IMG/VR virus record: IMGVR_UViG_3300043418_000072
Coordinates: 124,001 to 188,000 of that record
DNA length: 64,000 nucleotides
Strand: one strand, 5' to 3'
From: a virus
Part shown: positions 1 through 64,000 of the stretch, piece after piece
How the letters are laid out: every line of letters begins with the position of its first letter
How positions within the stretch are numbered: the first letter of the stretch is position 1
Position numbers and translations under genes: made by a program
The notes under the pieces: model-generated
The model's input: the letters and a program-made list of their open reading frames with translations, nothing else
Told to the model about the DNA's origin: nothing
Databases searched by the model: none

Positions 1-150
1 TTCGGCAAATGGTTCTTGATCGTGTGGCGCCCAGTAATTATTTGTTAGATAGTCCCACCCAAACACATTTGCATTGGCTGCAAATATTTTTGAAAATAAA
101 TGATTCCCGGACCCCTGGGGGCCGGTTATCACCAATAAGGTTTTTGACAT
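1..150 (-). CDS. P-loop/sulfotransferase-like protein, N-terminal part (runs off window)
   Basis: Only the first 50 residues lie in the window. They open MSKTLLVITGPQGSGNHLFS, a glycine-rich phosphate-binding loop (GPQGSGNH) right after a first beta strand, as in sulfotransferase- or kinase-like P-loop proteins. The ATG overlaps the TGA of the TctC gene (TGATG), so it is translationally coupled to it. Two further genes of similar flavour lie upstream (1106-1792 and 1789-2364), suggesting a small sulfotransferase-like cluster. The acceptor substrate cannot be read from the fragment. Confidence 0.7.
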   Translation of the reverse strand, partial: MSKTLLVITGPQGSGNHLFSKIFAANANVFGWDYLTNNYWAPHDQEPFAE

Positions 151-1109
151 CAGTCTAGTAAGTTAATTTGTTGACTTAACGGAATGAACACGCTGCGCAA
201 CTGCTCAATGTGTCGATTAAACCCCGAAGGAGTAAGTTCACGCTCGTCAATGAATATTAGATTGGTATCGTAATACTGCTTGATCTCTGCGCTACGCAAT
301 GCAGGGATGAAATTTTTAGCATACCAGTCCACAATCTCTTTAGGGGTGTTTGGCGGCAATGCAAGTGCCCATGCTGCAAATACGTTAATGTAGCTGCCGC
401 CCACTCGAATAGGTTCTGCTGCGGGCAAATTAGCAAGGCGCTTTTCACCAGTGATGCCAATTACTTTAACGTGCCCGCTTTGTACTAGTGGCAGCGCAAT
501 AGCAATGGGCATGATTCCAAACTCAATTCCTGCATCGCTAGCCACGGCTGTAACTGCCTGCAACGGGCCAGGGAACTGTGTAAACTTAACTTGAGTTTTG
601 TTTCCACCAGCTTTCATCATAAAGAACTCGTATGCCATTCTGTGAGCTCCTCCACCAATTGCAAAAGTAATTGGCTTGTCTGTTTCTTTAACTAACTTAG
701 CAAGTTCTGCAGGAGTAGTAATCTTGCTCTTGGGATTGGCAACGATCGCCAACGGACTCTTGCCCATACCAAATGCAGTTGTAAAACTGTTGTATTGGAA
801 CTGCTTAATGTCCTTTTGCCAAATGTCATTTGTTACGTAGGTACTCATGTAACTGGGGATAGCAATAGTGTGGCCATCAGGTTTGGCGTTATATAGCAAG
901 TTCATTGATACTACGCTGTCTGCGCCGGGCTTGAGGTCAATTACAAACACAGCAGGATTGGTTTTGTTAACCACTGCACTAATGGCGCGAAATCCAACTT
1001 CGTTGCCTGAGCCGGGTTGGTTACCAATTAAGACTGTAATGGGTTTAGTGGGTTCCCATGCAAACGCTAGCACAGGGATTAGTAGTAAGGTGATTAAAAA
1101 CTTTTTCAT
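150..1109 (-). CDS. tctC: TctC/Bug-family periplasmic solute-binding protein
   Basis: 319 aa with a clear signal peptide (MKK, a hydrophobic run, cleavage near AFA-WEP at about residue 17). The mature part looks like the substrate-binding protein of tripartite tricarboxylate transporters: an early PITVLIGNQPGSGNEVGFR segment, a middle FPGPLQAVTAVASDAGIEFG segment and a late ALPPNTPKEIVDWYAKNFIPAL segment. In this family the protein binds carboxylates in the periplasm and delivers them to TctAB. No TctA or TctB genes are in the window, so it would have to work with host permease. Length is normal for the family (about 320 aa). ATG overlaps the upstream stop by ATGA. It sits among P-loop genes, which looks like an accessory metabolic cassette. 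Confidence 0.88.
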   Translation of the reverse strand: MKKFLITLLLIPVLAFAWEPTKPITVLIGNQPGSGNEVGFRAISAVVNKTNPAVFVIDLKPGADSVVSMNLLYNAKPDGHTIAIPSYMSTYVTNDIWQKDIKQFQYNSFTTAFGMGKSPLAIVANPKSKITTPAELAKLVKETDKPITFAIGGGAHRMAYEFFMMKAGGNKTQVKFTQFPGPLQAVTAVASDAGIEFGIMPIAIALPLVQSGHVKVIGITGEKRLANLPAAEPIRVGGSYINVFAAWALALPPNTPKEIVDWYAKNFIPALRSAEIKQYYDTNLIFIDERELTPSGFNRHIEQLRSVFIPLSQQINLLD

Positions 1110-1792
1110 ATTGTTCTCCGATTTAAATTAGTTTTAGATAGCAACCGGACTGGGTGCAAGTTAATCCAGTTATCTATGTGAGTTTGTTGAGGTTCGTTAA
1201 TTGAAAGGTCAAAATTGTTAAGTAATGCAGTACCAGGATCGTTAACTAGGTCTTTTAAAGAAACTTTAACATCAGCTTGGTCCATTGCCTGCTGCACCCC
1301 TTTTGTATAAATCTCACCGTCGATTACTTCTGCATTTCGTATAGCAAGTTTTGTACGCCTAATAGCTTCAGTTGTAGTTACAATTTCGTCTTTATACCAT
1401 TTTTTATAATATGCAAATGCTTTCTTATACCATGCCAATCTAAGCTCAGTGCGTAAGTCAGTATAGAGAAAAACTTTCTTCCCTGGTAAAGATTCCCACT
1501 GTTCAATATGATTGCAAGTGAAATATATTTTGTGTTTCCCAAGGTCCATTGTTTGAGTAACAGAATTTATAGGCCACGATTCAGTATTCTTCCATTCCGT
1601 CCCAACGGTCCACTGATTCTTGTATACTACTTTTTTAAAAAATAAAAACCATGACCGGTAAGAGTTGAGGGTGATATTTTCATGATGGAAATGGCATGTA
1701 TAGTTGCCACTTAACAATAACAAGTGCAAGAATAAAAAGCCGCCACTGCCACCGTAGTAGAATATATTTAGATCGCTAGAGTCTTTGCTCAT
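1106..1792 (-). CDS. sulfotransferase-like protein (uncertain)
   Basis: 228 aa. The N-terminus LNIFYYGGSGGFLFLHLLLL has a strand followed by a glycine-rich turn, like the phosphosulfate-binding loop of sulfotransferases but without a clear lysine. The middle is rich in aromatic and basic residues (YKKAFAYYKKWYKDE). It overlaps both neighbours by 4 bp and lies between two other P-loop-like genes, so a shared pathway such as decoration of a surface sugar is plausible. Function is inferred mainly from context. Confidence 0.5.
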   Translation of the reverse strand: MSKDSSDLNIFYYGGSGGFLFLHLLLLSGNYTCHFHHENITLNSYRSWFLFFKKVVYKNQWTVGTEWKNTESWPINSVTQTMDLGKHKIYFTCNHIEQWESLPGKKVFLYTDLRTELRLAWYKKAFAYYKKWYKDEIVTTTEAIRRTKLAIRNAEVIDGEIYTKGVQQAMDQADVKVSLKDLVNDPGTALLNNFDLSINEPQQTHIDNWINLHPVRLLSKTNLNRRTI

Positions 1793-2364
1793 TTAATAAT
1801 TGTGACTAGTATATCACTATGCTGTTTAGTTAATCGCACGTCGTGACCAAAGTTATTTTTAATCCATGCATCAGTGAAGTGGTTCCAGGTTGCATCGTGT
1901 TGGTATGCAAACTCCAGTATCCTTTTGTTCTGTACGCTGATCTCATGTAACATAGTTGGACTGTCTTGGTACCAACTGTAGTCAGGGTACTCAATATCAA
2001 ACCCACCTGCTTCGTGCCACCATGTATAGCTAGGCATATCGGGGCGGTAGACTAGCATAATCCAATCGTCGGGAAATGCTGCTTTTACGTCATGCAGCTT
2101 ATATGCCCAGTTATGGCTCTTTACAATCTTGGTACCACCCTCTTTTGCCCATGCGCTGTCAATGTAGTCAGCATCCAATCGATCTTCCAGTTCCATGCCG
2201 GGCCCAAAGTATGCGCCACAGTGGCCTCCATATTTTGCATGAGTGAATACACGATCATTATTACGATCCCGAGTATTAAACTCTGGCAGTGTTTCTAGTA
2301 GTTGTGCAATGCCGCTCCAGCGGCTTCCGGGCACTCCGGTAAAAAATATTCGATTTGGTAGCAT
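1789..2364 (-). CDS. sulfotransferase-like P-loop protein
   Basis: About 191 aa. The start IFFTGVPGSRWSGIAQLLE is a beta strand, P-loop-like GVPGSRWSG and helix, matching the 5'-phosphosulfate loop of sulfotransferases. A later IMLVYRPDMPSYTWWHEAGG resembles the region near the 3'-phosphate-binding site. I chose ATG at 2364; a GTG at 2379 would add five residues, and neither has a clear ribosome-binding site. It is divergent from the methyltransferase at 2397. Confidence 0.62.
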   Translation of the reverse strand: MLPNRIFFTGVPGSRWSGIAQLLETLPEFNTRDRNNDRVFTHAKYGGHCGAYFGPGMELEDRLDADYIDSAWAKEGGTKIVKSHNWAYKLHDVKAAFPDDWIMLVYRPDMPSYTWWHEAGGFDIEYPDYSWYQDSPTMLHEISVQNKRILEFAYQHDATWNHFTDAWIKNNFGHDVRLTKQHSDILVTIIK

Positions 2365-2396
2365 AGTATTTAAATACACATTGTAGACAATTTTAT

Positions 2397-2936
2397 ATGA
2401 TTAATCAACCTTACCTCAATGACTATTTTGCCAATGTATGGGCAAAACGCGATCGCACTCTTGATCAATATACCTACACTGGATGGGCCTTAGTGGACAA
2501 AATTAAACCCGATGAACGAGTAATTGATGTTGGGTGCGGAATGAATCCGTTTAAAGGGCATATCCCTGATCTAGTGGGCATCGATCCTGCATTTGACCAA
2601 GCAGACGTTAAATGCACACTAGAAGAGTACCGCACCCCCGCACCGTTTGATGTTGCGTTTTGTTTGGGGTCAATTAACTTTGGCGATAGGAAAAACATCG
2701 AAGATCAAATTGCTATAGTGCTTGGGTTGCTTAAAAGCGAAGCCAGGATTTATTGGCGTTGCAATCCTGGGCGCAAAGATCACGGTAACACAGAATGTAA
2801 CGACATTGATTTTTATCCATGGAGTATTGAGGAGCATGTGCGTTTAAGCGAGCTATTTGGATGTAAGCTAGTAGAATGCAGATGGGACACGCAGAACCGC
2901 CTATACGCAGAGTGGAAAGTATCGCGCACAGCTTAA
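2397..2936 (+). CDS. class I SAM-dependent methyltransferase
   Basis: 179 aa, one of the few plus-strand genes. Motif I (RVIDVGCGMNPFKGH, about residues 40-55) binds S-adenosylmethionine; an acidic residue follows in LVGIDPAF, and FDVAFCLGSINF fits motif IV. Length fits a minimal Rossmann methyltransferase with no separate substrate domain, so the substrate cannot be named. It is divergent from the sulfotransferase-like genes and could modify the same product. Confidence 0.82.
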   Translation: MINQPYLNDYFANVWAKRDRTLDQYTYTGWALVDKIKPDERVIDVGCGMNPFKGHIPDLVGIDPAFDQADVKCTLEEYRTPAPFDVAFCLGSINFGDRKNIEDQIAIVLGLLKSEARIYWRCNPGRKDHGNTECNDIDFYPWSIEEHVRLSELFGCKLVECRWDTQNRLYAEWKVSRTA

Positions 2937-3070
2937 TACTTATGCCGGTCAACCAAAGTTATAAACCCTGTTAATTGGTCCGAGTCAACCTCCGTAAATA
3001 TTTGCGTGGACAGACTGTTTTACTGATCCACAGTAAAATGGAAAAATTCACGCACCCCAAGGAGGCACAT

Positions 3071-3829
3071 TTGTCTAAACAGCGTAAAGGCCGAGCATCA
3101 AATGCTCAACCAGCAATCACCCAATCAAACAATCGCAACGATAACACCATTAACATCGATACATATCGTCCCCAAAAACAAAGACCAATTAACCTTTCCC
3201 CAAAGTCTTTAGCACAAGAAGACTATATTGATCTGTTAACAGATCCCCAAAAAATTATTCTATTCGCCACTGGCCCAGCAGGTACTGGTAAAACAATGCT
3301 AGCCGTATTAGCGGCACTAAAAGCATTTAGAGCTGGCGAATGTTCCAAGATCGTTATCACTCGACCAGCCGTCGGCGTTGATGATGAGCAGCACGGGTTC
3401 CTACCAGGCGACCTTAATGCAAAAATGGCACCATGGACTAGACCTATTTTAGATTACATCGAAGAATACTATAGACCAATTGAAGTCACAAAAATGCTAG
3501 AAGAAAAACAAATTGAGATCTCTCCACTAGCATATATGAGAGGACGTACCTTTAAAAATAGTTGGATTATTGCAGACGAAATGCAAAACGCCACACCATC
3601 GCAGATGAAGATGCTGCTAACACGCCTCGGTGAAGGTTCCAAGATTGTAGTTACAGGTGACACACGCCAAGCAGACCGTAAAGAAGCAGACAACGGCTTA
3701 CTAGACTTTAAACGTCTAGTTGATGATTACCGTAATTGCAAATACGTCAGCGGAGTGGAATTCACAGGCAAGGATATTATGCGACATCCTGCTGTTCTCG
3801 AGATATTGAAGATCTACAAGGAGGTATGA
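3071..3829 (+). CDS. phoH: PhoH-like ATPase
   Basis: 252 aa PhoH-family P-loop ATPase, common in T4-like and other aquatic phages. Walker A is FATGPAGTGKT; Walker B is SWIIADEMQN; a C-terminal IVVTGDTRQADR follows, all typical of PhoH. A weak upstream ATG exists at 3038, but a near-perfect Shine-Dalgarno AAGGAGG at 3059-3065 lies five bases before a TTG at 3071, so I place the start at TTG. A strong hairpin terminator follows the stop. The exact role in phages is unknown; RNA or nucleotide metabolism is often suggested. Confidence 0.92.
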   Translation: MSKQRKGRASNAQPAITQSNNRNDNTINIDTYRPQKQRPINLSPKSLAQEDYIDLLTDPQKIILFATGPAGTGKTMLAVLAALKAFRAGECSKIVITRPAVGVDDEQHGFLPGDLNAKMAPWTRPILDYIEEYYRPIEVTKMLEEKQIEISPLAYMRGRTFKNSWIIADEMQNATPSQMKMLLTRLGEGSKIVVTGDTRQADRKEADNGLLDFKRLVDDYRNCKYVSGVEFTGKDIMRHPAVLEILKIYKEV

Positions 3830-3858
3830 GTATAGTTACTTACTAACCTTATCCGCTT

Positions 3859-3905
3859 ATATGCGCTAACACTAAATCCAACTAGTGTTGGCGCATATTC
3901 TTTTA
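3859..3905 (+). terminator. rho-independent terminator between convergent genes
   Basis: A 16-bp stem (atatgcgctaacacta pairing with tagtgttggcgcatat, one G.T pair) with an 8-nt loop, followed by a T-rich run on the plus strand. It lies just after the phoH stop and before the convergent minus-strand gene end. Confidence 0.8.
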
Positions 3906-4124
3906 AGATATACGACCAATTGCCACGTAGATTAACTCATCCAGCTCTTGCTGGTAGTCTCGCCCGGTTCTACGCAGCTCGTAAATTTTAGTCACTAACT
4001 CCGACGGTGTACTACTGTCAACTTCAAAGCCCTTGCCTCGTTTTTCTAATTCTTCAATTAGATCGTAGGTGTCAAAGTCGGTTAAATCTACGTCAACTTC
4101 TACATAAGTTTCAACTGTTGCCAT
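3903..4124 (-). CDS. small acidic hypothetical protein
   Basis: 73 aa, very acidic N-terminal half (VEVDVDLTDFDTYDLIEELE) followed by a helical, more basic segment. No family recognised. Its start overlaps the end of the upstream gene by 14 bp, so it is the last gene of the minus-strand operon that ends at the phoH terminator. Confidence 0.65.
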   Translation of the reverse strand: MATVETYVEVDVDLTDFDTYDLIEELEKRGKGFEVDSSTPSELVTKIYELRRTGRDYQQELDELIYVAIGRIS

Positions 4125-4593
4125 TGTGTTCTTTCGTTAAGTTGCATACCATTTGAAAGTGCTCGTATGCTTGTCGCACACTTTCATGCTGCATTAGGTT
4201 CTCTGCTTCTCGGGTCATGACTTTAACTGCATCTTCGCAGGCTTCGCGGGCACTAGGCCATTCTAGTGTCTTTGCACTATCCCCAAACTCAGCAACTAGA
4301 TTATCCCAGGCTGCTTTCTGACTAGGAGTTAGCGGTGTGTTGCTTTGTTTTTGTTTCTGCATACGCAAGTCTGTGGCAGCAACAATGGCGCTACTGATAG
4401 CATCTTCTGCTAGCCGCCCTGCTGCAATCATTGCAGCATAGTTGGGATCAATATTGTATCTGCGACTAACCCCGCCGGGATAGCAAATAGTGAGATGTGA
4501 GCCTTTGGGTAATGCGTCCATTAGATCGCTATCGTACTCATGCACTGGCACATATCTGCGGCCAACTTTTTCGTAGAAGATCTTCTTAGTCAT
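4111..4593 (-). CDS. conserved phage hypothetical protein
   Basis: 160 aa starting MTKKIFYEKVGRRYVPVHEY. The longer open frame reaches 4677, but that region is coding in another frame (gene 4586-4738), so ATG 4593 is the better start. It has an N-terminal beta-rich part (DALPKGSHLTICYPGG) and a helical C-terminal half. I do not recognise a family with certainty. Confidence 0.7.
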   Translation of the reverse strand: MTKKIFYEKVGRRYVPVHEYDSDLMDALPKGSHLTICYPGGVSRRYNIDPNYAAMIAAGRLAEDAISSAIVAATDLRMQKQKQSNTPLTPSQKAAWDNLVAEFGDSAKTLEWPSAREACEDAVKVMTREAENLMQHESVRQAYEHFQMVCNLTKEHNGNS

Positions 4594-4738
4594 TTTGTTG
4601 ATGCCTATATTCACGTTTAAACCAATACTTGTACTTGGCAAAATATTCCTGTGCAGTATATGGCAACACCTGGCCATAGCTTTCTAGCTCTGTTTGATGT
4701 TCGTACCATTTTTCCTGACACCATGCTCTAAAGTTCAT
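4586..4738 (-). CDS. small hypothetical protein, 50 aa
   Basis: A short gene read directly from the sequence: ATG at 4738, TAA at 4586, beginning MNFRAWCQEKWYEHQTELE and ending in KREYRHQQND. It is rich in W, Y and charged residues. It overlaps the next gene's start by 8 bp and begins 1 bp before the upstream stop, exactly fitting the otherwise empty space. Function unknown. Confidence 0.68.
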   Translation of the reverse strand: MNFRAWCQEKWYEHQTELESYGQVLPYTAQEYFAKYKYWFKREYRHQQND

Positions 4739-4975
4739 TTACATTTCCTTTAGTAGTGCAACATGAGTGCGGGATAAACGTAAGATACTGTGATTAGCTT
4801 CTTCAAATCTAATTGGCAAATCTGTATGTACTAGGACTTGCTTATTTTCTTCGCGAACCACCATTGCAATGAAGGGAATTTTATTCCAGTGGCCAAAAAC
4901 TCTGTCGCCATAGTTGTACTTAGGCTTGGGCTTATCAGCATCACGTGCTGCAAAATATTCTGCGTAATTAGCCAT
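4739..4975 (-). CDS. small hypothetical protein, SH3/KOW-like
   Basis: 78 aa. After a helical start it contains KYNYGDRVFGHWNKIPFIAM and a following VLVHTDLPIR, a pattern of short beta strands around a GDRV turn as in small SH3-like barrels. It shares this look with the next gene, so the two may be distant paralogues. TAATG overlap with its upstream neighbour. Confidence 0.62.
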   Translation of the reverse strand: MANYAEYFAARDADKPKPKYNYGDRVFGHWNKIPFIAMVVREENKQVLVHTDLPIRFEEANHSILRLSRTHVALLKEM

Positions 4976-5232
4976 TATGCGCCACCTCTAAGAATGTACA
5001 TAGTAACGTCTTGGCTGTCAATAACACACATTTGCTCGCCGTACTTGTTATGCTCACCGCTGTACCATGAACGTTTTTCGACGTTGAGGATTTCAACCTT
5101 AACCATCTTAGGGTTAATCTTAACTACCTTGGCGATCTCCATGCCATTATGGTGCGCCACTGCAACGCAATCACCTAGTGCAATATCCCGACCTAGTTTA
5201 TCTTTGTGTACCGGAATTTCTTTAGCTGCCAT
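4975..5232 (-). CDS. small hypothetical protein, SH3/KOW-like
   Basis: 85 aa. The segment GRDIALGDCVAVAHHNGMEI followed by AKVVKINPKMVKVEIL looks like a small SH3/KOW-type beta barrel. It overlaps the upstream gene's end by 11 bp. Function unknown. Confidence 0.65.
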   Translation of the reverse strand: MAAKEIPVHKDKLGRDIALGDCVAVAHHNGMEIAKVVKINPKMVKVEILNVEKRSWYSGEHNKYGEQMCVIDSQDVTMYILRGGA

Positions 5233-5527
5233 GTGATGCTTTCAACATTTCAATTAGTTTTTCGGGTTTGACAATCTCGTGGACCATTTTGTGATCAGTC
5301 GGGATGCAACGGTATTCAATTACCTCCCACTCGCTCATGTCAGTGGCTCCATAATATTTGTTAATATGGCTTGTAATGTGGGCACGGAGTTTACCCAGGG
5401 TGTCCCAAGTCTTGCCACCTTTTTCGACCCAATAGCTGTTGTTGCCATCTGCGTTGGCATAAGTGCCGCCTTTGCTATAACGCTTGGTTACTCGGTGGCG
5501 TATTTTAAAAAATGTTTGTTCACTCAT
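5222..5527 (-). CDS. phage hypothetical protein (101 aa)
   Basis: Starts MSEQTFFKIRHRVTKRYSKG at ATG 5527, with AAGGAA about 7 bases upstream. The core NNSYWVEKGGKTWDTLGKLR resembles small phage proteins with a G-K-x-W-x-x-x-G-x-L-R motif of unknown function. It is coupled by ATGA to the tiny membrane protein upstream. Confidence 0.72.
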   Translation of the reverse strand: MSEQTFFKIRHRVTKRYSKGGTYANADGNNSYWVEKGGKTWDTLGKLRAHITSHINKYYGATDMSEWEVIEYRCIPTDHKMVHEIVKPEKLIEMLKASHGS

Positions 5528-5634
5528 CTGCGTTTCCTTTTGGCATCTGCTTTGCCAGTGAAATACCCAACTAACCAAAAACATATTGCAGTCCACAATA
5601 TCCAACCCACCATGTAACTTACTGGTACCATCAT
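5524..5634 (-). CDS. tiny membrane protein, 36 aa
   Basis: ATG at 5634, TGA at 5524-5526. The product begins MMVPVSYMVGWILWTAICFW, a single strongly hydrophobic helix, and ends in a basic tail ADAKRKRR, giving an N-out/C-in anchor by the positive-inside rule. Its stop overlaps the next ATG (ATGA) and its start overlaps the upstream stop, so it fits the operon exactly. Confidence 0.65.
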   Translation of the reverse strand: MMVPVSYMVGWILWTAICFWLVGYFTGKADAKRKRR

Positions 5635-5744
5635 TGATCCACAACGTGATAATTAGAAAAGGGGTAAGTTTCTTGTAACCATTGTAACATATCTTCCTTA
5701 AAAGGTAAACGAATATTATCGTATTTGTTAGTTATGTACTTCAT
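5631..5744 (-). CDS. small hypothetical protein, 37 aa
   Basis: ATG at 5744, TGA at 5631. Begins MKYITNKYDNIRLPFKEDML and ends in NYHVVDQ. It overlaps the upstream gene by 17 bp and the downstream one by 4 bp. Supported by position and a good open frame only; function unknown. Confidence 0.5.
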   Translation of the reverse strand: MKYITNKYDNIRLPFKEDMLQWLQETYPFSNYHVVDQ

Positions 5745-5934
5745 TGGGAATTCCAGCTTCGGTTGCACACTTGACACAAAGAGCCTTAGGACGAGGGCCG
5801 CCCATACCACTGATCACTTGATTGCATTGGCAACACGCGATCATCGCAGCGGTGTAGATGTAGCCCTTTTTGGGTTGTTGGATAGGTTGGTACTGGTCTT
5901 TGCCCACTCGATCGTAACCGATGATTTCACTCAT
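5728..5934 (-). CDS. small zinc-finger-like protein
   Basis: 68 aa with two cysteine pairs (ACCQCNQV and ALCVKCATEAGIP) about 24 residues apart, as in a DksA/treble-clef-type zinc site. The N-terminal part is polar and flexible. ATGA coupling with the upstream gene. A regulatory or nucleic-acid-binding role is inference from the cysteines. Confidence 0.66.
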   Translation of the reverse strand: MSEIIGYDRVGKDQYQPIQQPKKGYIYTAAMIACCQCNQVISGMGGPRPKALCVKCATEAGIPNEVHN

Positions 5935-6224
5935 GATGCGTTACCTGCACTGTCGTAGATAGAGAAACGACCAGCCTCATCATTCCAATGACGAGTATCG
6001 TAATACTGTGCTGATACAGTATAGCCTAACAAGCCAAGATCCAAGCTCATGCCAGCGTGATCTTGTCTAATGTTCCAACGGAATGCAAAGCTCACAATGG
6101 TTGAATCACGATAGACTTCAAACTCCACAGCTTTATGCAGACGATCAATGACAGCACTGCGGTTGTAGATATTGTCCCAACGGTCACTGAATGGGTTGCG
6201 TAAATTAAAACTGAAACTAATCAT
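5931..6224 (-). CDS. hypothetical protein
   Basis: 97 aa, beta-rich (ISFSFNLRNPFSDRWDNIYN, later VEFEVYRDSTIVSFAFRW). No family recognised. ATGA overlaps at both ends. It is the first gene downstream of the FGVEE-tail series, so its ribosome-binding site is the GGAG encoded by the tail of the gene upstream. Confidence 0.66.
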   Translation of the reverse strand: MISFSFNLRNPFSDRWDNIYNRSAVIDRLHKAVEFEVYRDSTIVSFAFRWNIRQDHAGMSLDLGLLGYTVSAQYYDTRHWNDEAGRFSIYDSAGNAS

Positions 6225-6502
6225 TCTTCAACTCCGAAATGTTCTTTCAATAATAATTGATAGTTATACATTACCTTGGCATACTCAGCCCCTCCTAGGT
6301 GAGAAAATCCACGATAGAGTTCAGCCTCTTCTTCTGCTTTAGCAAGACATTCCCTAACAATCAACTCTGCAAACTTTTTGTTATAAATTTCTCTACCCTC
6401 GGTAAAAGAATAAAGACGATTATGCACCCGTTCCAAGTGGGCAAGTTCATCATCAGCAAGTTGTTCTGCTACTCGTGCAAGTTCTAGAATTCGTTCGTTC
6501 AT
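6221..6502 (-). CDS. MNERI/FGVEE family protein
   Basis: 93 aa. Begins MNERILELARVAEQ, has the family core KKFAELIVRECLAKAEEEAE near the middle and ends LLLKEHFGVEE. Predicted all-helical. The last codons carry the ribosome-binding GGAG for the next gene and the stop overlaps the next ATG. Paralogues: 6768-6989, 8299-8526, 14824-15003, 40444-40695 and 40692-40952. Function unknown. Confidence 0.75.
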   Translation of the reverse strand: MNERILELARVAEQLADDELAHLERVHNRLYSFTEGREIYNKKFAELIVRECLAKAEEEAELYRGFSHLGGAEYAKVMYNYQLLLKEHFGVEE

Positions 6503-6771
6503 TCTTCAACTCCGAAAGGTTTTTTATTTTCTGCTCTATTTTCTACAATCGAACTAAGTGTAAATCCTTCAAGACCCAGTGCTACTCTGATTGCACGATT
6601 TACTTTCCAAGTTTCTCGTTCAGTCAACCATATGCCCTTTCCTAAACTTGTGAAGTCGTGAGTTGTTCCGTGCCAAGTCCAGCAACCTCCACCGAGAGTC
6701 CAGTATTCGGTTCCTTTTTCTGGAGGGGTCTTTAATGGTGAAGGAACCTCTATTCCATTAATGTAGTTCAT
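6499..6771 (-). CDS. hypothetical protein carrying an FGVEE tail
   Basis: 90 aa. The body (MNYINGIEVPSPLKTPPEKG, then a W/G-rich strand region and WLTERETWKVNRAIRVALG) is not related to the MNERI family, yet the C-terminus ends KKPFGVEE like those proteins. The tail codons provide the ribosome-binding site and ATGA start of the next gene. The body may bind something through its aromatic beta region, but this is not established. Confidence 0.7.
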   Translation of the reverse strand: MNYINGIEVPSPLKTPPEKGTEYWTLGGGCWTWHGTTHDFTSLGKGIWLTERETWKVNRAIRVALGLEGFTLSSIVENRAENKKPFGVEE

Positions 6772-6989
6772 TCTTCAACTCCGAAATGTTGTTTAATCTC
6801 GCAAATCATAGTATAACCAGGACCAGACTTTTTACCTTGTCCATAATAGTCCCCAACAATGTCAACACATTCCCTAACAATCAACTCGGCGAACATTTCC
6901 ATATGATGGTCAAGAAAATTTTTATCGTCCGCCTCGTCAAATGCCATACAATAAGCCTGTTCAGCAAGTTCTCGAATTCGTTCGTTCAT
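6768..6989 (-). CDS. MNERI/FGVEE family protein
   Basis: 73 aa, MNERIRELAEQAYCMAFDEA, with core MFAELIVRECVDIVG and tail IKQHFGVEE. ATG 6989 is preferred over the in-frame ATG at 6998 because GAGG lies 10 bases upstream of it and it overlaps the upstream TAA (TAATG). Predicted helical, function unknown. Confidence 0.75.
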   Translation of the reverse strand: MNERIRELAEQAYCMAFDEADDKNFLDHHMEMFAELIVRECVDIVGDYYGQGKKSGPGYTMICEIKQHFGVEE

Positions 6990-7150
6990 TAGTAACATTC
7001 CTCAACTGTGACAGTATGTCCGAGGTATTCCAACAATTTTTTGATACCTTCAGTTCCCATGTCTTCATCATTGTGGTCCCAGCTGAACCGTTTGCCATCT
7101 ACGTTTACTGTCCATCCATCACAGTATTGCTCAATCTCAATATCTTTCAT
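6989..7150 (-). CDS. small hypothetical protein, 53 aa
   Basis: ATG 7150, TAA 6989. Begins MKDIEIEQYCDGWTVNVDGK and ends LGHTVTVEECY. The GAGG in the V-E-E codons serves as ribosome-binding site for the MNERI gene that follows, a variant of the FGVEE tail trick. Coupled by ATGA to the nucleotidase gene. Confidence 0.68.
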   Translation of the reverse strand: MKDIEIEQYCDGWTVNVDGKRFSWDHNDEDMGTEGIKKLLEYLGHTVTVEECY

Positions 7151-7641
7151 GCTTGCAACTCCTTAAACCACGCTTCGCACTTTTCCCAAGTCGTGTAAAC
7201 ATGAGCGATACCGCCTGCTGCAATCCACTCACTGCAATTACTGTGTCGGTCATCAATTAAGATGTCAGTTGGGTGCTTGACATAACGATACTTGTCATGG
7301 CTAAAAGGGCCCAGGAACACAGGGATGCCGGGAAAGTGCTTGTCTGCCCACCATACTTTATCTTGTGCAGCAAAGGGCACACTGTAGTCATGTGGCAGAG
7401 CTGACAAGAATCGCAGTGTTCCGCCTGTTTCCTGCGTAAGTGCTTGGCAGTAAGCGACTAAGTCATGTGCGCCTGGCTTCAATGGCAAGTTCAAGTAAAA
7501 GCGTTCGTCCTCTTTAAGACGATCCCAATCCTTTTGCGGAATACGTTCACCAATAGTGTCGTCCCATGTCATACCAAGAATGTTTTGTGCGTGGACTTTC
7601 CAATCGCAAACCACATCGTCCATGTCTAAATAAATGTTCAT
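7147..7641 (-). CDS. HAD-family 5'(3')-deoxyribonucleotidase-like protein
   Basis: 164 aa. Opens MNIYLDMDDVVCDWKVHAQN, the HAD motif I (DMDDVV, both aspartates present). LRFLSALPHDY is near motif II (S) and DILIDDRHSNCSEW is motif IV. This matches the cytosolic NT5C-type nucleotidases that remove phosphate from deoxyribonucleotides, found in many large phages to adjust nucleotide pools. Length is a little short of the cellular enzymes (about 190 aa). Confidence 0.82.
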   Translation of the reverse strand: MNIYLDMDDVVCDWKVHAQNILGMTWDDTIGERIPQKDWDRLKEDERFYLNLPLKPGAHDLVAYCQALTQETGGTLRFLSALPHDYSVPFAAQDKVWWADKHFPGIPVFLGPFSHDKYRYVKHPTDILIDDRHSNCSEWIAAGGIAHVYTTWEKCEAWFKELQA

Positions 7642-7650
7642 TTGTTTTCC

Positions 7651-7929
7651 TTAAATTGTTTTCCACTTGTGCATTTCGCACACGCTATGCTCGTCTTCCA
7701 TGAAGGTGATCTTCTTCTCACCTATGTCGGCGCCCATCGCATAGCAACCCCACCCTGCGGTTTGTGTAATAGGACCTTTCATGCGGCCGCCACTCATAGT
7801 ATTCCAAGGATGTCGTGTAACTTCAAATTGATAGTCGCAGTTGCAGCAACACCGCCCTTTGGTATTACCATCTTCTGCTTTCCACCCTTTGTAACAGAGT
7901 TTCACTGGTAGCCCTTCTTTAACATCCAA
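7651..7929 (-). CDS. cysteine-rich hypothetical protein
   Basis: 92 aa with a cluster GRCCCNCDYQFEV and further cysteines near GWGCYAMG and HSVCEMHKW, plausible metal ligands. Conserved-looking HPWN segment. It overlaps the upstream gene by 28 bp. No family recognised. Confidence 0.65.
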   Translation of the reverse strand: MDVKEGLPVKLCYKGWKAEDGNTKGRCCCNCDYQFEVTRHPWNTMSGGRMKGPITQTAGWGCYAMGADIGEKKITFMEDEHSVCEMHKWKTI

Positions 7930-8144
7930 ACCAACACTTGCTGTTGATCCAGTTTAGCAATATCCTTGCTGTGTTTGCTAACAGATTTCGCATTGGGATT
8001 ATCCACAATCTTCATACGCACCTGGCCGCTACCGTTTTCGTACTTAGTAGTACCCACAGCTTTGACCTTGTAGATATTGCTGTAGAAGACCACAAAGTCA
8101 TCTGCTTTAATTTCTTGGTCAATAACGTCAGTAATGGGATTCAT
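7902..8144 (-). CDS. SH3/KOW-like hypothetical protein
   Basis: 80 aa with IKADDFVVFYSNIYKVKAVG, a beta pattern like small SH3-type barrels, and a C-terminal amphipathic helix (KLDQQQVLVWMLKKG). Coupled by ATGA to the small gene upstream. Confidence 0.64.
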   Translation of the reverse strand: MNPITDVIDQEIKADDFVVFYSNIYKVKAVGTTKYENGSGQVRMKIVDNPNAKSVSKHSKDIAKLDQQQVLVWMLKKGYQ

Positions 8145-8302
8145 AATAGCTCTGCTTCAATAGTGCTCTTGACTATAGAGAGCAAACTTTGAAAGGGCGC
8201 AATGAACTTGCTTTTACCATGCACAGCCGCATCTACTGTAGGGAACGGACCTGCTTCGATACCCTCTGAACTGACTAGATAATATACTTGATAGGTTTTC
8301 AT
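8141..8302 (-). CDS. small hypothetical protein, 53 aa
   Basis: ATG 8302 and TGA 8141, product beginning MKTYQVYYLVSSEGIEAGPF and ending in a helix STIEAELL. Its start overlaps the stop of the FGVEE gene upstream (ATGA), whose tail gives the GGAG ribosome-binding site. Function unknown. Confidence 0.66.
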   Translation of the reverse strand: MKTYQVYYLVSSEGIEAGPFPTVDAAVHGKSKFIAPFQSLLSIVKSTIEAELL

Positions 8303-8526
8303 TCTTCAACTCCGAAATGTTCATTCAGCACCATTGCCCAGTCCAAGTCACTGCGTCCAATAAACTCGGGAGAGTTAAGATATTGACCACATTCCCAAAC
8401 AATCAATTTGGCGAACTTTCCACGGACGATGCTGTGATAGATATCATTGTATCGGTCGTTGACCGGCACTCGGCTATCAGCATAGGCAATAGCCTCAAGT
8501 TCAAGTTGTTTGATTCGTTCGTTCAT
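8299..8526 (-). CDS. MNERI/FGVEE family protein
   Basis: 75 aa, MNERIKQLELEAIAYADSR, core KFAKLIVWECGQYL, tail VLNEHFGVEE. An in-frame extension to 8574 overlaps another gene and has no ribosome-binding site, whereas ATG 8526 has GAGG at the right distance. Function unknown. Confidence 0.75.
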   Translation of the reverse strand: MNERIKQLELEAIAYADSRVPVNDRYNDIYHSIVRGKFAKLIVWECGQYLNSPEFIGRSDLDWAMVLNEHFGVEE

Positions 8527-8729
8527 CAGTACTTCCTCAATTCTTTTATATCTAGCAAGTTGCAGTTGCCGCAATGCCTGGCTTGGTAGTCAACTGTCCA
8601 TACACCTTCTTTGCGGGCTTTTGGATCGTGGTACTTGGTCCAATTATGCCACCCAATGCGACACCAAAAACTTGTTGCCAGCAAAGGCTCGTCCTTTAGA
8701 GCCCGCATGGTGTTTTCTGCTTCATTCAC
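8526..8729 (-). CDS. small zinc-ribbon-like phage protein
   Basis: 67 aa from a GTG at 8729 that has AAGGA nine bases upstream and overlaps the previous stop; ATG 8708 is the alternative. It carries FWCRIGWHNWTKYH and later QARHCGNCNLLD, i.e. C...H plus CxxC, a pattern seen in small phage zinc proteins. Function unknown. Confidence 0.6.
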   Translation of the reverse strand: MNEAENTMRALKDEPLLATSFWCRIGWHNWTKYHDPKARKEGVWTVDYQARHCGNCNLLDIKELRKY

Positions 8730-9459
8730 AGTGTGATGTTCCTTGTAGCGCATCAGGTACAACCCAGTCCGTTGGCACATCAGTGACTTCAACCAAGCCA
8801 GCAGGTGCTCCACCAAGTTGGCGCCAAGCAAATGCACGGTCTTGATTTTCTTTCTGAATCCAGAGTTGTTTAGACTGTTCTTCCCACATCACAGGAAAGT
8901 CAGCAGCCCACAAGCTCAAGTCGTAGCTGAGACTTTTTCCGCCTCCGCCACCTGATCCAGTACAGATAGGAGAGTCTTCGAAGTAGTCACTGCCAAAGCC
9001 GGTCGAACTTGTTACGCTGTAAGTGATTCGGCCGCGCCAGCCCGCATAGCCCGTAGGCTTGCCTTTGTTATGTTCACTTCGGCGATCAAAGTTAGTAACA
9101 CCTCCACGCGGGCAAGAGTGACTGTTGCTAAGTTCGTTAACAAAGTGCAACCCAGACAGTTTCAACCCAATCAGCTGATCGTCTTTCTTGGGAAAATTGC
9201 TGCGTTTGCGCCAGCTATTGCGCTGGATCATGTTGTCACGGAAGAAGCTCCAATGATCAATGATAAACTGTTGCAGCTCATCAAATGATGCAACCTGTCC
9301 CATTGTGTCTAGGAACACTTCGCGGTCTGCTGCACGTTTTTCTAAGCGGCGCACTTGTGCTCGTGCAGCGCCAAGTTTGCGAAGGTGAGTAGTGTACTTG
9401 GCTTTGTCTTCAAACAACTTGCCATCTGCATCACTTTTCCAAACAAGAACTTGACTCAT
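8722..9459 (-). CDS. hypothetical protein, 245 aa
   Basis: N-terminal charged helix (KYTTHLRKLGAARAQVRRLE), then a polar middle with a glycine run (CTGSGGGGGKSLSYDL) and a tryptophan-rich C-terminus. No family recognised. First gene after the promoter at 9489-9517, with GAGGT ahead of the ATG. Confidence 0.72.
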   Translation of the reverse strand: MSQVLVWKSDADGKLFEDKAKYTTHLRKLGAARAQVRRLEKRAADREVFLDTMGQVASFDELQQFIIDHWSFFRDNMIQRNSWRKRSNFPKKDDQLIGLKLSGLHFVNELSNSHSCPRGGVTNFDRRSEHNKGKPTGYAGWRGRITYSVTSSTGFGSDYFEDSPICTGSGGGGGKSLSYDLSLWAADFPVMWEEQSKQLWIQKENQDRAFAWRQLGGAPAGLVEVTDVPTDWVVPDALQGTSHCE

Positions 9460-9488
9460 GTGCTACCTCACTTTGCTGCTATGTGTAT

Positions 9489-9517
9489 ATTATAGCACCA
9501 AAATCATTATGGGTCAA
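9489..9517 (-). promoter_or_regulatory. sigma70-type promoter
   Basis: On the minus strand: TTGACC, 17-base spacer, TATAAT. Drives 8722-9459 and the operon below it. The -35 overlaps the stop region of the upstream gene. One of about 20 nearly identical promoters in the window. Confidence 0.88.
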
Positions 9518-9687
9518 CTGTGCTTTGCAACATAACTGACAAGACCAATTAGGTTCCAAAACCCAATCACTGTTAAACCTAAACAAAAGTATACACTTTT
9601 GCGCTCATGAAAATTGTCCCACATTGCATAGTGCATACCAGCAACAAAGATGACGCCAAAAGTAACGATGATTTGTATAGCTAACAT
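9514..9687 (-). CDS. small two-helix membrane protein, 57 aa
   Basis: ATG 9687, TGA 9514-9516 inside the next promoter's -35 box. Starts MLAIQIIVTFGVIFVAGMHY, then a polar loop DNFHERKS and a second hydrophobic helix (LGLTVIGFWNLIGLVSYV). Two membrane passes predicted; function unknown. Confidence 0.68.
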   Translation of the reverse strand: MLAIQIIVTFGVIFVAGMHYAMWDNFHERKSVYFCLGLTVIGFWNLIGLVSYVAKHS

Positions 9688-9689
9688 TT

Positions 9690-10007
9690 TTATGCTTTCA
9701 ACATTGCCCAGACGGCAGTTTGTTCTAGGTCTTGTTCAAATTCTGGATACACTTCATCTAGTTCTAATTTAGAAACGATCTTGTAGCCTTTCTTGAGCTT
9801 TTTATCACGCTGATGTTCTGCGTCCATATAGAAAGCATCAGCAGTCTTTGTCTGGAGTTTCTTACCACGTCGGCCCCAGAATGTCACATACTTGTAAGTA
9901 TTGATTCTGCTACCACTGTAGACTATATCCACATCTGCAATTCGAATCATACCCCACACTTTGTCGTGGTTATCTTCGTTGCACCAAAGAATGTGCTCGT
10001 AGTTCAT
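9690..10007 (-). CDS. WGR-domain protein
   Basis: 105 aa. The segment NTYKYVTFWGRRGKKLQTKT contains the W-G-R signature of the WGR domain, found in PARPs, MolR-type regulators and some phage proteins and thought to bind nucleic acid. The whole protein is one such domain with a helical C-terminus (YPEFEQDLEQTAVWAML). Stop is two bases from the next gene. Confidence 0.7.
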   Translation of the reverse strand: MNYEHILWCNEDNHDKVWGMIRIADVDIVYSGSRINTYKYVTFWGRRGKKLQTKTADAFYMDAEHQRDKKLKKGYKIVSKLELDEVYPEFEQDLEQTAVWAMLKA

Positions 10008-10168
10008 TCTGGTACTCCAATGATTTTACATTGCTGATCACGCGGAAGAGATTTCTCACACTCTTGTTTTGCTCTGCGATACTTTTCAGCATCAGCAAAC
10101 GGCATGGTGTTTAAGATGCTGAAGATTAAAAATCCCAACACAATACACCACATGTTATCTTTTGTCAT
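10004..10168 (-). CDS. small membrane-anchored protein, 54 aa
   Basis: ATG 10168, TGA 10004. Starts MTKDNMWCIVLGFLIFSIL, a hydrophobic anchor or signal, followed by a polar part with two cysteines (AKQECEKS and DQQCKII) that could form a disulfide if exported. Coupled by ATGA to the WGR gene. Confidence 0.66.
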   Translation of the reverse strand: MTKDNMWCIVLGFLIFSILNTMPFADAEKYRRAKQECEKSLPRDQQCKIIGVPE

Positions 10169-10527
10169 TACTGTTCCTTTACACGTTTTGCTCTAGTTTT
10201 CTTAGCCATACGCTGATATCCTGCATTGTCTTTAACAGCCTCAAGATAGTCCTTGGGCGGCTTTTCGATCTTGCCAACGCCAGTTTGCGGATCAATCAAT
10301 TTCCAGCGATTACCAACCAATTGTGGATACGCCTTGCCTTCTGCAAACAACACTGTCTGGCGGTACATAGCTTCGCTAACAAACAAAGTTAATGCAGAAG
10401 CCGGATATGATCTGGGATTGTCTAGAATCCAATTAACCACGTTGACCATGTGACCATCAGTCATATCTTTGACTTTGATTCTACGCCCGTCTGCTGTGCC
10501 CCATTCTTTTTCTCTATTGTGCGTCAT
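10168..10527 (-). CDS. hypothetical protein
   Basis: 119 aa. N-terminal REKEWGTADGRRIKVKDMTD then a segment DGHMVNVVNWILDNP; basic C-terminal tail (MAKKTRAKRVKEQ). No family recognised. ATGA/TAATG coupled at both ends. Confidence 0.68.
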   Translation of the reverse strand: MTHNREKEWGTADGRRIKVKDMTDGHMVNVVNWILDNPRSYPASALTLFVSEAMYRQTVLFAEGKAYPQLVGNRWKLIDPQTGVGKIEKPPKDYLEAVKDNAGYQRMAKKTRAKRVKEQ

Positions 10528-10931
10528 ACCGTGAATCCTACGTTACGCAACCCGGCCACCGCTTGGCTATACTGCTCGGGGTTAACTTTCAAATACTCAG
10601 TACTTGGGTTAGACAAGTATGTGCGATCACGCAATCGGTCATAAATGTCTTTACTGTCTTTAAGACCCAGGCCCGACCATGTGCGAATCTCTTTGATGCA
10701 GGCCACTGCATTGTTGCCCGCCATTGAGGTAAGGCCTTTTAACAGGATACGATCATTATACTGACCGGTGATCATTGCAAAGAAGATTTGACCCTTAACA
10801 TCGGGATCAAGCACATTTGTAATTTGTTCCCACAGTTCCAGCCCTTTGTCGGCGCCGTATGCTTCTGTAATGGCCCGCATAAAATGCAAACCATTGGTGA
10901 TAAGTGATGTTTTGTGTTCTTCGGGAATCAT
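10524..10931 (-). CDS. protein with bL12 (L7/L12) C-terminal-domain-like region
   Basis: 135 aa. The segment ACIKEIRTWSGLGLKDSKDI (about residues 76-95) closely resembles the bL12 C-terminal domain helix pair (V.R..TGLGLKEAKDLV), which recruits translation factors to the ribosome. The N-terminal 70 residues are helical and not bL12-like, so this is not a ribosomal protein copy. A ribosome- or factor-binding role is inference from the motif alone. Confidence 0.6.
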   Translation of the reverse strand: MIPEEHKTSLITNGLHFMRAITEAYGADKGLELWEQITNVLDPDVKGQIFFAMITGQYNDRILLKGLTSMAGNNAVACIKEIRTWSGLGLKDSKDIYDRLRDRTYLSNPSTEYLKVNPEQYSQAVAGLRNVGFTV

Positions 10932-11146
10932 TTTAACGCCAATGTAAAAGGAGCTTCATTAAAGACCAAGTACCACAGTGCTGCAACTGCAATACCAGCA
11001 ACGTTAATCGAAATACGCGAAGCCCACGAGTTTTCTGCGCCACCTAGTGTCCACTTGCCACTGTAGCAAATCCACATAATAAACCACGATGCGGTTGCTG
11101 ACAGCATAAACATTACCAAACAAATCCAACCAAACACGGCCATCAT
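10928..11146 (-). CDS. small membrane protein
   Basis: 72 aa with two hydrophobic helices: FGWICLVMFMLSATASWFIM and ISINVAGIAVAALWYLVF, separated by a short glycine/polar loop. No family recognised. ATGA overlaps at both ends. Confidence 0.66.
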   Translation of the reverse strand: MMAVFGWICLVMFMLSATASWFIMWICYSGKWTLGGAENSWASRISINVAGIAVAALWYLVFNEAPFTLALK

Positions 11147-11781
11147 TTTATTTCCTTTGTGTAGTTTAGATACGTGATCTTACCACCACTAAACTTGCTT
11201 TCTTCTTGTGCTTTAACTTTGGCCCGCAATTTAACTGTTAAGGGATATTCGTGCTTACAGAAAAACCCCACTAGGTTGCCGTTGCCATCGTGCCCTGTGT
11301 AGCGATAGCAGAGATAAGTCTTGTTCCAACGCTTGATTACTGTAGTAAACTCCAGCTCAACTTTGTCACCAATGCGACCAATGTACCTGCTGCTATAGCC
11401 ATTGATAGTCAGCTCATGTGTTTGATTCTGTTCGGCCTGAAGATCTGCATAGATTTTAGGAATCCAAATAATGATTCCAAAATCGCTACGTCCTGTAGAT
11501 TCTTTCTCTACAATCAATCCCACACGCTCAACAAAATTGCCTAATTCTTTACCCGTTAGTCGAGCCAACAAAACCTGCTGCACAATAGCATCTTTAATCT
11601 CTTGTGCGCGAGTGCGATCTTCGTCTAGCACTTCAATGCTAGTACAATGCAGCATATGGCTTTTAACCATAGCGGCATTGGTAACTGGACGCTCAAGTGT
11701 AGTAGAATTGACCACACTGTTGCCATTGACGCGATATGCTGCTACCGCTAGCACAAGAGTATCAAGTACGTTGATTGCCAT
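11143..11781 (-). CDS. hypothetical protein, 212 aa
   Basis: Begins MAINVLDTLVLAVAAYRVNG. The frame is open to 11817, but ATG 11781, just after the upstream TAA, is the more natural start. A middle block DFGIIIWIPKIYADLQAEQN and a beta-rich C-terminal half are visible. Not recognised. Confidence 0.68.
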   Translation of the reverse strand: MAINVLDTLVLAVAAYRVNGNSVVNSTTLERPVTNAAMVKSHMLHCTSIEVLDEDRTRAQEIKDAIVQQVLLARLTGKELGNFVERVGLIVEKESTGRSDFGIIIWIPKIYADLQAEQNQTHELTINGYSSRYIGRIGDKVELEFTTVIKRWNKTYLCYRYTGHDGNGNLVGFFCKHEYPLTVKLRAKVKAQEESKFSGGKITYLNYTKEIK

Positions 11782-11782
11782 G

Positions 11783-12172
11783 TTATTGGAGCCCCAACAA
11801 TGCACGTTCTTCATCATTCAACAACTCACGCACCTTGCGTTGAGCTTCTGCTTTGACTGATGATTGGCGCTTGGCTTCTGCTTGAGCTTCTTCCAAGTCA
11901 TTTAGCATGTATTCGAGATCCTCTAGATTCTCTTGGGATACAGTATCAAAAGCGTATGCCATGCGATACTCTTTGTTGTGGTACGCACGGCTACTAGGGT
12001 TTGAGACCAAAAACACTTCGTCTACTACAGTGAGCGTCCAGTCATATTGATTGTTCACACGTGCCAGCGTTGACATCAAACGCGAAGGATAAGCTGCCAT
12101 TTCTGCTTGGCGGCGTGCTTCACGTTCTGCGTCAAATCGTGCATTACGTTGTGCTGCTGTTTCGCGGGCCAT
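11783..12172 (-). CDS. hypothetical coiled-coil protein
   Basis: 129 aa. Charged N-terminal helix (ARETAAQRNARFDAEREARR), a central beta part (YDWTLTVVDEVFLVSN) and a long C-terminal acidic helix ending DEERALLGLQ. First gene after the promoter at 12204-12232. Function unknown. Confidence 0.7.
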   Translation of the reverse strand: MARETAAQRNARFDAEREARRQAEMAAYPSRLMSTLARVNNQYDWTLTVVDEVFLVSNPSSRAYHNKEYRMAYAFDTVSQENLEDLEYMLNDLEEAQAEAKRQSSVKAEAQRKVRELLNDEERALLGLQ

Positions 12173-12203
12173 ATCAAACTCCTGTTTTGCTTACTATGCT
12201 AGT

Positions 12204-12232
12204 ATTATAGCACCAAAACCATTTAAGGTCAA
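12204..12232 (-). promoter_or_regulatory. sigma70-type promoter
   Basis: Minus strand TTGACC, 17-base spacer, TATAAT, upstream of 11783-12172. Confidence 0.88.
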
Positions 12233-12239
12233 ATTTCGG

Positions 12240-12413
12240 TTAGAGGACTCGGTAAGCCCAATTGTTTAATTGCATGGTACCTAAATCCGCAGGGCTAGAC
12301 CATGCCTCAACCCAAAGTTCCCCAACATGCACTAGATTCATGCTAGTGTAGCGGCAAACCTGTGTAAGTTCAGTGCGATTAAACAAGATTCTCACAGCAT
12401 CAGATTTGTTCAT
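12240..12413 (-). CDS. small hypothetical protein, 57 aa
   Basis: ATG 12413, TAA 12240. Begins MNKSDAVRILFNRTELTQVC and ends NNWAYRVL. It sits between two sigma70-type promoters, so it can be transcribed alone. Function unknown. Confidence 0.62.
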   Translation of the reverse strand: MNKSDAVRILFNRTELTQVCRYTSMNLVHVGELWVEAWSSPADLGTMQLNNWAYRVL

Positions 12414-12442
12414 GGTAACCCTTAATTATTTGCTATGCGTTT

Positions 12443-12471
12443 ATTATAACAAGGAAATCATTATGGGTCAA
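12443..12471 (-). promoter_or_regulatory. sigma70-type promoter
   Basis: Minus strand TTGACC, 17-base spacer, TATAAT; transcribes 12240-12413. Confidence 0.87.
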
Positions 12472-12479
12472 CCAAAATT

Positions 12480-12960
12480 ATCTAATACTTTGTATTACAT
12501 GAAAGATGTACTGCGTACATCTGCTTATAAGCTATCGCTTAACGCATTTGTTTGAAGTAGTAGAAGTGATGTATGAGATATTCATCCAGATTGTGGAGTG
12601 AGAATGACACCCAGTAAATGGATGTCAAAAGGCTTTCATCCGAGTTGCTCTCGTTTAAACGACAATAGGTGTTTTGGATTCCACGTCTCTGGGCTCTGTA
12701 CCTTACCCTACCTACTACGATTTTTAATGCACCTCGGTGTCAATGTGCAATGGACGTAATGGATCTAAGTTAGCTCGCGCTACACTCAACCTGTATCCGA
12801 CAATTCAAACGTAATTACCGCAGAGGGGTATCGTTTTAAGGCATCCCAGCATCACTGGGGTAGAGAATTGAAGTCCGTCCGTAATGACAGAATTGGGCAT
12901 CGGCACACACATCAGATGCTTACCCAGCAGAATTATAACCGGCCTGCCAACCTTATGTTA
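12480..12960 (-). ncRNA. gene-free, hairpin-rich region; candidate structured RNA
   Basis: About 480 bases without a credible gene on either strand, unusual here where genes overlap. It holds several clear hairpins: GGGCATC...GATGC..CCC near 12895-12930, CCCAG/CTGGG near 12845-12860, TGCAC/GTGCA near 12730-12750, GACATCC/GGGTGTC near 12606-12632, and a perfect 8-bp hairpin (agatgtac-tgc-gtacatct) at 12504-12522. A TATAAT on the minus strand near 12935 could start it. The structure suggests a long non-coding RNA, but I do not recognise a known class; strand is inferred. Confidence 0.45.
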
Positions 12961-12968
12961 CGATGATG

Positions 12969-13214
12969 TTACTTTTTCTTGCTAGCGATGCTAGCATGTA
13001 ATTGAGATAGATATTGTGTTTGGTAGCGTAATTTAGATTCAGTGGCTTCTAGTCGTTGTTCTAATCGATTAAGTTTAGCGGCCATTTGGTCCATAGTTAA
13101 CTTAGTGTCTTTAAGTACTTTCTCGTGGCTCAATAAGTTGGGACGAGGCGGAGCATTAGGGTCCACTGGACGCTTTTTCTTCGCCTTCATTAGTCTAAGC
13201 ATTGCTGGGTTCAT
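12969..13214 (-). CDS. coiled-coil hypothetical protein
   Basis: 81 aa. Basic, proline-rich start (KAKKKRPVDPNAPPRPN) followed by a heptad-like helix (MDQMAAKLNRLEQRLEATES). Probably oligomerises by coiled coil. Last gene before the gene-free stretch. Confidence 0.68.
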   Translation of the reverse strand: MNPAMLRLMKAKKKRPVDPNAPPRPNLLSHEKVLKDTKLTMDQMAAKLNRLEQRLEATESKLRYQTQYLSQLHASIASKKK

Positions 13215-13537
13215 ATAGGATATTTATCGTTAAGTGGGCCCGGAACCTTGATGACCATAGTAGTGGTATCTTCTAAGTAGCTGCACTGACACACTTCGTT
13301 GGGATAGAATATAATTCCCATACCTGCGGTGTAGATTTCCCCGTTAATTTGAACCTTGCCTGCCGTAATTAGATTGATTTCCGTGGCGATTTTGTGGTAA
13401 TGTGCCACACTAGTCTCGCCCTGGTAGTTAGTTTGGAAGGCAGCTTCTAAGATATCTGTTTTAAAAACAGCCTTATCAAATTGCCCTACAAACCAACCCC
13501 TATCGCCTGCATCACTCAGCTGGAACTGCTTGGGCAT
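13211..13537 (-). CDS. cupin-fold protein
   Basis: 108 aa. Contains the two cupin motifs in short form: SVAHYHKIATEINLITAGKV (H, H, E) and INGEIYTAGMGIIFYPNEVC. Small single-domain cupins of this kind in phages often resemble sugar epimerase or WxcM-like proteins, but the substrate is not evident. ATG 13537 chosen; an in-frame TTG lies two codons upstream. Confidence 0.72.
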   Translation of the reverse strand: MPKQFQLSDAGDRGWFVGQFDKAVFKTDILEAAFQTNYQGETSVAHYHKIATEINLITAGKVQINGEIYTAGMGIIFYPNEVCQCSYLEDTTTMVIKVPGPLNDKYPI

Positions 13538-13913
13538 TTTCAATCTCGGCCGCTGCTGCCGCGTCTGCTGCTTCCATTTCGGCTTCTAGCTCTGAGACAA
13601 TAATGTCCATGAACTCTGGATCCAACTGTTTCATAACTGTAGTCATGTACTGATGATATCCTGCAAAGAAATACTTAAACAGTTCTTTGAAGTCACGATT
13701 TTCGTTAAAGCCGTTACGTGTAACTGTCTTGTTAGAGAAGTTAAGCACAATCTTTGCAGTGTGTGCGCTGTTCTTTAAACCGCGGGTGATTTCAACTTTT
13801 TCGTCGTAGCGAATGTTGTCTTTATTATCCATCCAACCTTTAACGTTGGTGCGGACTCCTGGTTTTGGCTTCATGCCATAATATGCTACTAGATAGATGT
13901 CTTTATTGCTCAT
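13512..13913 (-). CDS. hypothetical protein next to clamp loader
   Basis: 133 aa, NKDIYLVAYYGMKPKPGVRT at the start and an alanine/glutamate-rich C-terminal tail. Located directly after the clamp loader gene with ATGA coupling, the place where T4-like phages carry gp62 (small clamp-loader subunit). I cannot confirm gp62 from sequence; it is a positional guess only. Confidence 0.6.
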   Translation of the reverse strand: MSNKDIYLVAYYGMKPKPGVRTNVKGWMDNKDNIRYDEKVEITRGLKNSAHTAKIVLNFSNKTVTRNGFNENRDFKELFKYFFAGYHQYMTTVMKQLDPEFMDIIVSELEAEMEAADAAAAAEIENAQAVPAE

Positions 13914-14827
13914 GATGTAATTTGTGTTAATTCGACTAGTGTAGCCGATAGGTTGATTTCGGGATCTGCAACCATGCTGTGGTTTACAAGTCCCTTGCGA
14001 ATGACAATGATTGCCTCGTCTTGACCAGATTCAGTCTTGGACCAAATGTTCAAGTTGTCGTACATCCAACGGAAGATCTCTTCGTGGTTGTCGCCATTGT
14101 TGATAATTGCTTGACGTGCTTCACGAATACGTCCGCTCTTCATTAGTTCAACTGCATCCAGTTTCCAGTCTCTAACGCCACGGTCATTTTCGCCGGGCTT
14201 GTCTAGAGTACCTTCTGTGCTGTTGGCTTGCAGCAAATTTAAACACTTACGCAAGTCTGGATAAGTGGCTTTGCAATAGCTGTCTAGCGTATCGAGATCA
14301 AACTCAACGCCTTCAGTTACAAGAATAGTTGCAACACGGGCAGTGAATTCTGTTTCATCTGTTTTGTCAATGTGAAAGCCTTGGCAGCGTGAATGCAACG
14401 CATCCATGATCTTGTGTGGCTTGTTACAGGTAAAGATAAAACGTGCTTGGCTTGCGTATGTTTCTAACAGTCCACGCATGATAGCCTGTGCGTTATGCGA
14501 CAAGTAATCAGCTTCGTCCATTAGTACAACTTTAAAGCGACCAAATGGCATTGTTTGCACAAAGCCTTCGACCTTGCTTTTAATAAAGTCTACGCCGTTG
14601 TCTCGACTTGCGTTGATCTGTAGTACATCGTAGTCTTCAATGCCCAGTTCATTGATAAGAACTTTAGCAAGAGTTGTTTTGCCTGTACCCGGACTGCCGC
14701 TTAGTAGCAGATGCGGGATAGTCTTATCGCGAATCCAAGACTCAATTTGTTTACGTTGACTTGCATCAGTAAACACATAGTCGCCTACAGTCTTTGGTCG
14801 ATACTTCTCAGTCCATAGCTCTTTCAT
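13910..14827 (-). CDS. 44: sliding clamp loader ATPase (gp44-like)
   Basis: 305 aa AAA+ protein of the RFC small-subunit/gp44 type, which loads the sliding clamp for the phage DNA polymerase. Walker A is LLLSGSPGTGKTTLAK (about residues 39-54), Walker B is KVVLMDEADYL, sensor 1 is FIFTCNKPHKIM and the SRC arginine-finger motif is HSRCQGF. Length matches T4 gp44 (319 aa). Strong marker for a T4-like replication module. Confidence 0.93.
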   Translation of the reverse strand: MKELWTEKYRPKTVGDYVFTDASQRKQIESWIRDKTIPHLLLSGSPGTGKTTLAKVLINELGIEDYDVLQINASRDNGVDFIKSKVEGFVQTMPFGRFKVVLMDEADYLSHNAQAIMRGLLETYASQARFIFTCNKPHKIMDALHSRCQGFHIDKTDETEFTARVATILVTEGVEFDLDTLDSYCKATYPDLRKCLNLLQANSTEGTLDKPGENDRGVRDWKLDAVELMKSGRIREARQAIINNGDNHEEIFRWMYDNLNIWSKTESGQDEAIIVIRKGLVNHSMVADPEINLSATLVELTQITS

Positions 14828-15003
14828 TTGATTCCTAGCTCTCTGTTAATGGCTTCAATGCCGCGTTGTGATGTTGTTGGGTCTGTTTTCTCTAGTGCTG
14901 CTTTGCACTCATTGATAACCAATTCAGCAAACTCTTGTAGGCGTTCGTGACTACACATTTGAATCTTGGCACGGACTGCTAATGCTTTAATTTGTTCATT
15001 CAT
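14824..15003 (-). CDS. MNERI-family protein without FGVEE tail
   Basis: 59 aa, ATG 15003, TGA 14824. Begins MNEQIKALAVRAKIQMCSHE with family core QEFAELVINECKAAL. The C-terminus is RELGIK rather than HFGVEE, so here the body exists without the shared tail, while other genes carry the tail without this body. ATGA coupled to the clamp loader gene. Confidence 0.7.
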   Translation of the reverse strand: MNEQIKALAVRAKIQMCSHERLQEFAELVINECKAALEKTDPTTSQRGIEAINRELGIK

Positions 15004-15289
15004 ATCTTGATCCTGCTTGACCTGGCTCGTTACTATTAGTACAGGCCAATGTGTGATCCGTTGACTTAGGGCAACGCTTGTTTCCGCAGTCTGGACACAT
15101 AATAAACGTGCTCATCGTAAGTGGCATTCCTCGCTCATCGTATTTTAACCCCATACAGCGATAACAGCCGCATGTTTTATCAAAATACCAACGCTTCTTT
15201 TCGCCAAACGCCTGTTCATGACTTGCACCGAACTCCTGCTGACTTACGCTAAACGGGCGAGGGTTACTGCCCTTACCGCCGTCGCTCAT
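14996..15289 (-). CDS. zinc-binding-like phage hypothetical protein
   Basis: 97 aa with CGCYRCMGLKY and MCPDCGNKRCPKSTDH, two cysteine clusters that suggest one or two zinc sites. Glycine/polar N-terminus. Overlaps its neighbours by 4 and 8 bp. Function unknown. Confidence 0.7.
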   Translation of the reverse strand: MSDGGKGSNPRPFSVSQQEFGASHEQAFGEKKRWYFDKTCGCYRCMGLKYDERGMPLTMSTFIMCPDCGNKRCPKSTDHTLACTNSNEPGQAGSRYE

Positions 15290-15498
15290 TTTGGCTCCTT
15301 GGCTTCTTGAACCTCGTGTGGCTCAGCGAATCGTGTTGGTGGCATACGCAGTGCTTCAGGGATAATGTTCCACTGCACTGGCTTCCAATATTTTGCAAAC
15401 AAGTTGTTCATCACTATGATGGTAATGCCAATGGCAATTGCGCCCATACCGATTAAAACGCTCGATGCTAAAAATACTGCTGCTACATCCATATCCAT
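15286..15498 (-). CDS. small membrane protein
   Basis: 70 aa. Starts MDMDVAAVFLASSVLIGMGA, a long hydrophobic helix, followed by a polar C-terminus ending EVQEAKEPK. GAGGAG eight bases upstream of ATG 15498 decides the start over upstream in-frame codons. Confidence 0.7.
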   Translation of the reverse strand: MDMDVAAVFLASSVLIGMGAIAIGITIIVMNNLFAKYWKPVQWNIIPEALRMPPTRFAEPHEVQEAKEPK

Positions 15499-15674
15499 TA
15501 TACTAACTCCTCTAAAATTCCTAAACATTCAGCAACGATGAACAGTGTCCCTGCTTCAGGGAAGCCCACCATTATTAATGATACTCCGGCCCCAATACGT
15601 AATACGCTCTTAATAAGGCTAACATAAAAATGACCTTTACTGGGGTCTTTTGGTTGAATTTCAATTTGACTCAT
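15498..15674 (-). CDS. small membrane-associated protein, 58 aa
   Basis: ATG 15674, TAA 15498 overlapping the next ATG (TAATG). Begins MSQIEIQPKDPSKGHFYVSL with a hydrophobic C-terminal half (GAGVSLIMVGFPEAGTLFIV). Its last codons (ILEELV) carry the GAGGAG ribosome-binding site of the next gene. Confidence 0.66.
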   Translation of the reverse strand: MSQIEIQPKDPSKGHFYVSLIKSVLRIGAGVSLIMVGFPEAGTLFIVAECLGILEELV

Positions 15675-15676
15675 GA

Positions 15677-16105
15677 TTATTGCTCTGCCCAGTTCTCTCT
15701 AGTTTTCTTCTCACCTGATACCGCAGTCGAAATAGTATCATCGGCGGTGGGTTCTTCGTCTTGTACAAAGATAATGCACTTGGGATCAACACGACGAACG
15801 GTAAACTCGTTACCGTCAATGTCGATCTCAAGTCCGCGTGTCCAGCGCCCGTGTTCAACGTAAACCCATTGTCCAACTTTAACGTCAACTTGGTCAGGTC
15901 CTACTTTGTATACTTTGCCCCAACGAGGGCGAATACCTTCGCTCTTGCCGTCATCATTGAGCATCCAAATTCCGCTTGACAATCTACGTCCTGCGAAATC
16001 CATATCAGTTACAATAACGTGATCGTGGATAGCACGGATGCCAGGCACTTGGTTAGTGGCAGCTAATTTGCCAGTGCGTTCAAATAACTTTTCCTCTCTT
16101 GCCAT
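15677..16105 (-). CDS. 31: gp31-like GroES co-chaperonin
   Basis: 142 aa. IRAIHDHVIVTDMDFAGRRL is the GroES-type first strand (DRVLV...) and VYKVGPDQVDVKVGQWVYVE matches the G.V...G....VK.GD.V segment. The mobile-loop region RRLSSGIWMLNDDGK is longer than in bacterial GroES, and the protein is longer (about 95 aa in GroES), as in T4 gp31, which replaces GroES during capsid protein folding. A second, GroES-sized gene is at 49981. Confidence 0.75.
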   Translation of the reverse strand: MAREEKLFERTGKLAATNQVPGIRAIHDHVIVTDMDFAGRRLSSGIWMLNDDGKSEGIRPRWGKVYKVGPDQVDVKVGQWVYVEHGRWTRGLEIDIDGNEFTVRRVDPKCIIFVQDEEPTADDTISTAVSGEKKTRENWAEQ

Positions 16106-16107
16106 AA

Positions 16108-16497
16108 TTAGATCCGTGATGGTCCTGTCTTCTTAGCAACAGAGTCAGCTAAACTGCCACGAAGCTTTGGTGCTTCAATTGGTGCAGCATCTTGCTCGTC
16201 GATGAGCGGATCAGCTGATTGCACTGGTGCTGGTGGTGTAGGGGTAACTACAGGCTTGTTTTCAATTACGCCACTGCCTGGTGCCATTGCCACTGGGGCT
16301 CCTACTACAGGTGTGTGCAAATTGTAATATTGATTTACCGCCTGTTGGCGCGAACCTTCTGGAACGCCACCGGGGCCTAACTGATCTCCGCGGGCATTCA
16401 CTTTCATGTTACCTACTGCAATAACGTCCTCGTTAGATAGACGTACATTGTCGATGGAGATTTGTTTTCCTTGGGCAGTTGTATAGACTTTTTTCAT
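16108..16497 (-). CDS. proline-rich hypothetical protein
   Basis: 129 aa. Ordered start (MKKVYTTAQGKQISIDNVRL), then a disordered alanine/proline-rich linker (VVTPTPPAPVQSADP) and a short conserved-looking end (LRGSLADSVAKKTGPSRI). Two bases separate it from the gp31-like gene. Not recognised. Confidence 0.67.
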   Translation of the reverse strand: MKKVYTTAQGKQISIDNVRLSNEDVIAVGNMKVNARGDQLGPGGVPEGSRQQAVNQYYNLHTPVVGAPVAMAPGSGVIENKPVVTPTPPAPVQSADPLIDEQDAAPIEAPKLRGSLADSVAKKTGPSRI

Positions 16498-16506
16498 TTG
16501 TTTTCC

Positions 16507-17022
16507 TTATCTTAAAAATTCAGAGATATCTAAATCATAATAGATGCTGTTAACTTTGTGTACTCCTAACAAGTATAACACATAGCTAGCTACACTACTA
16601 CCTCGACCTAGTCCCCAAACTATATTATTTTTTCGAAACGTATCGACCATGTATTTTAGATATCGGAGTAGGTTGAATAAGTCCCTGTCTTGGTATAACA
16701 GTAACTCTTCGCCTACTCGTTGTAGCTCTTCTTGAGACTTACATTGGTCTAATAGACATTGGGCTATGTCTAACGTTTGATATTCCTCTGGCATGTGCCA
16801 GTGGCTTTGCATCATTTGATCAAACTCTTCGGGATTCATATCCAGCGGAGTGTACGTGGTCAACATTGGCATGTCAGCATAAAACACCTTCTCAACACAT
16901 TTATTGTATTGGTCAGTATCAGTTACGAAGAACTTGCTGATGTCTAATCCCGGATTAGAATACAACAATTCTGCTAACTCGTTTGATGTTGTGTACGCTC
17001 TGCCAAATTGATCGTAGTTCAT
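16507..17022 (-). CDS. DNA polymerase III alpha-like fragment
   Basis: 171 aa. The C-terminal segment WGLGRGSSVASYVLYLLGVH, followed by YYDLDISEFLR, strongly resembles the GPGRGS...SLV.Y.LGIT..DP..Y.L.FERFL region of bacterial DnaE. The catalytic aspartates of a full PolIII alpha are absent and the protein is less than a sixth of its length, so it is not a polymerase. It may be a repurposed domain that binds the clamp or host replisome; this is inference. Confidence 0.62.
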   Translation of the reverse strand: MNYDQFGRAYTTSNELAELLYSNPGLDISKFFVTDTDQYNKCVEKVFYADMPMLTTYTPLDMNPEEFDQMMQSHWHMPEEYQTLDIAQCLLDQCKSQEELQRVGEELLLYQDRDLFNLLRYLKYMVDTFRKNNIVWGLGRGSSVASYVLYLLGVHKVNSIYYDLDISEFLR

Positions 17023-17264
17023 GAAATATCAATGATGCCTTTGTAGCCTTTGCCACCCTCAAGACGTTTTTCCATTTCTTCCATTTGCTTACGACCGCGT
17101 TCGCTAATTTCATTTTGGTAATGGTCCATCATCATTTGGATTTGTGGCATAATGCTTTGTGGGCCAGAACGCCACGCTTGGTTGTATCGTTTTTGTAAGT
17201 CAGTGTACTTTTGAAGTAGTTCATCTTGACTTAACTTTGATAAGTCTGGGGCTAGTGGGTGCAT
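17019..17264 (-). CDS. small hypothetical helical protein
   Basis: 81 aa, mostly helical and charged (LQKRYNQAWRSGPQSIMPQ, GRKQMEEMEKRLEGG). No family recognised. Coupled by ATGA to the DnaE-like gene. Confidence 0.66.
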   Translation of the reverse strand: MHPLAPDLSKLSQDELLQKYTDLQKRYNQAWRSGPQSIMPQIQMMMDHYQNEISERGRKQMEEMEKRLEGGKGYKGIIDIS

Positions 17265-17273
17265 ATTGCTTCC

Positions 17274-17687
17274 TTAAAGGTCGCCGTCTTTTCGATTTTC
17301 ACTGTAATGAGCATCAAAGCTACCACCGGGGTAACGGCTCTCTAACTTATTTACGTTTTCTTGAATCACGTCGTTAGGATCTAGGTTCAAAGCGCGGCAA
17401 GCGTTGACCCAATACCACATTACATCCCCTAATTCACGTTTCATGTGATGGATGTTTTCTTCAGTAAGTGGTTTACCTTGGAACAGAATCTTCTTTGGGA
17501 TTTCGATAAACTCGCCGCTTTCTGCTGCAAGTCCGAAACATGCTGTCATTAGCAAGCTGATGTTTACGTTTGTGGTATCGCGAAGCTCACTCACTCGTTG
17601 CTGCAAGTGATCGTAGTTATTTGATTCTTTGCTGGTTACAGCATTTACAAATTGTGTGTATTTGTTTAGATCGATATGATTGGTCAT
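17274..17687 (-). CDS. mazG: MazG-like nucleotide pyrophosphohydrolase
   Basis: 137 aa all-alpha NTP-PPase. The metal-binding pattern E-x-x-E...E-x-x-D is visible as LAAESGEFIEIPKK and MKRELGDVMWYWVN. In phages MazG-type enzymes hydrolyse (d)NTPs or ppGpp-related nucleotides and are common in aquatic T4-like viruses. First gene after the promoter at 17708-17736. Confidence 0.83.
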   Translation of the reverse strand: MTNHIDLNKYTQFVNAVTSKESNNYDHLQQRVSELRDTTNVNISLLMTACFGLAAESGEFIEIPKKILFQGKPLTEENIHHMKRELGDVMWYWVNACRALNLDPNDVIQENVNKLESRYPGGSFDAHYSENRKDGDL

Positions 17688-17707
17688 GAAAAACTCCTAG
17701 TTAAGCT

Positions 17708-17736
17708 AGTATAAACTAACTTAATCTAGGAGTCAA
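17708..17736 (-). promoter_or_regulatory. sigma70-type promoter
   Basis: Minus strand TTGACT, 17-base spacer, TATACT, upstream of mazG. The spacer and -10 fall in an imperfect palindrome (CTAGATTAAG...CTTAACTAG) that could be an operator. Confidence 0.8.
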
Positions 17737-17751
17737 ACTTTATGGTATTAA

Positions 17752-18954
17752 TTACCAGGTAGTCAATGCACTACGCTTCCAAGTATTGGTTGCAGTGCAT
17801 ACATAGATATAGCCGGTGTCGTATGCAATCTGCCCTTTTACGCCTGCGCTTGATGCAGTGGACGGAGCAGTGCCGGTAGCAACAATTAGGTTAGCAACTG
17901 AAGTAGTTACACCGACTGTAAATGTACCGCTGTTTAGAGTGTTACCATGGAAACGAGCAACTTCGGCATTAGCAAAGAAGCTACCAGATGCAATAACAAC
18001 GTCGTTATATGAACCAGCATTGCTGGTACCTAATACCAAGTTACCACCAAAGCTGCTGCTTTCTGGTTTGGTAATCAAGTAACCGTCGTTTTTCTTAGTG
18101 ATAGTATAGTTACTGTCGGAGAAGTTATTGCCAGTGAATCCCATGTCAACCCAACCACCGGCGTCGCTGCCTGCAGAGCTATATGCTGCAAAGTCTGCGC
18201 TACCAGTATTGGTGTTGTTGAACAATGCAACTTGTGCATAGTTAACACCTGCATCAACAGCAACAATAGTTGGGGTAATTAGTGTGCGAGTAGTTGCATC
18301 TGGACCAATATATAGGTTTTGTGAGCTAATAACAACGTTACCAGTAACAGTTAAGTTACCGTGTACTTTGTTGGCATCACGAGTCATGTCAATAACAAAG
18401 TAGCTGGCACCGTTATCGCTGCTGATAAACTCATACAAGTAATCGCCGGTAGCATCAAACGTAATAACGTTAGCAACATCGCCTGCAATTTCGCTTGGGA
18501 AACCTAGAGTAGCTTGCACTGGTAATGTTAGAGTGTATGCAGTACTAGTAACGCTAACCCAAAGGATTAATCGTCCCATAACACCAGTTGCTGGCCAGTT
18601 ATTGAAACCAACTGTTAAGCTACCACCAGTGGTAATACGTTGGTAGTTACCTTGGTTATAGTCTACAGTTTGGCTACCTAGCAAGGAACCGTTGTTGTAA
18701 AATGTTTCGCTAAATGCAGTTAACTGAGCATGGTTCAGGGTAGTACCACTTGCGCTCAAATCATTGCTTAGGGTTGTGTTGTTTAGTGCAGATTTTAGCA
18801 ATACTTTAGATTGCAGATCTTCTAATTCGCTTTTAACGAAAGCAAAGTTATTGCGAGTATTGGTAAAATTATCGCGAAAACCTTGACTGTCGTTATCTTG
18901 GCCGGCTACGGGATACGTACCGTCAATGTTAAATGGATTAACTTGGCTTGTCAT
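17752..18954 (-). CDS. fibre/structural protein
   Basis: 400 aa, serine/threonine/asparagine-rich and beta-rich. N-terminus MTSQVNPFNIDGTYPVAGQD, with FRDNFTNTRNNFAFVKSELE resembling the N-terminal region of other phage fibres (compare the FTTVNSNFSNIDAR of 21389-23677). The C-terminus AGVKGQIAYDTGYIYVCTAT is a fibre-tip-like module with an aromatic end (WKRSALTTW). Third of three consecutive structural genes with 1-bp or no gaps. Confidence 0.78.
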   Translation of the reverse strand: MTSQVNPFNIDGTYPVAGQDNDSQGFRDNFTNTRNNFAFVKSELEDLQSKVLLKSALNNTTLSNDLSASGTTLNHAQLTAFSETFYNNGSLLGSQTVDYNQGNYQRITTGGSLTVGFNNWPATGVMGRLILWVSVTSTAYTLTLPVQATLGFPSEIAGDVANVITFDATGDYLYEFISSDNGASYFVIDMTRDANKVHGNLTVTGNVVISSQNLYIGPDATTRTLITPTIVAVDAGVNYAQVALFNNTNTGSADFAAYSSAGSDAGGWVDMGFTGNNFSDSNYTITKKNDGYLITKPESSSFGGNLVLGTSNAGSYNDVVIASGSFFANAEVARFHGNTLNSGTFTVGVTTSVANLIVATGTAPSTASSAGVKGQIAYDTGYIYVCTATNTWKRSALTTW

Positions 18955-21389
18955 TATTTAAAAACTCCGTGTTGTGTGAACATAATATATTTATCGCCGG
19001 ATTCCGGTTCGGCGTAATTGTCTCTACTGCTATAGAATCTAGTATCGTTGCCATCGAAAATGGTACGTACTGCGCTAAATCCACTAAAATCAAACGTAGT
19101 TTCTGCACTTGGGATAAATGCGTTAGTGGCAGTGTTGTAGTTGCTGATCATACCAGCATCAATTTGATAACGATCTGCAATAAATTGGATGTTATTAAAT
19201 GTAATTTGGTTGTTGTTTAGGCGATACGCAATTAACTTAGATGCGCCGGGTACAGTGTATGCTAGCACCACTGATCTAGTTAATCCTAATACTCGCCCAT
19301 CTTCTTGCGGGCTAGTCATCCAGTCTGGTAATGCGCCTCGATTGCTATAACCAACCCCATTTGCCAATCTATAAGTCATATTGCTAAAACTATTAGGGTA
19401 GACTGTGTGGTATATGTTGTTGTAATAATGACTAATTGCTGGCTCTTGGCTAATTGCTGCGCCAGCATTAGTGTCTTCAATTTCGATGTATACAACTTCG
19501 TACTTGGTGTTAAACTTTGCATCAACTGCTCTAGCAGTTTTAATCTTACCAAAGTTAATTTTCTTATTGTAATGGTTATGCTGGATAGCATTAGCAAAAG
19601 TGCTTAGATCGCTTGCAGTTAGGCCTGGTACAAAAAGCATTTTAATGTCTTTAGCCTTGCCGAACCATGGATCCATTGGGCGATAAATTAGTTCGTCTGG
19701 GAAAATGTCGGTATTGCTAATGATACTATCAAACGTGCGGCGTTGGTCGATGCTTGGCAATGCCTTTAGATACACGTTTTCGTATGGAGCTCGGTTGTAG
19801 TTGTTAACTGCAATCGTAAACTCTTTAGTCGCTGATGCAGTTTGGTCAGCAGTTACGGCATTTACAGTAAACTTAAAGGTGCTGTCAAACGTAGTTTTAT
19901 TCTTATCAATTGAAGTGGTACTACTTAGACTAGTTGTTCGTGTAATTACTTCGACGCTGTGGATTAAATCCACGAATGTGATTTGTGTACCTTCAGTGAC
20001 ATAAATGGCCGGTTGAATCTCTACTGTATGCGCATCAATTAATTGAGTGACAGTACATCCGCTAGCAACGCCCGGACCTTCAACAGTCATGCCAACTACA
20101 ATAGCAGTGGCATCTTCGACTGATATCTTGCTACTGTGACCATCAATGCCAAAGTATTGGAAGGTTGCACGGCCGATGATCTCGCCGGTGTCCAGCATTT
20201 TTAGACCTTGCGGTAGTCGATCACTTGGTAAGTCTAACTTAGTGTACTTGATGTCTTTACCTAAGTTACTGATTGCAGAAATTTTAAACTCACTCGTAGT
20301 ACCATTGATGATACTACCTAGTGTACTTGGGCTTGCCCATGTGATGTAGTTGCTGGAATCTCTAACGGTGGTAATGTTAACCTGCACAGGAACGCTAACA
20401 TACGTAGGTTTGTCTCGTTTGTATGCAGTTACATTAAATGTATATGTCTTTTGTTCTTCAGTTTGAATTGGAATCGTGCCAGACACCCATCCGGTTACAC
20501 TACTAATTGTTAAACCGTTTGGTAATCCTGCGTTAGCTGACCAATACACCACGTCGTCTTCTGGATCAATGGCATCAAACTTAAAACTAAACTTGCTGCC
20601 CTCTTCTAGAACTGGGATATTTGATGGATCAGTAATAATAACCGGAACATACTTGTTATCAGCATCAACTGATAGTGAAGTGTTGTTGATAATGGTGATA
20701 TTGTTGTCAGCAGTATAATTACCCTTACTTACAATAGCAATAGTAACAGGTACAGTATCGTATGAGTACCCATCTGTTACTTGAATTTCAAAACTGTAAA
20801 CCTTGTCCTTGCTACCAGCACTAAAGTCGAACGGGAAAGAGTCATCTGCTTCGACGCCGTAACCTGCGGTACCGCTAGTGGTGTCAATTAGTCGTGCAAT
20901 GTGCCCTTCAAGTAAACCAGTCTGGCTTAGAGTAATTGGTTGCCCTGTTCTAATATCAATTGGCAGGGATCCGCTGATAACAGTCCACGTTAGCTTTGCG
21001 CCTGGATTATCTGTTACCGCTTGGAATTGGTAGGAAATAAGTTTGCCATCGTCAAACGCACCAAGGCTTAGACTACGTGGCTCGATGGTTAATACACTTT
21101 GGTTAGTGATTACCAAGCTAAATGTTCTATCAGCAATATTTCCGCTAGTGTTAGCAGCTCTAATAGAGAACACGTAGGTTGCAGAATTTCCGCTAACAGT
21201 TCCGGTAATAGTTGGTACACCCTTAACTACACCGTCAGCTGTGACATACATACCCGGAGGCATAGAGCCTGACAGGTGTATGTATGTTAATGGCCCAGTA
21301 TTGAGATCAGTTGCACTTAGCACGATCTCATTGAAATCGAGCTCTTTAAGAGTACCTAGTCGACCAGCTGGTGTGTTCCAAACAATCAT
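18954..21389 (-). CDS. large structural protein with Ig/cadherin-like repeats
   Basis: 811 aa. Repeated He_PIG-type units are visible: GPLTYIHLSGSMPPGMYVTA, AKLTWTVISGSLPIDIRTGQ and VVYWSANAGLPNGLTISSVT, each followed by a G.I.G.. strand and a YTF.V.A strand. Such putative Ig domains are common in phage baseplate/fibre proteins that contact carbohydrate. TAATG coupled to the gene upstream. Confidence 0.8.
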   Translation of the reverse strand: MIVWNTPAGRLGTLKELDFNEIVLSATDLNTGPLTYIHLSGSMPPGMYVTADGVVKGVPTITGTVSGNSATYVFSIRAANTSGNIADRTFSLVITNQSVLTIEPRSLSLGAFDDGKLISYQFQAVTDNPGAKLTWTVISGSLPIDIRTGQPITLSQTGLLEGHIARLIDTTSGTAGYGVEADDSFPFDFSAGSKDKVYSFEIQVTDGYSYDTVPVTIAIVSKGNYTADNNITIINNTSLSVDADNKYVPVIITDPSNIPVLEEGSKFSFKFDAIDPEDDVVYWSANAGLPNGLTISSVTGWVSGTIPIQTEEQKTYTFNVTAYKRDKPTYVSVPVQVNITTVRDSSNYITWASPSTLGSIINGTTSEFKISAISNLGKDIKYTKLDLPSDRLPQGLKMLDTGEIIGRATFQYFGIDGHSSKISVEDATAIVVGMTVEGPGVASGCTVTQLIDAHTVEIQPAIYVTEGTQITFVDLIHSVEVITRTTSLSSTTSIDKNKTTFDSTFKFTVNAVTADQTASATKEFTIAVNNYNRAPYENVYLKALPSIDQRRTFDSIISNTDIFPDELIYRPMDPWFGKAKDIKMLFVPGLTASDLSTFANAIQHNHYNKKINFGKIKTARAVDAKFNTKYEVVYIEIEDTNAGAAISQEPAISHYYNNIYHTVYPNSFSNMTYRLANGVGYSNRGALPDWMTSPQEDGRVLGLTRSVVLAYTVPGASKLIAYRLNNNQITFNNIQFIADRYQIDAGMISNYNTATNAFIPSAETTFDFSGFSAVRTIFDGNDTRFYSSRDNYAEPESGDKYIMFTQHGVFK

Positions 21390-23677
21390 TATAGTATTAC
21401 CGCTTCAATTTGGCCAATGCCATCATTTTCTTTATTGTTAAGTGCCTTAGCAAATACCGCAGGACCATATGTCTTATCGTTACCAACACTTACTGCACAT
21501 CCCGGTGTGGTACTTGTAACAAGCAAATCACCTTTGGCGACCTTGCCAATTACATTAACTGGAATACGTCCACGCAATGCAATAGCAACACCATCTAGTT
21601 CAGCATTCATCAAGTAAGCTGGATCGGTTGTAACTGCACCAGCAACTCTAGAGTCTGCAAATTCAGTGGCAACGGTAACTTCTTGTGTGCCACCAAATAC
21701 TAACACAGTACCTGGAGCATAGTCGCTGTCGCTTGTGTACTTTTCTGCCAAGTCGGCGTATTTGGCTTGACTTGACACACCGTAGATATTGTTAAACCAT
21801 GCAGTTGGGCTACCTAAGTTAACAGTGGCGTTACCAGTAGGAACAATCGCTGCACTTACGTTAATGCCAGCAAATGTAGGAGCTGCGCTAGTACGGATAT
21901 CTTGTGGGGTAGCCAAGGTTACTGTGCTACCGCTTACGGTTGCAGTAACACCGCTGGTGCCAGCAAATGTTAATGATCCGTTAGCTGCACCTGTACCGCT
22001 TGTGCCTGTGAGTGGCAAGTTAATAACTTGTGCAGCAATCGATGTTGCACGTCCTTTGCTGTCCACAGTGACCACAGGATAGTATGTAAGGTTACCATAT
22101 GTACCAGCGGTTACACCAGTTGCAGTTAAACTAACACCTACGCTAGGTCCACTTGGGATGTTAGCAGTGATATCTGCGGTGTTAGCAATCGCAGTTGATA
22201 CAAATGGCGCACCGTTAGCAAAGCCAATATTATTAGCATACAGTCCGTTTGTGTATACGTTACCGCTTACACCAATGCCCCCGGCTACAATTACTGCACC
22301 AGTTGTTAAGTTTGCACTTGCTGTGGTGTTGTTAATTTGTAAACGAGTAAATGTACCAGATCCTGGGCCCTGGTCGCCAATACTGATAAAGTTACCAATA
22401 CTAGATCCGTACACACCAATTGGCGTGTTGTTGATACTACCACCTACATACAAGTTACCAGCAATACCAACACCACCCTTGACAACAAGAGCACCGGTAG
22501 TAATACCAACGCTGTTAGTTGTTGCGCCAGCAACAATGTTACCGCTTGCGTTTATAATACCAGTAGATGTAATGGTAGTAAATGCCCCTGTGTTAACAGT
22601 GCCGGTTCCAATCGGAGCGTTAACACTACCTGCGTATACTGCACCACTAATACCGGCACCACCATTGACTACTAAGGCACCAGTGGTTGTACCGGTGCTT
22701 GCAACTTGGCTATTGGCAAAGATATTACCACGAGCTTCTACCACAGCATTGAATAGAGTGTATCCAGGTACAGTACCACCAGTAAATGATGCGGCTGATG
22801 TAGCAACTGCGGACCCGTTAATATAAATGGTGTCAGAACCACTAAAATACAAACTACCAAGAACTGAGCCAGATACAGATAAGTTGGCTACGTTGGCTTG
22901 GGTACCATATACGTTACCTAAGAAGTTGGTTGCAGCGATATTACCAGCAGCCGCAATGCCACCTCGGGTCACAATAGCGCCAGTGGTGGTGTTAGTAGTT
23001 GCGGTGGTGTTAGTAACAAACAAGCTACCCACTTTGACGTTACCGTAAGTTCCGCTGAAAGTGTTGCCCGCCGACTCAATACCGTCTGCGTAAAACTCTA
23101 ATGCCTGGCTATCATTGGCCCAAACAAGGGCAGCATGTTTATCCGAAGTCTTGTAGTAGTGAAACTTTAAGCCAATATCCTTGCCGTCATCGAACGTCAA
23201 TGGGTCAAGGCCGGTGGTGTGCAAGTTAATCAAGCTATCTTGTACGGCTAAGTCTGCAGAACTAACAGTTACAGAGTTACCAAGGACAGTCAAGTTGCCA
23301 CCAATTACCACGTTTCTAGTGACTTGGATATCGTTGGTGACGTTTAGACTGTCTTGTACATAGGTGTTGCCAGTGGAAGTGATTCTACTAGCAACAAATG
23401 CGTTATTAACTGTTAAATTGGCAATTTGTGCATTGCCTGCAATGTTTGCGGTACTGTAAACTTCTAAGGTGTCGGTTACTGTTGGGCCAAGACTTGTTAA
23501 TAACAAGTTAGCTTGAATGTAAGTGCCGCTGTAAACAACGCCAAAATTACCAGTACTGATTCTGGCATCAATGTTGCTGAAGTTACTATTTACAGTAGTA
23601 AATGCTGTGCGAATTGCATCGCCTGTTCCGTCGTTTGCAACGGCGCCTGTGTTTACGAATCTTACGTCTGAACTCAT
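21389..23677 (-). CDS. long repetitive tail-fibre-like protein
   Basis: 762 aa. Starts MSSDVRFVNTGAVANDGTGD, then multiple near-repeats of TTGALVVNGGAGISGAVYAG type (seen at least five times), a threefold beta-helix-like pattern. The C-terminal 120 residues (AKYADLAEKYTSDSDYAPGT onward) resemble an intramolecular chaperone/peptidase G2-like end that is often cleaved after trimerisation. The nucleotide repeats make this a likely site for recombination. Confidence 0.8.
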   Translation of the reverse strand: MSSDVRFVNTGAVANDGTGDAIRTAFTTVNSNFSNIDARISTGNFGVVYSGTYIQANLLLTSLGPTVTDTLEVYSTANIAGNAQIANLTVNNAFVASRITSTGNTYVQDSLNVTNDIQVTRNVVIGGNLTVLGNSVTVSSADLAVQDSLINLHTTGLDPLTFDDGKDIGLKFHYYKTSDKHAALVWANDSQALEFYADGIESAGNTFSGTYGNVKVGSLFVTNTTATTNTTTGAIVTRGGIAAAGNIAATNFLGNVYGTQANVANLSVSGSVLGSLYFSGSDTIYINGSAVATSAASFTGGTVPGYTLFNAVVEARGNIFANSQVASTGTTTGALVVNGGAGISGAVYAGSVNAPIGTGTVNTGAFTTITSTGIINASGNIVAGATTNSVGITTGALVVKGGVGIAGNLYVGGSINNTPIGVYGSSIGNFISIGDQGPGSGTFTRLQINNTTASANLTTGAVIVAGGIGVSGNVYTNGLYANNIGFANGAPFVSTAIANTADITANIPSGPSVGVSLTATGVTAGTYGNLTYYPVVTVDSKGRATSIAAQVINLPLTGTSGTGAANGSLTFAGTSGVTATVSGSTVTLATPQDIRTSAAPTFAGINVSAAIVPTGNATVNLGSPTAWFNNIYGVSSQAKYADLAEKYTSDSDYAPGTVLVFGGTQEVTVATEFADSRVAGAVTTDPAYLMNAELDGVAIALRGRIPVNVIGKVAKGDLLVTSTTPGCAVSVGNDKTYGPAVFAKALNNKENDGIGQIEAVIL

Positions 23678-23695
23678 GTTGTGGTATCCATACTA

Positions 23696-23708
23696 TATGA
23701 GTATTTAC
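23696..23708 (-). promoter_or_regulatory. possible late promoter element
   Basis: Minus strand reads GGTAAATACTC about 20 bases before the fibre gene start, close to the T4 late box TATAAATA and to the element at 61953. Weak on its own. Confidence 0.35.
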
Positions 23709-23742
23709 CAAAACATGTACAACCCCAATATCGGGCTATATG

Positions 23743-24282
23743 TTACATACGTCTATTAATAGCGTCCCAGTCCATAATTCGCCAAATGCTGTCCAGGTAT
23801 TTTGCTTTGTTTGTGCTGTAGTCGTTGGTGTAGGCATGTTCCCACATATCAACTAACAGTGCAATGTCTGTGCGTTTAGTGTGATTACGTATAGTTTTAA
23901 TTGCGCCGCTCTTGCTTAGATAAATCCAGCCAGAGCCTTGCATCTTTAATGCTTCTTCTTTGAAGTTCTTTTTAAAATCCACAAATGATGTGTGGTGACG
24001 ATTGATTAGATCTAAGATATGCCCTTTAGGTGCAATAGAACGCGGGGCTCTGAACTGACTAAAGAATATACCATGTAGATAGGCCCCTGCTTCGTTGAAG
24101 CTTTTGTCGCCCTCGCCTTTGTTGTATCGATCTACGTAACCCTTGTATAGTTTCCCGTAATGTGTGTCAATAGTGGCGCTGCTCATAACTGGTGAGAGTG
24201 CAGTGTGACTGTAGGGCAGTTTGATCTGCTCTAATTCGGTTGGCGATTCTAATAGAGTTAAGGTATTACGGATGGAGTGCAT
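23743..24282 (-). CDS. sodA: Fe/Mn superoxide dismutase
   Basis: 179 aa. It follows the Fe/Mn-SOD plan: LPYSHTALSPVMSSATIDTH at the N-terminus (first metal His), AYLHGIFFSQFRAP (second His), GSGWIYLSKSGAIKT, and DMWEHAYTNDYSTNKAKYLD with the Asp and His ligands. All four metal ligands are present, so dismutation of superoxide is plausible. It is shorter than bacterial enzymes (about 195-205 aa). Three bases separate it from the IF-1 gene, so the two are co-transcribed. The rest of the tail, MDWDAINRR, is also typical. Confidence 0.88.
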   Translation of the reverse strand: MHSIRNTLTLLESPTELEQIKLPYSHTALSPVMSSATIDTHYGKLYKGYVDRYNKGEGDKSFNEAGAYLHGIFFSQFRAPRSIAPKGHILDLINRHHTSFVDFKKNFKEEALKMQGSGWIYLSKSGAIKTIRNHTKRTDIALLVDMWEHAYTNDYSTNKAKYLDSIWRIMDWDAINRRM

Positions 24283-24285
24283 TAC

Positions 24286-24507
24286 TTATTTATTGCGATA
24301 CACTACACGCCCACGATCCATGTCATATGGGCTCATTTCAATTTCTACGCTGTCGCCGAGCAAGATGCGAATATTGTTTTTGCGTAGTCTACCGCCAATG
24401 GTTGCGGTAATGGTATGCTTGTTTTCAAGCACAATTCTAAACATAGCGTTGGGTAGAACTTCTTCTACTTTACCGGCCATGCGAATAATGTCGTCTGATT
24501 TTGCCAT
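24286..24507 (-). CDS. infA: translation initiation factor IF-1
   Basis: 73 aa, near the exact size of bacterial IF-1 (72 aa). [20 protein letters not shown] and [20 protein letters not shown], then [20 protein letters not shown], match the S1/OB fold of IF-1 along its length (E.LPN..F.V.LENGH..L....G..R...I.I..GD.V.VE..PYD...G.I..R). IF-1 binds the ribosomal A site during initiation. Unusual in a phage. Confidence 0.93.
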
Positions 24508-24548
24508 GGTGTTTTCTGCGTTATCCTTTCGTTATGTACGCTGTTTAC

Positions 24549-24824
24549 TTATGCCAAAGGTTTGGCAGTTAGTTTAATAAACATGAACTTTTTCATATGT
24601 TTTTCGCTGCTAGTAATATAACCCACTGGATAAACTGCCCGGCGATCCTTGACTACTTTAACCCCACCCCCAGGCCCTTGGCGCCATATTACATCACTGC
24701 ATTGAACTGCGTCATGGTATGATCTAGTAGCATACTTGTGATCCGGAGAATTAAACCAGTAAACTCCACGCGGGCGTCCGGGCCTATCCCAATTGACTTC
24801 GCAGTAATATTGATAATTAACCAC
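24549..24824 (-). CDS. hypothetical protein (about 91 aa)
   Basis: Starts at a GTG (24824) overlapping the upstream stop; the frame is open further but overlaps the neighbour. Begins VNYQYYCEVNWDRPGRPRG, beta- and aromatic-rich, with a basic helical end HMKKFMFIKLTAKPLA. No clear ribosome-binding site, so start is uncertain. Confidence 0.6.
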   Translation of the reverse strand: MVNYQYYCEVNWDRPGRPRGVYWFNSPDHKYATRSYHDAVQCSDVIWRQGPGGGVKVVKDRRAVYPVGYITSSEKHMKKFMFIKLTAKPLA

Positions 24825-25212
24825 GGCGCATACGGCTGATTTCCACAGCTTCTTCGTCGCTAAACACTGGCACCGCGTTGCTCTTGTGCATAGTAGCAAT
24901 ACCTTTTACTTTTGTGCCTGTGTAGACTTTTGCTGGAGCCAGCGTAGCAACACCTGCGCCTGAGTTCAAACTTGGGATACGTGGTCCGGTGTCCCGCCCG
25001 CTTGGGGCACTTAGCTTGTAATTCAATGGCTCGGCCTTGAGCGCACGTTGGCGGCGCTTTTCTTCAAGCTCTGCACCTTGACGTTTGAGCAGATCTTTCC
25101 ATTCCTTATCCAGTTGCTCAAACTCGCGTTTGGCCTCTGCGCTTTTAAATTTCATCTTACCCCGCTTTTTGCCAGTCATGCTGAGGCTAGGGTGGTGTAG
25201 GTGCATACTCAT
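24817..25212 (-). CDS. hypothetical protein, 131 aa
   Basis: Long charged helix (KSAEAKREFEQLDKEWKDLL) followed by a flexible region (SAPSGRDTGPRIPSLNSGAG) and an end EEAVEISRMRRG. Not recognised. ATGA coupled to the membrane gene upstream. Confidence 0.66.
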   Translation of the reverse strand: MSMHLHHPSLSMTGKKRGKMKFKSAEAKREFEQLDKEWKDLLKRQGAELEEKRRQRALKAEPLNYKLSAPSGRDTGPRIPSLNSGAGVATLAPAKVYTGTKVKGIATMHKSNAVPVFSDEEAVEISRMRRG

Positions 25213-25610
25213 TTGATACGTCCAACAATATTGTTAACAGATTTTGACTCAAGCAGTGCAGCCAGTGGTGCGGCCTGCCAGTCCGGGGCACTGATGCTGC
25301 TTTGTCCTTCGTCAATAATAAAGATATGTGACGGAAACCTTGCTTTAATTTGTGCAATAATTTCCTCATCAGTGTGCCCTTGTCCTAAAAAGGCATCAGT
25401 GTCGTAGTCGAACCAGTAAATCATGTCGCCGTGTTTTTCTGGCTTAACTACGTGTATGAGTTTAGTAAGTTTGTCTTTAAGCTCTTCTTTTTCTTCTTCG
25501 ATCGAGGCAGAGCCTCTGGATACTGCACGGATGCAAAGGCTAAACACCAGCATCCAGAACATAAATTGCAAAAAGAAAACCACAAATTCAACAATCAAAT
25601 CTAATGTCAT
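25209..25610 (-). CDS. membrane-anchored hypothetical protein
   Basis: 133 aa. N-terminal transmembrane helix (VEFVVFFLQFMFWMLVFSLC), then a charged helix (EEEKEELKDKLTKLIH) and a compact cytoplasmic domain. First gene after the promoter at 25629-25657. Confidence 0.68.
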   Translation of the reverse strand: MTLDLIVEFVVFFLQFMFWMLVFSLCIRAVSRGSASIEEEKEELKDKLTKLIHVVKPEKHGDMIYWFDYDTDAFLGQGHTDEEIIAQIKARFPSHIFIIDEGQSSISAPDWQAAPLAALLESKSVNNIVGRIK

Positions 25611-25628
25611 TTTAACTCCAGTGTAGCA

Positions 25629-25657
25629 ATTATACTAGATAAATCATTATGGGTCAA
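25629..25657 (-). promoter_or_regulatory. sigma70-type promoter
   Basis: Minus strand TTGACC, 17-base spacer, TATAAT. The -35 overlaps the stop of 25654-26499. Confidence 0.87.
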
Positions 25658-26499
25658 GTCCAAAGGCTTTTACGTAGCTTGATTAGCCGAATCATCATAT
25701 CTTCGTCCTCTTGCTCCCACTCTTGCTCAAGTTGATCAATAGTAGCACGGATAGCATCGTACTCTTGTTGCTCAGTGGCAGTAAGTTTACCGCGTCTACC
25801 ATTGCCCAAGGACCCCCATAACCAGTTATCCCCGTACTTGGTATCCATACGCACGTTAAAATCATCCCACCCAGATACTTCGTATGCAGCATTGTCAGTA
25901 CGCACACTGCGAATTTCCTTCCACCAGGTGTATAAGATCATGGTTTCACGGGCGGCTTGTGCTTGACTGTCACAACGTTCGGTTATATCCTTGTTAGGGT
26001 TGTCGAGATCGATCTCCCAACGCAAGTGGTCAAGGCCTGCTTGTGGGCAACGCCACTCTCCCCAATACGCCATACGAAATTTCTTCCACCATGGAATACT
26101 GTATTTTGCTCGATCTTCTTTAGCGCCCCATGCAACTGCGTGACTGGCCTTATCGATTTCAACAAAGTCCACAAGTTCACTAAAAAGTCCGTGCAAAATT
26201 CTAGTTTCGTACTCGTACCACTTACCGGGCTGTAGTCTAGTCTTTAGATAATGAGTTTTTGTGATCCAGCGATTTCGAAAGTAATAACGAACGTCATTGA
26301 TGGGGTCAATAGTCCATTTAGCAGGATACTCGACCCAGTCCGGGAGTACTTCAGTGAAGAAATATGCTACAGGTCGTTGTGCTTTCAATTCGGCTTCCCA
26401 TTTTTCAAATCCTCCCCATGGCAGGGCATATGGCTTGTCAATGTTAAGTTTGTTACGCAACCAGCTAACTAGTGCGCTGCTACTATAATGTCTGCTCAT
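25654..26499 (-). CDS. conserved phage hypothetical protein, 281 aa
   Basis: Tryptophan-rich (WGGFEKWEAELKAQRP, WWKKFRMAYWGEWRCPQAG, LYTWWKEIRSVRTD), with an acidic helical C-terminus (QLEQEWEQEDEDMMIRLIKL). The repeated W-x-W-basic pattern looks like a conserved fold, but I cannot name it. Confidence 0.72.
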   Translation of the reverse strand: MSRHYSSSALVSWLRNKLNIDKPYALPWGGFEKWEAELKAQRPVAYFFTEVLPDWVEYPAKWTIDPINDVRYYFRNRWITKTHYLKTRLQPGKWYEYETRILHGLFSELVDFVEIDKASHAVAWGAKEDRAKYSIPWWKKFRMAYWGEWRCPQAGLDHLRWEIDLDNPNKDITERCDSQAQAARETMILYTWWKEIRSVRTDNAAYEVSGWDDFNVRMDTKYGDNWLWGSLGNGRRGKLTATEQQEYDAIRATIDQLEQEWEQEDEDMMIRLIKLRKSLWT

Positions 26500-26773
26500 G
26501 TTGTTTACTCAGTATATCAAAAAGTGTGCCAATTTTAAAAACTGCTATATTGTCGGCAGGCTCCTCTACATCGAGTGCAGAGTGGAATTCTATTAGTGTG
26601 CGCATTGCAATCTGCCCAAATGAAATGCCAAACAGTTCAACCCATCTAGTTTTCATTAAGGACTTTGTTCCGTCAAATGTTGCATAGTAGCAATCATCAA
26701 TGATGTCGATACTAACTTTAACCCCGAGAGGTTTTAGTTTAGCTTTGCATTTATCAACAAATTCAAAATCCAT
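26483..26773 (-). CDS. hypothetical protein at the end of array I
   Basis: 96 aa, MDFEFVDKCKAKLKPLGVKV. One of only a few genes here ending in TAG. It lies downstream of the LRW array and overlaps the last member by TAATG; it does not have the LRW tail itself. Function unknown. Confidence 0.62.
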   Translation of the reverse strand: MDFEFVDKCKAKLKPLGVKVSIDIIDDCYYATFDGTKSLMKTRWVELFGISFGQIAMRTLIEFHSALDVEEPADNIAVFKIGTLFDILSKQHEQTL

Positions 26774-27039
26774 TAGGACCACTTTAGTGTAAACATCATT
26801 GCATCTTGCTCTCGCTTGAATGCAAAGTAACTGCCGACATTACGCCACTCGCTACTTTTGAGATTCTCGTAGCACCAGCGCTCTTGTTTATCTGTGGTCT
26901 CGGCTTTGACGTGGTACGGCCAATACTTCTTGTTTAGTACTCTCATGCGATGTTCCTCATCAATTTGGGCCCAAAATGCTCTGCTTCGTGGGCCTTCAAA
27001 ACAGCTTGGGTACATGCTGCTGATATCATTATCGATCAC
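26773..27039 (-). CDS. LRW-tail family protein
   Basis: About 88 aa from a GTG at 27039 overlapping the upstream TGA (ATG 27045 is possible). Middle TTDKQERWCYENLKSSEWRN, end FAFKREQDAMMFTLKWS. The family pattern is an aromatic middle with W-C, then a strand F-x-F and D-A-x-x-F-x-L-K/R-W at the C-terminus. Confidence 0.68.
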   Translation of the reverse strand: MIDNDISSMYPSCFEGPRSRAFWAQIDEEHRMRVLNKKYWPYHVKAETTDKQERWCYENLKSSEWRNVGSYFAFKREQDAMMFTLKWS

Positions 27040-27251
27040 GCCCATTTTAGTAGAAATGCAGTTATCTCTGCCCGTGTTTTAAACTTAAACGTGTCAAAGC
27101 TCGTGCGGCGCCCGTAGCCAACCTGATCACACCATTTTTGAACGGGATCCATGTCCTCTTCACGCAGGAAAGATTCGTAGCCCCGCGGAGCAACGGGCAT
27201 CGTTGCACGAAGCTGCTTACCCTCGCGTAGCCATTTGATCTTCTTTTCCAT
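27036..27251 (-). CDS. LRW-tail family protein, first gene of a sub-operon
   Basis: 71 aa, with VQKWCDQVGYGRRTSF and end FKFKTRAEITAFLLKWA. Its ATG at 27251 is only five bases from the -10 box of the promoter at 27257-27285, so its mRNA is probably leaderless. Confidence 0.72.
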   Translation of the reverse strand: MEKKIKWLREGKQLRATMPVAPRGYESFLREEDMDPVQKWCDQVGYGRRTSFDTFKFKTRAEITAFLLKWA

Positions 27252-27256
27252 GCTGT

Positions 27257-27285
27257 ATTATAGCATAACACCCAATTTAGGTCAA
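27257..27285 (-). promoter_or_regulatory. sigma70-type promoter with near-zero leader
   Basis: Minus strand TTGACC, 17-base spacer, TATAAT, then ACAGC and ATG. The -35 contains the TGA of the upstream gene. Confidence 0.84.
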
Positions 27286-27494
27286 CTCCAACGTAAGCAG
27301 AATAAAGTTAATACTTTTTCATTGGGTACTACCACTGTCATTCCTTGCACTTGGGAATCGGTTTCTTTACACCAGTCTGCCAAGTCTTGGTAGTGTGCGC
27401 TCCAGTACATAATGTCTGACAGAACAATTAGGTGGCCACCATTAAACCATGCGTCCGTTTGCTCAGACTGTGTTGGTAGTACGTAGCGTGAAAT
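27282..27494 (-). CDS. LRW-tail family protein with non-canonical start
   Basis: An open frame ending EKVLTLFCLRWS is clearly a family member, with ADWCKETDSQ as its W-C motif. No ATG, GTG or TTG lies at the expected place; an ATT at 27492-27494, just after the stop of the upstream gene, gives 70 aa, the family size. The first ATG, at a deeper position, would give only 42 aa. Either ATT initiation or a decaying copy. Confidence 0.55.
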   Translation of the reverse strand: MSRYVLPTQSEQTDAWFNGGHLIVLSDIMYWSAHYQDLADWCKETDSQVQGMTVVVPNEKVLTLFCLRWS

Positions 27495-27495
27495 A

Positions 27496-27894
27496 TTAGC
27501 CCCACTTCAGCACGAATGCTGTCCTATCTTCGGCTCGTTTAAAGCAATAACGGTAGTTAATTTTATCCCATATAAATTCAGGATGCTCGTTGGAGCAGCG
27601 TGGTCCGAATGTTTCTTCACACCATGCATCAACTTGTTCGTAATGCGCCTGGGTTCCTTTGATGTTCCAGAATGCTCCTGCAGACAGGGGCAATCGTGCC
27701 CAATACCATTCCACGATGTTGTTTTCGGTTGCATGACTAGCGGCTTCATCCACGTAAGTCTCCCCGGTTTCGAGTTCGATTCCCATATCCATATGCTGCA
27801 CACCAATGATGTCAGTTGCGATCATTGTGGGCATGACCTTACGGATCATTGGGATCAAGATTTTCATTTGATCGTTGATATTCTTATCAGTCAT
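27496..27894 (-). CDS. LRW-tail family protein, long form
   Basis: 132 aa. A 90-residue N-terminal extension precedes the family part: VDAWCEETFGPRCSNEHPEF, then YCFKRAEDRTAFVLKWG. Overlaps the gene upstream by 8 bp. Confidence 0.7.
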   Translation of the reverse strand: MTDKNINDQMKILIPMIRKVMPTMIATDIIGVQHMDMGIELETGETYVDEAASHATENNIVEWYWARLPLSAGAFWNIKGTQAHYEQVDAWCEETFGPRCSNEHPEFIWDKINYRYCFKRAEDRTAFVLKWG

Positions 27895-28078
27895 TTTGCG
27901 TCCATTTCAATTCATACATAATGTAAACATCTTCATTCATCCAGAGATTATCCAGTCCGTAATTGTAGACTGTACCCCACCGGTCGCCTTCGGGCCCAAA
28001 GTTTTGCTCAAGCCAATGCCATATAGTGGCCTTACGTGGATGCCCCCAATGTTCAATAGCTAGGCCGTATTGCTTCAT
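27887..28078 (-). CDS. LRW-tail family protein
   Basis: 63 aa, MKQYGLAIEHWGHPRKATIW, then HWLEQNFGPEGDRWG and an end MYELKWTQND with four extra residues after the W. ATG 28078 overlaps the upstream TGA (ATGA). Confidence 0.7.
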   Translation of the reverse strand: MKQYGLAIEHWGHPRKATIWHWLEQNFGPEGDRWGTVYNYGLDNLWMNEDVYIMYELKWTQND

Positions 28079-28365
28079 AGCCATTTCAACTTGATAAACG
28101 CCAGCAGGTCTTCACGCACAATGTAGATAGCACGGTGCCTGCCGCCGTATATTCTCCAGCGTTCTTTTCCGCCGTTTTCTTCAATCCAGTCACCAAACCA
28201 ATAGCTACAGTTTAACCGACTCCACACATGGCCGTCGTCTTCTTTAAACCCGTACTCGCAGCCTGGCTCAACATAATACAGTCTATCGCCGTGTACCATA
28301 TCATGTTTTGGGTCATGCTTGGACCGAATCCACTCTTGTGAATTAGATCTAGGTCTTTCCATCAT
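28075..28365 (-). CDS. LRW-tail family protein
   Basis: 96 aa, MMERPRSNSQEWIRSKHD; ends REDLLAFIKLKWL. The middle has SRLNCSYWFGDWIEENGG. ATGA coupling with the gene upstream. Confidence 0.7.
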   Translation of the reverse strand: MMERPRSNSQEWIRSKHDPKHDMVHGDRLYYVEPGCEYGFKEDDGHVWSRLNCSYWFGDWIEENGGKERWRIYGGRHRAIYIVREDLLAFIKLKWL

Positions 28366-28574
28366 GCCCACCTCAGTGCAAACATTGCAGCATCTTGTTC
28401 TCGTGCAAAGTAGTATATACGATTTTCAGGGTTAACAAAATCCACTCCGTAATAATCGTAGTCCATATTTAAAATATTGTCCAGCAACCATATACGCAGG
28501 TCTCTAAACTGTCCAGTACTGCGCCATGGTACAGTGACTCGAATTGTACACCAATATTTCTCATGCCGACTCAT
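28362..28574 (-). CDS. LRW-tail family protein
   Basis: 70 aa, MSRHEKYWCTIRVTVPW; ends IYYFAREQDAAMFALRWA. In-frame sequence upstream of ATG 28574 is the tail of the previous gene read in another frame, so the downstream ATG is the start. Confidence 0.72.
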   Translation of the reverse strand: MSRHEKYWCTIRVTVPWRSTGQFRDLRIWLLDNILNMDYDYYGVDFVNPENRIYYFAREQDAAMFALRWA

Positions 28575-28810
28575 GACCACCTCAGTACAAACCATTCAGC
28601 GTCTTTTTTATCACGGAAATCAAACCATTCAATATCAAATGTACCGTCAATGGTTTCACTGCCCATGAACCCTGGGTGATCCTTGCCATAAGTCCAGCGT
28701 TTAAGATTGCCATTATGTACTTCCGGTGGCCCAAAGTTCTTGGTCATCCAATACCACATTTCAGACATTTCTAAAATCGTTCGCTGAGTATTCTTAGTAT
28801 AAACTTTCAT
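28571..28810 (-). CDS. LRW-tail family protein
   Basis: 79 aa, MKVYTKNTQRTILEMSEMWY; MTKNFGPPEVHNGNLKRWTY is the core and DFRDKKDAEWFVLRWS the end. GAGGTGG-type ribosome-binding site lies in the codons of the upstream gene's LRW tail. Confidence 0.74.
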   Translation of the reverse strand: MKVYTKNTQRTILEMSEMWYWMTKNFGPPEVHNGNLKRWTYGKDHPGFMGSETIDGTFDIEWFDFRDKKDAEWFVLRWS

Positions 28811-29052
28811 GACCACCTTAATACAAACCAAGCAAACTTCTTTTCATCAATGACATTGTACCCAACTATCTTGTTATGGTACCCTGACAACAGTATCTCT
28901 ACACCGCACACAGTTTCTAGAAAATGCAAGTAAGCATCTTCTTTGATTTGGCCAGTGACGACCTTTGCTTCTGGCGGCAATATGATAGGCTTTTTAAGAA
29001 ATTCGTTATTAGCCTGTCTGACTACAATCTTTTTTACAAGGTCTAAATCCAT
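28807..29052 (-). CDS. LRW-tail family protein
   Basis: 81 aa, MDLDLVKKIVVRQANNEFLK; ends GYNVIDEKKFAWFVLRWS. TAATG overlap with its upstream neighbour and ATGA with the downstream one. Confidence 0.73.
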   Translation of the reverse strand: MDLDLVKKIVVRQANNEFLKKPIILPPEAKVVTGQIKEDAYLHFLETVCGVEILLSGYHNKIVGYNVIDEKKFAWFVLRWS

Positions 29053-29327
29053 TAACTCCACCTTAGTACAAACAACGCATACTCTTGCTCACATAAGAAC
29101 TTGAACGTATACCTGCCAGTGTATCTCCATTGGTCACCGGCAACGAGTTCTTCTTCACGCTCGGCACTTATAAGTTTGCACCCGCGTTCTCGCAACCATC
29201 TGTATGCTTTGACATATACACTATAGCTAGGCACAGTGTGATACAACCAGTTATTACAAGATGCACCCTCGCATCTATGCTCGTGGCGACAAATATCATC
29301 CCACTCTAACTTAACGGTATCTGTCAT
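29052..29327 (-). CDS. LRW-tail family protein
   Basis: 91 aa, MTDTVKLEWDDICRHEHRCE; YRWLRERGCKLISAEREEEL is the core, end FKFLCEQEYALFVLRWS. ATG 29327 overlaps the upstream TGA. Confidence 0.73.
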   Translation of the reverse strand: MTDTVKLEWDDICRHEHRCEGASCNNWLYHTVPSYSVYVKAYRWLRERGCKLISAEREEELVAGDQWRYTGRYTFKFLCEQEYALFVLRWS

Positions 29328-29662
29328 GACCACCTCAACACAAACAGAGTTAAGTCTTCCTTACTTGTAAACCAGAACTCGCGTCCAAATATTTGATATT
29401 GCGCTGTAGTGTTCAGGTGTATCCATTTCACAACCTCTGCTATTTGGTGGTTGCCTGGTGTAGCAAACTTGTCGCTAGTAAACGGTGCCTTGACCCATCC
29501 TTCTAACATAAGTCTTTGCCTTTTGATAGTGTTGACAATTTCGTCATCGATCTCTTTTTGCAATGCTGCTCCAACCTCTTGCCATACTTCGTCGTCCTCT
29601 GGCTTCTCAATGGTCCATTTGACTTTGATGGCACGAGTCTTTGCTGCAATAGTTTGTTTCAT
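29324..29662 (-). CDS. LRW-tail family protein, long form
   Basis: 112 aa, MKQTIAAKTRAIKVKWTIEK; ends FWFTSKEDLTLFVLRWS. The frame is open to 29794, but that part overlaps another gene and lacks a ribosome-binding site. Confidence 0.72.
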   Translation of the reverse strand: MKQTIAAKTRAIKVKWTIEKPEDDEVWQEVGAALQKEIDDEIVNTIKRQRLMLEGWVKAPFTSDKFATPGNHQIAEVVKWIHLNTTAQYQIFGREFWFTSKEDLTLFVLRWS

Positions 29663-30078
29663 GACCATTTTAGTAACAGCATTGAATACAGTTCTTCGTG
29701 TATATTGTAGTTGTTGAACGTGGGGTGACCAAATCGCAGTGCGCCTGTGTTGTAGTGACGGCACCACATATCGGGGTCTTGCTCTTGCACCCACCCGCTA
29801 ATAGTTGAAGGACGACAATGCACAGTGTACCATGTAGCACCAGCTAGAGCAAACGTATCTAACTTCTGGATTTGCTCCTTAATACCCATCTCGTAGTATC
29901 TGCTCTTTAGCATTTGGTAAGTCATTGTGGACTTGCCAGTTTGTCTACCTCCGGCAAAAATCATCATTTCATCAGGATGTATTCCACCTGAGATGTTTTG
30001 AAAAACAGATGAAGACCCGCGCGGCATTACTGCTTCCATTGTTTCAATATCCAGTACTACGGTGTTGCGTTTTGTCAT
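29659..30078 (-). CDS. Walker A segment fused to an LRW-tail domain
   Basis: 139 aa. The N-terminal part has HPDEMMIFAGGRQTGKSTMT, a full Walker A (GGRQTGKST) after a strand, while the C-terminal 60 residues are an ordinary family domain (DMWCRHYNTGALRFGHP, end ELYSMLLLKWS). The ATPase part has no Walker B and is too short to be a whole NTPase, so this looks like a fusion that captured the start of a P-loop gene. Confidence 0.66.
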   Translation of the reverse strand: MTKRNTVVLDIETMEAVMPRGSSSVFQNISGGIHPDEMMIFAGGRQTGKSTMTYQMLKSRYYEMGIKEQIQKLDTFALAGATWYTVHCRPSTISGWVQEQDPDMWCRHYNTGALRFGHPTFNNYNIHEELYSMLLLKWS

Positions 30079-30278
30079 AGCCATCTCATTATAAAAAGCA
30101 TCTTATGTTCTTCCTTAGAGAACATAAACATACTGTCAAGATATTCCCAATTCTGCCCGTAGTGCTCACGTAGCCAGTTACTAATTTGATACCAAGTACC
30201 GCCGGGAGTATACCAATCTCCTGTACGCTTAAAGCGCACATGGTACGGATATAGTTCTCTTGTAGTTTTGGTTCTCAT
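30075..30278 (-). CDS. LRW-tail family protein
   Basis: 67 aa, MRTKTTRELYPYHVRFKRTG; SNWLREHYGQNWEYLDSMF core and EEHKMLFIMRWL end. ATGA coupled. Confidence 0.72.
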   Translation of the reverse strand: MRTKTTRELYPYHVRFKRTGDWYTPGGTWYQISNWLREHYGQNWEYLDSMFMFSKEEHKMLFIMRWL

Positions 30279-30637
30279 TGGGCCCACATCAATGCTGCTA
30301 TTGTAGCATACTTTGTCTTTCCTACCCGAAACTTAATATCCAGAGTATCTATTTCATCTGTCCAAAATCCAAAAGTTCCCATTCTCCATTCCCAATCAAT
30401 GCCCTGACGCCCAACATGCTCTTCTAACCATGGGCGATAGTGATCGTTTGGATCAGCGGAGTCGACGATTACCTCTTCGCCATCAGGATCACAACCCAGA
30501 GAAATTGGGCCATTGGGCCAAATGACCCCAATGCTAGTGCCAGGCACAATGGTCCAGTAAAACCATTCTTTCCATTCTATAAACTTACCAAATTTTACCC
30601 AATCGCATAGCCTGTTCCAGAGATTCCGATCATCCAT
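30275..30637 (-). CDS. LRW-tail family protein, divergent
   Basis: 120 aa, MDDRNLWNRLCDWVKFGKFI; ends GKTKYATIAALMWAQ, where the R/K before W is replaced by M. Middle is acidic (DPDGEEVIVDSADPNDHY). Confidence 0.68.
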   Translation of the reverse strand: MDDRNLWNRLCDWVKFGKFIEWKEWFYWTIVPGTSIGVIWPNGPISLGCDPDGEEVIVDSADPNDHYRPWLEEHVGRQGIDWEWRMGTFGFWTDEIDTLDIKFRVGKTKYATIAALMWAQ

Positions 30638-30638
30638 A

Positions 30639-30869
30639 TTATTTCCATTTCAATGCAAAGAAGGTTGCATCTTTGCGATGTTTAAAGTAGAAAAATGTTG
30701 TGCCAAACGCACTAGCCATGCACCATGTGCCTAACCCTTCCCACTCAACTGGCTTGGACCAAACGTGGTTGCTATAACGAGGATTAGACCCAATATTGTG
30801 CTCGCACCATTCTTCCATTTCACCCTGTAAGTGATAACGATCTTTACCAAATTCAACAGTAGTTGTCAT
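30639..30869 (-). CDS. LRW-tail family protein
   Basis: 76 aa, MTTTVEFGKDRYHLQGEMEE; WCEHNIGSNPRYSNHVW core, end FKHRKDATFFALKWK. Confidence 0.73.
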   Translation of the reverse strand: MTTTVEFGKDRYHLQGEMEEWCEHNIGSNPRYSNHVWSKPVEWEGLGTWCMASAFGTTFFYFKHRKDATFFALKWK

Positions 30870-31099
30870 GACCATCTCAACATAAAAATTGTTCTATCCG
30901 ATTCATTAATAAAGCCCCAATGCTGTTCAGCCCTGTCGCTCCAGCTACCCTGTTTGTTTAACAGCACGGTGCGATATTCCTGTATCATCCAAAGGTAATA
31001 AGGAGTTTCGTAATGATTTACGTTCATCATGTAGTACTCACGTGATTTAGCGTAGTAGGGATCTCGTTCGCAGTAAAATTGGACTAGGTCTGTTTTCAT
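30866..31099 (-). CDS. LRW-tail family protein
   Basis: 77 aa, MKTDLVQFYCERDPYYAKSR; tyrosine-rich, ends GFINESDRTIFMLRWS. ATGA coupling on both sides. Confidence 0.73.
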   Translation of the reverse strand: MKTDLVQFYCERDPYYAKSREYYMMNVNHYETPYYLWMIQEYRTVLLNKQGSWSDRAEQHWGFINESDRTIFMLRWS

Positions 31100-31356
31100 G
31101 ACCATCTCAGCAAAAACGCTACCCTATCTTCATCATTACGAAACCAAAACTTTGCATTGTTAGCATACCAACGAGCACCGGGTTCCCATACACCCATTTC
31201 TGCACTGGCACCAAAGGTTTCTACACACCATGCTAACATATTGCGCCAATTGGTATTTGTGTCATTTAAGCTACTAGGAATCCACCAATCAAAGTCTGGT
31301 CTAACCGTGTAGTAGCGAGCTCCGTGTATGCGCCCTTCTAACAATTCAAACTTCAT
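31096..31356 (-). CDS. LRW-tail family protein
   Basis: 86 aa, MKFELLEGRIHGARYYTVRP; NMLAWCVETFGASAEMGVW core, end FWFRNDEDRVAFLLRWS. A good reference member since all family features are present. Confidence 0.75.
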   Translation of the reverse strand: MKFELLEGRIHGARYYTVRPDFDWWIPSSLNDTNTNWRNMLAWCVETFGASAEMGVWEPGARWYANNAKFWFRNDEDRVAFLLRWS

Positions 31357-31576
31357 TGCTTGCTTTCAGTGCAAACCAAGTTATGATTTCGTTATTCAGG
31401 CAATCGTGTCGAATCCATACACCATCGGGCGCACTAAACCATTCGCGGTCCACAAGCGGCATCGTGATACGGTTGTCACTAATGTGCAGGCGGCACAGGT
31501 CAATTTCCTCACTGCCCCATATAAAGTCCTTGGGAACGTGTTTGAATTTAAAAAATCGGTGAGTCTCGCTATACAT
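31346..31576 (-). CDS. LRW-tail family protein, altered tail
   Basis: 76 aa, MYSETHRFFKFKHVPKDFIW; ends EIITWFALKASNEV, so the W is replaced and the tail extended. TAATG overlap with the gene upstream; overlaps the next gene by 11 bp. Confidence 0.68.
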   Translation of the reverse strand: MYSETHRFFKFKHVPKDFIWGSEEIDLCRLHISDNRITMPLVDREWFSAPDGVWIRHDCLNNEIITWFALKASNEV

Positions 31577-31833
31577 TACTTTGCCCACTTTAGTGCGAAT
31601 AGCACTGCTTCTTCATCACATTCAAACTCAATGAACTTTTCACGAAGATACCCGGGACTGTGGTAGTAAGGATGGCGTGTGTTTGCTTTAAGCCATTCAT
31701 TGACTATATAATCCTTGTAGCTGATTTGCCATTGTGCTGGGACACCATCAATGGTGTGTGCATAGACAACACGGTGCAACACGGGAAAATTAACACCTGG
31801 GAATAACGGATTAGTTTTATAAGTTACTGCCAT
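31576..31833 (-). CDS. LRW-tail family protein
   Basis: 85 aa, MAVTYKTNPLFPGVNFPVLH; ends FECDEEAVLFALKWAK. The ATG lies inside the last codons of the upstream gene (10-bp overlap). Confidence 0.7.
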   Translation of the reverse strand: MAVTYKTNPLFPGVNFPVLHRVVYAHTIDGVPAQWQISYKDYIVNEWLKANTRHPYYHSPGYLREKFIEFECDEEAVLFALKWAK

Positions 31834-32051
31834 AACAATCCAAACAGTGTTGCATCTTCATCCCGATAAAAACGAATCGCCCATCGTTCGTCGCCATATC
31901 TGCCGGGCCCTTTGTTAACAATAGCAACACGGACGATGCAGGAACGTTCTTGAGGAAAGTGTGCGTCAAGCCACTTTTGTAGAGTTTCCATAGAGAACGT
32001 GCGACTGCCATTCATTAAGGTTGGGTATGGAATTTCAAGCAACTGCTGCAC
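31824..32051 (-). CDS. LRW-tail family protein
   Basis: 75 aa from a GTG at 32051 with AAGG upstream; LQKWLDAHFPQERSCIVRV core, end FYRDEDATLFGLLWQ. Confidence 0.68.
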   Translation of the reverse strand: MQQLLEIPYPTLMNGSRTFSMETLQKWLDAHFPQERSCIVRVAIVNKGPGRYGDERWAIRFYRDEDATLFGLLWQ

Positions 32052-32391
32052 CTTGCCTTAAATAGTACCAAGCCAAGCGACTTTCTAATAAGTCATAAAA
32101 TGCTCTAGCTTCGTGTTTGTGAAAAAACACAACTCCCCCAACCACATACATGTCTTCCCATCCGTATGTCATATCAGACCGTTGAAAATAATTTTTTTCG
32201 CTAATCCACAGTGTTTCTAGTTCGCCATTGTTTAGCGTAATGCCCAGGCCAACTTCACGGCATCCAATGTCTCGGAACAGAAGATCAACTAACTTGTCTC
32301 GCTGTCTAGCATTATGTGCAAAGTTATTCTCAGCCCATGTCACTAACCAAGTGTTGTTAGGAAGATCTGTGAGTTTAAAAGGATTAGACAT
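32035..32391 (-). CDS. LRW-family-related protein, divergent tail
   Basis: 118 aa, MSNPFKLTDLPNNTWLVTWA; VVFFHKHEARAFYDLLESRL is like the F-x-F...A-x-x-F part of the family, but the end is AWYYLRQGAAVA. Included as a remote relative. Confidence 0.62.
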   Translation of the reverse strand: MSNPFKLTDLPNNTWLVTWAENNFAHNARQRDKLVDLLFRDIGCREVGLGITLNNGELETLWISEKNYFQRSDMTYGWEDMYVVGGVVFFHKHEARAFYDLLESRLAWYYLRQGAAVA

Positions 32392-32392
32392 G

Positions 32393-32674
32393 CTATGCCC
32401 ATTTCAAACTAAACATTAACAGATCGCTTTCGCGGCGGAATACAAAGATCAAATCTGAGATATCTTCAAGATTGTCATCGTTGTCGTAGTACTCTTCTTC
32501 CTCTTCGTCGCTGCCTGGAACTAGTACTTCTTCATAGCAGTACCAATCTTCGGCGCCCAGCCATGTATTGTTTGCATGTCGCTTGCTACCAGGGCCAACG
32601 TTAGCGTTGAGCCATGCTTCGATTTGATCTAATTGATCGTGATGCTTGTGTGCTAGTTTAAGTTTATAACTCAT
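32393..32674 (-). CDS. LRW-tail family protein with acidic insert
   Basis: 93 aa, MSYKLKLAHKHHDQLDQIEA; WLNANVGPGSKRHANNTW core, an acidic stretch SDEEEEEYYDNDDNLEDISD, and end FRRESDLLMFSLKWA. Stops with TAG. Confidence 0.7.
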   Translation of the reverse strand: MSYKLKLAHKHHDQLDQIEAWLNANVGPGSKRHANNTWLGAEDWYCYEEVLVPGSDEEEEEYYDNDDNLEDISDLIFVFRRESDLLMFSLKWA

Positions 32675-32940
32675 GTGAATTTCATTACTAAAAATGTATA
32701 GGCTTTTGTAGCTTCTTCTAAGTTACGGTATTTCCAGTGTGTGCCAGCTTGCCCGCTGCGGCAGCGAGTTGGGTCAATCACATCGCGAACTTGCTCGGGG
32801 AAACTTTTCTCCCCTGCAGGTCGTTCTCGGTCCATCCAGTAATCATATGTCATCTCGACACGATAATGCACCTTGTCGCTTTTGCGATGGCGCCATTTGA
32901 TTAATCGGAAATTCTCGCCGCGGTGGATAATATTGTCCAT
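32671..32940 (-). CDS. hypothetical protein, possible remote LRW relative
   Basis: 89 aa from ATG 32940 (MDNIIHRGENFRLIKWRHRK); the end EEATKAYTFLVMKFT recalls the family's A-x-x-F-x-x-K pattern without the W. Confidence 0.58.
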   Translation of the reverse strand: MDNIIHRGENFRLIKWRHRKSDKVHYRVEMTYDYWMDRERPAGEKSFPEQVRDVIDPTRCRSGQAGTHWKYRNLEEATKAYTFLVMKFT

Positions 32941-32941
32941 A

Positions 32942-33418
32942 TCATTCAGTTCCCAAAATATTCCACATACCCAATTGCTCTTTGAGATGTCTATTCTCTG
33001 CTTGTACCTTGTCAATTACTTCGTGAGCTTTTTCAGCTTCTCTAACTGCGTAAAGGTGATTGGATTTTGCAGAGTCAATTGCCCGCTGCGCATCTACTAG
33101 AAGTTCTGTAACGGTGCGTCGACTTAACTTATCAAGTTCTTCACGAGCATCCGCTAAATCCATTTCGGCTACCGCACGGTCATCTTCTGCGTAGGCAACC
33201 ATCTTTTGCAAGTGGGTGATGTAATCTCCGGGGTAGTAGTCTTGGTGATCGTCTGTAAAGACCCATGTGTTAGGATCCATGCCTGCTTCGACTAAATCAC
33301 CAACAAGCCCACCGTTAGGTGCAGACAGCATGTTGATTAATCGTTTGACCAATGGATCAGTGCTAGTCAAATCCAAGTAGCGTAGCAGCTCTACGTCAGA
33401 TAGATGATTTAGATTCAT
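32942..33418 (-). CDS. coiled-coil hypothetical protein
   Basis: 158 aa, MNLNHLSDVELLRYLDLTST; long C-terminal helix (AREELDKLSRRTVTELLVDA) with heptad spacing. Not an LRW protein; it interrupts the array. Confidence 0.66.
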   Translation of the reverse strand: MNLNHLSDVELLRYLDLTSTDPLVKRLINMLSAPNGGLVGDLVEAGMDPNTWVFTDDHQDYYPGDYITHLQKMVAYAEDDRAVAEMDLADAREELDKLSRRTVTELLVDAQRAIDSAKSNHLYAVREAEKAHEVIDKVQAENRHLKEQLGMWNILGTE

Positions 33419-33725
33419 GTTTTAAAATCTCGAATAGTGTTGCATATTCAACCCAGGGTTCCATGTGAAAGCCTTTGCCCCACACTGCCCAGAATCGTTG
33501 TTTGTAAACAGTGCGTAACCAAATGCGATTACCACCTATTGTTTTAACTGGCCAAAGTGCAAACGTCTTGCGCCATGGGTAGCAGTCAGGCCCGTTGTAA
33601 ATTCGTTCAGTTATGTCCAACTCCACAGTCTCCGATCCTATTAGCAATGGCGCAATGCCTGTTGGGTTCTTGTCCCACTTAAGGCGATGTTCTCCGATTC
33701 GGCCATTTTTAAGACGAACTTTCAT
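33396..33725 (-). CDS. hypothetical protein in array I
   Basis: 109 aa, MKVRLKNGRIGEHRLKWDKN; IWLRTVYKQRFWAVWGKGFH and EYATLFEILKHESK, faintly like the family end. Overlaps the next gene by 23 bp. Confidence 0.6.
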   Translation of the reverse strand: MKVRLKNGRIGEHRLKWDKNPTGIAPLLIGSETVELDITERIYNGPDCYPWRKTFALWPVKTIGGNRIWLRTVYKQRFWAVWGKGFHMEPWVEYATLFEILKHESKSSI

Positions 33726-34006
33726 TAATACGAATGTGTTACCGACTCAGTATAGATTTGTTGTAGTAGATGGATTCTACCTGCGTACCGTAATTGTAAC
33801 ATACATTCACCTTTATCGTCAAATGTGGTTAGTTTTATAACCCCGGGCGAGCTGCGGTAGTGATAGACCTGCCCGCTGGTTTCAATACGCTGATGCTCAC
33901 CTTGCTGGGCGTCTAGTTGTATGCCATTGTTTTTGCAGTAGTCTACATCAGACTGGTCGGGGATAACATTGTGATCCAACACCCAAATTCTTACTATAGT
34001 TAACAT
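33725..34006 (-). CDS. LRW-related protein
   Basis: 93 aa, MLTIVRIWVLDHNVIPDQSD; C-terminal half contains DDKGECMLQLRYAGRIHLLQ, like the family F-x-L-R-W motif but followed by 16 more residues. Confidence 0.6.
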   Translation of the reverse strand: MLTIVRIWVLDHNVIPDQSDVDYCKNNGIQLDAQQGEHQRIETSGQVYHYRSSPGVIKLTTFDDKGECMLQLRYAGRIHLLQQIYTESVTHSY

Positions 34007-34263
34007 ACACTATCCGCAAAACTCAGAGCAAACATAATAGCAGCTTGTTCCCATTCAAATTGAAATGTAGTGTATTCACTATCCCAAGTTTTTGTGCCTC
34101 CACGCCAATCAATGTAGTAGCGTTTGAAATAGCCCTTATCGCCTGTTGGATAGTCGTCGCACCACTTCATCATAGCATTGACTTCAGGCGAGTTCTTTTT
34201 AATACGCACCTTATATCTAAAGTCGGGGTACTGATTCCCGCCACCGCCGTAAAATAATTCCAT
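34000..34263 (-). CDS. LRW-tail family protein, altered tail
   Basis: 87 aa, MELFYGGGGNQYPDFRYKVR; NAMMKWCDDYPTGDKGYFKR core, and FQFEWEQAAIMFALSFADSV near the end, where L-R-W has become L-S-F. TAATG overlap. Confidence 0.7.
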   Translation of the reverse strand: MELFYGGGGNQYPDFRYKVRIKKNSPEVNAMMKWCDDYPTGDKGYFKRYYIDWRGGTKTWDSEYTTFQFEWEQAAIMFALSFADSVC

Positions 34264-34481
34264 TAGCTCCACCTCAACACAAACATTGTAGCATCTTCTT
34301 CCCTGCGAAATTTAATCCATCCACCATGGCTATCCCAAGTGCCATTACCTAATGCTAGTCCCGGGTGACCGAATGTGGTCCAGCACCATCCGTATATTTC
34401 GCTCATCTCTGGACCTTGTGGACTGTAGTACATTTCCCACTCGTAGTATCGGTCCGGGCGATGTTTGAATTTAATATTCAT
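34263..34481 (-). CDS. LRW-tail family protein
   Basis: 72 aa, MNIKFKHRPDRYYEWEMYYS; YGWCWTTFGHPGLALGNGTW core, end IKFRREEDATMFVLRWS. A typical member. Confidence 0.75.
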   Translation of the reverse strand: MNIKFKHRPDRYYEWEMYYSPQGPEMSEIYGWCWTTFGHPGLALGNGTWDSHGGWIKFRREEDATMFVLRWS

Positions 34482-34897
34482 TACACACTCCAGTATAGAC
34501 TAAACATTACAGCATCTTGCTCATTGTTAAATGCAAAAAATAGAATGTTGTGGCTTAGACCCATGCACCCTTGCGTCCATTCGCCATCCCAACTCTTGTC
34601 AACTGGGAGGATATCTTCTCTCCATTTACCGGTGGCATTTGCTGCGCACCACGTGGTCATGTTATCAACTACGGTGATCCATCCTTGGCCATGCCGCCGT
34701 TCCAGTGGCACTGTGTCGTCAAACGGGACGAGGTAAGGGTAGCCACGATACACGTCCTTACGAATACTACCACCACGTGCGCAAAAATCAGGATCATTTA
34801 TGAGATCAAACTGGCGCTGAGTCCATCCCTTCTTCTTAAGGTAACGGGCATGTCGCCATGCTTGAAACCTACCTACCGTAGCGTGTAGTAACTTCAT
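34481..34897 (-). CDS. LRW-tail family protein, long form
   Basis: 138 aa. Helical basic N-terminus (GRFQAWRHARYLKKKGWTQR), then MTTWCAANATGKWREDILPV and end FAFNNEQDAVMFSLYWSV. Overlaps the upstream gene by 29 bp. Confidence 0.7.
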   Translation of the reverse strand: MKLLHATVGRFQAWRHARYLKKKGWTQRQFDLINDPDFCARGGSIRKDVYRGYPYLVPFDDTVPLERRHGQGWITVVDNMTTWCAANATGKWREDILPVDKSWDGEWTQGCMGLSHNILFFAFNNEQDAVMFSLYWSV

Positions 34898-35084
34898 CTA
34901 GTGTTTTCTTTGCTATTTTTCCTGACGGATGATCTGGGTGCATACGTGCGATATCATCTAGTGCAGTCCACATCAACTCGTGTTCGTGTTGTTGCTGGTA
35001 TACCTTATCCCGCAAGCGACTGGCATCCATAATGCTTAGGACACCAGCAATTAACTTGGGAAGGATACGAGCAAGGAATTCCAA
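34869..35084 (-). CDS. helical hypothetical protein
   Basis: 71 aa from a TTG at 35084 directly after the upstream stop (ATG 35030 is possible). RLRDKVYQQQHEHELMWTAL is a charged helix. Ends in TAG. Not an LRW protein. Confidence 0.52.
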   Translation of the reverse strand: MEFLARILPKLIAGVLSIMDASRLRDKVYQQQHEHELMWTALDDIARMHPDHPSGKIAKKTLDEVTTRYGR

Positions 35085-35312
35085 TTATAAGTACTTCAAT
35101 CTAAACATTGTTTCTGCTGCGTCATTGAAGAAGTCTAAGTAGACAGTAGTGATGTAACCTGTTTGTTCTCGGTAAACCTGATGATGGCGGTCGGTGAATC
35201 CTAACTCACGCTTCATTACAGATCGCAAGAGCCAAACACTAGGCTTGTCTGCGTACTCAATTTTAATCTGAGCTCGGATCTTGCGCCACTCAGTATCGGT
35301 TAGTGTGATCAT
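35085..35312 (-). CDS. LRW-tail family protein
   Basis: 75 aa, MITLTDTEWRKIRAQIKIEY; ends LDFFNDAAETMFRLKYL, with Y in place of W. Confidence 0.68.
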   Translation of the reverse strand: MITLTDTEWRKIRAQIKIEYADKPSVWLLRSVMKRELGFTDRHHQVYREQTGYITTVYLDFFNDAAETMFRLKYL

Positions 35313-35547
35313 ACTTTAACTTGAAAAAGGTTGCATCCTCATCTTTAAGTTTAGCAGTTACTCTGTAACGAAGAGAGTATGAGTGGTAATCGTTGCACTT
35401 GCTCCATTGCGGGGTTTCAATTGCATTAGCCATAACCCATTTCCCTGCATCACTTTGCTGCCATTCCCATAGAGGCCATGCGGCATAAAGGTCCGGGTCA
35501 TCAACATCCCCCACTGAAAATTCATGAACAGCTAGAGTCACCGCCAT
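35290..35547 (-). CDS. LRW-tail family protein
   Basis: 85 aa, MAVTLAVHEFSVGDVDDPDL; ends KLKDEDATFFKLKYDHTNRY. Start ATG 35547, or GTG 35541 overlapping the upstream TGA. Confidence 0.68.
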   Translation of the reverse strand: MAVTLAVHEFSVGDVDDPDLYAAWPLWEWQQSDAGKWVMANAIETPQWSKCNDYHSYSLRYRVTAKLKDEDATFFKLKYDHTNRY

Positions 35548-35720
35548 TTTAATGCAAATAGTGTAGCATCAGAGGGACTAGAGAAATCAAACCTATACGT
35601 GGGATTGTTACCCAGCATACTGTTTAAGTCTATTGTCCATCCCTTAATACCAAATTGTTGTCTGCACCAGCCGCCCGCCTCAAGCGCCTTATCGGCACCA
35701 TTAATTGTGATAGAGTTCAT
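35538..35720 (-). CDS. LRW-tail family protein, first gene of array I
   Basis: 60 aa, MNSITINGADKALEAGGWCR; QQFGIKGW core, end DFSSPSDATLFALKWR. The ATG at 35720 is six bases from the -10 box, so the whole array I transcript probably begins without a leader. Confidence 0.72.
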   Translation of the reverse strand: MNSITINGADKALEAGGWCRQQFGIKGWTIDLNSMLGNNPTYRFDFSSPSDATLFALKWR

Positions 35721-35726
35721 AGTACT

Positions 35727-35755
35727 ATTATACACTAAATGCCTTTATGCGTCAA
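35727..35755 (-). promoter_or_regulatory. sigma70-type promoter of array I, near-zero leader
   Basis: Minus strand TTGACG, 17-base spacer, TATAAT, then AGTACT and ATG. The -35 overlaps the stop of 35752-36129. Confidence 0.85.
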
Positions 35756-36129
35756 AGTGATGTATTCTTGAGAGTATCCCAAGTTTTCATCTTTTCCTTG
35801 ATCTCTAATTCCAACTTGCGGTATTCGTCACCTAACCGTTTTAGTTCTGCCCATTCGGTTTCGAGTGAGACATCGGGTTTCAGCATGGCCAACCTTGATT
35901 CAAGGGCCTCTAGCGTATCCTTGAGACTCTTGCCGTTCATAACAATGTCTGCCTGTTCTCCGTTTAGCGTAATAGTCGCTTGCTGCGTAACTGTCATTGG
36001 ATTAGCGGCAGTGGTCCATGTGGTATTAGAGTATCCATTTGATCCACTAACTGAAAATGGATTAGCGACAGTAGTTGCGCCAGCAAATAAGTTGCCGGTA
36101 TGCTTGTGATTATTTAAAATGTATGCCAA
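35752..36129 (-). CDS. hypothetical coiled-coil phage protein
   Basis: 125 aa from a TTG at 36129 supported by GAGGT seven bases upstream. Beta-rich N-terminus (TVANPFSVSGSNGYSNTTWT) and a long C-terminal helix (YRKLELEIKEKMKTWDTLKN). Could be a small structural or scaffold protein; not established. Confidence 0.66.
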   Translation of the reverse strand: MAYILNNHKHTGNLFAGATTVANPFSVSGSNGYSNTTWTTAANPMTVTQQATITLNGEQADIVMNGKSLKDTLEALESRLAMLKPDVSLETEWAELKRLGDEYRKLELEIKEKMKTWDTLKNTSL

Positions 36130-36141
36130 AATTTACCTCGT

Positions 36142-36170
36142 AAAAAAGCCTATACCGCAGTATAGGCTTT
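36142..36170 (-). terminator. rho-independent terminator
   Basis: Hairpin AAGCCTATAC-cgca-GTATAGGCTT with a T6 run on the minus strand, after the phosphoesterase gene. It lies just ahead of the ribosome-binding site of 35752-36129, so it can also act as an attenuator. Confidence 0.82.
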
Positions 36171-36191
36171 GTGTTAACTAAAGTCAACAGG

Positions 36192-37034
36192 TTAGATATC
36201 AAATCCAAATGTTGGATCAAAGTCCTCTGCTTGCTGCTCATAGTTCTTGTAACCACGTGGGTTGCAAATAACACGAGTGTCACCAACCATGTAATCAAAC
36301 TGATGGTGTGTATGACCGTGTGTCCAAACTTTAATCTCAGGGTTGTCTAATATAAACTCACTGAGATCGCTGCTGTACGCACCATTCATAATGACATCGT
36401 CTGCGTAACGCGGATGAGTGCTCAACTTGCTCGGGCTGTGATGTGTACATACAACCACTGGCTTGTTACGGCCACTCATGCGGTTCTCACTCAGCTGCTG
36501 AGTAAAGTATTGTTTGGTCTTAATGTGCTCAGTTACAGTCTTTTCGGGCTGCAAGCGATGGTAAGCACCATTAGTCTCGTTCAGCATAGTTACCTGACGA
36601 TAGTCATTCATCATGCTCTTCATGTGGTACAAGGTAAGCTGATCATGGTTGTTCATGTCAGTCCACAGCGTTCCGCCTATAAACAACACACCGTCAATTT
36701 CGTACGTTTCTTTTTCAAGCAGATGCACGTTAGACGGCAACTGGCTCTTGATGTGATCATAGGTCTTATGGAACTGATAACCATAGTGCTCATGGTTGCC
36801 CATTACGTAAATGACTTCGCGGTACTTAGCGCACTCTTCCTCTAGGAAGCGACTGCACCGATCGGGGCGCTGGTCTTTACGCTCGTGCTCTAGCAATACC
36901 ATTGCTGGGTTGTAATCTTCTTTCTTGAAACGCTTGGCTTCGCAAACGTCGCCGCTGAGAATAAGTACATCGCCGCCGGGCAACGTCAAGTCTGCAAAAT
37001 CCAAGTGTAAATCACTCATTACGCTAACACGCAT
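36192..37034 (-). CDS. calcineurin-like metallophosphoesterase
   Basis: 280 aa. All metal motifs are present: SDLHLDFAD (D-x-H), LSGDVCE (GD), MGNHEHYGY (GNH-E/D), VVCTHHSPSK (H) and WTHGHTHHQF (GHTH). Substrate unclear; related phage and bacterial enzymes act on phosphodiesters or phosphoproteins. Own promoter (37058-37086) and terminator. Confidence 0.86.
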   Translation of the reverse strand: MRVSVMSDLHLDFADLTLPGGDVLILSGDVCEAKRFKKEDYNPAMVLLEHERKDQRPDRCSRFLEEECAKYREVIYVMGNHEHYGYQFHKTYDHIKSQLPSNVHLLEKETYEIDGVLFIGGTLWTDMNNHDQLTLYHMKSMMNDYRQVTMLNETNGAYHRLQPEKTVTEHIKTKQYFTQQLSENRMSGRNKPVVVCTHHSPSKLSTHPRYADDVIMNGAYSSDLSEFILDNPEIKVWTHGHTHHQFDYMVGDTRVICNPRGYKNYEQQAEDFDPTFGFDI

Positions 37035-37057
37035 GATAGTTCCTTTAGTAATGTGCT

Positions 37058-37086
37058 ATTGTAGCACTATTCCAATTTCTTGTCAA
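37058..37086 (-). promoter_or_regulatory. sigma70-type promoter
   Basis: Minus strand TTGACA, 17-base spacer, TACAAT, upstream of the phosphoesterase gene. Confidence 0.84.
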
Positions 37087-37089
37087 GAG

Positions 37090-37111
37090 AAAAGGCCCTT
37101 GCGAGCCTTTT
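37090..37111 (-). terminator. rho-independent terminator
   Basis: Hairpin AAAGGC...GCCTTT with T-run, after the winged-helix-like gene and directly before the next promoter's -35. Confidence 0.75.
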
Positions 37112-37126
37112 TGGAGCAGTCTAGAA

Positions 37127-37414
37127 TTAGACCAAACCTTGTGCCATTGCTTTGTAAGCGATAGCAACCATTTTGCGGCTAGCTTCGCCGTAACGGTATT
37201 CAGTGACCTGAACGCCATTGCCTGCTTTACGGCTCTTGCCGTAAATGGCATAACCACGTTGACGGATTGCACTGATGGTAGCAGTTGGGTTAGCAATGCT
37301 GAAACGCTTGGCAATTTGTGCCTCGCTCAAAACTTCCTTGTCTAAGACCAATGCTTTGAACAATTTGCCTTGCTTAGTAGTTAAATCGAAACGCTTTAAG
37401 TTGATAGTTGTCAT
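37127..37414 (-). CDS. helix-turn-helix protein
   Basis: 95 aa, MTTINLKRFDLTTKQGKLFK. LSEAQIAKRFSIANPTATIS followed by AIRQRGYAIYGK is a helix-turn-helix with a following wing, seen in many small phage DNA-binding proteins. Monocistronic between its own promoter and terminator, fitting a regulator. Confidence 0.72.
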   Translation of the reverse strand: MTTINLKRFDLTTKQGKLFKALVLDKEVLSEAQIAKRFSIANPTATISAIRQRGYAIYGKSRKAGNGVQVTEYRYGEASRKMVAIAYKAMAQGLV

Positions 37415-37460
37415 AATGTAATTTCCTTTAGTATTTGTTGTGTCTTGCACAACTGATTGT

Positions 37461-37490
37461 AGTATAGCAAAGTGCTATCTATAAGAACAA
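37461..37490 (-). promoter_or_regulatory. sigma70-type promoter
   Basis: Minus strand TTGTTC, 18-base spacer, TATACT; weaker than the rest. Contains a short palindrome (ATAGC...GCTAT) near the -10. Confidence 0.65.
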
Positions 37491-37504
37491 GAGTTATGGT
37501 AATC

Positions 37505-38068
37505 TTACTCGTTCTTGCTATCCAATGCAGCCCATCCTAGGCGGTGTAGGTCTTCTCGGATCTCGTCGGTAACACGACTTTCGGACACGTAGGCTTGTGA
37601 TTGCTTGTGATAGGCCAACTGCTCTTCTGTGTAATCTGCTAGTTCTTCGGGCGTTGCATCTCCGTTGCGAATACCGCTGCAATACCAATCAATGTAGTCG
37701 CCTTTTTCCTGCATATCGGCAACAATACCGCCGGCATAACGCCAAGAACAGCCCCAGGTCTTGCCTGTTAAGATAGGCCAAGTGTCTAGCTTCTGGAAGT
37801 CATTGTTGCACATGGCAGCATAGAGATTCTGTGCATACACATCATCGCTACGCACCTTTTCAAGGATCCAATCTGTTGTACGAAGATCGTACTCCATGTT
37901 GTCCTTTTGCCATTCGGGGTCTTGAGTTCTCAGGTCAGCTTTATGGTTCCACTCTTCGTAATGTTCAATCATTTGCAGGGCATCTTCGTCCGTTGGATCA
38001 ACCAACAGTTTGTCACGATAACTTTGAGCCTGAAAAGTATTACGCTCGGGACTTTTGCTAATAGTCAT
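37505..38068 (-). CDS. hypothetical phage protein, 187 aa
   Basis: Acidic; GKTWGCSWRYAGGIVADMQE and IDWYCSGIRNGDATPEELAD are the most conserved-looking parts. Seems to be a cytosolic mixed alpha/beta protein; no family named. Confidence 0.7.
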   Translation of the reverse strand: MTISKSPERNTFQAQSYRDKLLVDPTDEDALQMIEHYEEWNHKADLRTQDPEWQKDNMEYDLRTTDWILEKVRSDDVYAQNLYAAMCNNDFQKLDTWPILTGKTWGCSWRYAGGIVADMQEKGDYIDWYCSGIRNGDATPEELADYTEEQLAYHKQSQAYVSESRVTDEIREDLHRLGWAALDSKNE

Positions 38069-38274
38069 TGCTTAGTTAGAAAGATAGTGCCATCATCACG
38101 AACATCCCACACCAGAGTATCGCCGATTGCCCATCCTTGTGCAGCAAGTAGTTCATCAGGAATGGGCATAACCAGGTCGTCCCCGTCTTCTTGTAAAGTA
38201 ACCACCCAAGAGTTCTTGCCAGTCTGTTCCCATTCTGGAGTTAGATCGCTTGGGTCAATCTTGCTTGTGGTCAT
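38065..38274 (-). CDS. SpoVT/AbrB-like domain protein
   Basis: 69 aa. LVMPIPDELLAAQGWAIGD followed by TLVWDVRDDGTIFLTK matches the swapped-hairpin AbrB pattern (...IPKE.L...G...GD.V......G.I.L.). Such proteins bind DNA as dimers. ATGA coupling to the 187-aa gene's end. Confidence 0.72.
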   Translation of the reverse strand: MTTSKIDPSDLTPEWEQTGKNSWVVTLQEDGDDLVMPIPDELLAAQGWAIGDTLVWDVRDDGTIFLTKQ

Positions 38275-38275
38275 A

Positions 38276-38503
38276 TCAGTCTTTGCTTACTGGCAAGCAG
38301 GTGCGGGCAGGAACTACACTAGTGTAGGTATCACCGATCTTTTCGTATAGCTTGCCTTCGATGCAGTACCAAACAGGCCCAGGGCGACTGTCTGCGTACT
38401 CCTTTGCAGCAGAGCCAATGGCCCAACCAATTATGGAACCACATCCCATTGAGACCACAATAAATGCGATCACATATAAAAAGCCTGCTACTGCGTCTTT
38501 CAT
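38276..38503 (-). CDS. small membrane/exported protein
   Basis: 75 aa. Hydrophobic N-terminus (VAGFLYVIAFIVVSMGCGSI, IGWAIGSAAKEY), then a soluble part with two cysteines (WYCIEG, ARTCLP) that could be disulfide-linked in the periplasm. Confidence 0.66.
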   Translation of the reverse strand: MKDAVAGFLYVIAFIVVSMGCGSIIGWAIGSAAKEYADSRPGPVWYCIEGKLYEKIGDTYTSVVPARTCLPVSKD

Positions 38504-38802
38504 GCAATCACCCGAATATGAGTAACGTTTTCAGTTCTAAAACTGCGCCATTCGCTTTTGTCTAAACACCAGGCACTAAGAGTCTTGTGGTTTAGCAATC
38601 GTGTTTCGTGTAGCTTAGTTGCATCACGAGCAGGCAATGCCTCTGCCTTTAGGGTACAAGGCATTGTTCGCACACTTCCATCTACTTTAGTGAAAGTGAC
38701 TTCGCATTGGTGTTCCCACAAGAGCTTTTGAATCTCTTTGTAACGGGTACCCAGCGCAAACTCATCGTCACCTAATGGGCCGAAAGTGTATTCTAGACTC
38801 AC
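38500..38802 (-). CDS. SH3-barrel/WYL-like phage protein
   Basis: 100 aa from a GTG overlapping the upstream stop (GTGA). CEVTFTKVDGSVRTMPCTLK followed by SAWCLDKSEWRSFRTENVTH matches small phage proteins with V.F.K.DG..R.M..TL and V.D.....WRSF (DUF2693-like). Function unknown. Confidence 0.74.
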   Translation of the reverse strand: MSLEYTFGPLGDDEFALGTRYKEIQKLLWEHQCEVTFTKVDGSVRTMPCTLKAEALPARDATKLHETRLLNHKTLSAWCLDKSEWRSFRTENVTHIRVIA

Positions 38803-38966
38803 TTAGAGTCCTTACGTGCGCCCTTTTGGCGAGCGTCAGCTTCAGCAATCTTTGTGAAGCTGCGGAGAAATGCTCCACGAACTTGCTTGTCTACAATAGT
38901 AGACGATGCCATCTTAACCAAGCTGGAGAGTTTCACAGCTTTAGAATCGTAACCTCTGCATGTCAT
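38799..38966 (-). CDS. small basic hypothetical protein, 55 aa
   Basis: ATG 38966 with AAAGGA upstream, TGA 38799. Begins MTCRGYDSKAVKLSSLVKMA and ends ARQKGARKDSK. Basic and helical; possible nucleic-acid binding. First gene after the promoter at 38988. Confidence 0.66.
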   Translation of the reverse strand: MTCRGYDSKAVKLSSLVKMASSTIVDKQVRGAFLRSFTKIAEADARQKGARKDSK

Positions 38967-38987
38967 AATGTTTTCCTTTAAAAATGT

Positions 38988-39016
38988 ATTATATAGGGAT
39001 GTTGAATTGTTGTCTA
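38988..39016 (-). promoter_or_regulatory. sigma70-type promoter
   Basis: Minus strand TAGACA, 17-base spacer, TATAAT. Confidence 0.75.
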
Positions 39017-39370
39017 TTAAATGTTTGTGTCTCTTAACCGTTTCATAATCTCTTCACGCTCTAAAAGAAACGCTTTGAAAGCAATGGTTACCAATGTAAA
39101 CATGTAGTATGAAAGCACGGTCCAGAACCAAATCTTCACAGCAAGCACCGATGATGCAGTTTCGCCAGTGTAGACTAGCGAGCCTAATCCAACAGGTATG
39201 CACCCGGTTGCTAAAATCGCAGCGGTCATAAACGTGGTAAACCCTGGTTCTTTTATCAACGACTTGGCATATTCTATGTGGCGGCCTACGAAGTACATAC
39301 CAATTTTAGATAACGCCCAAAAGATAAACTCTTTCAGGATGCGGAGAGCATGTCCGATTTCTCGTATCAT
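39017..39370 (-). CDS. membrane protein, two helices
   Basis: 117 aa, ATG 39370 overlapping the upstream TGA. Amphipathic N-terminus (HALRILKEFIFWALSKIGMY) and two membrane helices (FTTFMTAAILATGCIPVGLG and WFWTVLSYYMFTLVTIAFKA), ending in a charged tail. Not recognised; a holin-like topology is possible but there is no lysin gene nearby. Confidence 0.66.
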   Translation of the reverse strand: MIREIGHALRILKEFIFWALSKIGMYFVGRHIEYAKSLIKEPGFTTFMTAAILATGCIPVGLGSLVYTGETASSVLAVKIWFWTVLSYYMFTLVTIAFKAFLLEREEIMKRLRDTNI

Positions 39371-39675
39371 TTCCACAGCTTTAGCATGTTAACAAATTCG
39401 GGCCACTCGTTTGGTTGGCGTGGTTTAAGCACAATGGCAACTTCTTGTCCATTTAGTCGACTCTCGGTTACTACCAAATGATCTTCTACAGTTTTCAGCA
39501 TAGCAAACTCCGCAGGAGTTACTGCACATGTTACTTTCTTGAAGCTATTACCGAGCCAGTCCAAGTAGTTGCCATCTTCGCAAAACTTCAAGTGACACAT
39601 AAGACCAGCATGTGCTGCGGAATTCATTGCCATGCCTGCAGGCAAGTCGTCTTTGATACAAATATACATTTTCAT
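39367..39675 (-). CDS. PTH2-like peptidyl-tRNA hydrolase
   Basis: 102 aa. MYICIKDDLPAGMAMNSAAH followed by AGLMCHLKF and EVAIVLKPRQPNEWP looks like the PTH2/PTRHD1 family (..V.R.DL.MG.GK.AAQC.HA). PTH2 removes peptide from drop-off peptidyl-tRNA. The family's lysine after G is here replaced (AGMAMN), so activity is uncertain. Confidence 0.6.
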   Translation of the reverse strand: MKMYICIKDDLPAGMAMNSAAHAGLMCHLKFCEDGNYLDWLGNSFKKVTCAVTPAEFAMLKTVEDHLVVTESRLNGQEVAIVLKPRQPNEWPEFVNMLKLWK

Positions 39676-39803
39676 TCTTTATCTCCTTTAACACAAGAAA
39701 TTTTGTCCGGGCTATACATCAACACAAAGTTACCAATATTAAATGATCCTAAAATTGATAGGCATAACACAAATCCGCCAATTGCTGCAAGGAAGGTTTT
39801 CAT
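39672..39803 (-). CDS. tiny membrane/secreted protein, 43 aa
   Basis: ATG 39803, TGA 39672. Begins MKTFLAAIGGFVLCLSILGS, a signal-like hydrophobic segment with Cys, then GNFVLMYSPDKISCVKGDKE. Its start overlaps the FGVEE gene's stop. Confidence 0.62.
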   Translation of the reverse strand: MKTFLAAIGGFVLCLSILGSFNIGNFVLMYSPDKISCVKGDKE

Positions 39804-40123
39804 TCTTCAACTCCAAACTTTTTACTCAATCGTTCAAATTCGGCTTTTTCAGCTTCTTCACGTTTGCGGTCATACTCAGCTTGTTCAGCTAGGCGCTTGT
39901 TAAATTCTTCATCGTTTTCTTCACGCACTATATACAACTCATAACGAGGTGATGGGTCGTTATCGTAATCGTAATAGAAGTTTCGATTATAGTCAAGCCG
40001 TGCATCCGGTCCATGTTCTCGGATCATTGCCTGCACACGCTCCAACACTGTTGCTAGTGTACCTTCAAACTCCCATGTGGAGACATCGTCCACCATGTCG
40101 TTAATTTTTCTACGTTGGGTCAT
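39800..40123 (-). CDS. hypothetical protein carrying an FGVEE tail
   Basis: 107 aa. MTQRRKINDMVDDVSTWEFE start, beta-like RYELYIVREENDEEFNKRLA, then a charged helix ending FERLSKKFGVEE. The body is unrelated to the MNERI family; only the tail is shared. Tail codons supply GGAG for the next gene. Confidence 0.68.
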   Translation of the reverse strand: MTQRRKINDMVDDVSTWEFEGTLATVLERVQAMIREHGPDARLDYNRNFYYDYDNDPSPRYELYIVREENDEEFNKRLAEQAEYDRKREEAEKAEFERLSKKFGVEE

Positions 40124-40147
40124 TCTTCAACTCCGAAGGCTTTATTG
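40120..40147 (-). promoter_or_regulatory. FGVEE tail sequence outside any gene frame, acting as ribosome-binding site
   Basis: Between the TAG of 40148-40444 and the ATG at 40123 the DNA reads TTCGGAGTTGAAGAATGA, identical to the FGVEE-encoding tail, but it is one base out of frame with the gene before it, so it is not translated as its tail. It still puts GGAG eight bases before ATG 40123. Confidence 0.7.
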
Positions 40148-40444
40148 CTACACAAATGCGATGCCCGATGACATAACGGCATAAACATCACAGGCGTTAT
40201 CAGTAAAAATGCCTCTTACTAGGTAACTTTCTTTTTCTGTTCCTACCATCAGTTTTGGCTCAAATGTATCACGATCCAATACCGTGCATTCAACATTTTC
40301 CGCAATAACTCTGTAATAGTTAGATGCTTTAGTAACTACCTGTTCTGTTACGGGTTTGCCATAATTATCAAAGGTAATTTCTTCGTAATGGTTGTAGATA
40401 TCATCTAATACACCCTGTGGGATTTCTTCACGATTTATAATCAT
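40148..40444 (-). CDS. hypothetical protein
   Basis: 98 aa, MIINREEIPQGVLDDIYNHY; beta-rich second half (CTVLDRDTFEPKLMVGTEKE, SYLVRGIFTDNACDVYAVM). Ends in TAG, ten bases before TAA and just before the out-of-frame FGVEE tail, which suggests a frameshift that removed its original tail. Confidence 0.66.
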   Translation of the reverse strand: MIINREEIPQGVLDDIYNHYEEITFDNYGKPVTEQVVTKASNYYRVIAENVECTVLDRDTFEPKLMVGTEKESYLVRGIFTDNACDVYAVMSSGIAFV

Positions 40445-40695
40445 TATTCAACTCCAAAATGTTCTTTTATATCGTTCGCACACAACATCGCACCATCAGT
40501 CACTGAACCTAAAATTCCCTTATAAGCACGGTCGTAGCACAACTTAGCACATTCCCGAACAATCAACTCGGCGAACTTTTCTAATCCGGGATTATCTGGA
40601 TCTTCTTGCCACATAGGCAATTCTTTACCCAAAGAATTCCATAATCTTTGTTTCAATCCTGCCTGTTCAGCAAGTTGTTTAATTCGTTCGTTCAT
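40444..40695 (-). CDS. MNERI/FGVEE family protein
   Basis: 83 aa, MNERIKQLAEQAGLKQRLWN; core KFAELIVRECAKLCYDRAY, end IKEHFGVE with TAATG overlap in place of ATGA. Confidence 0.75.
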   Translation of the reverse strand: MNERIKQLAEQAGLKQRLWNSLGKELPMWQEDPDNPGLEKFAELIVRECAKLCYDRAYKGILGSVTDGAMLCANDIKEHFGVE

Positions 40696-40952
40696 TCTTC
40701 AACTCCGAAATGTTCTTTAATCCTGTCTTTGATAACTTCAGAAACATTGCCATTGATACCATCTTCACGAGTATACCAAACCTGCTCCAAACATTCTTTC
40801 ACCAGCAGTCGGGCGAATTGTTCCACATCCATGTCGCCACCGTGAACAAACTTGTGTCCTGTGTAGACACTATCACCGTTAGCTTGTTCAACATAGCCAC
40901 CCTGCCAGATACCACCTGATTGGATGGCAAGTTCGTTTATACGCTTGTTCAT
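40692..40952 (-). CDS. MNERI/FGVEE family protein
   Basis: 86 aa, MNKRINELAIQSGGIWQGGY; core EQFARLLVKECLEQVWY, end RIKEHFGVEE. Confidence 0.75.
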   Translation of the reverse strand: MNKRINELAIQSGGIWQGGYVEQANGDSVYTGHKFVHGGDMDVEQFARLLVKECLEQVWYTREDGINGNVSEVIKDRIKEHFGVEE

Positions 40953-41191
40953 ACGTGCTTTACATAAGTTAGGTCGGGATCAATGGTCCAATGCGGAACT
41001 GCATCTTCTCTTCGCAGTCTGCCTTCGGTGTGCATTTTGATAACTAGATACACTTTGCGGTCAGCGTTCCACGTATCATAATCAACAATGGTTCCAAGTT
41101 GGGCATCAGTGCCCTGTTTAACAACCACATTGTCATTGAGTTTGTACTGCGCCATTACCAGGCGATTGCGGTGGAAAATTTCAGGCGTCAT
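40949..41191 (-). CDS. small SH3-like hypothetical protein
   Basis: 80 aa; MAQYKLNDNVVVKQGTDAQL and GTIVDYDTWNADRKVYLVIK form an SH3/KOW-like strand pattern. Start could also be ATG 41155, but ATG 41191 overlaps the upstream stop (ATGA). Confidence 0.64.
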   Translation of the reverse strand: MTPEIFHRNRLVMAQYKLNDNVVVKQGTDAQLGTIVDYDTWNADRKVYLVIKMHTEGRLRREDAVPHWTIDPDLTYVKHV

Positions 41192-41286
41192 TTAGTAATC
41201 TCAAAAGTTTTTGCAGCATACTCGTAACGAGCAGCACATTGACGCCACGCATCAGCAAACAACCAATCGGCAAGAGTTTGAATCAT
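41188..41286 (-). CDS. tiny hypothetical protein, 32 aa
   Basis: ATG 41286, TGA 41188. MIQTLADWLFADAWRQCAAR then YEYAAKTFEITK. ATGA overlap at both ends is the main evidence. Confidence 0.5.
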   Translation of the reverse strand: MIQTLADWLFADAWRQCAARYEYAAKTFEITK

Positions 41287-41459
41287 TTGTATTCCTTGGC
41301 TAGTGCGTCGAATGTTTCTTGCTTACGGTCATTGAGATAACACTGTGCTATAAACAACATCTGATAAGCGTGGTCTTCACTACTAGGTAGAACAAAACTG
41401 CGGCCTTCGTACAGTTCTTGTAGCTTTAACTCAAGCTCGTAATCAGTATACGGTATCAC
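41283..41459 (-). CDS. small hypothetical protein, 58 aa
   Basis: GTG 41459 overlapping the ligase TGA (GTGA), TGA 41283. Begins MIPYTDYELELKLQELYEGR, helical and acidic. Function unknown. Confidence 0.6.
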   Translation of the reverse strand: MIPYTDYELELKLQELYEGRSFVLPSSEDHAYQMLFIAQCYLNDRKQETFDALAKEYK

Positions 41460-42772
41460 AGTTTCTCACCTTTAGCAAAGCCGCGCCATGTTTTAAAACG
41501 TGGGAATCGCAAGCTGTAGACATCAGTACTGTCTTGATTCAGCGTGGCAGCATCTGCACGAACTTCGCCTACATCGCCTACGACAGATTCTGGCGTATTA
41601 CGAGCAGTCCAAATGTCTGCACGATCCTTATCACTCCAGCCGCCGCCAACACTTACGCGGATGAACTTTCCGTCGTCTGTGCCTTCAAACAACACTGCAC
41701 CCATCTTGCCCACGTTCTTGCCAGTACCTTCTTCGATGGCAACCGCAGTCAATGACACTTCAATGAAAGGCTTGATTTTGAGCCAGCTCACTGTGCGCTT
41801 GCACTCGTAAACTGCATTGGGTTCTTTAAGCATAATGCCTTCGTAACCTGCTGCAATAGCTTGTGCATTGATCTCTTTGAAACGTGCATAGCCTTCTGGG
41901 GTATCGAGATCCACATCTTCTTGACCCACAACAGTGACGTTGGGCATGTGATCTTCGCAAGGAGTAAACCAAGCCAACAGATCCACGCTGCGTTCTGCTT
42001 GTGTACGTGAACCCACGCCTGCTTGAAACTCGTCGAGTGGGATGATGTCAAACAAGTTAAGTACCGCATCATCTGCGTTGACGTTGGTCTTGCGCTTGGC
42101 CTGCTTCATCAAGTCTTGGAAGCTGGCGCTCATGATCTCGCCGTCTAGTACCATTGGCTCTCGAAAGAACTTGGCGTGCTTGGCAATTTGTTGTTTAACA
42201 ACTTCGAAGTTGACCAGCTCTTTGCCGTTACGGCTGTATTGATCAACTTGACCTGTTGGGTAAACAATGGTAAGCACACGCATACCGTCCAGCTTGACTT
42301 CGATTGTTTTGTGGCCTTTGATTTTGCTTTCGTGCTTGGCACCATCGTGTGCAAGCTGGCATTCAAACACTGGCACATGGTATTTGGGATCAGCAACTTT
42401 GTTAACAATGCTGTCGCTAGCACCGCAGCGCATGTCCTTGATCAAGATGCGACGATACCAGTTGTTCCACTCGTCTTCTGTTGCTTGCATACGCAAGAAG
42501 TTGATAGCAGTTTGAGCAGCGCCACCTGTGAGTTCACGTTCTGCAAGTTTGCGGGCAATGTCCCAAAATGCGTCAGAGCTGATACCAGGACCGTCGCCAG
42601 TTTTGACGTCAACTTTCTTAACACCAAATGTCACCATTGCATCGTATGCAGCACGAAAACCCCGAAACACTTCTGTGTTACTGGCTTTGCTCTCACGGGC
42701 AATAACTGCTTCCTTGAACAGGCGGCTGTTGTCACTTTCGAGTTCTGCGATTACGTCCCATGGCTTGATCAT
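41456..42772 (-). CDS. ATP-dependent DNA ligase
   Basis: 438 aa. The adenylated lysine is in motif I, TIEVKLDGMRVLTI; motif III-like FREPMVLDGEIMSASFQDL, motif IV-like YEGIMLKEPNAVYECKR and motif V VSWLKIKPF follow. An N-terminal helical DNA-binding region and a C-terminal OB domain fit a T4/T7-type ligase (T4 gp30 is 487 aa). Seals nicks during phage replication. Confidence 0.92.
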   Translation of the reverse strand: MIKPWDVIAELESDNSRLFKEAVIARESKASNTEVFRGFRAAYDAMVTFGVKKVDVKTGDGPGISSDAFWDIARKLAERELTGGAAQTAINFLRMQATEDEWNNWYRRILIKDMRCGASDSIVNKVADPKYHVPVFECQLAHDGAKHESKIKGHKTIEVKLDGMRVLTIVYPTGQVDQYSRNGKELVNFEVVKQQIAKHAKFFREPMVLDGEIMSASFQDLMKQAKRKTNVNADDAVLNLFDIIPLDEFQAGVGSRTQAERSVDLLAWFTPCEDHMPNVTVVGQEDVDLDTPEGYARFKEINAQAIAAGYEGIMLKEPNAVYECKRTVSWLKIKPFIEVSLTAVAIEEGTGKNVGKMGAVLFEGTDDGKFIRVSVGGGWSDKDRADIWTARNTPESVVGDVGEVRADAATLNQDSTDVYSLRFPRFKTWRGFAKGEKL

Positions 42773-42802
42773 TTGTGTTCCTTTGTTTCGTTCTATGTGT
42801 AT

Positions 42803-42831
42803 ATTATAGCACCAAAATCATTATGGTGCAA
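42803..42831 (-). promoter_or_regulatory. sigma70-type promoter
   Basis: Minus strand TTGCAC, 17-base spacer, TATAAT, upstream of the ligase gene. Confidence 0.84.
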
Positions 42832-42836
42832 CCATT

Positions 42837-43103
42837 TTACATGTTTTCTTCTGGGCAACCGGCCCACAAATCCTTGAGATATTCTTCGCGCTTTACTGCT
42901 GCTGCACGGAAAGCGTTGGCAGTTACTTGGCTAACATCAACTTCAATATACTGGTTGTGCCACATCTGCTCTGCAAAGTCTGCCAAATCGGCAGCAATTT
43001 TTTCATCAGTCCAAGCTGCTTTTTCACGTGCCTCGCTGGGCCAAGACGCATCTTCCATGATGTTCTTCAAAATGGTTTTTGGTTGATTCATTTTGCGTGT
43101 CAT
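42837..43103 (-). CDS. hypothetical protein
   Basis: 88 aa, MTRKMNQPKTILKNIMEDAS, with AGGA eight bases upstream; the open frame before it runs through the promoter. Helical; ends EYLKDLWAGCPEENM. Confidence 0.67.
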   Translation of the reverse strand: MTRKMNQPKTILKNIMEDASWPSEAREKAAWTDEKIAADLADFAEQMWHNQYIEVDVSQVTANAFRAAAVKREEYLKDLWAGCPEENM

Positions 43104-43133
43104 TTCGGGTCCTGTTTTGCTTGCTATGTGTAT

Positions 43134-43162
43134 ATTATACAAACAAAATCATTTATTGTCAA
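43134..43162 (-). promoter_or_regulatory. sigma70-type promoter
   Basis: Minus strand TTGACA, 17-base spacer, TATAAT. Confidence 0.88.
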
Positions 43163-43174
43163 GTTTTGGGCAAA

Positions 43175-43579
43175 TTAGTTTTTGTAGAGAACCGCAACTT
43201 TGGGGTAAGTACAACCTTCGCAACTTTGAAACAACACCCGGTCGTTGCCAATTTCATACTCTACATAGGTGTAGTGGCGATCCACATAGCTCTTACCAGA
43301 CTTTTCACGCGAACCTTCAGCAACGAATCCAACTAATGTACCAGTAACCTGTGTATTTTTGTAGTACTTTGTACTCTGGTCTGTCCACTCATAACTAACC
43401 ATGTAAGCAATTCCTACTGGAATCAACAAGATTAAAAGTACATTAAACAATTTGTATTCTTCTTCACCAGTGATATTAGAGTAAGCTGCCATCAAAAATA
43501 CAACTAACATGAATACACAAACGATAACGAAACCTTTGTGGTCAGTTACAATTGGTGCTAGTGGTTGCATTGTGTACAT
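43175..43579 (-). CDS. membrane protein
   Basis: 134 aa. Two hydrophobic helices (GFVIVCVFMLVVFLMAAYS and LFNVLLILLIPVGIAYMVS), then a soluble domain ending with a CxxC (QSCEGCTYPKV). Has its own promoter. Not recognised. Confidence 0.68.
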   Translation of the reverse strand: MYTMQPLAPIVTDHKGFVIVCVFMLVVFLMAAYSNITGEEEYKLFNVLLILLIPVGIAYMVSYEWTDQSTKYYKNTQVTGTLVGFVAEGSREKSGKSYVDRHYTYVEYEIGNDRVLFQSCEGCTYPKVAVLYKN

Positions 43580-43607
43580 GATAGTCCTGTTTGCTTGCTA
43601 TGTGTAT

Positions 43608-43636
43608 ATTATACAACCAAAACCATTATTGGACAA
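43608..43636 (-). promoter_or_regulatory. sigma70-type promoter
   Basis: Minus strand TTGTCC, 17-base spacer, TATAAT. Confidence 0.82.
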
Positions 43637-43659
43637 CCAAAATTAGTACTACAAAAGTA

Positions 43660-43989
43660 TTAGTTTTGTAATGCCGCCCACATGTGTTTCTTTTCTAGGC
43701 GCTCAATGAATAGTGTGCGCACACGGTCTTGATCATTTAGCCAGTCTTGTACTACTGCTGGATTGCCCCAACACATGTTAGGTGCCACATTAGACATCCA
43801 TTTAGCAATCGGGACTAGGTGATCCTTGTTAACCGAGTCACAACGGCATGCTGCCGCAGTAAAATTGTTTTCCAATACTGCCTTTAAAAACCCGCCTGGC
43901 ATGTATCCGCGGATAATATAATCCTCAAACGCATCTTGCGTGTGACTTGGTACATTGTAGTGTTCCCACTCTAGCCATCGTTTTGTCAT
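43660..43989 (-). CDS. hypothetical protein at the end of array II
   Basis: 109 aa, MTKRWLEWEHYNVPSHTQDA; cysteine pair ACRCDSV. Last gene of array II; does not carry the LRW tail. Confidence 0.65.
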   Translation of the reverse strand: MTKRWLEWEHYNVPSHTQDAFEDYIIRGYMPGGFLKAVLENNFTAAACRCDSVNKDHLVPIAKWMSNVAPNMCWGNPAVVQDWLNDQDRVRTLFIERLEKKHMWAALQN

Positions 43990-43990
43990 T

Positions 43991-44170
43991 CTAACTCCAT
44001 TTTAAAACAAACATCATTTCATCCTCGGGCGTGTCAAACTCAACCATAAAGTACAAGTAATCGTCTTTACGGTAGCTGTCATGAAAATGCCCATTGGGAA
44101 TATCACTGAGCCCGCTTTCAATCATGCGTTGCTGAATGTTGACCCAGTCAATCATACGGTACGTTAACAT
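43991..44170 (-). CDS. LRW-tail family protein, short form
   Basis: 59 aa, ATG 44170 and TAG 43991. Begins MLTYRMIDWVNIQQRMIESG and ends EFDTPEDEMMFVLKWS, a clear family tail. Confidence 0.7.
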   Translation of the reverse strand: MLTYRMIDWVNIQQRMIESGLSDIPNGHFHDSYRKDDYLYFMVEFDTPEDEMMFVLKWS

Positions 44171-44171
44171 G

Positions 44172-44462
44172 TCATGCCCACTTTAGTAAGAACCAAGCAT
44201 ACTTTTGCTCGTCGAGCACTGTGGTGATAACCCTCTGTCCACTATTGTGATAGCGATACTCAAACCCATGCACATGTTTACACCATTCCCCAAAACCAAA
44301 GTCTGTGACTGTATCTTTAATCTCAGGCCACTGGCTCCATGCGTTTTGAATTGCAGTTAGTGCTTGATCCTTTGGTGCCATTATTTCCTTACAGAGGTTT
44401 GTGCCGTAGACGCTGTTTAGTTGCATCTTGCGATGCAATTTTGCCCATTCTTCTTTAGTCAT
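44172..44462 (-). CDS. LRW-tail family protein
   Basis: 96 aa, MTKEEWAKLHRKMQLNSVYG; FGEWCKHVHGFEYRYHNSGQ core, end LDEQKYAWFLLKWA. The end resembles that of 28807-29052. Confidence 0.73.
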   Translation of the reverse strand: MTKEEWAKLHRKMQLNSVYGTNLCKEIMAPKDQALTAIQNAWSQWPEIKDTVTDFGFGEWCKHVHGFEYRYHNSGQRVITTVLDEQKYAWFLLKWA

Positions 44463-44665
44463 GCAAACCTCAATGCAAACATGGTAGCATATTTTTCATC
44501 AGAAAAATACCAGTCAGACCATTCACCTTCACCGGTTTCCCACACATAAAACCACTCACCTCCATACTCGCCAATATTTTTTTCGCACCACTTAACTCTA
44601 GCCTCAGTGCGTTCATGGTGCCATCCATAGAGTCTGACTTCGGTCATTGGTTCACTTAATGTCAT
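44459..44665 (-). CDS. LRW-tail family protein
   Basis: 68 aa, MTLSEPMTEVRLYGWHHERT; VKWCEKNIGEYGGEWFYVW core, end FSDEKYATMFALRFA. ATG 44665 overlaps the upstream TGA. Confidence 0.73.
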   Translation of the reverse strand: MTLSEPMTEVRLYGWHHERTEARVKWCEKNIGEYGGEWFYVWETGEGEWSDWYFSDEKYATMFALRFA

Positions 44666-44856
44666 AGCCACCTCAATGCAAACAGTGTAGCATCTTCTTC
44701 TTTATGAAACCAAAATGTTCGGATAGTGTCCCATGCCCGACGCTTGCCATTAGGTTCCGGTGGTCCAAAGTTATCCAAGCACCACTTCCACGCGACCTGT
44801 GTACCACTTTCCCCGTATACATCACGAAGTTTCTTGCTGATTTTAATTTCAATCAT
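44662..44856 (-). CDS. LRW-tail family protein
   Basis: 64 aa, MIEIKISKKLRDVYGESGTQ; WKWCLDNFGPPEPNGKRRAW core, end FHKEEDATLFALRWL. Very close in the core to 28571-28810 in the other array. Confidence 0.75.
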   Translation of the reverse strand: MIEIKISKKLRDVYGESGTQVAWKWCLDNFGPPEPNGKRRAWDTIRTFWFHKEEDATLFALRWL

Positions 44857-45098
44857 GACCACCTCAACATAAACCAAGAGTACAATTCTTCGTCTTCAAA
44901 CTCGATCCAGTGCAGAACACTACTTTCAAATAAGTTGCCCACCTCTTCCATGTAGTACACTGCACGGTACTCAACCAGTGCTGCATTAACATAAGCGTCG
45001 GTTACTGCCTGTGGTCCCACTTGTTCTTGCAGGTGTGCAACAAATTTGTTCCACACAGGGATAGGTGCATAGTCTTTAACAAGATCCAATCGTATCAT
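44853..45098 (-). CDS. LRW-tail family protein
   Basis: 81 aa, MIRLDLVKDYAPIPVWNKFV; HLQEQVGPQAVTDAYVN core, end EFEDEELYSWFMLRWS. TGATG overlap with the upstream gene. Confidence 0.73.
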   Translation of the reverse strand: MIRLDLVKDYAPIPVWNKFVAHLQEQVGPQAVTDAYVNAALVEYRAVYYMEEVGNLFESSVLHWIEFEDEELYSWFMLRWS

Positions 45099-45265
45099 CA
45101 AAACCTCAGCGCAAACTCTGTGGCTTTTAACGGGTCACGAAAACGAAAGTCCCAGCCACAGCCATCAGAACTGCACACCCAATCATTATAGTCGAGATTG
45201 GCATGGCACCATTCTGCCCCGCTGGTGTAATCATCAATTGTTACTATTGCCCATTTCGCCATCAT
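45098..45265 (-). CDS. LRW-tail family protein, short form
   Basis: 55 aa, MMAKWAIVTIDDYTSGAEWC; ends FRFRDPLKATEFALRF. The frame is open far upstream, but ATG 45265 overlaps the previous TGA and gives the family size. Confidence 0.7.
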   Translation of the reverse strand: MMAKWAIVTIDDYTSGAEWCHANLDYNDWVCSSDGCGWDFRFRDPLKATEFALRF

Positions 45266-45543
45266 AAGTGCCTTAATGTAAACATAATTAGATTTTCTTC
45301 TTCGAAGAAGTCTGCATAACGCTTGCTGTATTCTGTATAAATGCGGCCACCACATGACCAAACATAATGATCAAACGCTTGACCAGCACCATAACGTAAG
45401 TTAAGTCGATCAAAGTGGTCAATCCAATGTCCCGAGGTCTTATACCCATTGTTTGCAGCCCACTTCTGGAAGATAGTGTTTAGCTGGTCGGATTCAATAC
45501 GTGCCTTTTTCATAAGGGAGTCTCTTGTATATTGCTTTTTCAT
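45262..45543 (-). CDS. LRW-tail family protein
   Basis: 93 aa, MKKQYTRDSLMKKARIESDQ; ends FFEEENLIMFTLRHL, with H in place of W. ATGA overlaps at both ends. Confidence 0.71.
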   Translation of the reverse strand: MKKQYTRDSLMKKARIESDQLNTIFQKWAANNGYKTSGHWIDHFDRLNLRYGAGQAFDHYVWSCGGRIYTEYSKRYADFFEEENLIMFTLRHL

Positions 45544-45740
45544 TTATGGATCAATGCAAACATTATAGCATCTTTTTCATTTTCGAAGTAAACGCCATGT
45601 CCTCCCATGCTAAAATGTCCGATTCCATCAAACTCTTCGCACCAAAGCAATGCCTCTATCCAACCAATGGTTTTTTGGTTTTCAGATAATGGAATGTATG
45701 TGTAGTCGCAATCCATTAGCATAGTTAGCTCTTGCTTCAT
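45540..45740 (-). CDS. LRW-tail family protein, altered tail
   Basis: 66 aa, MKQELTMLMDCDYTYIPLSE; ALLWCEEFDGIGHFSMGGH core, end FENEKDAIMFALIHK. Confidence 0.7.
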   Translation of the reverse strand: MKQELTMLMDCDYTYIPLSENQKTIGWIEALLWCEEFDGIGHFSMGGHGVYFENEKDAIMFALIHK

Positions 45741-45967
45741 GACCACCTCAACATAAACATTGTCATGTGTTGTTCGTCAGGAAACGATACCCACAACTCG
45801 GGTTTGCGACCAACTGGTCCAACCTTAACAACATTGTAGTCTTGCTTGAGCCAATCCCAAATAGTTATGTGATGCCCGTCGTTGTTGTGTATGTCACGAC
45901 CAATGTTGTCCCAGTAGTAATTGGCAATCTTCTGAAAGTATGGGCGAATGTCTTTGCGTAGTTTCAT
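45737..45967 (-). CDS. LRW-tail family protein
   Basis: 76 aa, MKLRKDIRPYFQKIANYYWD; IWDWLKQDYNVVKVGPVGRK core, end FPDEQHMTMFMLRWS. Clear close paralogue of 46433-46645 (shared PYF-K-VAN-YWD start). Confidence 0.75.
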   Translation of the reverse strand: MKLRKDIRPYFQKIANYYWDNIGRDIHNNDGHHITIWDWLKQDYNVVKVGPVGRKPELWVSFPDEQHMTMFMLRWS

Positions 45968-46215
45968 GACCACCTCAACACAAACATGGTATAGTCGTGC
46001 TCGTCTTTGAAGGTCACTACAAATCTATACCCACTGTCTTTACCTTCAATACAAGCACCGACTTGAGCAATTTCTTCTTCAAGGATATGGTCCACCAATG
46101 CCGGAGGTGCGGACTTTTTAGTAATACGGCGTGCCCATACATCTGCATACCAACGCTCGAAGTAATTCCTGGGTTGTTTACAGTTGATGTTTTGGTAATA
46201 CTCTTTTACAATCAT
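45964..46215 (-). CDS. LRW-tail family protein
   Basis: 83 aa, MIVKEYYQNINCKQPRNYFE; ends VTFKDEHDYTMFVLRWS. Confidence 0.74.
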   Translation of the reverse strand: MIVKEYYQNINCKQPRNYFERWYADVWARRITKKSAPPALVDHILEEEIAQVGACIEGKDSGYRFVVTFKDEHDYTMFVLRWS

Positions 46216-46436
46216 GACCACCTCAACACAAAGTAAGTTAAATCTTGTTCAGTGCTAAACACAATGCACTTGGTTTCGTTATTCCAGTGTGCATTGTAGT
46301 CTCTGAGAAACTCTTCTCCCGAGAGGGGAGCACGGCGGGTCTTCATCATCTCAGGTTCTATCACTGCTCTATAGAAGTTTTTGTATGCCATTGGGCTTTG
46401 GTCGTAATCGTCGGATATGTAAAGAGTTGTACTCAT
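46212..46436 (-). CDS. LRW-tail family protein
   Basis: 74 aa, MSTTLYISDDYDQSPMAYKN; ends IVFSTEQDLTYFVLRWS. ATG 46436 overlaps the upstream TGA; the longer frame is an artefact of the GGTGGTC tail. Confidence 0.74.
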   Translation of the reverse strand: MSTTLYISDDYDQSPMAYKNFYRAVIEPEMMKTRRAPLSGEEFLRDYNAHWNNETKCIVFSTEQDLTYFVLRWS

Positions 46437-46645
46437 GACCACCTCAGTATAAACCAATTGAGTGTTTTCTCATCGGGAAATGACACCACTATCTGCTGGC
46501 TGGCTGCACTGCCAAAAGTGTGGCTAATACCGTACTCACGGCCAAGCCAATCCCAGACACTAATATTAGACTTGTATAGATCATCCCAATAGTGGTTAGC
46601 AACCTTCTTGAAGTAGGGATAGATGTCTGCATAGATTTTAGTCAT
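46433..46645 (-). CDS. LRW-tail family protein
   Basis: 70 aa, MTKIYADIYPYFKKVANHYW; VWDWLGREYGISHTFGSAAS core, end FPDEKTLNWFILRWS. Confidence 0.75.
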   Translation of the reverse strand: MTKIYADIYPYFKKVANHYWDDLYKSNISVWDWLGREYGISHTFGSAASQQIVVSFPDEKTLNWFILRWS

Positions 46646-46926
46646 GCCCACCTCAACAAGAATACTGCACGATCACGCTCGTACTTGAAGAAGATTGTTT
46701 CAAATCTCCAGATCCAGTCACGCCCAAAATGTTCTTCACACCACAGCATAACTTCTTCAAACGGTGCGGCACCATTAAACTGCCAGCAGGAGAAACAGTG
46801 ACACACAATATTAACGGCATCTGCGTCATTGGTGTACAGGCAAGGAGTCTCTGCAACAAACTCACGCAGGCGCAGGCGAAGAGTGCCGTAGATTGAATCA
46901 ATTTGCAGTGTGTCTTTTACTATCAT
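46642..46926 (-). CDS. LRW-tail family protein
   Basis: 94 aa, MIVKDTLQIDSIYGTLRLRL; VMLWCEEHFGRDWIWRFETI core, end FKYERDRAVFLLRWA. Confidence 0.74.
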   Translation of the reverse strand: MIVKDTLQIDSIYGTLRLRLREFVAETPCLYTNDADAVNIVCHCFSCWQFNGAAPFEEVMLWCEEHFGRDWIWRFETIFFKYERDRAVFLLRWA

Positions 46927-47144
46927 GAAAATCTCAACATAAACAACAAATAGTCGTGCTCATTCTCAAAGTAGAACTTGGTAGTCTCTGGATCTTTATC
47001 AATGGCGTTCCATTCGGATAGTGCCTGCGTGATAGAGTCGGCCTCATTGAAATCGTACCCTTGTGTTTCGGCATAGTCGCGAAAGTTTTCCCACCAATGC
47101 TTGCGTCCAGTGCCAGTTTCAGAGTCGATGTCTAGCTCAATCAT
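46923..47144 (-). CDS. LRW-tail family protein
   Basis: 73 aa, MIELDIDSETGTGRKHWWEN; ends FYFENEHDYLLFMLRFS. Confidence 0.73.
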   Translation of the reverse strand: MIELDIDSETGTGRKHWWENFRDYAETQGYDFNEADSITQALSEWNAIDKDPETTKFYFENEHDYLLFMLRFS

Positions 47145-47371
47145 GACATTCTCAGTAAAAACATTACATAATCTCGTTCGTTGTTGAACACTAGAAAATT
47201 CTCTCTAGTACGCCAACTCCACTCACGCTCGGCATTAAACTCTTGTTTGACAAAGTCGAAAAACTGCATTTGAATTTTTCCAGTAGCAGTCATGTGCTTT
47301 ACAATTTTAACATTGTAATCATTTTCTGTCACAGCCACTCGATATTGCTTACGCCAGAACCGCCAGTTCAT
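47141..47371 (-). CDS. LRW-tail family protein
   Basis: 76 aa, MNWRFWRKQYRVAVTENDYN; ends LVFNNERDYVMFLLRMS. Confidence 0.73.
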   Translation of the reverse strand: MNWRFWRKQYRVAVTENDYNVKIVKHMTATGKIQMQFFDFVKQEFNAEREWSWRTRENFLVFNNERDYVMFLLRMS

Positions 47372-47577
47372 GAGTACTTGATCCTAAAAAATATGTATAA
47401 CTGCTCGTCGTGAAACTTGACATTATAAGTGTACTTGGCTTTGCTTTTGGCAACAGTTGCCTTCCACTTAGTTAGTTCTGTACGAATGTGTTCTTGCCCA
47501 CCAGCTGCATCAACAAAGTTGCAGAAGTAGGCATCACCGTTGCGGCCACCATAGTAATGATACTGACGTTTAATCAT
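47368..47577 (-). CDS. LRW-tail family protein, divergent
   Basis: 69 aa, MIKRQYHYYGGRNGDAYFCN; ends VKFHDEQLYIFFRIKYS. First LRW gene of array II, following the SWIM gene. Confidence 0.7.
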   Translation of the reverse strand: MIKRQYHYYGGRNGDAYFCNFVDAAGGQEHIRTELTKWKATVAKSKAKYTYNVKFHDEQLYIFFRIKYS

Positions 47578-47930
47578 GCGCCTTTGATCTCCGTGACGTG
47601 CTTGCAGCTACCGCGGAATTTGAATCCACTGCATGTGCATGAATACATCAAGCCATCTTTACGAACAATGTACTCATCGCCCTTGCTGCCCTTAACAATC
47701 CACTGTGGGACCGTTGGTGCAACTTCTGCAGGGATCACATAGTTAAAGGTGTTGGTAACTGGCTTGAAGCTGCGACCGCGAGTGTCGATACGAATTGGGC
47801 GTTTGAATTCTTTTGCAGTGCTGTTACCCGGGGCAACATAGGCAAACATACGAGTCTTGTCATCTGACAGCAAGTAGATGCCGTTTGAAATCTTGTCTTT
47901 GTAGTCAGTAGTTTCTTGAAAGAATTTCAT
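47574..47930 (-). CDS. SWIM zinc-finger protein
   Basis: 118 aa, MKFFQETTDYKDKISNGIYL. The C-terminus YSCTCSGFKFRGSCKHVTEI is a SWIM motif (CxCx(n)CxH), which binds zinc and nucleic acid or protein. AAAAGGG upstream supports ATG 47930. First gene of the array II transcript, so it may regulate or act with the LRW proteins. Confidence 0.78.
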   Translation of the reverse strand: MKFFQETTDYKDKISNGIYLLSDDKTRMFAYVAPGNSTAKEFKRPIRIDTRGRSFKPVTNTFNYVIPAEVAPTVPQWIVKGSKGDEYIVRKDGLMYSCTCSGFKFRGSCKHVTEIKGA

Positions 47931-47958
47931 GGTTGACCCTTTTGTTTGCGATATATGT

Positions 47959-47987
47959 ATTATACATGAACGCTCATTATGGGTCAA
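47959..47987 (-). promoter_or_regulatory. sigma70-type promoter of array II
   Basis: Minus strand TTGACC, 17-base spacer, TATAAT; start of the SWIM/array II transcript. Confidence 0.87.
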
Positions 47988-48003
47988 CCAAAAAAAGTAG
48001 TAC

Positions 48004-48180
48004 TCAAGTATTAGTAAACTTTAGCGCAAAAAACGTGCTCATAGGACCATCTTCGATAGTAACTACATATCCCGGCCATTCCCGTTTAAACGGCCAGTGC
48101 TTTACTTTGGACTCTTTGAGAGCTTGCCTGACTGAGTTTATATCTTTATACGGAACTTTTAGTTCAATCGTCTTCTTCAT
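48004..48180 (-). CDS. LRW-related protein
   Basis: 58 aa, MKKTIELKVPYKDINSVRQA; ends GPMSTFFALKFTNT, a family-like F-x-L-K tail with F in place of W. The frame is open upstream but overlaps the next gene. Confidence 0.66.
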   Translation of the reverse strand: MKKTIELKVPYKDINSVRQALKESKVKHWPFKREWPGYVVTIEDGPMSTFFALKFTNT

Positions 48181-48739
48181 CGTCAAATCCTTCATTGCCG
48201 CGCATCTCGATATGAATGTATTGGTTATCATAATCCTTATGGTATGCTTCGTTTGCATTTAGCACACGATACTGGTTGGGATACTTGAGTGCTAACATTA
48301 GCATATCATCTCTATTTGTGATCTCGGTAATGATGTACTCAGTGCCACATGCACCGTCTACGTGTTTGATCATGCCATGTTTAAACTCATTGTCGATAAT
48401 AGCAGTGGTTAAATTACTGTGCATAGGCACAATGATGCGATCAAATGGCAAGTGCGGTGTAGGTAAGTTACGATCTAGTATTCCTAATTTGGATAACGTT
48501 GCACAGTTATCTTGGTCAATGGTTAGCTTACATCGCTTGAACTTGATGCTGCCTTTGGTACTGGGATTATCGGGTGTTTCCTTGGTGCTCCAAGGGATTT
48601 CTGCTGTTACGTGATGCACGTAAAAAGTGACTCCGTGTGATTTAATGACCCACATGGGAATGGTCGGATCTGTAAGATGTCCCTTATTGAAGTGGAACAC
48701 TAATTCCTTACATTGGTAGTTGATCTAGGCTTGTGACAT
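48164..48739 (-). CDS. hypothetical protein with in-frame amber codon at position 5
   Basis: From ATG 48737-48739, behind a perfect AAAGGAG ribosome-binding site, the frame reads MSQA, TAG (48725-48727), INYQCKELVFHFNKGH and on to TGA at 48164: 190 codons of product if TAG is read through. Otherwise translation would restart at GTG 48700 (178 aa), which has AAGGA five bases upstream. A putative CUA-anticodon tRNA lies at 50391-50465. The product ends in a very acidic tail (GNEGFDDEEDD); DDMLMLALKYP inside is faintly LRW-like. Either regulated read-through or reinitiation. Confidence 0.6.
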
Positions 48740-48753
48740 GAGTTTCTCCTTTG

Positions 48754-49047
48754 TTATGTCGTTGTAATATTATATATGCCTTTAAGGCCGTCTGTCAATT
48801 CATTTAGACGATCTCGATAGCGAAGTTGTAGATATGTGTACTGCGCTGGGGTAACATTTCTAAACACCACACGATCAAGGTGATGAACAACTCGTTGTTC
48901 GGTTGCCATATCGCGCCACCCACTGTCAAACATACTGGACTCGGGTTTGAGACCATGTGTGTTAACTAGGTCAAAGTCCATATCGGTTTCGTTAAGAAAC
49001 TCTACATCATCTGAATTAAGGGCGTTGCGTAATAAGTAATCAGTCAT
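48754..49047 (-). CDS. hypothetical protein
   Basis: 97 aa, MTDYLLRNALNSDDVEFLNE; VVFRNVTPAQYTYLQLRYRD resembles the LRW-family end but lies internally. Overlaps the upstream gene's end by 8 bp. Confidence 0.64.
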   Translation of the reverse strand: MTDYLLRNALNSDDVEFLNETDMDFDLVNTHGLKPESSMFDSGWRDMATEQRVVHHLDRVVFRNVTPAQYTYLQLRYRDRLNELTDGLKGIYNITTT

Positions 49048-49966
49048 TGAACTCTTCGTACTCGCGTTTTTCAGCGTCAAGTACTTTCTTCATTGCATCA
49101 ATCAGCAGCAAGTAACCTTCAGGTTCTTGTTGTTGGCTACCAGCACCCGATTGTGGGCTCCAGAACTTGCGGGTCTCTAACATAAATCCATCGATCCACA
49201 CGGCTTTGAGGTACTCAGTTAACATCCCTCTAAGACCTTCGCGATCGTTGGCTTCGACATAGTCACAAACCATAAGACTGGGGCGAACCAAACTGCTGTA
49301 ACGATACTCGTCATGTGCTAGCCACTGTGCCGCAGTATTTAATTGAGCTCTTTCTTTGCCTTCGTTGAGAATACGTAGGCCACGCAATGGATCAAATCGG
49401 AATAGATCTTTCTTGCACGATTCAAACAAGTGATCCACACATGCAGCAACGTCTTTAACTACATCAGCAAAGGTGATGTTGATGTAAGCGTCATCCCATC
49501 CACTGGTGCCGTTGTTGGCACCCACATAGCGTTCAACAACACGGTTCTCGATCACGTGATCAAAAACGTCCTTGTGGATCATTACAAATCCCACGTGCTG
49601 GCGCTGGCGCTCGTAGCGACCTTTGATGAACAAGCGACTCTCGTGTACTGCTTCAAAGAACACATCTGCATCAAAGCCTTCGCGTTTGACCGGAATGTCG
49701 TGAAATGTATTCTCTCCCTGTGGCAACTCAACCAGTTCTTCTTTGATAGCATTTATAACCAAGTCAACCCCGAGACCTGTGCAGTCCTCTGCGCCACCGT
49801 AGTCGTTATACTTGGCATAGAACGGCATCATTACTGGTGCGTAAAATGGGGTAGTGTAACAAAGACTGTCCACACCGTTGTTTTTAACAAGTGCAAACAC
49901 AACCACGTCTTGATTGGCGCGAATGTGTAGCTGAGACAGTCCACAAGTTTGATTCCAACATCCCAT
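49040..49966 (-). CDS. conserved phage hypothetical protein, 308 aa
   Basis: MGCWNQTCGLSQLHIRANQD with AAGGAAC ahead of the ATG. Alpha/beta, with KYNDYGGAEDCTGLGVDLVI and a C-terminal helical tail (DAMKKVLDAEKREYEEFND). It looks like an abundant T4-like-phage protein of unknown role. Confidence 0.72.
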   Translation of the reverse strand: MGCWNQTCGLSQLHIRANQDVVVFALVKNNGVDSLCYTTPFYAPVMMPFYAKYNDYGGAEDCTGLGVDLVINAIKEELVELPQGENTFHDIPVKREGFDADVFFEAVHESRLFIKGRYERQRQHVGFVMIHKDVFDHVIENRVVERYVGANNGTSGWDDAYINITFADVVKDVAACVDHLFESCKKDLFRFDPLRGLRILNEGKERAQLNTAAQWLAHDEYRYSSLVRPSLMVCDYVEANDREGLRGMLTEYLKAVWIDGFMLETRKFWSPQSGAGSQQQEPEGYLLLIDAMKKVLDAEKREYEEFND

Positions 49967-49980
49967 TTGAGTTCCTTAAT

Positions 49981-50265
49981 TTACTCGTTGTCCAAAATAG
50001 CGAAGATTTCTTCTTCCTTGATTACCAGCAGAGTTTCGCCCTTAACTGTTACAGTAATTGTGGCAGATGGATTGTACATCACGCGATCACCGACTTGCAC
50101 TGTAAGTGGGATGGGTGCGCCATCTTTAACGGGCTTGCCTGTGCCTACTGCTACAACTTCGGCTTCGTAAACCGGAGTTACTGAAGTAGTTAGCATAATG
50201 CCACCTGCGGATTTTGTTTCGGGTTCAAGTTTCTTGATTAGAACTCTGTCGTGCATTACTTGCAT
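49981..50265 (-). CDS. groES: GroES co-chaperonin
   Basis: 94 aa, the normal GroES length. MHDRVLIKKLEPETKSAGGI is the canonical GroES start, with AGGIMLTTS in the mobile loop; EAEVVAVGTGKPVKDGAPIP and VQVGDRVMYNPSA follow, and the end KEEEIFAILDNE is typical. Caps GroEL. It is closer to bacterial GroES than the gp31-like protein at 15677, so the phage has two co-chaperonins. Confidence 0.93.
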   Translation of the reverse strand: MQVMHDRVLIKKLEPETKSAGGIMLTTSVTPVYEAEVVAVGTGKPVKDGAPIPLTVQVGDRVMYNPSATITVTVKGETLLVIKEEEIFAILDNE

Positions 50266-50280
50266 GTTATTTCCTTATTA

Positions 50281-50394
50281 ACCATAGTTAAGTACACTGC
50301 CGGAGTAGCAAGAACCAACTTGCCCACTTTGTTCCGTCCTGGATAGATTACTCTACTGGTTCCCAGGCAAACCGCTAATGTACTTAACTATGGT
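50281..50394 (-). ncRNA. RNA element closed by a perfect 16-bp inverted repeat
   Basis: accatagttaagtaca at 50281-50296 pairs exactly with tgtacttaactatggt at 50379-50394. The 82-base interior has further pairings (GGAACCA/TGGTTC, CCTGG/CCAGG). It lies directly after the tRNA on the same transcript, and the tRNA's CCA end is inside the repeat. It could be a processing or stability element or a separate small RNA. Confidence 0.55.
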
Positions 50395-50465
50395 GCGCTA
50401 GGCGGGAATCGAACCCGCGATTCAGAGGTTTAGAAACTCCTGCTATACCATTTAGCTACTAGCGC
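50391..50465 (-). tRNA. tRNA with apparent CUA anticodon (amber suppressor)
   Basis: Full cloverleaf on the minus strand: acceptor GCGCTAG/CTAGCGC, D-stem GCTA/TAGC, T-arm GCGGG-TTCGATT-CCCGC, discriminator A and encoded CCA. Counting standard positions, the anticodon loop is TTCTAAA, so bases 34-36 are CTA, reading UAG. The anticodon stem is weak (G.U at 27-43 and a U/C mismatch at 31-39). A one-base shift would give UCU (Arg), but that pairs worse. No amino acid identity is assigned. Starts eight bases after a strong -10 box. Confidence 0.75.
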
Positions 50466-50473
50466 ATTTTGTA

Positions 50474-50502
50474 ATTATAACAAGAGCACTGATGTTAGTC
50501 AA
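50474..50502 (-). promoter_or_regulatory. sigma70-type promoter for tRNA and groES
   Basis: Minus strand TTGACT, 17-base spacer, TATAAT; tRNA follows at once. Confidence 0.85.
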
Positions 50503-50517
50503 TGCCCTTGTTGTTCA

Positions 50518-51921
50518 TTATTTCATGCTGTTAGCACGAACTTGTTCGAAAGTGATTTCGTTAAACAATGCACCGTTCTGGAAAACAGTTTGCAATGCTT
50601 CAGTCCAACCACCAATGCCTTTGTCGCTCCAACCAGTAGGGGCTTGCACACTTGTTGAAAACTCGCCACCACTGTTGGTCCACAACTTAACACGGCCTTT
50701 GAGTGATGCTTTGCCACTGTCAGTGATGGGGTCTTTGTAAACATCAACCCATTCACCGTTGACACATGCACTGGAACATTTCATAGCCCACTTCTGTGTA
50801 TCACGATCAATAGCTTGCAGCAAAGCACCACCCATACCAAATGCAAAGTTATCTGCTGACCAACCTTGGAAATCAACCATAGTGCGCAAGATGCTTTGGA
50901 TGCTAACAGTGTTGATACCATCGCCCCAGATCATGCGTACATTGTTGAGTACCTTGTAGCCCTTGTCATTGGTAGTGTATCCAAAGCCTTCTGCAAGAAT
51001 TGCAATCATCTTTGGCATGACTTCAACAGGATCACCTGAGTCAGGACGGATAACAACTGTGGCACCTGAATCAATCACTTGCTGTTTCAAGTCACCAGTA
51101 CTCCACATTTTACATGCTTCGTAGATGTTGTAGCTGTCACTAACAACTGCAACAATACCGCCTGGCTTACCAAACTGTGTGACCATGTTGCTGTAGGCGT
51201 TCAGTTCACCTGCACGACCCCAACTAGTGATAGTACTGTGCTCGGCAGCTGGAATTGAAAAACCTGCGATGCCAGCATTGTAATATTCGCGAGCGTACAG
51301 TACACCAGTAATAGTGTCGGTACCCATGAAGTTGACCAAGTGGGCCGCACCCCCAATACCAGCACTCTCCATTGAAGATACACCACGAGCACCAAAATCG
51401 TGCAGTTTAAAACCGATAGTAGTAGGATCACCAGATTTCTCCAAGTATTCTTGCAAGATGTTTTTAATGTACTTGCTTTGTGTTGAGACTGTAGTTGGGT
51501 ACCAGACTGCACGAAGCAATGGAGTTTCCAACCATGTGGTTAAACCGTGGCACTTGGGGTCAGTGTTTTCGATTGTGACCAGTGCGTTTCCAACTGGGAC
51601 AACAGTGCCTTCTGGTACGGCTTTAATGACCACGGGCAAGTAGCCGTTGTGTGCTTCGACGATGTAGTCCCACATGGTGCGGTCGAATGGTTCGCCGTGT
51701 GCTGTGAGGATTTCTTCTGCGATGTCAACGTCGGCTTTTGTAATTGGGTCAAGTAAATACTCCTTGAAGAAAATTTGCAGTCCAACAACTTGTGTGAATG
51801 TGAATTTGCCGCCGCGGGCTGCAATGTAGCTGAATACATTAGTAGTGCCAGCTGGGTATTGAGGCGCCATACTAACTTTGTAGCTGTCAGTATTGAGAAT
51901 GATGTTTTTAGAGAGTTTCAT
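50518..51921 (-). CDS. nadV: nicotinamide phosphoribosyltransferase (NAMPT)
   Basis: 467 aa. N-terminus IILNTDSYKVSMAPQYPAGT with the YKxSH/M-x-x-QYP pattern; KLHDFGARGVSSMESAGIGG and INFMGTDT-type VNFMGTDTITG; PAAEHSTITSWG; and VVIRPDSGDPVEV are hallmark NAMPT segments. Makes NMN from nicotinamide and PRPP, the first step of NAD+ salvage. The partner NMN adenylyltransferase is at 52672-53691. Own promoter at 51975. Confidence 0.94.
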   Translation of the reverse strand: MKLSKNIILNTDSYKVSMAPQYPAGTTNVFSYIAARGGKFTFTQVVGLQIFFKEYLLDPITKADVDIAEEILTAHGEPFDRTMWDYIVEAHNGYLPVVIKAVPEGTVVPVGNALVTIENTDPKCHGLTTWLETPLLRAVWYPTTVSTQSKYIKNILQEYLEKSGDPTTIGFKLHDFGARGVSSMESAGIGGAAHLVNFMGTDTITGVLYAREYYNAGIAGFSIPAAEHSTITSWGRAGELNAYSNMVTQFGKPGGIVAVVSDSYNIYEACKMWSTGDLKQQVIDSGATVVIRPDSGDPVEVMPKMIAILAEGFGYTTNDKGYKVLNNVRMIWGDGINTVSIQSILRTMVDFQGWSADNFAFGMGGALLQAIDRDTQKWAMKCSSACVNGEWVDVYKDPITDSGKASLKGRVKLWTNSGGEFSTSVQAPTGWSDKGIGGWTEALQTVFQNGALFNEITFEQVRANSMK

Positions 51922-51974
51922 AATAAAGTTCCTTTATTTAAATTGCCTTAGGTCTATCCTTAGGACTTGCTTAC

Positions 51975-52003
51975 AGTATAACAGTGAACCATTTCATTGT
52001 CAA
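51975..52003 (-). promoter_or_regulatory. sigma70-type promoter
   Basis: Minus strand TTGACA, 17-base spacer, TATACT, upstream of nadV. Confidence 0.83.
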
Positions 52004-52204
52004 CTATTCTGTTCCGCCAATTTTCTTGGCACGTTGGATACGTTCGTAATCTTCGCGGCATTCCTTTGAGCAAAAAATGCCTTCAGTTGGCTCATCACAA
52101 GACAAGCAGAACCCATTTGATTCTGGAACCGTTTGGCGATTGCGGAGGTTGTTTTGCAACCAAATGTCTGATGCGTTTGCTGCGTCTTCTAACATATCAC
52201 TCAT
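52004..52204 (-). CDS. small zinc-finger protein
   Basis: 66 aa. GFCLSCDEPTEGIFCSKECR carries CxxC and CxxxC with FCS-ECR, a pattern seen in small phage zinc proteins. Ends in TAG, close to the next promoter's -35. Confidence 0.7.
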   Translation of the reverse strand: MSDMLEDAANASDIWLQNNLRNRQTVPESNGFCLSCDEPTEGIFCSKECREDYERIQRAKKIGGTE

Positions 52205-52461
52205 TTTTGTACCTTAATTTCTTGGATTTCCGTTGTTGCTTTAAGCGAAGTCAGATACGACATTGGGTATGTACGCTTCCTGCCATTGACGCTGATTTGA
52301 TATCCTGGTTCGACTTTGGTTCCATAAAAGAATCCACCTTTATGGAATGCCATTGGTCGAAGTTCGCCGGTGACTTTAACAGAGTACAGTTTCTCTTCTG
52401 CCACGTTCCAGAAGTAACCTGGGAAGCGTGTTGCTACAAAATCTACAGGTAGTGTAACCAT
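52201..52461 (-). CDS. hypothetical protein, NUMOD4-like look
   Basis: 86 aa. FPGYFWNVAEEKLYSVKVTG and VEPGYQISVNGRKRTYPMSY resemble NUMOD4/HNH-associated DNA-binding modules found alone in phages. No nuclease motif. ATGA coupling. Confidence 0.6.
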   Translation of the reverse strand: MVTLPVDFVATRFPGYFWNVAEEKLYSVKVTGELRPMAFHKGGFFYGTKVEPGYQISVNGRKRTYPMSYLTSLKATTEIQEIKVQK

Positions 52462-52670
52462 TATAACTCCACTCTTTCAAAGTAAATCTTGGCAAAGCCC
52501 ATGGGGCTTGTTGCACGGCGTTCAATTTGTAGATACAAACGTGTCGGAGTATCCTCTAACACATGGTGCACCACAATCTGATCCATGGTATCGTTAAACA
52601 CTTGAGTCCTAACTTGTTCAGCTAAGAACAGTTGTTGACTACGCCGGGGTTGATAGTTGCTCTTGTGCAT
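52461..52670 (-). CDS. small hypothetical protein
   Basis: 69 aa, MHKSNYQPRRSQQLFLAEQV; AGGTG seven bases before ATG 52670 comes from the end of the NadM gene. Basic, no family. Confidence 0.62.
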   Translation of the reverse strand: MHKSNYQPRRSQQLFLAEQVRTQVFNDTMDQIVVHHVLEDTPTRLYLQIERRATSPMGFAKIYFERVEL

Positions 52671-52671
52671 C

Positions 52672-53691
52672 TTAAACACCTACCGCCCATTGGACCATAT
52701 CGTAGTGGTCTTCAAAACACTCGTCGCTACGCACTTCTGCAATAGGAACCCAACGTGCTTTCTCTGCATCGTCACTGCCTTTTACTTTAGGCAATGCACC
52801 ATCAGGCAATTCAATCTTGTAGCAATGAGTAATGATACGACCACGTGGTGAACGATCAACAGCATCAAACACACGGTTGCCCGTAATGCTACCACGCAAC
52901 ACTGGCTCAGGTACTTTGATACCAGTTTCTTCACGGAGTTCGCGAATAGCTGCATCAAGTACGGTCTTGTCGGTGCTGGCGTTAACGTAACCACCAGGCA
53001 GTGCCCACAAGCCACGACCTGGCTCAGCACGGCGTTTGATCATAAGCACATGGCCTGAGCAAATTACTGCGGCATCTGCTGTGCTAAAGATTGGAGGGTA
53101 CTTCAAGCTGGCATATTGCTTGTTGTGTTCAATCAAGAATTCACGCTCACGGATAATCTGTGCAAATTCCTCAGTCTTACGAAAATTCATCAAGAAGTCA
53201 TAAGTTGATTGAGGTACAACATTCTTAATAAAGTTGCTGTTGAAGGTCCAGTTAAAGAACAGGTCACGAATGTTCACTGCACTAAGTGGTTCAATTTCCT
53301 CTACATCAACATAGCCCCATTGGGGGAACATGTCCAAGTAGAAACTTGATTCGTCTTTCTTGTGACCAATGATGGCAGTTTTAGTACCCAGGATTCGATA
53401 CTTGCTGACAATACCTTGCACACGAACTGCCCACGCTTGGTCGTTGTACATTGTATCAATGTTTTCTTCAATGTGAATACTCATTGCAAGACCACTTGTT
53501 GCAGCCTTAATCATTTGAGCACGTTCGGCACTGGTGAAGGGGTTTTTGTAAGTGCGGGGTTGAGCAGCTGAGCCTGTGATAATTACCAGATTGTCGGTCA
53601 ATGCTGTGGCTCGCTTGATAATCTCTAAGTGAGCATTGTGGAAGGGTTGAAAACGTCCGATGAGGACTAGTGTTCCGTATTCTTTAGACAT
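52672..53691 (-). CDS. nadM: bifunctional NMN adenylyltransferase/Nudix hydrolase (NadM-Nudix)
   Basis: 339 aa. N-terminal nucleotidyltransferase domain: GRFQPFHNAHLEIIKRA (H-x-G-H-like) and SERAQMI-type TSAERAQMIKA. C-terminal Nudix domain with RELREETGI of the Nudix box (GGYVNAS...RELREETGI). Makes NAD+ from NMN; the Nudix part acts on ADP-ribose-like compounds in the known bacterial enzymes. With nadV it forms a two-step NAD+ salvage route. Confidence 0.93.
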   Translation of the reverse strand: MSKEYGTLVLIGRFQPFHNAHLEIIKRATALTDNLVIITGSAAQPRTYKNPFTSAERAQMIKAATSGLAMSIHIEENIDTMYNDQAWAVRVQGIVSKYRILGTKTAIIGHKKDESSFYLDMFPQWGYVDVEEIEPLSAVNIRDLFFNWTFNSNFIKNVVPQSTYDFLMNFRKTEEFAQIIREREFLIEHNKQYASLKYPPIFSTADAAVICSGHVLMIKRRAEPGRGLWALPGGYVNASTDKTVLDAAIRELREETGIKVPEPVLRGSITGNRVFDAVDRSPRGRIITHCYKIELPDGALPKVKGSDDAEKARWVPIAEVRSDECFEDHYDMVQWAVGV

Positions 53692-53692
53692 A

Positions 53693-54160
53693 TTAACCTC
53701 GCAATGCTTTGATGTCGGCTTCGGTTAAGCCCAGGGATTTTGCTCGAGCAATGGCTGCTTCTTTGGCTGTTTTTGCTTGCTGTTCAGCCTCAAGCTGTTG
53801 TTCAACTCGCAAGTCTTCCTGAGTGGGCTCAATGACACGAACTGGACCATACCATCCCCGACCGGCGTTGAACAATACTTCTTCTGTCACACGGCTATCA
53901 GTGCCCATGACATAGTTCTTCTTGGCTCGTCGCAATGCGGTGGACTTCTTCTCGCAAAGGTATTGAACATACTCACGTCCGCGACCTTCGGTCAAATCTG
54001 TGTTGGTCCATACTGCATAGACAGTCTGTTGTTTGGGGGTTTCTACATTGAGCTTTTCAGTCAATGCTTTTACGATAGCTTCGACTGCTGGGCGATTTGC
54101 AAGGGGCAATGCCTCACATACTGCGGCAATCATCTCGGGTGATGTGAAATCTACTGGCAT
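53693..54160 (-). CDS. hypothetical protein, 155 aa
   Basis: MPVDFTSPEMIAAVCEALPL; middle part TVYAVWTNTDLTEGRGREYV; C-terminal helical, ending LTEADIKALRG, an S-x-x-E-like helix pair. Not recognised. Confidence 0.68.
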   Translation of the reverse strand: MPVDFTSPEMIAAVCEALPLANRPAVEAIVKALTEKLNVETPKQQTVYAVWTNTDLTEGRGREYVQYLCEKKSTALRRAKKNYVMGTDSRVTEEVLFNAGRGWYGPVRVIEPTQEDLRVEQQLEAEQQAKTAKEAAIARAKSLGLTEADIKALRG

Positions 54161-54226
54161 ACAAAAATCCTTTGTATAATGTTGAGTACAGAAAGTCTAT
54201 CTCTCTGTATTTTTATTTATGTGTTT

Positions 54227-54255
54227 ATTATAACACCTGATTCTTTATTTGTCAA
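54227..54255 (-). promoter_or_regulatory. sigma70-type promoter
   Basis: Minus strand TTGACA, 17-base spacer, TATAAT, upstream of 53693-54160; -35 overlaps the stop of 54252-54443. Confidence 0.86.
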
Positions 54256-54443
54256 ACTTTTCTGTAGTCTGCGCGATAGTAGCAGTCAGGATCACCGGGG
54301 TCTTTGTTGTATGCTGCAACAAAATCCTTGGCTTCTTGTTCGTTATCAAACAACTTTTCTCCCATTGGGCGCTGACCATAACCACGCTCATATTCAGTCA
54401 TTGTGACTTTGTACAAGGGACCATTTAGTTTAACTTCTGCCAT
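54252..54443 (-). CDS. small hypothetical protein
   Basis: 63 aa, MAEVKLNGPLYKVTMTEYER; FDNEQEAKDFVAAYNKDPGD. Compact alpha/beta look with two promoters around it. Function unknown. Confidence 0.68.
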   Translation of the reverse strand: MAEVKLNGPLYKVTMTEYERGYGQRPMGEKLFDNEQEAKDFVAAYNKDPGDPDCYYRADYRKV

Positions 54444-54480
54444 TTTCTGCTCCTTTGGGTTAACTACTTTCTACAGTTTT

Positions 54481-54509
54481 AGTATAACACTAGAGTCATT
54501 AAAATGCAA
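54481..54509 (-). promoter_or_regulatory. sigma70-type promoter
   Basis: Minus strand TTGCAT, 17-base spacer, TATACT. Confidence 0.78.
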
Positions 54510-54517
54510 CCAAAAGA

Positions 54518-54540
54518 AAACCCGCCGAAGCGGGTTTCTA
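54518..54540 (-). terminator. rho-independent terminator
   Basis: AAACCCGC-cgaa-GCGGGTTT followed by a T-rich run on the minus strand, after the radical SAM gene. The hairpin is identical to the one at 59447-59466. Confidence 0.82.
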
Positions 54541-54618
54541 ATTAACTCTATAAATCTACGATTTTCCATTAACTTTTCCTATGTCGACAATAGGCCTAAG
54601 GCAAACGGCATATTTGAG

Positions 54619-55587
54619 TTATTGTTTGCTTTTGATTAGTGATTGATGTGCAACCAACTGCTCTCTGAGTTGTGCAAATTGCGGATGCACTAGAATGTCC
54701 AATGCAGATTCAATGCTACGTAACGCGGTGTTGAATAATGCAGGCGCTAGATTGTAAATGGCTAGATATTTTGGACTGTTGGCAGTATGTGCAACAAAAG
54801 TACAGCGGGGATTGTTTTCAACTATCTCAACAAAGTACTTGGCCAACGAGTGTATGTCAACGATTGAGATATTTGTGAGAGTGATATGAAATTTTATTTG
54901 AACTGGCAAATCCACAAACTTAGTAATGTTATCTTGTACTATGGACCAGACTGTGCCCGTACGTTGCAGTTCTGCTGTTCGTCCTACTCCATCAATGCTG
55001 AGATTTAATGTTGTATTAAATTTCAGCAGCTTCTCAACAAATATTTGATTGTACACGCTTGCATTGGTGTAGACTCGCAAGTTAATGTCTGTTCTGTCTT
55101 TAGCTATCAAGTGATCTAGCAACTGATAGTAGTGCTTAATTATCATTGGCTCGCCACCAGTTAATGTAAGGAACTTTAGATTCTCTGACATGGTAAGTAT
55201 CTCGGCCCAGTCAGAATCTGAAACGGTATTAACTGAGCCATTGATGAGAGAGCTGTTTTCGCTATTGCACATCTTGCACTGAAAATTACAAAGATTGCTT
55301 GCTCTCAGCTCCATATAATCGAGTTGGTCAACGGTAGTTTCACCATATAGTGCAAGTAGGTGCTGTCTTATACTTTGCAGCCCTGCGTCTTCTAGTGACT
55401 TGCATCCTCCGCAAGTTTCGTCAAACTCGTTATTTAAAAACTTGGTTTTTAAATCTTTAAGGTAATCACTATTTCTAAACTCTACTGGACTCATGCTAAA
55501 CTTCTTAGAACTAATGCAGCACACAGCCGATTGATCGACATGGTAGAACAAAGATCGCCACGGTGCAGGACAAAAGAATTTTTTCAT
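54619..55587 (-). CDS. radical SAM protein
   Basis: 322 aa. The [4Fe-4S] cluster motif is SNLCNFQCKMCNSE (CxxxCxxC), followed by LTLTGGEPMI (GGEP) and ITLTNISIVDIHSL. An N-terminal extension CPAPWRSLFYHVDQSAVCC with further cysteines, and ETCGGCKSLE, resembles the twitch/SPASM-type auxiliary cluster region found in phage radical SAM genes. Substrate unknown; no precursor peptide gene is seen next to it. It lies between two terminators. Confidence 0.85.
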   Translation of the reverse strand: MKKFFCPAPWRSLFYHVDQSAVCCISSKKFSMSPVEFRNSDYLKDLKTKFLNNEFDETCGGCKSLEDAGLQSIRQHLLALYGETTVDQLDYMELRASNLCNFQCKMCNSENSSLINGSVNTVSDSDWAEILTMSENLKFLTLTGGEPMIIKHYYQLLDHLIAKDRTDINLRVYTNASVYNQIFVEKLLKFNTTLNLSIDGVGRTAELQRTGTVWSIVQDNITKFVDLPVQIKFHITLTNISIVDIHSLAKYFVEIVENNPRCTFVAHTANSPKYLAIYNLAPALFNTALRSIESALDILVHPQFAQLREQLVAHQSLIKSKQ

Positions 55588-55604
55588 AGAATAGAGTGTG
55601 TAAT

Positions 55605-55632
55605 TAGAAAATAGGGGCCGAAGCCCCTATTA
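55605..55632 (-). terminator. terminator of tmRNA
   Basis: AATAGGGGC-ttcg-GCCCCTATT hairpin with T-run on the minus strand, right at the end of the tmRNA. Confidence 0.82.
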
Positions 55633-55953
55633 CTATTTCCTGTTGCAAGGCATAGCTGCCCCGGAAGCCTTTATCAGGCAACCATTAGAAACTGTGAGTC
55701 GTTTGCATTTACTTTTTTTGCTTCTACGGCCGGGAAACCCCAACCCTACGGCTTCTGCTTTGCCGAGCTGTCCACTTGTTTACTTGTTGCCCTGTCGAAA
55801 CCATGGCAGGCCCATCAAAAACATACTAAGCACTTTACACCGATATCGTTTCTTAAGTTCGCCCACGATGTATCGAATAGTACGCTTTTGGTGGACCTGG
55901 CGGGAGTCGAACCCGCGTCCAGAACACTTTTCTCTTTGCTTCATACAGCAATA
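55628..55953 (-). ncRNA. ssrA: circularly permuted two-piece tmRNA (ssrA)
   Basis: Read on the minus strand, the first part ends in T-arm GCGGGTTCGACTCCCGC and CAGGTCC-A-CCA (3' end at 55889). A 75-base spacer follows, then GGGCCTG at 55813 opens the coding piece with ATGGTTTCGACAGGG. GGGCCTG pairs with CAGGTCC over 7 bp including G3.U70, the alanine identity pair. The tag frame starts at GCA: A-N-D-S-Q-F-L-M-V-A, then TGA TAA. After it, AAGGC/GCCTT and TTCC/GGAA form a pseudoknot. Rescues stalled ribosomes and tags the product with (A)ANDSQFLMVA. Confidence 0.93.
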
Positions 55954-55959
55954 ACTTAT

Positions 55960-55965
55960 ATTATA
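55960..55965 (-). promoter_or_regulatory. extended -10 promoter of tmRNA
   Basis: TGTGCTATAAT on the minus strand; no good -35 (GTCGTT at 17 bases). Transcription would begin near 55953. Confidence 0.65.
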
Positions 55966-55980
55966 GCACAAGACTATAAT

Positions 55981-56364
55981 TTAACGACCTGTAGTTGTCC
56001 AATCCAGCACAACTTCATCGGTGGTAGCATCTCGTAATTGGTAACGGCGTTCAATTCCTGATGCTTGCTGAAAAGAAGCAACAGTAGTGGACTCGCCATC
56101 GACATGTGCTTGAGCTTGATTTTCTAACGCCAGTTCGTCGAAACATTTGTTAAACTGCTCAACTGATTCAAACATCATAGTTACTGTAGTGACTACAGAT
56201 CCATCAGGCATGTCAGCTCGTGTAGTGACATTTAACTCAGATCCGGGTGCGCTATACTTTGCAATTATTGCATCACGTGCATCATACACATGCTTGAATT
56301 CCGGGCGGTGTAGTGGTCTAACTGCCCCAGCTGGTGTAGTAATTTCTTTAATATACTTGATCAT
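55981..56364 (-). CDS. hypothetical protein
   Basis: 127 aa, MIKYIKEITTPAGAVRPLHR. Beta-strand rich (LNVTTRADMPDGSVVTTVTM), ends EVVLDWTTTGR. Stop lies in the tmRNA promoter. Not recognised. Confidence 0.68.
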   Translation of the reverse strand: MIKYIKEITTPAGAVRPLHRPEFKHVYDARDAIIAKYSAPGSELNVTTRADMPDGSVVTTVTMMFESVEQFNKCFDELALENQAQAHVDGESTTVASFQQASGIERRYQLRDATTDEVVLDWTTTGR

Positions 56365-56395
56365 CAAATTCTCCTATATGCTATATTTAGCCAAG

Positions 56396-56425
56396 AGAAA
56401 GGGCGAAGCCAAGTTCGCCCTGTTT
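56396..56425 (-). terminator. rho-independent terminator, two-way
   Basis: GGGCGAA-gccaag-TTCGCCC with T-runs on both sides, after the gene at 56441. Confidence 0.75.
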
Positions 56426-56440
56426 TTGCACACTCGCTGA

Positions 56441-56779
56441 TTAAGCTGCGTCTGCTTCAGTTTTAGCTGCGGCCTTGGCCTTGAGCTTTTCCATGCTTGG
56501 CTTTTCTGCTTTGGTCTTTGTGACCTTAACAGTTGCCACGGCGTTGTACTTTGCATCAGCATTGTCAATTGCCTCTTTGTATGCAGCGTTAGCATACAAG
56601 TCTGTTGTCTTAAGGAAAGTAACCAATTCAGGCTTGGTCATCTCATTGGGCAAATCCATTAGCTGGATATCCGTATCTGTCTTTGCCAGAATCTTAACAC
56701 GGGTCATGTCAGTTGCGAAACGCACCTTGTAACCAGATTTGCACTTAGAAACACCACCAACTTTGAACAATTTAGTCAT
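56441..56779 (-). CDS. hypothetical protein with lysine/alanine-rich tail
   Basis: 112 aa. Compact start (MTKLFKVGGVSKCKSGYKVR), then a lysine/alanine-rich tail (KLKAKAAAKTEADAA). The tail resembles histone-H1-like tails of DNA-binding proteins. Confidence 0.67.
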   Translation of the reverse strand: MTKLFKVGGVSKCKSGYKVRFATDMTRVKILAKTDTDIQLMDLPNEMTKPELVTFLKTTDLYANAAYKEAIDNADAKYNAVATVKVTKTKAEKPSMEKLKAKAAAKTEADAA

Positions 56780-56846
56780 TTGTAAACTCCATTTACGTTA
56801 ATTGAAAAACACACTCTCAATGTAGCCTCATTGCTACAGTATTTAA

Positions 56847-56875
56847 ATTATAGTTGATTTCGAATTATGAGTCAA
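56847..56875 (-). promoter_or_regulatory. sigma70-type promoter with leader hairpin
   Basis: Minus strand TTGACT, 17-base spacer, TATAAT. A hairpin TGTAGC-aatgag-GCTACA (56821-56838) lies at the very start of the mRNA and could control stability. Confidence 0.82.
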
Positions 56876-56902
56876 CCACAATTTAAATTCTTTTTGCCCA
56901 TT

Positions 56903-57031
56903 TTACTGAGCCAATTCCTTGCTGTGGGTCTTGACAGAGTCAATGCTCTTGTCCAGAATCCTTGCAACACCGCTGAAGCCAACTGTGGCCACAACCAAAC
57001 CAAGAACAAACCCAATTGCTAAATTACGCAT
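56903..57031 (-). CDS. tiny membrane protein, 42 aa
   Basis: ATG 57031, TAA 56903. MRNLAIGFVLGLVVATVGFS is one membrane helix; polar tail SVKTHSKELAQ. Two bases from the upstream gene's stop. Confidence 0.65.
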   Translation of the reverse strand: MRNLAIGFVLGLVVATVGFSGVARILDKSIDSVKTHSKELAQ

Positions 57032-57033
57032 GA

Positions 57034-57249
57034 TTACTCCTCTACAACTTCACGAATGTCGGACCACGCAGACCATTGCATGTTGCGATGACCTCGGGCG
57101 ATAAAGTCTTGCGACAAGGCATTTGCCTGCGCATAAACTGTCTTGTCTTCCATTTGTCGGTATTGCAGCACACGTTCGTAGACGGTAACAATTTTTGTAC
57201 CGCTGAGTTTGCTACCAATTGGGCGTTTAAGCCAGCGCATTTCCATCAT
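57034..57249 (-). CDS. hypothetical protein
   Basis: 71 aa, MMEMRWLKRPIGSKLSGTKI; ends QWSAWSDIREVVEE. ATG 57249 overlaps the upstream TGA, and GAGG of the V-V-E-E end serves the next gene, as in the FGVEE tails. Confidence 0.66.
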   Translation of the reverse strand: MMEMRWLKRPIGSKLSGTKIVTVYERVLQYRQMEDKTVYAQANALSQDFIARGHRNMQWSAWSDIREVVEE

Positions 57250-57323
57250 ACCATGAATCCCCAAACAATAATGTTCATACCAATAAACACACCAAGCAAG
57301 AACACACTTACCTTTTCAAGCAT
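57246..57323 (-). CDS. tiny membrane peptide, 25 aa
   Basis: ATG 57323, TGA 57246. MLEKVSVFLLGVFIGMNIIV: one membrane helix. Preceded by GGAGG and a TAATG that belong to the displaced tail of the gene split by the homing endonuclease. Confidence 0.55.
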   Translation of the reverse strand: MLEKVSVFLLGVFIGMNIIVWGFMV

Positions 57324-57356
57324 TATGCTGCCTCCAACATGTTAGCTGGGAACAAG
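57324..57356 (-). pseudogene. displaced C-terminal tail of gene 57963-58241
   Basis: On the minus strand this reads ...F-P-A-N-M-L-E-A-A-stop, then TAATG into the next gene. The intact gene at 57963 ends N-V-P-A-N-M-L-S-A-V-E, so this is the original tail left behind when the HNH gene was inserted between. Confidence 0.65.
57338..57349 (+). repeat. direct repeat flanking the HNH gene, left copy
   Basis: catgttagctgg, repeated at 57981-57992. Confidence 0.75.
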
Positions 57357-57368
57357 ATAAATAAATAC

Positions 57369-57977
57369 ATGTTTAACTCCAGTAAATACACAAAAATTTA
57401 TTATAACATAATCAAACGAGCTTTTTCAAGATCGATAATTGGTTATACCGAAAAACACCACATCATCCCACGAAGCATTGGTGGCAACAACAAACGATCT
57501 AACATTGTAGCCCTGACTGCAAAAGAACATCGTCTTTGTCATTTGCTGTTGACTAAAATGGTTATTGATCCAGCGCATAGAAGTTCTATGTATCGTGCAG
57601 CTTGGTTCATGAGTAACCGAGTTTTGTTAGGTGTAAGCAAAGGATCATGCTATCAACAATTAAAGGAAGAGTTTGACAAACTTAACCGATCTCGTGTAGT
57701 TACTAACGAAACAAAACAAAAAATACGAGACAAGCGAGCACTACAAACAAACATATCTAACCAATACCTTTCAGGTAAATTAACTGAGTCGCCTCGCAAA
57801 GGAATACCAAATAAAAAGACTTCAGACGCACTTGCTGGACGAGTTATAACTTGGGGAGAAAAACTGTCTGAAACTGCTCTTACCCGTACTAAATGTTCGT
57901 GCATAAAATGCAAAAAAGTAGTTACAGTTGGATACAATGGAGACCGTCACTTTCTTACTTGTTTACTCAACCGCTGA
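57369..57977 (+). CDS. HNH homing endonuclease
   Basis: 202 aa on the strand opposite to its neighbours. Start MFNSSKYTKIYYNIIKRAFS; HNH motif EKHHIIPRSIGGNNKRSNIV then LTAKEHRLCHLLL (H-H...N...H). A C-terminal cysteine cluster CSCIKCKKVV...HFLTC could bind zinc. A basic middle (KQKIRDKRALQ, SPRKGIPNKKTSDA) is a NUMOD3-like DNA-binding part. Flanked by 12-bp direct repeats in the target gene. Confidence 0.88.
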   Translation: MFNSSKYTKIYYNIIKRAFSRSIIGYTEKHHIIPRSIGGNNKRSNIVALTAKEHRLCHLLLTKMVIDPAHRSSMYRAAWFMSNRVLLGVSKGSCYQQLKEEFDKLNRSRVVTNETKQKIRDKRALQTNISNQYLSGKLTESPRKGIPNKKTSDALAGRVITWGEKLSETALTRTKCSCIKCKKVVTVGYNGDRHFLTCLLNR

Positions 57978-58241
57978 AAGCATGTTAGCTGGAACGTTCC
58001 AGTTCAGCGTACCGTTTTCCAGAACAGTCACGTTCTTGATCTTAACTTTCTTAACCACACCGTAATGCACCGCACGGGTTTTAGGATGTGTAAACTTAAC
58101 CTTGGTACCAATGACCAAGCTGCCTGTATTCTTGTGAATCATTTGAGCACGTACAAAACGGATCGCATCACTGATGTTATTCAGTTCGTCGTTAGTGTAG
58201 TTGCTAGCGATAATTGCACGGGCGATTTCAACAGCTTGCAT
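57963..58241 (-). CDS. hypothetical protein, target of HNH insertion
   Basis: 92 aa, MQAVEIARAIIASNYTNDEL; SH3-like IGTKVKFTHPKTRAVHYGVV and end NWNVPANMLSAVE. The last residues overlap the end of the HNH gene by 15 bp; its older tail lies at 57324-57356. Confidence 0.72.
   Translation of the reverse strand: MQAVEIARAIIASNYTNDELNNISDAIRFVRAQMIHKNTGSLVIGTKVKFTHPKTRAVHYGVVKKVKIKNVTVLENGTLNWNVPANMLSAVE
57981..57992 (+). repeat. direct repeat flanking the HNH gene, right copy
   Basis: catgttagctgg, identical to 57338-57349; codes P-A-N-M of the target gene on the minus strand. Confidence 0.75.
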
Positions 58242-58271
58242 TTCAGTTCCTTTGTTTCTTACTATGTGTAT

Positions 58272-58300
58272 ATTATACAACCAAAACCATTTCGAGTCAA
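58272..58300 (-). promoter_or_regulatory. sigma70-type promoter
   Basis: Minus strand TTGACT, 17-base spacer, TATAAT. Confidence 0.87.
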
Positions 58301-58306
58301 CCGAAA

Positions 58307-58633
58307 TTAGCGTGGCACGTGATATTGAAAGCCTTGGGCAGACACTTTCTTAAAGATGCCTTCCTTTGACCAGTCTTCTTCGAGCAATCGCAGTGTTTTG
58401 CGATCTGCAATTAAGGCACCATCTTGCACTTTAACGCTGGCACTCTTCTTACCATACGATGGCTCATAAACAGTACCGTGGAGCACCATCTCAAGTGCGA
58501 GCTTGATGCGGTCCAAACGGATTTGCTGGGCTGTGGTGTACAGGGTTTTGTTTGCATGGTTGCGCATACGGCGATCTTGCAATGCGAAAAACTTGTTATT
58601 TGATTCTTTAGTTTCAAGTGACATCGTTAACAT
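58307..58633 (-). CDS. hypothetical protein
   Basis: 108 aa, MLTMSLETKESNNKFFALQD, with AGGAG seven bases before ATG. Basic and helical; SVKVQDGALIADRKTLRLLE. Own promoter. Not recognised. Confidence 0.7.
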   Translation of the reverse strand: MLTMSLETKESNNKFFALQDRRMRNHANKTLYTTAQQIRLDRIKLALEMVLHGTVYEPSYGKKSASVKVQDGALIADRKTLRLLEEDWSKEGIFKKVSAQGFQYHVPR

Positions 58634-58663
58634 GCTAACTCCTGTTTTGTTTGCTATGTAGCT

Positions 58664-58692
58664 ATTATACCCGAAAATTCATTTCGGGTCAA
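58664..58692 (-). promoter_or_regulatory. sigma70-type promoter
   Basis: Minus strand TTGACC, 17-base spacer, TATAAT. Confidence 0.87.
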
Positions 58693-58696
58693 CCAT

Positions 58697-59122
58697 TTAT
58701 TCTGCGCCGAAGTTTGCACTCAAGTACGCACGGCACTGAGCTTCGGTACGCTTGGTTACTACAACACGCCCGCCCCAGAATCCCACATAGAGATCACGGT
58801 GATCCAGGAACTTGATTTCACCGTCTGCACCAGTGTGCTTTTGACGGGTAGCAGCTTTTTGTACTACTTTTGTAGCAGTTTTCTTAGCAGGAGTTTTAGC
58901 TGGCACTTTTGCTGCGGGCTTGGTTTCTGCTGTCTTTTTAGCAGGAGCCTTTTCTACTACTTTCTTAGTAGCTGGTTCTGCTTTAGGTGCAGTTGCATAC
59001 CCGTGCTTGACATCGTAGTTAGCAATTTGACGCTCAGTCATGCCCCAAGTATCAAGCAAACGCTTGACTTCGGTACCAGAGAGTTGATGCCAGTTAATGC
59101 ACGAATCGGTCCAGTTTTTCAT
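58697..59122 (-). CDS. histone-H1-like repeat protein
   Basis: 141 aa, MKNWTDSCINWHQLSGTEVK. A long PAKKT/KVPAKTPAKKTATKV repeat region (residues about 55-95) matches bacterial and phage H1-like lysine/alanine/proline tails that bind DNA without sequence specificity. It lies between two small ordered parts. AAAAGGAG precedes ATG 59122. Possible role in compacting phage or host DNA. Confidence 0.75.
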   Translation of the reverse strand: MKNWTDSCINWHQLSGTEVKRLLDTWGMTERQIANYDVKHGYATAPKAEPATKKVVEKAPAKKTAETKPAAKVPAKTPAKKTATKVVQKAATRQKHTGADGEIKFLDHRDLYVGFWGGRVVVTKRTEAQCRAYLSANFGAE

Positions 59123-59152
59123 TGCTAACTCCTTTTTACTTACTATGCCATT

Positions 59153-59181
59153 ATTATAGCAAGAAATCCATTTCGGGTCAA
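59153..59181 (-). promoter_or_regulatory. sigma70-type promoter
   Basis: Minus strand TTGACC, 17-base spacer, TATAAT; the -35 TTGA contains the TGA stop of 59178-59408. Confidence 0.87.
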
Positions 59182-59408
59182 CCAAAAGCCTTAATTAGGC
59201 CAACTAGGCACACAATGATGCCCACTGCGTTAACAACCATCTGTGGCCGATTTGCAACACGTAGGCACCAGATTAAGTAGCAAGTACTACCACTGAGTCC
59301 TGCTACAATGTTCCATGGATAGATGTTCATTGACATCAAAGTGTACATGGCCATAAAGCAGAGTGTGCCAGTCCACTGCAAGATATCGTTGACGTTTAAT
59401 TTTTTCAT
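59178..59408 (-). CDS. small three-helix membrane protein
   Basis: 76 aa, MKKLNVNDILQWTGTLCFMA; hydrophobic segments TGTLCFMAMYTLMSM, WNIVAGLSGSTCYLIWCL and VVNAVGIIVCLVGLIKAF. Resembles half of a PnuC/SemiSWEET-like transporter, but this is a guess. Probably leaderless: ATG is six bases from the -10. Confidence 0.7.
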   Translation of the reverse strand: MKKLNVNDILQWTGTLCFMAMYTLMSMNIYPWNIVAGLSGSTCYLIWCLRVANRPQMVVNAVGIIVCLVGLIKAFG

Positions 59409-59414
59409 ATAGAC

Positions 59415-59443
59415 ATTATACGCCCGAAATCGTTTTTGGTCAA
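59415..59443 (-). promoter_or_regulatory. sigma70-type promoter with near-zero leader
   Basis: Minus strand TTGACC, 17-base spacer, TATAAT, GTCTAT, ATG. Confidence 0.85.
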
Positions 59444-59446
59444 GAG

Positions 59447-59466
59447 AAACCCGCCGAAGCGGGTTT
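59447..59466 (-). terminator. rho-independent terminator
   Basis: AAACCCGC-cgaa-GCGGGTTT, same hairpin as at 54518, directly before the next -35 box. Confidence 0.78.
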
Positions 59467-59486
59467 GTGATCTCTGTACATTGAGT

Positions 59487-61934
59487 TTAGGCAGCTACTG
59501 CTCTAACACTATATTCAGCTGGGTCATAAGCAGCATATCGCGTTCTAAACATCTCTTGCGCTTCGGCCCATGCACTTTGTTGATCTGTACTAGATAACTC
59601 CACTGCACTTTGTCCAGTGCTGCGTTTGTAGATTTCAAATCGCTGCGTCTGTGCTTGACTTTGTTGTCTAGCATTGTGTGCTGCGGTTGGCACAACCTCA
59701 ACTTCTTGTCCTATCATGTTGGGATGGTGCATACCTAGGAACCCTGCGGCACGTTGATTGGCCTCACCTTGTGTAGCAGCTTGCACTCTGCCCATTACTG
59801 CGCCTTGACCATTTAAAATAGTCCACTCTTGCATGTTTGCTGCCTGGTGAGCATTGTGCGATTGTTGTGCAACTTGTGCATTACTAGGTTGCTCGATTGC
59901 TTGCAAGGTGAAATCATCACTGTGCAGTCCTCTGCTGGTTAAGTAATCGTGCTGTATACCAATGGCATTGTCTTGTCCGTCTGCATGGAATTGGTGGACA
60001 ACTTGACTAGTGCGGTTGTTTACTGTCTCCCAATTTGGCCTTTGTGCTGATGCTTGTTGTGCAGCACCCTGCTGAGTTCTTACTCGATAATTTGATATAT
60101 CGCCTAGTGTTGAACTGTATAGATTATAGTATGTAACCGCTTCAGTTTCTGCGCCGTTACGGTTAGTCTGCTCTAATCGTCGGTAAACTACACCGTTTGA
60201 TGTGTTGTAAAGTTCCCATGGCCCCGGTCCGGTTGGAGTCAACGGGTTCGCGGTACGTTCGGTAGGAACGTAGTCTGCTGGGATTTCTAAAACATCAAAT
60301 CTTTCCGGCTTTAGACCATGGCTGGTCATCCATGCTTCGCCGTCCTCTTTTGATTTAAATCTACGTACTGGGCTGTCTTTGTCTGTGGTTAATGCTGCAA
60401 ATCTATTAGGAACTTTTGCCCACAGACCCCAGTTGCCTTCATTGCGTTGTGACTTCTTGCCTGCATTGCTTTGTTGCAGTTTAGACAATGCTGCACGCCT
60501 AAAGTCTTTAACAACTTGTTCGGGTGCGCCGCCAACACCACTTACATAGTCACTAAAGTCTTTAACCATAGCGCCATACTCGTCCATAGTTGGCTCTAAG
60601 AGTTTATACAACTTCTTTTGATATTCTTGTTTGTACTTGTCTTCGTGTACTGCTGCATCCAGTGCAACCACAAAGCGTAACAGTGTAGGTTCAATTTTGT
60701 CTTCAAATTCGTTTAACCAATCGCCACCTGGGCTACGGAATTCTACATATCCGTCTTTGGTGTTAATACTAGTAAACTTGTTAGTGACACCACTGTGAAT
60801 CAACTTGCTAGCCGCAGTGGTCATGTGATTCTTCATCTTCTCTAGCAGCTCCTTGGCACTCAGTGGATTCTGCTTGATGGCATTTTTAACAAGTCCCATC
60901 GCACTCTTGCAATAGGTATTGCTTTGACGTTCAAATTGCTTTAATACATACTCATCGCCAAGCAAGATTGCCAACTTGACGTAGTCTAGATTTTCAAGAC
61001 CTTTCCATCCGTCAACTGAAACGTTAATGTGCAAGCCTGTGCCATAATCGCTGCCTGTGTAGCAGCCTCTACGCTTGGCCCAGCGTTTAACTTTCTGCAA
61101 ATCACTTAGCAATTCTGCAATAGGCAATGGTGGGCTAACAAATTCCAAACCGCCGTCGTCGCTGTCATCACCTTCTAAGCTGCCATCTGGTTCAACAACG
61201 TAGGTGCCTTCTTCTCGACGTGCGCCGTGATAATCTGTACTGTGATTAACTGGGCGACCAATGGCGTTACCGAAATCGTCAGCAACATTCTCTACGTCCA
61301 TATTATCACTGTCACCTTGATATTCTGTCCAGTAAGGCCAGTTAATATCAAAGTTGCGGGAAATGTTGGTCATGTGGTCATAATCAACAGCATTCAACCA
61401 ATCGCCGCTATCCCAATCGTCTTCGTGGTCAGAAACAAATTCATTGTAGGCTTCTGTATAAGCACGGTCTTGTGATTCCCATTCGCGATCTATATAATTG
61501 GAAAACGCTTCATTCTCGTCTTCATCTTCTTCACCGGTTAACCATTCGTCGTCACTGACATTCTCTCTAACCCAATGGGCAAAGAATTCGTGACCATCGC
61601 TGTCCCATTCTTCGTCAACTTTCGTTTGGCGCCACTCGTAGAATTCTTGCTCTAATTCTTCTACTAGATTGTCAACGTCACGTCGACTATTGTGGTCACC
61701 ATCGTGGAAAAAATCACGAATATCGCTAATGCTACGTGTGCGCGGGTCGTGTTCGTAATCGGGTTCTGACTCAAAATCTTCTTGACCATCGACTTTGACG
61801 TTGGGAACAATCATTTCAAATTCCATACCAGCCTTGGCATTGATCTGACTTGCGAGTTTACGCAAGCTGCCCGGGCTCATATTGACTTCGAATAATGTTT
61901 GTTCTGTTAATGTTTTGATTTGTTTATAGCGCAT
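59487..61934 (-). CDS. amidoligase-like large protein
   Basis: 815 aa. GMEFEMIVPNVKVDG early on, VVEPDGSLEGDDSDDGGLEF followed by VSPPLP, then YGTGLHINVSVDGW and VEFRSPGGDW are the E-x-E, DGS...E...SP and G-x-H-x-H-like blocks of the amidoligase family (glutamine-synthetase-like fold, forming peptide-type amide bonds). A very acidic region (about residues 50-190) and glutamine/alanine-rich C-terminal repeats (QQSHNAHQAANMQEW) surround it. T4-type late box upstream suggests late, possibly virion-associated, expression. Confidence 0.66.
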   Translation of the reverse strand: MRYKQIKTLTEQTLFEVNMSPGSLRKLASQINAKAGMEFEMIVPNVKVDGQEDFESEPDYEHDPRTRSISDIRDFFHDGDHNSRRDVDNLVEELEQEFYEWRQTKVDEEWDSDGHEFFAHWVRENVSDDEWLTGEEDEDENEAFSNYIDREWESQDRAYTEAYNEFVSDHEDDWDSGDWLNAVDYDHMTNISRNFDINWPYWTEYQGDSDNMDVENVADDFGNAIGRPVNHSTDYHGARREEGTYVVEPDGSLEGDDSDDGGLEFVSPPLPIAELLSDLQKVKRWAKRRGCYTGSDYGTGLHINVSVDGWKGLENLDYVKLAILLGDEYVLKQFERQSNTYCKSAMGLVKNAIKQNPLSAKELLEKMKNHMTTAASKLIHSGVTNKFTSINTKDGYVEFRSPGGDWLNEFEDKIEPTLLRFVVALDAAVHEDKYKQEYQKKLYKLLEPTMDEYGAMVKDFSDYVSGVGGAPEQVVKDFRRAALSKLQQSNAGKKSQRNEGNWGLWAKVPNRFAALTTDKDSPVRRFKSKEDGEAWMTSHGLKPERFDVLEIPADYVPTERTANPLTPTGPGPWELYNTSNGVVYRRLEQTNRNGAETEAVTYYNLYSSTLGDISNYRVRTQQGAAQQASAQRPNWETVNNRTSQVVHQFHADGQDNAIGIQHDYLTSRGLHSDDFTLQAIEQPSNAQVAQQSHNAHQAANMQEWTILNGQGAVMGRVQAATQGEANQRAAGFLGMHHPNMIGQEVEVVPTAAHNARQQSQAQTQRFEIYKRSTGQSAVELSSTDQQSAWAEAQEMFRTRYAAYDPAEYSVRAVAA

Positions 61935-61952
61935 AAAAATACCTGTATTAGG

Positions 61953-61960
61953 TATTTATA
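61953..61960 (-). promoter_or_regulatory. T4-type late promoter TATAAATA
   Basis: Exact TATAAATA on the minus strand, 18 bases before the ATG at 61934; followed by a hairpin AATACC-taataca-GGTATT in the leader. Confidence 0.7.
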
Positions 61961-61967
61961 CGCACTA

Positions 61968-62885
61968 TTAATCTTGGTACGGAACTAATGCTCGTATGCT
62001 TTGCAAGCCCTTGGCTCTAGCGGCTGTGACCCTATGGTTGCCGTCTAGTAGCCATCCGTTGCTGTCTGCAACTACGGGCTTCTTTAAAATATCACGTGTT
62101 GTGACATTGTTGATGTGGTCCCAGTCTAAGTCGATTACTCTGCGGTAAGGATCGTCTTGATCGTAGAACTCCGGAGTCTGCAACTCACTTAGTGGAACTT
62201 CTTTAAGCACCCATACCTTGTGTCGCAGAATTGGCTTTTCTAAATGATATTCATTATGTATGCCTTTAACATACTTGAGCACCTGTTGATTGGTGTAAAG
62301 TTTGTTTTCTACGCTTAGGTCAACATCTTCGTCTTCTACTTCGCTAGCAGGAATCAAGCCTTCTAGTGCATAGTGCAGTTTCTTTAAGGCCCGTTCACAC
62401 TCGCCATCTTTGTACAAGATACCAATTCCGCCATTTGCTTCCCATAGCTTGATATTGCTATCCCAATCGTCGATCAAGATATTAGGAGTGCCATCTGCTT
62501 GTCTAGCAAACTTTTCCTTTTGGTGATCAAAGATAATGCTTTCGGGAGGGATTCTGGATAGTTTGCGATCAATCCAGTCGGCCTTTTCTCTGCTGCTTTG
62601 CTCTACATCGCTCATTAGCGGAGCAGATAAGATACTGTATTCGCCTGCTAGTTTTAGCACACCGTGTAGCAGTTTACCTGCTTGTGGTAATGCTGGCAAT
62701 TCAGCGAAGAATCCAGGTTCTTGTGCGACTTGATCAATGCAGTCTTTTTCTTTACGTGCTCTACGCCAATGCGTTGCACCTTCGCGTTTTGCGATCTCGC
62801 CAAACATGTCCGCGAGAACACCGTCGAGGTCAACGTATACCACCGGAGTGGACTCATAACTATTTTCTAATTCAAAACTTTTCAT
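61968..62885 (-). CDS. HAD nucleotidase/ParB-like fusion protein
   Basis: 305 aa. N-terminal half: [20 protein letters not shown] (motif I with two Asp), ILSAPLMSD (motif II) and [14 protein letters not shown] (motif IV), like the nucleotidase at 7147. C-terminal half: [20 protein letters not shown] followed by [15 protein letters not shown] matches the ParB/Srx core (LLDGNHR..A.......I.). The linked activities suggest a nucleotide- or kinase-like ParB function; specific role unknown. Confidence 0.8.
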
Positions 62886-62906
62886 ATCAGTATTTACGTG
62901 GGTTTA

Positions 62907-62914
62907 TATAAATA
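62907..62914 (+). promoter_or_regulatory. T4-type late box on plus strand
   Basis: Exact TATAAATA 62 bases before the GIY-YIG gene start. AT-rich surroundings make chance possible. Confidence 0.4.
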
Positions 62915-62976
62915 TTAGTGTAGTTCGCGGACATCCCCTTCCCAACTACTCTAATGCTACAAGGAGCAATCAGCAC

Positions 62977-63570
62977 ATGTATTTACACTATTACGTCTAT
63001 GCCTATCTAAGAAAAGATAGCACACCTTACTACATTGGCAAGGGAAAAGGTAACCGTGCATTTCAGAATCATATTTCTCACAGGCCACCAGCTGATAGAA
63101 CTAGGATAGTGTTTATTGAGAAAAATTTATCCAATGTAGGAGCCCTTGCAATCGAACGTAAGATGATACTCTGGTATGGCCGTAAGGATAATGGAACTGG
63201 TATCTTGCGTAACAAAACAGATGGGGGAGATGGATTAACTAATTACAATCCGTCAGCGGCAGTGAGGCAAAAATGTTCACAACCCGGTGAGTTAAATGGA
63301 ATGTATGGTAAATCACATTCTGATGATGTACGAAAAGCGTCGAGTATGCGAAGATCCCGCACTAATAGCTTGCGGCGGTGGTATAATAATGGCGTAGAGA
63401 CTGCTTTCTTATTAGAATGTCCCACTGGATGGCGCGAAGGCAGAATAAATCAAAAGCCCACTACTGCTGGTAACAAATGGTACAATAACGGTATTATTGC
63501 AGTTAGTAGAAAAGAGAAACCACCCGGGGACGAGTGGATTTGTGGTATGCTTGACCGTAATAATTTATAA
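62977..63570 (+). CDS. GIY-YIG homing endonuclease
   Basis: 197 aa on the plus strand, AAGGAG ten bases upstream. [20 protein letters not shown] has the GIY-YIG pattern (here VYAY...YYIG), with [20 protein letters not shown] (catalytic E region) following. C-terminal repeats of [26 protein letters not shown] with [13 protein letters not shown] (NUMOD3-like) bind DNA. Same class as T4 Seg proteins. It overlaps the end of the GNAT gene by 6 bp. Confidence 0.88.
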
Positions 63571-64000
63571 CGCTAGCGCTCGACGAAAACTTTGAATTGT
63601 GTGGTTAAGAGTTGTGTTAACTGCGTTCTGTTGGCGCAGGGCAATTTCGTGTCCGATACTAAAGATGTTAGTAGGAGGCATAGTAACACGGGCATCGCTT
63701 TCGATTCCGTCCCTACTAATAGCAAGTCCGTGCTTGGTAACAAGGTGCTTAATGGGTGCATTATAGCTCAAACAGTGCATGTAAAGGTCTCTAAAACCTC
63801 TGTTTTGTGCCCATGTCATGGCATAATCCATCATACCACTGGCAATGCCCTTGCTGCGATATGCTTCTGCTACCATTACACCAAACTCTACTTCGTGGTC
63901 GCTCATACGTGCAATATGCACGGTGCCCACAATTTCTTGATCAATATCTTCTGCTACCACAATATTGTGCAAGAGTGCATCTGCAATCATTCCATCCATT
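63565..64000 (-). CDS. GNAT-family acetyltransferase (runs off window)
   Basis: At least 144 aa; the 5' end may be outside. [20 protein letters not shown] is motif A (V...YRGKGIA) with acetyl-CoA contact, then [20 protein letters not shown] and [16 protein letters not shown]. Substrate unknown. Confidence 0.82.

Follow-up and report, generated by a model that had tools for sequence, protein, structure and literature searches.

Arrays of small overlapping genes in a viral genome: cassettes whose conserved protein ending doubles as a Shine-Dalgarno site and whose N-termini include pieces of the major capsid protein

The window analyzed here, a stretch of 64,000 nucleotides from the record of a giant bacteriophage (positions 124,001 to 188,000 of IMGVR_UViG_3300043418_000072), carries on its minus strand two arrays of small genes that encode members of one protein family, referred to as the LRW family. 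The anatomy of the arrays is well supported: the conserved ending of the proteins also provides the ribosome-binding site of the next gene, genes turn over as whole units that are gained, lost, or exchanged at stop/start junctions, and some members begin with a piece of a T4-type major capsid protein (gp23, phrog_138), drawn from three different segments. It should be noted that some predicted ORF starts extend into the upstream gene, the true starts being those in the ATGA or TAATG overlap. The features are as follows.

26773..35720, minus strand: array I, 32 overlapping small ORFs with 21 confirmed members, reading 35720 to 26773
43991..47577, minus strand: array II (sister array), 14 confirmed LRW family members
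35727..35755, minus strand: array I promoter, TTGACG-17-TATAAT, ATG 6 nt past the -10 box
35538..35720, minus strand: g35538, gene at the head of array I, with a predicted leaderless start
35290..35541, minus strand: g35290, LRW family member (E 6e-4)
35085..35312, minus strand: g35085, marginal LRW member (E 0.41)
34481..34897, minus strand: g34481, LRW family member with an N-terminal extension
34263..34481, minus strand: g34263, 72 aa, best LRW family representative
34000..34263, minus strand: g34000, LRW family member
32942..34006, minus strand: three genes in array I (32942-33418, 33396-33725, 33725-34006), non-members by the family profile
32393..32674, minus strand: g32393, LRW family member
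31824..32051, minus strand: g31824, LRW family member
31576..31833, minus strand: g31576, LRW family member
31096..31356, minus strand: g31096, LRW family member
30866..31099, minus strand: g30866, LRW family member
30639..30869, minus strand: g30639, LRW family member
30075..30278, minus strand: g30075, LRW family member
29659..30078, minus strand: g29659, 139 aa, chimera of a Walker A N-terminus and a divergent LRW C-terminus
29324..29662, minus strand: g29324, 112 aa, chimera of an N-terminal capsid segment B and an LRW domain
29052..29327, minus strand: g29052, LRW family member
28362..29052, minus strand: g28362, g28571, and g28807, three cassettes missing from the close relative G002
28075..28365, minus strand: g28075, LRW family member
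27887..28078, minus strand: g27887, LRW family member
27496..27894, minus strand: g27496, 132 aa, chimera of capsid segment A (aa 5-36) and an LRW domain
27257..27285, minus strand: second, in-array promoter, TTGACC-17-TATAAT with a TG extension, ATG of g27036 5 nt past the -10 box
27036..27251, minus strand: g27036, LRW family member
26773..27039, minus strand: g26773, LRW member, 88 aa, N-terminus DNDISSMYPS
44172..44462, minus strand: g44172, LRW member of array II, 96 aa, NLCKEI motif
45737..45967, minus strand: g45737, 76 aa, divergent LRW member of array II

An earlier note on this DNA had described array I as a run of consecutive small paralogues with very different N-terminal parts. 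The run and its shared motifs were confirmed, in that a W-C/L-x-x-x-F-G helix and a F-x-F-x-x-x-x-D-A-x-x-F-x-L-R/K-W tail are common to the minus-strand genes, "consecutive" is near literal (27 of the 33 junctions in array I overlap, as do 15 of the 18 in array II), and a single diverse family with widely differing N-termini is supported. Membership of every ORF did not hold, since 21 of the 32 match an independent family HMM. This HMM was built from 503 sequences of other phages only, with close relatives excluded, and at E<1e-3 it recovered 35 ORFs, 21 in array I and 14 in array II; no shuffled sequence out of 1,040 scored better than 0.016. A search of the whole record gave 33 matches at E<=1, only one of which lies outside the two arrays. 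The other ORFs of array I comprise four without a significant match to the HMM (30275, 31346, 32035, and 32671), four clear non-members (32942, 33396, 33725, and 34869), and three marginal members (28807, 29659, and 35085).

Uncultured jumbo phages contribute about 590 distinct members to the family, which is also carried by the cultured phages Phosso, Atu_ph07, and PA5oct, where it was detected by profile only. Searches with the LRW domain of Pfam, PHROGs, NCBIfam, PADLOC (which holds defence proteins, without inhibitors), and the PDB returned no significant match, and significant matches in BFVD were confined to uncharacterised proteins of uncultured phages. Single members compared with named phages, tblastn included, gave nothing, and the consensus gave two weak Streptomyces matches only (E 6). 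Related loci were collected with a degenerate DNA pattern in which the arginine codon was left free; in bacterial genomes this pattern had 6 scattered matches only, which were read as chance.

AlphaFold models of two members, g34263 (beta-beta-alpha-beta-beta-alpha, pLDDT 87.7, pTM 0.77) and g45737 (beta-alpha-alpha-beta-beta-alpha, pLDDT 85.5, pTM 0.72), have a C-terminal alpha-beta-beta-alpha in common and differ in their N-terminal beta-beta versus beta-alpha. Unrelated folds alike in their last residues only, which the earlier note had named as a refutation of its view, were not seen in the two models: these divergent members share a C-terminal half-fold. A type I KH domain was considered for g45737 and rejected, as structural matches were not significant (best E 0.47, TM 0.45), and no conserved GxxG loop was seen in the alignment used. 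The hydrophobic core of the LRW domain is conserved and no catalytic residues are, which suggests binding proteins, and the family is plausibly a repertoire. DNA mimicry as a general rule was ruled out by a median pI of 6.5 and a net charge of 0 in the window.

In most members the "LRWS" tail doubles as the Shine-Dalgarno site of the next gene (TTG AGG TGG TCA TGA). AGG accounts for 73% of arginine codons in tails versus 9% in gene bodies (p ~1e-136), an enrichment that is not built in because the degenerate pattern leaves this codon free. L-R-W-S/A is constrained at the nucleotide level too, by encoding the next gene's ribosome-binding site. One such junction is the following.

28571..28583, minus strand: junction GAGGTGGTCATGA, in which the end of g28571 (LRWS) is the Shine-Dalgarno site and start of g28362

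Exact junction copies occur at 28571, 29324, 44853, 45737, 45964, 46212, and 46433, a total of 7 in the window where 0 are expected, and most junctions of array II are 4-nt ATGA overlaps. From this arrangement we infer that translation of the array genes is coupled. Known termination-reinitiation coupling (PMC6728339, PMC10666635) likewise involves 4-nt or 1-nt overlaps and a Shine-Dalgarno site inside the upstream gene; here, however, the ribosome-binding site is built into a family-wide protein tail and the genes are portable. This portability follows from the tail being the next gene's Shine-Dalgarno site: with that site in the last codons and the start codon in an ATGA or TAATG overlap, a cassette can be gained, lost, or swapped without loss of expression. 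Elsewhere in the window an unrelated tail, FGVEE, likewise serves as a ribosome-binding site. The array promoters resemble the sigma70 consensus, and the arrangement at the head of array I, with a leaderless start predicted for its first gene, recurs in G002, and G011 has it at two of its array promoters. The sole large gap within array I (27252..27495, minus strand) is filled in G002 by one additional small LRW-tail gene together with a gene of 402 aa that has a PP-loop-like motif.

The earlier note had proposed that the array arose by repeated duplication and diversified fast; as recent events within this phage, these are unsupported. The closest paralogues in the window are 39% identical, whereas identity to orthologues in other phages is mostly 60-100%, which argues against recent duplication. 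In comparison with G002, array genes have a dN/dS of 0.15-0.20, indicating purifying selection on nearly all of them, the variable N-terminal parts (0.17, versus 0.12 for C-terminal parts) included, albeit at 2-3 times the values of neighbouring genes. Whole array genes are gained or lost between close relatives, and g28362, g28571, and g28807 are excised in G002 precisely at stop/start junctions; between distant relatives, several array genes have a lower dS than the flanking core genes, which suggests exchange. A review mentions large arrays of highly similar genes in phages >200 kb in connection with duplication (PMC13282480). The present arrays resemble these in being large tandem sets of related genes but differ in their divergent paralogues (at most 39% identical), cassette turnover, and chimeras with core proteins. 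As in integrons, exchangeable single-gene units are strung behind one promoter; however, nearly all junctions between array genes overlap or abut, which leaves no room for attC sites, and exchange would proceed by recombination without a dedicated integrase.

Among the capsid chimeras, segment A corresponds to residues ~53-84 of the major capsid protein and ~84-131 of T4 gp23 (core about 94-118; 98-118 for the piece in g27496), and segment B, the N-terminus of g29324, to residues ~150-210 and, in T4 gp23, 256-305. Segment C is present in the Phosso protein XYS97328.1. The pieces span ~24-66 residues each, and none is a full-length capsid protein. An HMM of true capsid proteins, run against 5,875 distinct ORFs, picked out practically nothing but capsid proteins, one ORF resembling them, and short ORFs of the array type, the last through their N-terminal capsid segments (best iE 1e-14). 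When 592 N-terminal parts were compared with 463 core proteins, matches at E<=0.001 were all to capsid, self-matches aside, and no shuffled query fell below 0.003. Segment A occurs in 14 phage records, in proteins that are otherwise mostly unrelated (median identity 0.54 in the segment versus 0.24 elsewhere). Across these records its amino acids are retained and synonymous sites have diverged; at the nucleotide level the segment and the capsid gene of the same phage are 57-71% identical, with the peptide conserved. The capsid fragments are less constrained than the rest of the chimeras (pairwise dN/dS ~0.3-0.6 versus 0.07-0.14, on few sites) and resemble foreign capsid proteins about as closely as that of their own phage. 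Segment A overlaps the part of gp23 that contains Gol, which lies in the first quarter of the protein, is its most conserved region, and activates Escherichia coli Lit through EF-Tu (PMC3014915). The array shares with the T4 Gol/Lit system a homolog of the Gol-bearing part of the capsid protein, but Gol lies within an intact capsid protein, whereas here the segment has been excised and fused in a small array gene.

Likenesses to other core proteins are graded. The N-terminus of g29659 carries a Walker A motif (GGRQTGKST) and resembles a gp41/DnaB-type helicase. Measured against the Phosso helicase, it scores z 9.1 and its copy in G004 z 10.8; the remaining P-loop chimeras are weaker (z 3-5), and one has no helicase match. 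An LRW-type tail is present in 9 of 10 GxxTGKS ORFs. Terminase was rejected as the source of the P-loop chimeras, helicase being the best fit in most, and PHROG matches of g29659 to UvsX and NrdA, being near threshold, were not relied on. NLCKEI in g44172 is similar to the NrdA active-site SNLCTEI, and all 7 ORFs with an SNLCxEI-type motif have an LRW-type tail; this likeness is at the motif level only, pairwise NrdA scores being mostly not above the best of 300 shuffles. DNDISSMYPS in g26773 resembles motif A of family B DNA polymerase (DxxS[LM]YP[S/G]), again at the motif level and in one subfamily. Judged by these motifs, NrdA and perhaps DNA polymerase may also have contributed N-terminal pieces.

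In the reading that we favour, tentatively, the array proteins may be decoys against host defence sensors. Small overlapping cassettes would swap in and out, with expression kept intact by the tail Shine-Dalgarno site and overlapping start; the proteins would form a counter-defence repertoire, and the chimeras would display epitopes of core proteins that bacterial defences sense (capsid, polymerase, helicase) and occupy the sensors as non-productive decoys. Capsid, DNA polymerase, helicase, and terminase are reported to be sensed by, or to be escape loci for, defences, and capsid-sensing defences include Lit and CapRel (PMC9712102, PMC10286901, PMC11348598). The proposed binding to a sensor in competition with its trigger would resemble DSAD1, a competitive phage inhibitor of the defence protein DSR2 (PMC10286901), but DSAD1 is a single gene, and the likeness is one of proposed mode. 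On its own the Gol peptide switches Lit on and does not block it, so that a decoy would need to be an antagonist. Most members lack a recognisable core-protein piece, and the fragments are both less constrained than the rest of the chimeras and not clearly closer to the capsid protein of their own phage; these observations, together with NrdA and polymerase matches that stay at the motif level, speak against decoys. The fuller proposal, an exchangeable library in which pieces of the virus's own core proteins on a common scaffold would blind host defences while each tail serves as the next ribosome-binding site, is rather doubtful.

Other explanations bear on the same observations. In a view close to that of the earlier note, members might each bind a different host protein in a takeover of the cell, core pieces being convenient binding peptides; a Gol-like piece, for example, could recruit EF-Tu and alter host translation. 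This would suit the small size and diversity of the proteins, their lack of conserved catalytic residues, and the consensus-like sigma70 promoters, as well as the binding of EF-Tu and inhibition of its GTPase by the gp23 Gol region (PMC3014915), but it leaves the choice of pieces unexplained, as no host partner is known that capsid and helicase, and perhaps also NrdA and polymerase, have in common, and we regard it as fairly unlikely. Selfish or near-neutral growth, in which the repeated tails make the array prone to recombination and it gathers genes and fragments, a few of them useful, draws on the near-identical junctions, the gene-exact turnover, and the origin of the fragments in very common phage genes. 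It is rather improbable given that nearly all array genes are under purifying selection, and given a segment A peptide that is retained in 14 records despite synonymous divergence; unbiased capture, moreover, would not favour one capsid segment.

Weapons against competitors, in which the pieces, as dominant-negative subunits, would spoil the assembly or replication of related phages that infect the same cell, would explain the use of conserved segments and active-site motifs; we consider them quite unlikely, however, since about equal similarity to own and foreign capsid proteins would lead one to expect self-poisoning, and an unsystematic look found no immunity gene. The pieces could also act as nucleic acids, as copies of sites targeted by homing endonucleases or inteins, or as antisense regulators. 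Intein sites are often the P-loop, NrdA, and polymerase active-site motifs, and a homing endonuclease gene adjoins the capsid gene in PA5oct, as segD adjoins gene 23 in T4; conservation of the segment A peptide at only 57-71% nucleotide identity makes this very improbable. Least credence of all goes to there being no protein family, with the tail common merely through encoding a ribosome-binding site. The tail does have that role and FGVEE acts alike, but most uncoupled members retain it (L/M/I-x-W/F/Y in 54 of 63, with W in 42), the WC helix and remaining domain are conserved, and the two models have half a fold in common; domain conservation, uncoupled tails, and the independent HMM refute it.

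If the decoy reading is true, the arrays would represent mimicry of a virus's own invariant parts as a swappable library, of which no earlier description was found, and Phosso (a Sinorhizobium phage), Atu_ph07, and PA5oct provide candidates in cultured phages. A conserved protein ending that is set by the translation needs of the next gene is also a trap for readers of motifs. Even without a decoy function, a large unannotated protein family of jumbo phages is documented, and the cassette design offers gene arrays a route of growth that leaves expression unbroken.

On the minus strand of the window, 32 small, overlapping ORFs were listed at 26773-35720, with starts curated by placing them at stop/start overlaps (ORFs are named here by their lower window coordinate). 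A family HMM trained on 503 sequences from phages other than this one and its close relatives matched 21 of the 32 at E < 1e-3, as well as 14 ORFs of a second array, and shuffled array proteins reached 0.016 at best. The array of small paralogues claimed in an earlier note is thus real, although its count of about 29 was slightly high: four ORFs are clearly unrelated to the family and several others are marginal. Across the entire 354-kb virus record, of which the window is bases 124001-188000, the profile gave 33 matches, 32 of them inside the two arrays:

26773-35720, minus strand: array I, small genes of the LRW-tail family
43991-47577, minus strand: array II, small genes of the same family

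It should be noted that members share ancestry, so that counts across them are non-independent, and that the source records are metagenomic and incomplete. The gene heading array II (47574-47930) ends in CTCSGFKFRGSCKHV, by eye a SWIM-like zinc-finger pattern.

The family consensus comprises two strands, a WCxExFG helix, two further strands, and a final DAxxFxLRW helix, with hydrophobic or aromatic residues at the positions of strongest conservation. A conserved hydrophobic scaffold that lacks conserved catalytic residues suggests a role in binding. AlphaFold models of two members, g34263 (beta-beta-alpha-beta-beta-alpha; pLDDT 87.7, pTM 0.77; 77-sequence alignment) and the divergent g45737 (beta-alpha-alpha-beta-beta-alpha; pLDDT 85.5, pTM 0.72), have the second half in common and differ in the first. 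Neither model had a significant match in the PDB, and significant matches in a viral structure library were to uncharacterised proteins of uncultured phages only (best TM 0.89). The element order of g45737 (45737-45967) is that of type I KH domains, with Foldseek matches that were not significant. Pfam, PHROGs, NCBIfam, and PADLOC gave no match to the family. It is common among large IMG/VR contigs and, among the named phages tested, matched Sinorhizobium phage Phosso (42 matches), Agrobacterium phage Atu_ph07 (8), and Pseudomonas phage PA5oct (3), with none in T4, GAP32, CBB, or Vibrio phage 2.275.O. Over the stretches of the cultured phage Phosso that were covered (Phosso 1-16000 and 94000-118500; L204 and L205), 49 ORFs match the profile; instead of forming a single long array, they are spread over several short runs, some of which lie between tRNA genes.

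Many junctions have TTG AGG TGG TCA TGA, or a near variant, as last codons. The codons for L-R-W-S-stop thus also spell GAGGTGG, which forms a strong Shine-Dalgarno site ahead of an ATG overlapping the stop. The window contains seven exact copies of the 13-mer GAGGTGGTCATGA, and shuffled sequences contain none. In a set of about 590 distinct members found in other phages, the share of AGG among arginine codons is 9% within gene bodies, 73% in coupled tails (those preceding a coupled gene), and 33% in uncoupled tails. Fisher p values for coupled tails against bodies (8e-137) and against uncoupled tails (3e-5) overstate independence owing to shared ancestry, although the effect is large; the window alone gives 17/25 versus 14/212 (p 5e-12). 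Because uncoupled members mostly keep the tail, the protein motif is selected for itself as well. An unrelated second tail in the window, FGVEE (GGA GTT GAA GAA TGA), uses the same device at seven genes:

6221-6998, 8299-8574, and 39800-40952, minus strand: seven genes ending in FGVE(E), encoded by GGAGTTGAAGAATGA, which also supplies the following gene with its ribosome-binding site and start

Both array promoters lie close to the sigma70 consensus (11/12 positions), with 5-6 nt between the end of the -10 box and the ATG, a spacing that predicts leaderless first genes. The close relative G002 conserves the first of these promoters, and the array region of a further related record, G011, has two promoters of like layout. 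With leaderless starts predicted and the ribosome-binding site of most later genes in the preceding tail, the gene unit is, as read from sequence, self-contained. A recurrent near-consensus promoter, TTGACCCATAATGATTT..TATAAT, has about 15 minus-strand copies at 9517-59443; outside the array, most copies are separated from the next start by a leader, whereas array copies are directly followed by ATG. The window also holds a tRNA with a CUA anticodon, called tRNA-Pyl (50391-50465), amber suppression being a possibility, and a tmRNA gene (55583-55981).

The N-terminus of g27496 matches phrog_138, the major head protein family (E 1.5e-6), and the N-terminus of g29324 a different part of that family (E 0.001). 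In a set of 49 related records, small array genes again show matches of this type. A profile of real capsid proteins only, searched against 5,875 distinct ORFs, retrieved, besides capsid proteins, small ORFs that carry a capsid segment at the N-terminus (best iE 1e-14) and are mostly confirmed array members. Three segments were found:

Segment A: capsid residues ~48-103; 14 records (G000, G002, G003, G005, G008, G011, G013, G019, G021, G025, G028, G031, G035, G045)
Segment B: capsid residues ~150-215
Segment C: capsid residues ~321-375; Phosso XYS97328.1, E 4e-7

When 592 N-terminal parts were compared in an unbiased way with 463 proteins from outside the family, all matches at E <= 0.001 were to the capsid protein, except one non-member gene matching itself, and no shuffled query fell below 0.003. 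These comparisons show N-terminal pieces of the capsid protein in the array chimeras. Segment A has a median identity of 0.54, and the second halves are mostly unrelated (0.24); because its nucleotides differ by 29-43% from the same phage's capsid gene, it is the peptide that is conserved. The capsid protein of this phage group is itself of T4 type and, as measured on G002, comes nearest to its counterparts in Vibrio 2.275.O, Phosso, and PA5oct. In T4 numbering (T4 record sequence), segment A corresponds to ~gp23 84-131, in the part holding Gol, a 29-residue stretch in the first quarter of gp23 that is described as its most conserved part, as a ligand of EF-Tu, and as the activator of the Lit protease (PMC3014915). 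One and the same capsid segment precedes different LRW domains (L109:6049-6447, L134:5313-5702, and others), and domains of the g26773 type (NKKYWPY) are found both with this segment and without it, which suggests shuffling inside genes beyond that of whole cassettes.

Matches to other core proteins are weaker. A GxxTGKS Walker A motif occurs in 10 ORFs, nine with the array tail (g29659 and its G002 copy included); their best source is a gp41/DnaB-type helicase (z-scores 9.1 for g29659, 10.8 for the copy in related record G004, and 3-5 for most others), and they are likely helicase pieces. The NrdA active-site motif NLCxEI (seven ORFs, all with the tail, including g44172 of array II) agrees in alignment to NrdA with scores mostly no higher than shuffles; this and the polymerase motif A DxxSMYP (g26773 and relatives) are leads to captured pieces. 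Recognisable pieces are biased to conserved motifs, since only these can be recognised.

In G002 (about 90% identical), precisely g28362, g28571, and g28807 are missing, with the ends joined at TTGAGGTGGTCGTGATG, and additional cassettes occur elsewhere in the array, among them one small LRW-tail gene and one 402-aa gene in place of a 244-bp gap. The 402-aa gene (L126:8187-9395) carries a PP-loop-like SGGADSKTV; the 244 bases here are non-coding. Gene order in the array is shuffled between more distant relatives, in which several array genes have dS of 0.2-1 while for the majority of flanking core genes it is saturated or exceeds 1, suggesting, from small numbers, exchange between phages. The closest paralogues within the window are 39% identical. 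By a simple method, and with few sites within captured fragments, array genes have a pooled dN/dS of 0.15-0.20 and flanking genes, where measurable, one of 0.06-0.085. The G002 comparison gives 0.17 for N-terminal and 0.12 for C-terminal parts, and these ratios indicate relaxed purifying selection with no evidence of positive selection.

Several functions could be considered. Host takeover without mimicry and a near-neutral accretion of cassettes are both rather unlikely, interference with other phages is somewhat less probable still, and explanations at the DNA level are very improbable. Decoys are tentatively favoured over these, at less than even likelihood, because the copied proteins are ones that defences sense or escape acts on and a sensor competitor is known. 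The capsid protein is sensed by, or an escape locus for, Lit, CapRel, and possibly others (PMC9712102, PMC10286901); DNA polymerase, helicase, and terminase are sensed by defences or allow escape via mutation (PMC10286901, PMC11348598); and DSAD1, a phage inhibitor of DSR2, competes for the sensor (PMC10286901). The main problem for decoys is that Gol alone activates Lit, so that decoy action would require a chimera to work, hypothetically, as an antagonist. As decoys, the chimeras would compete for defence sensors much as DSAD1 does against DSR2.
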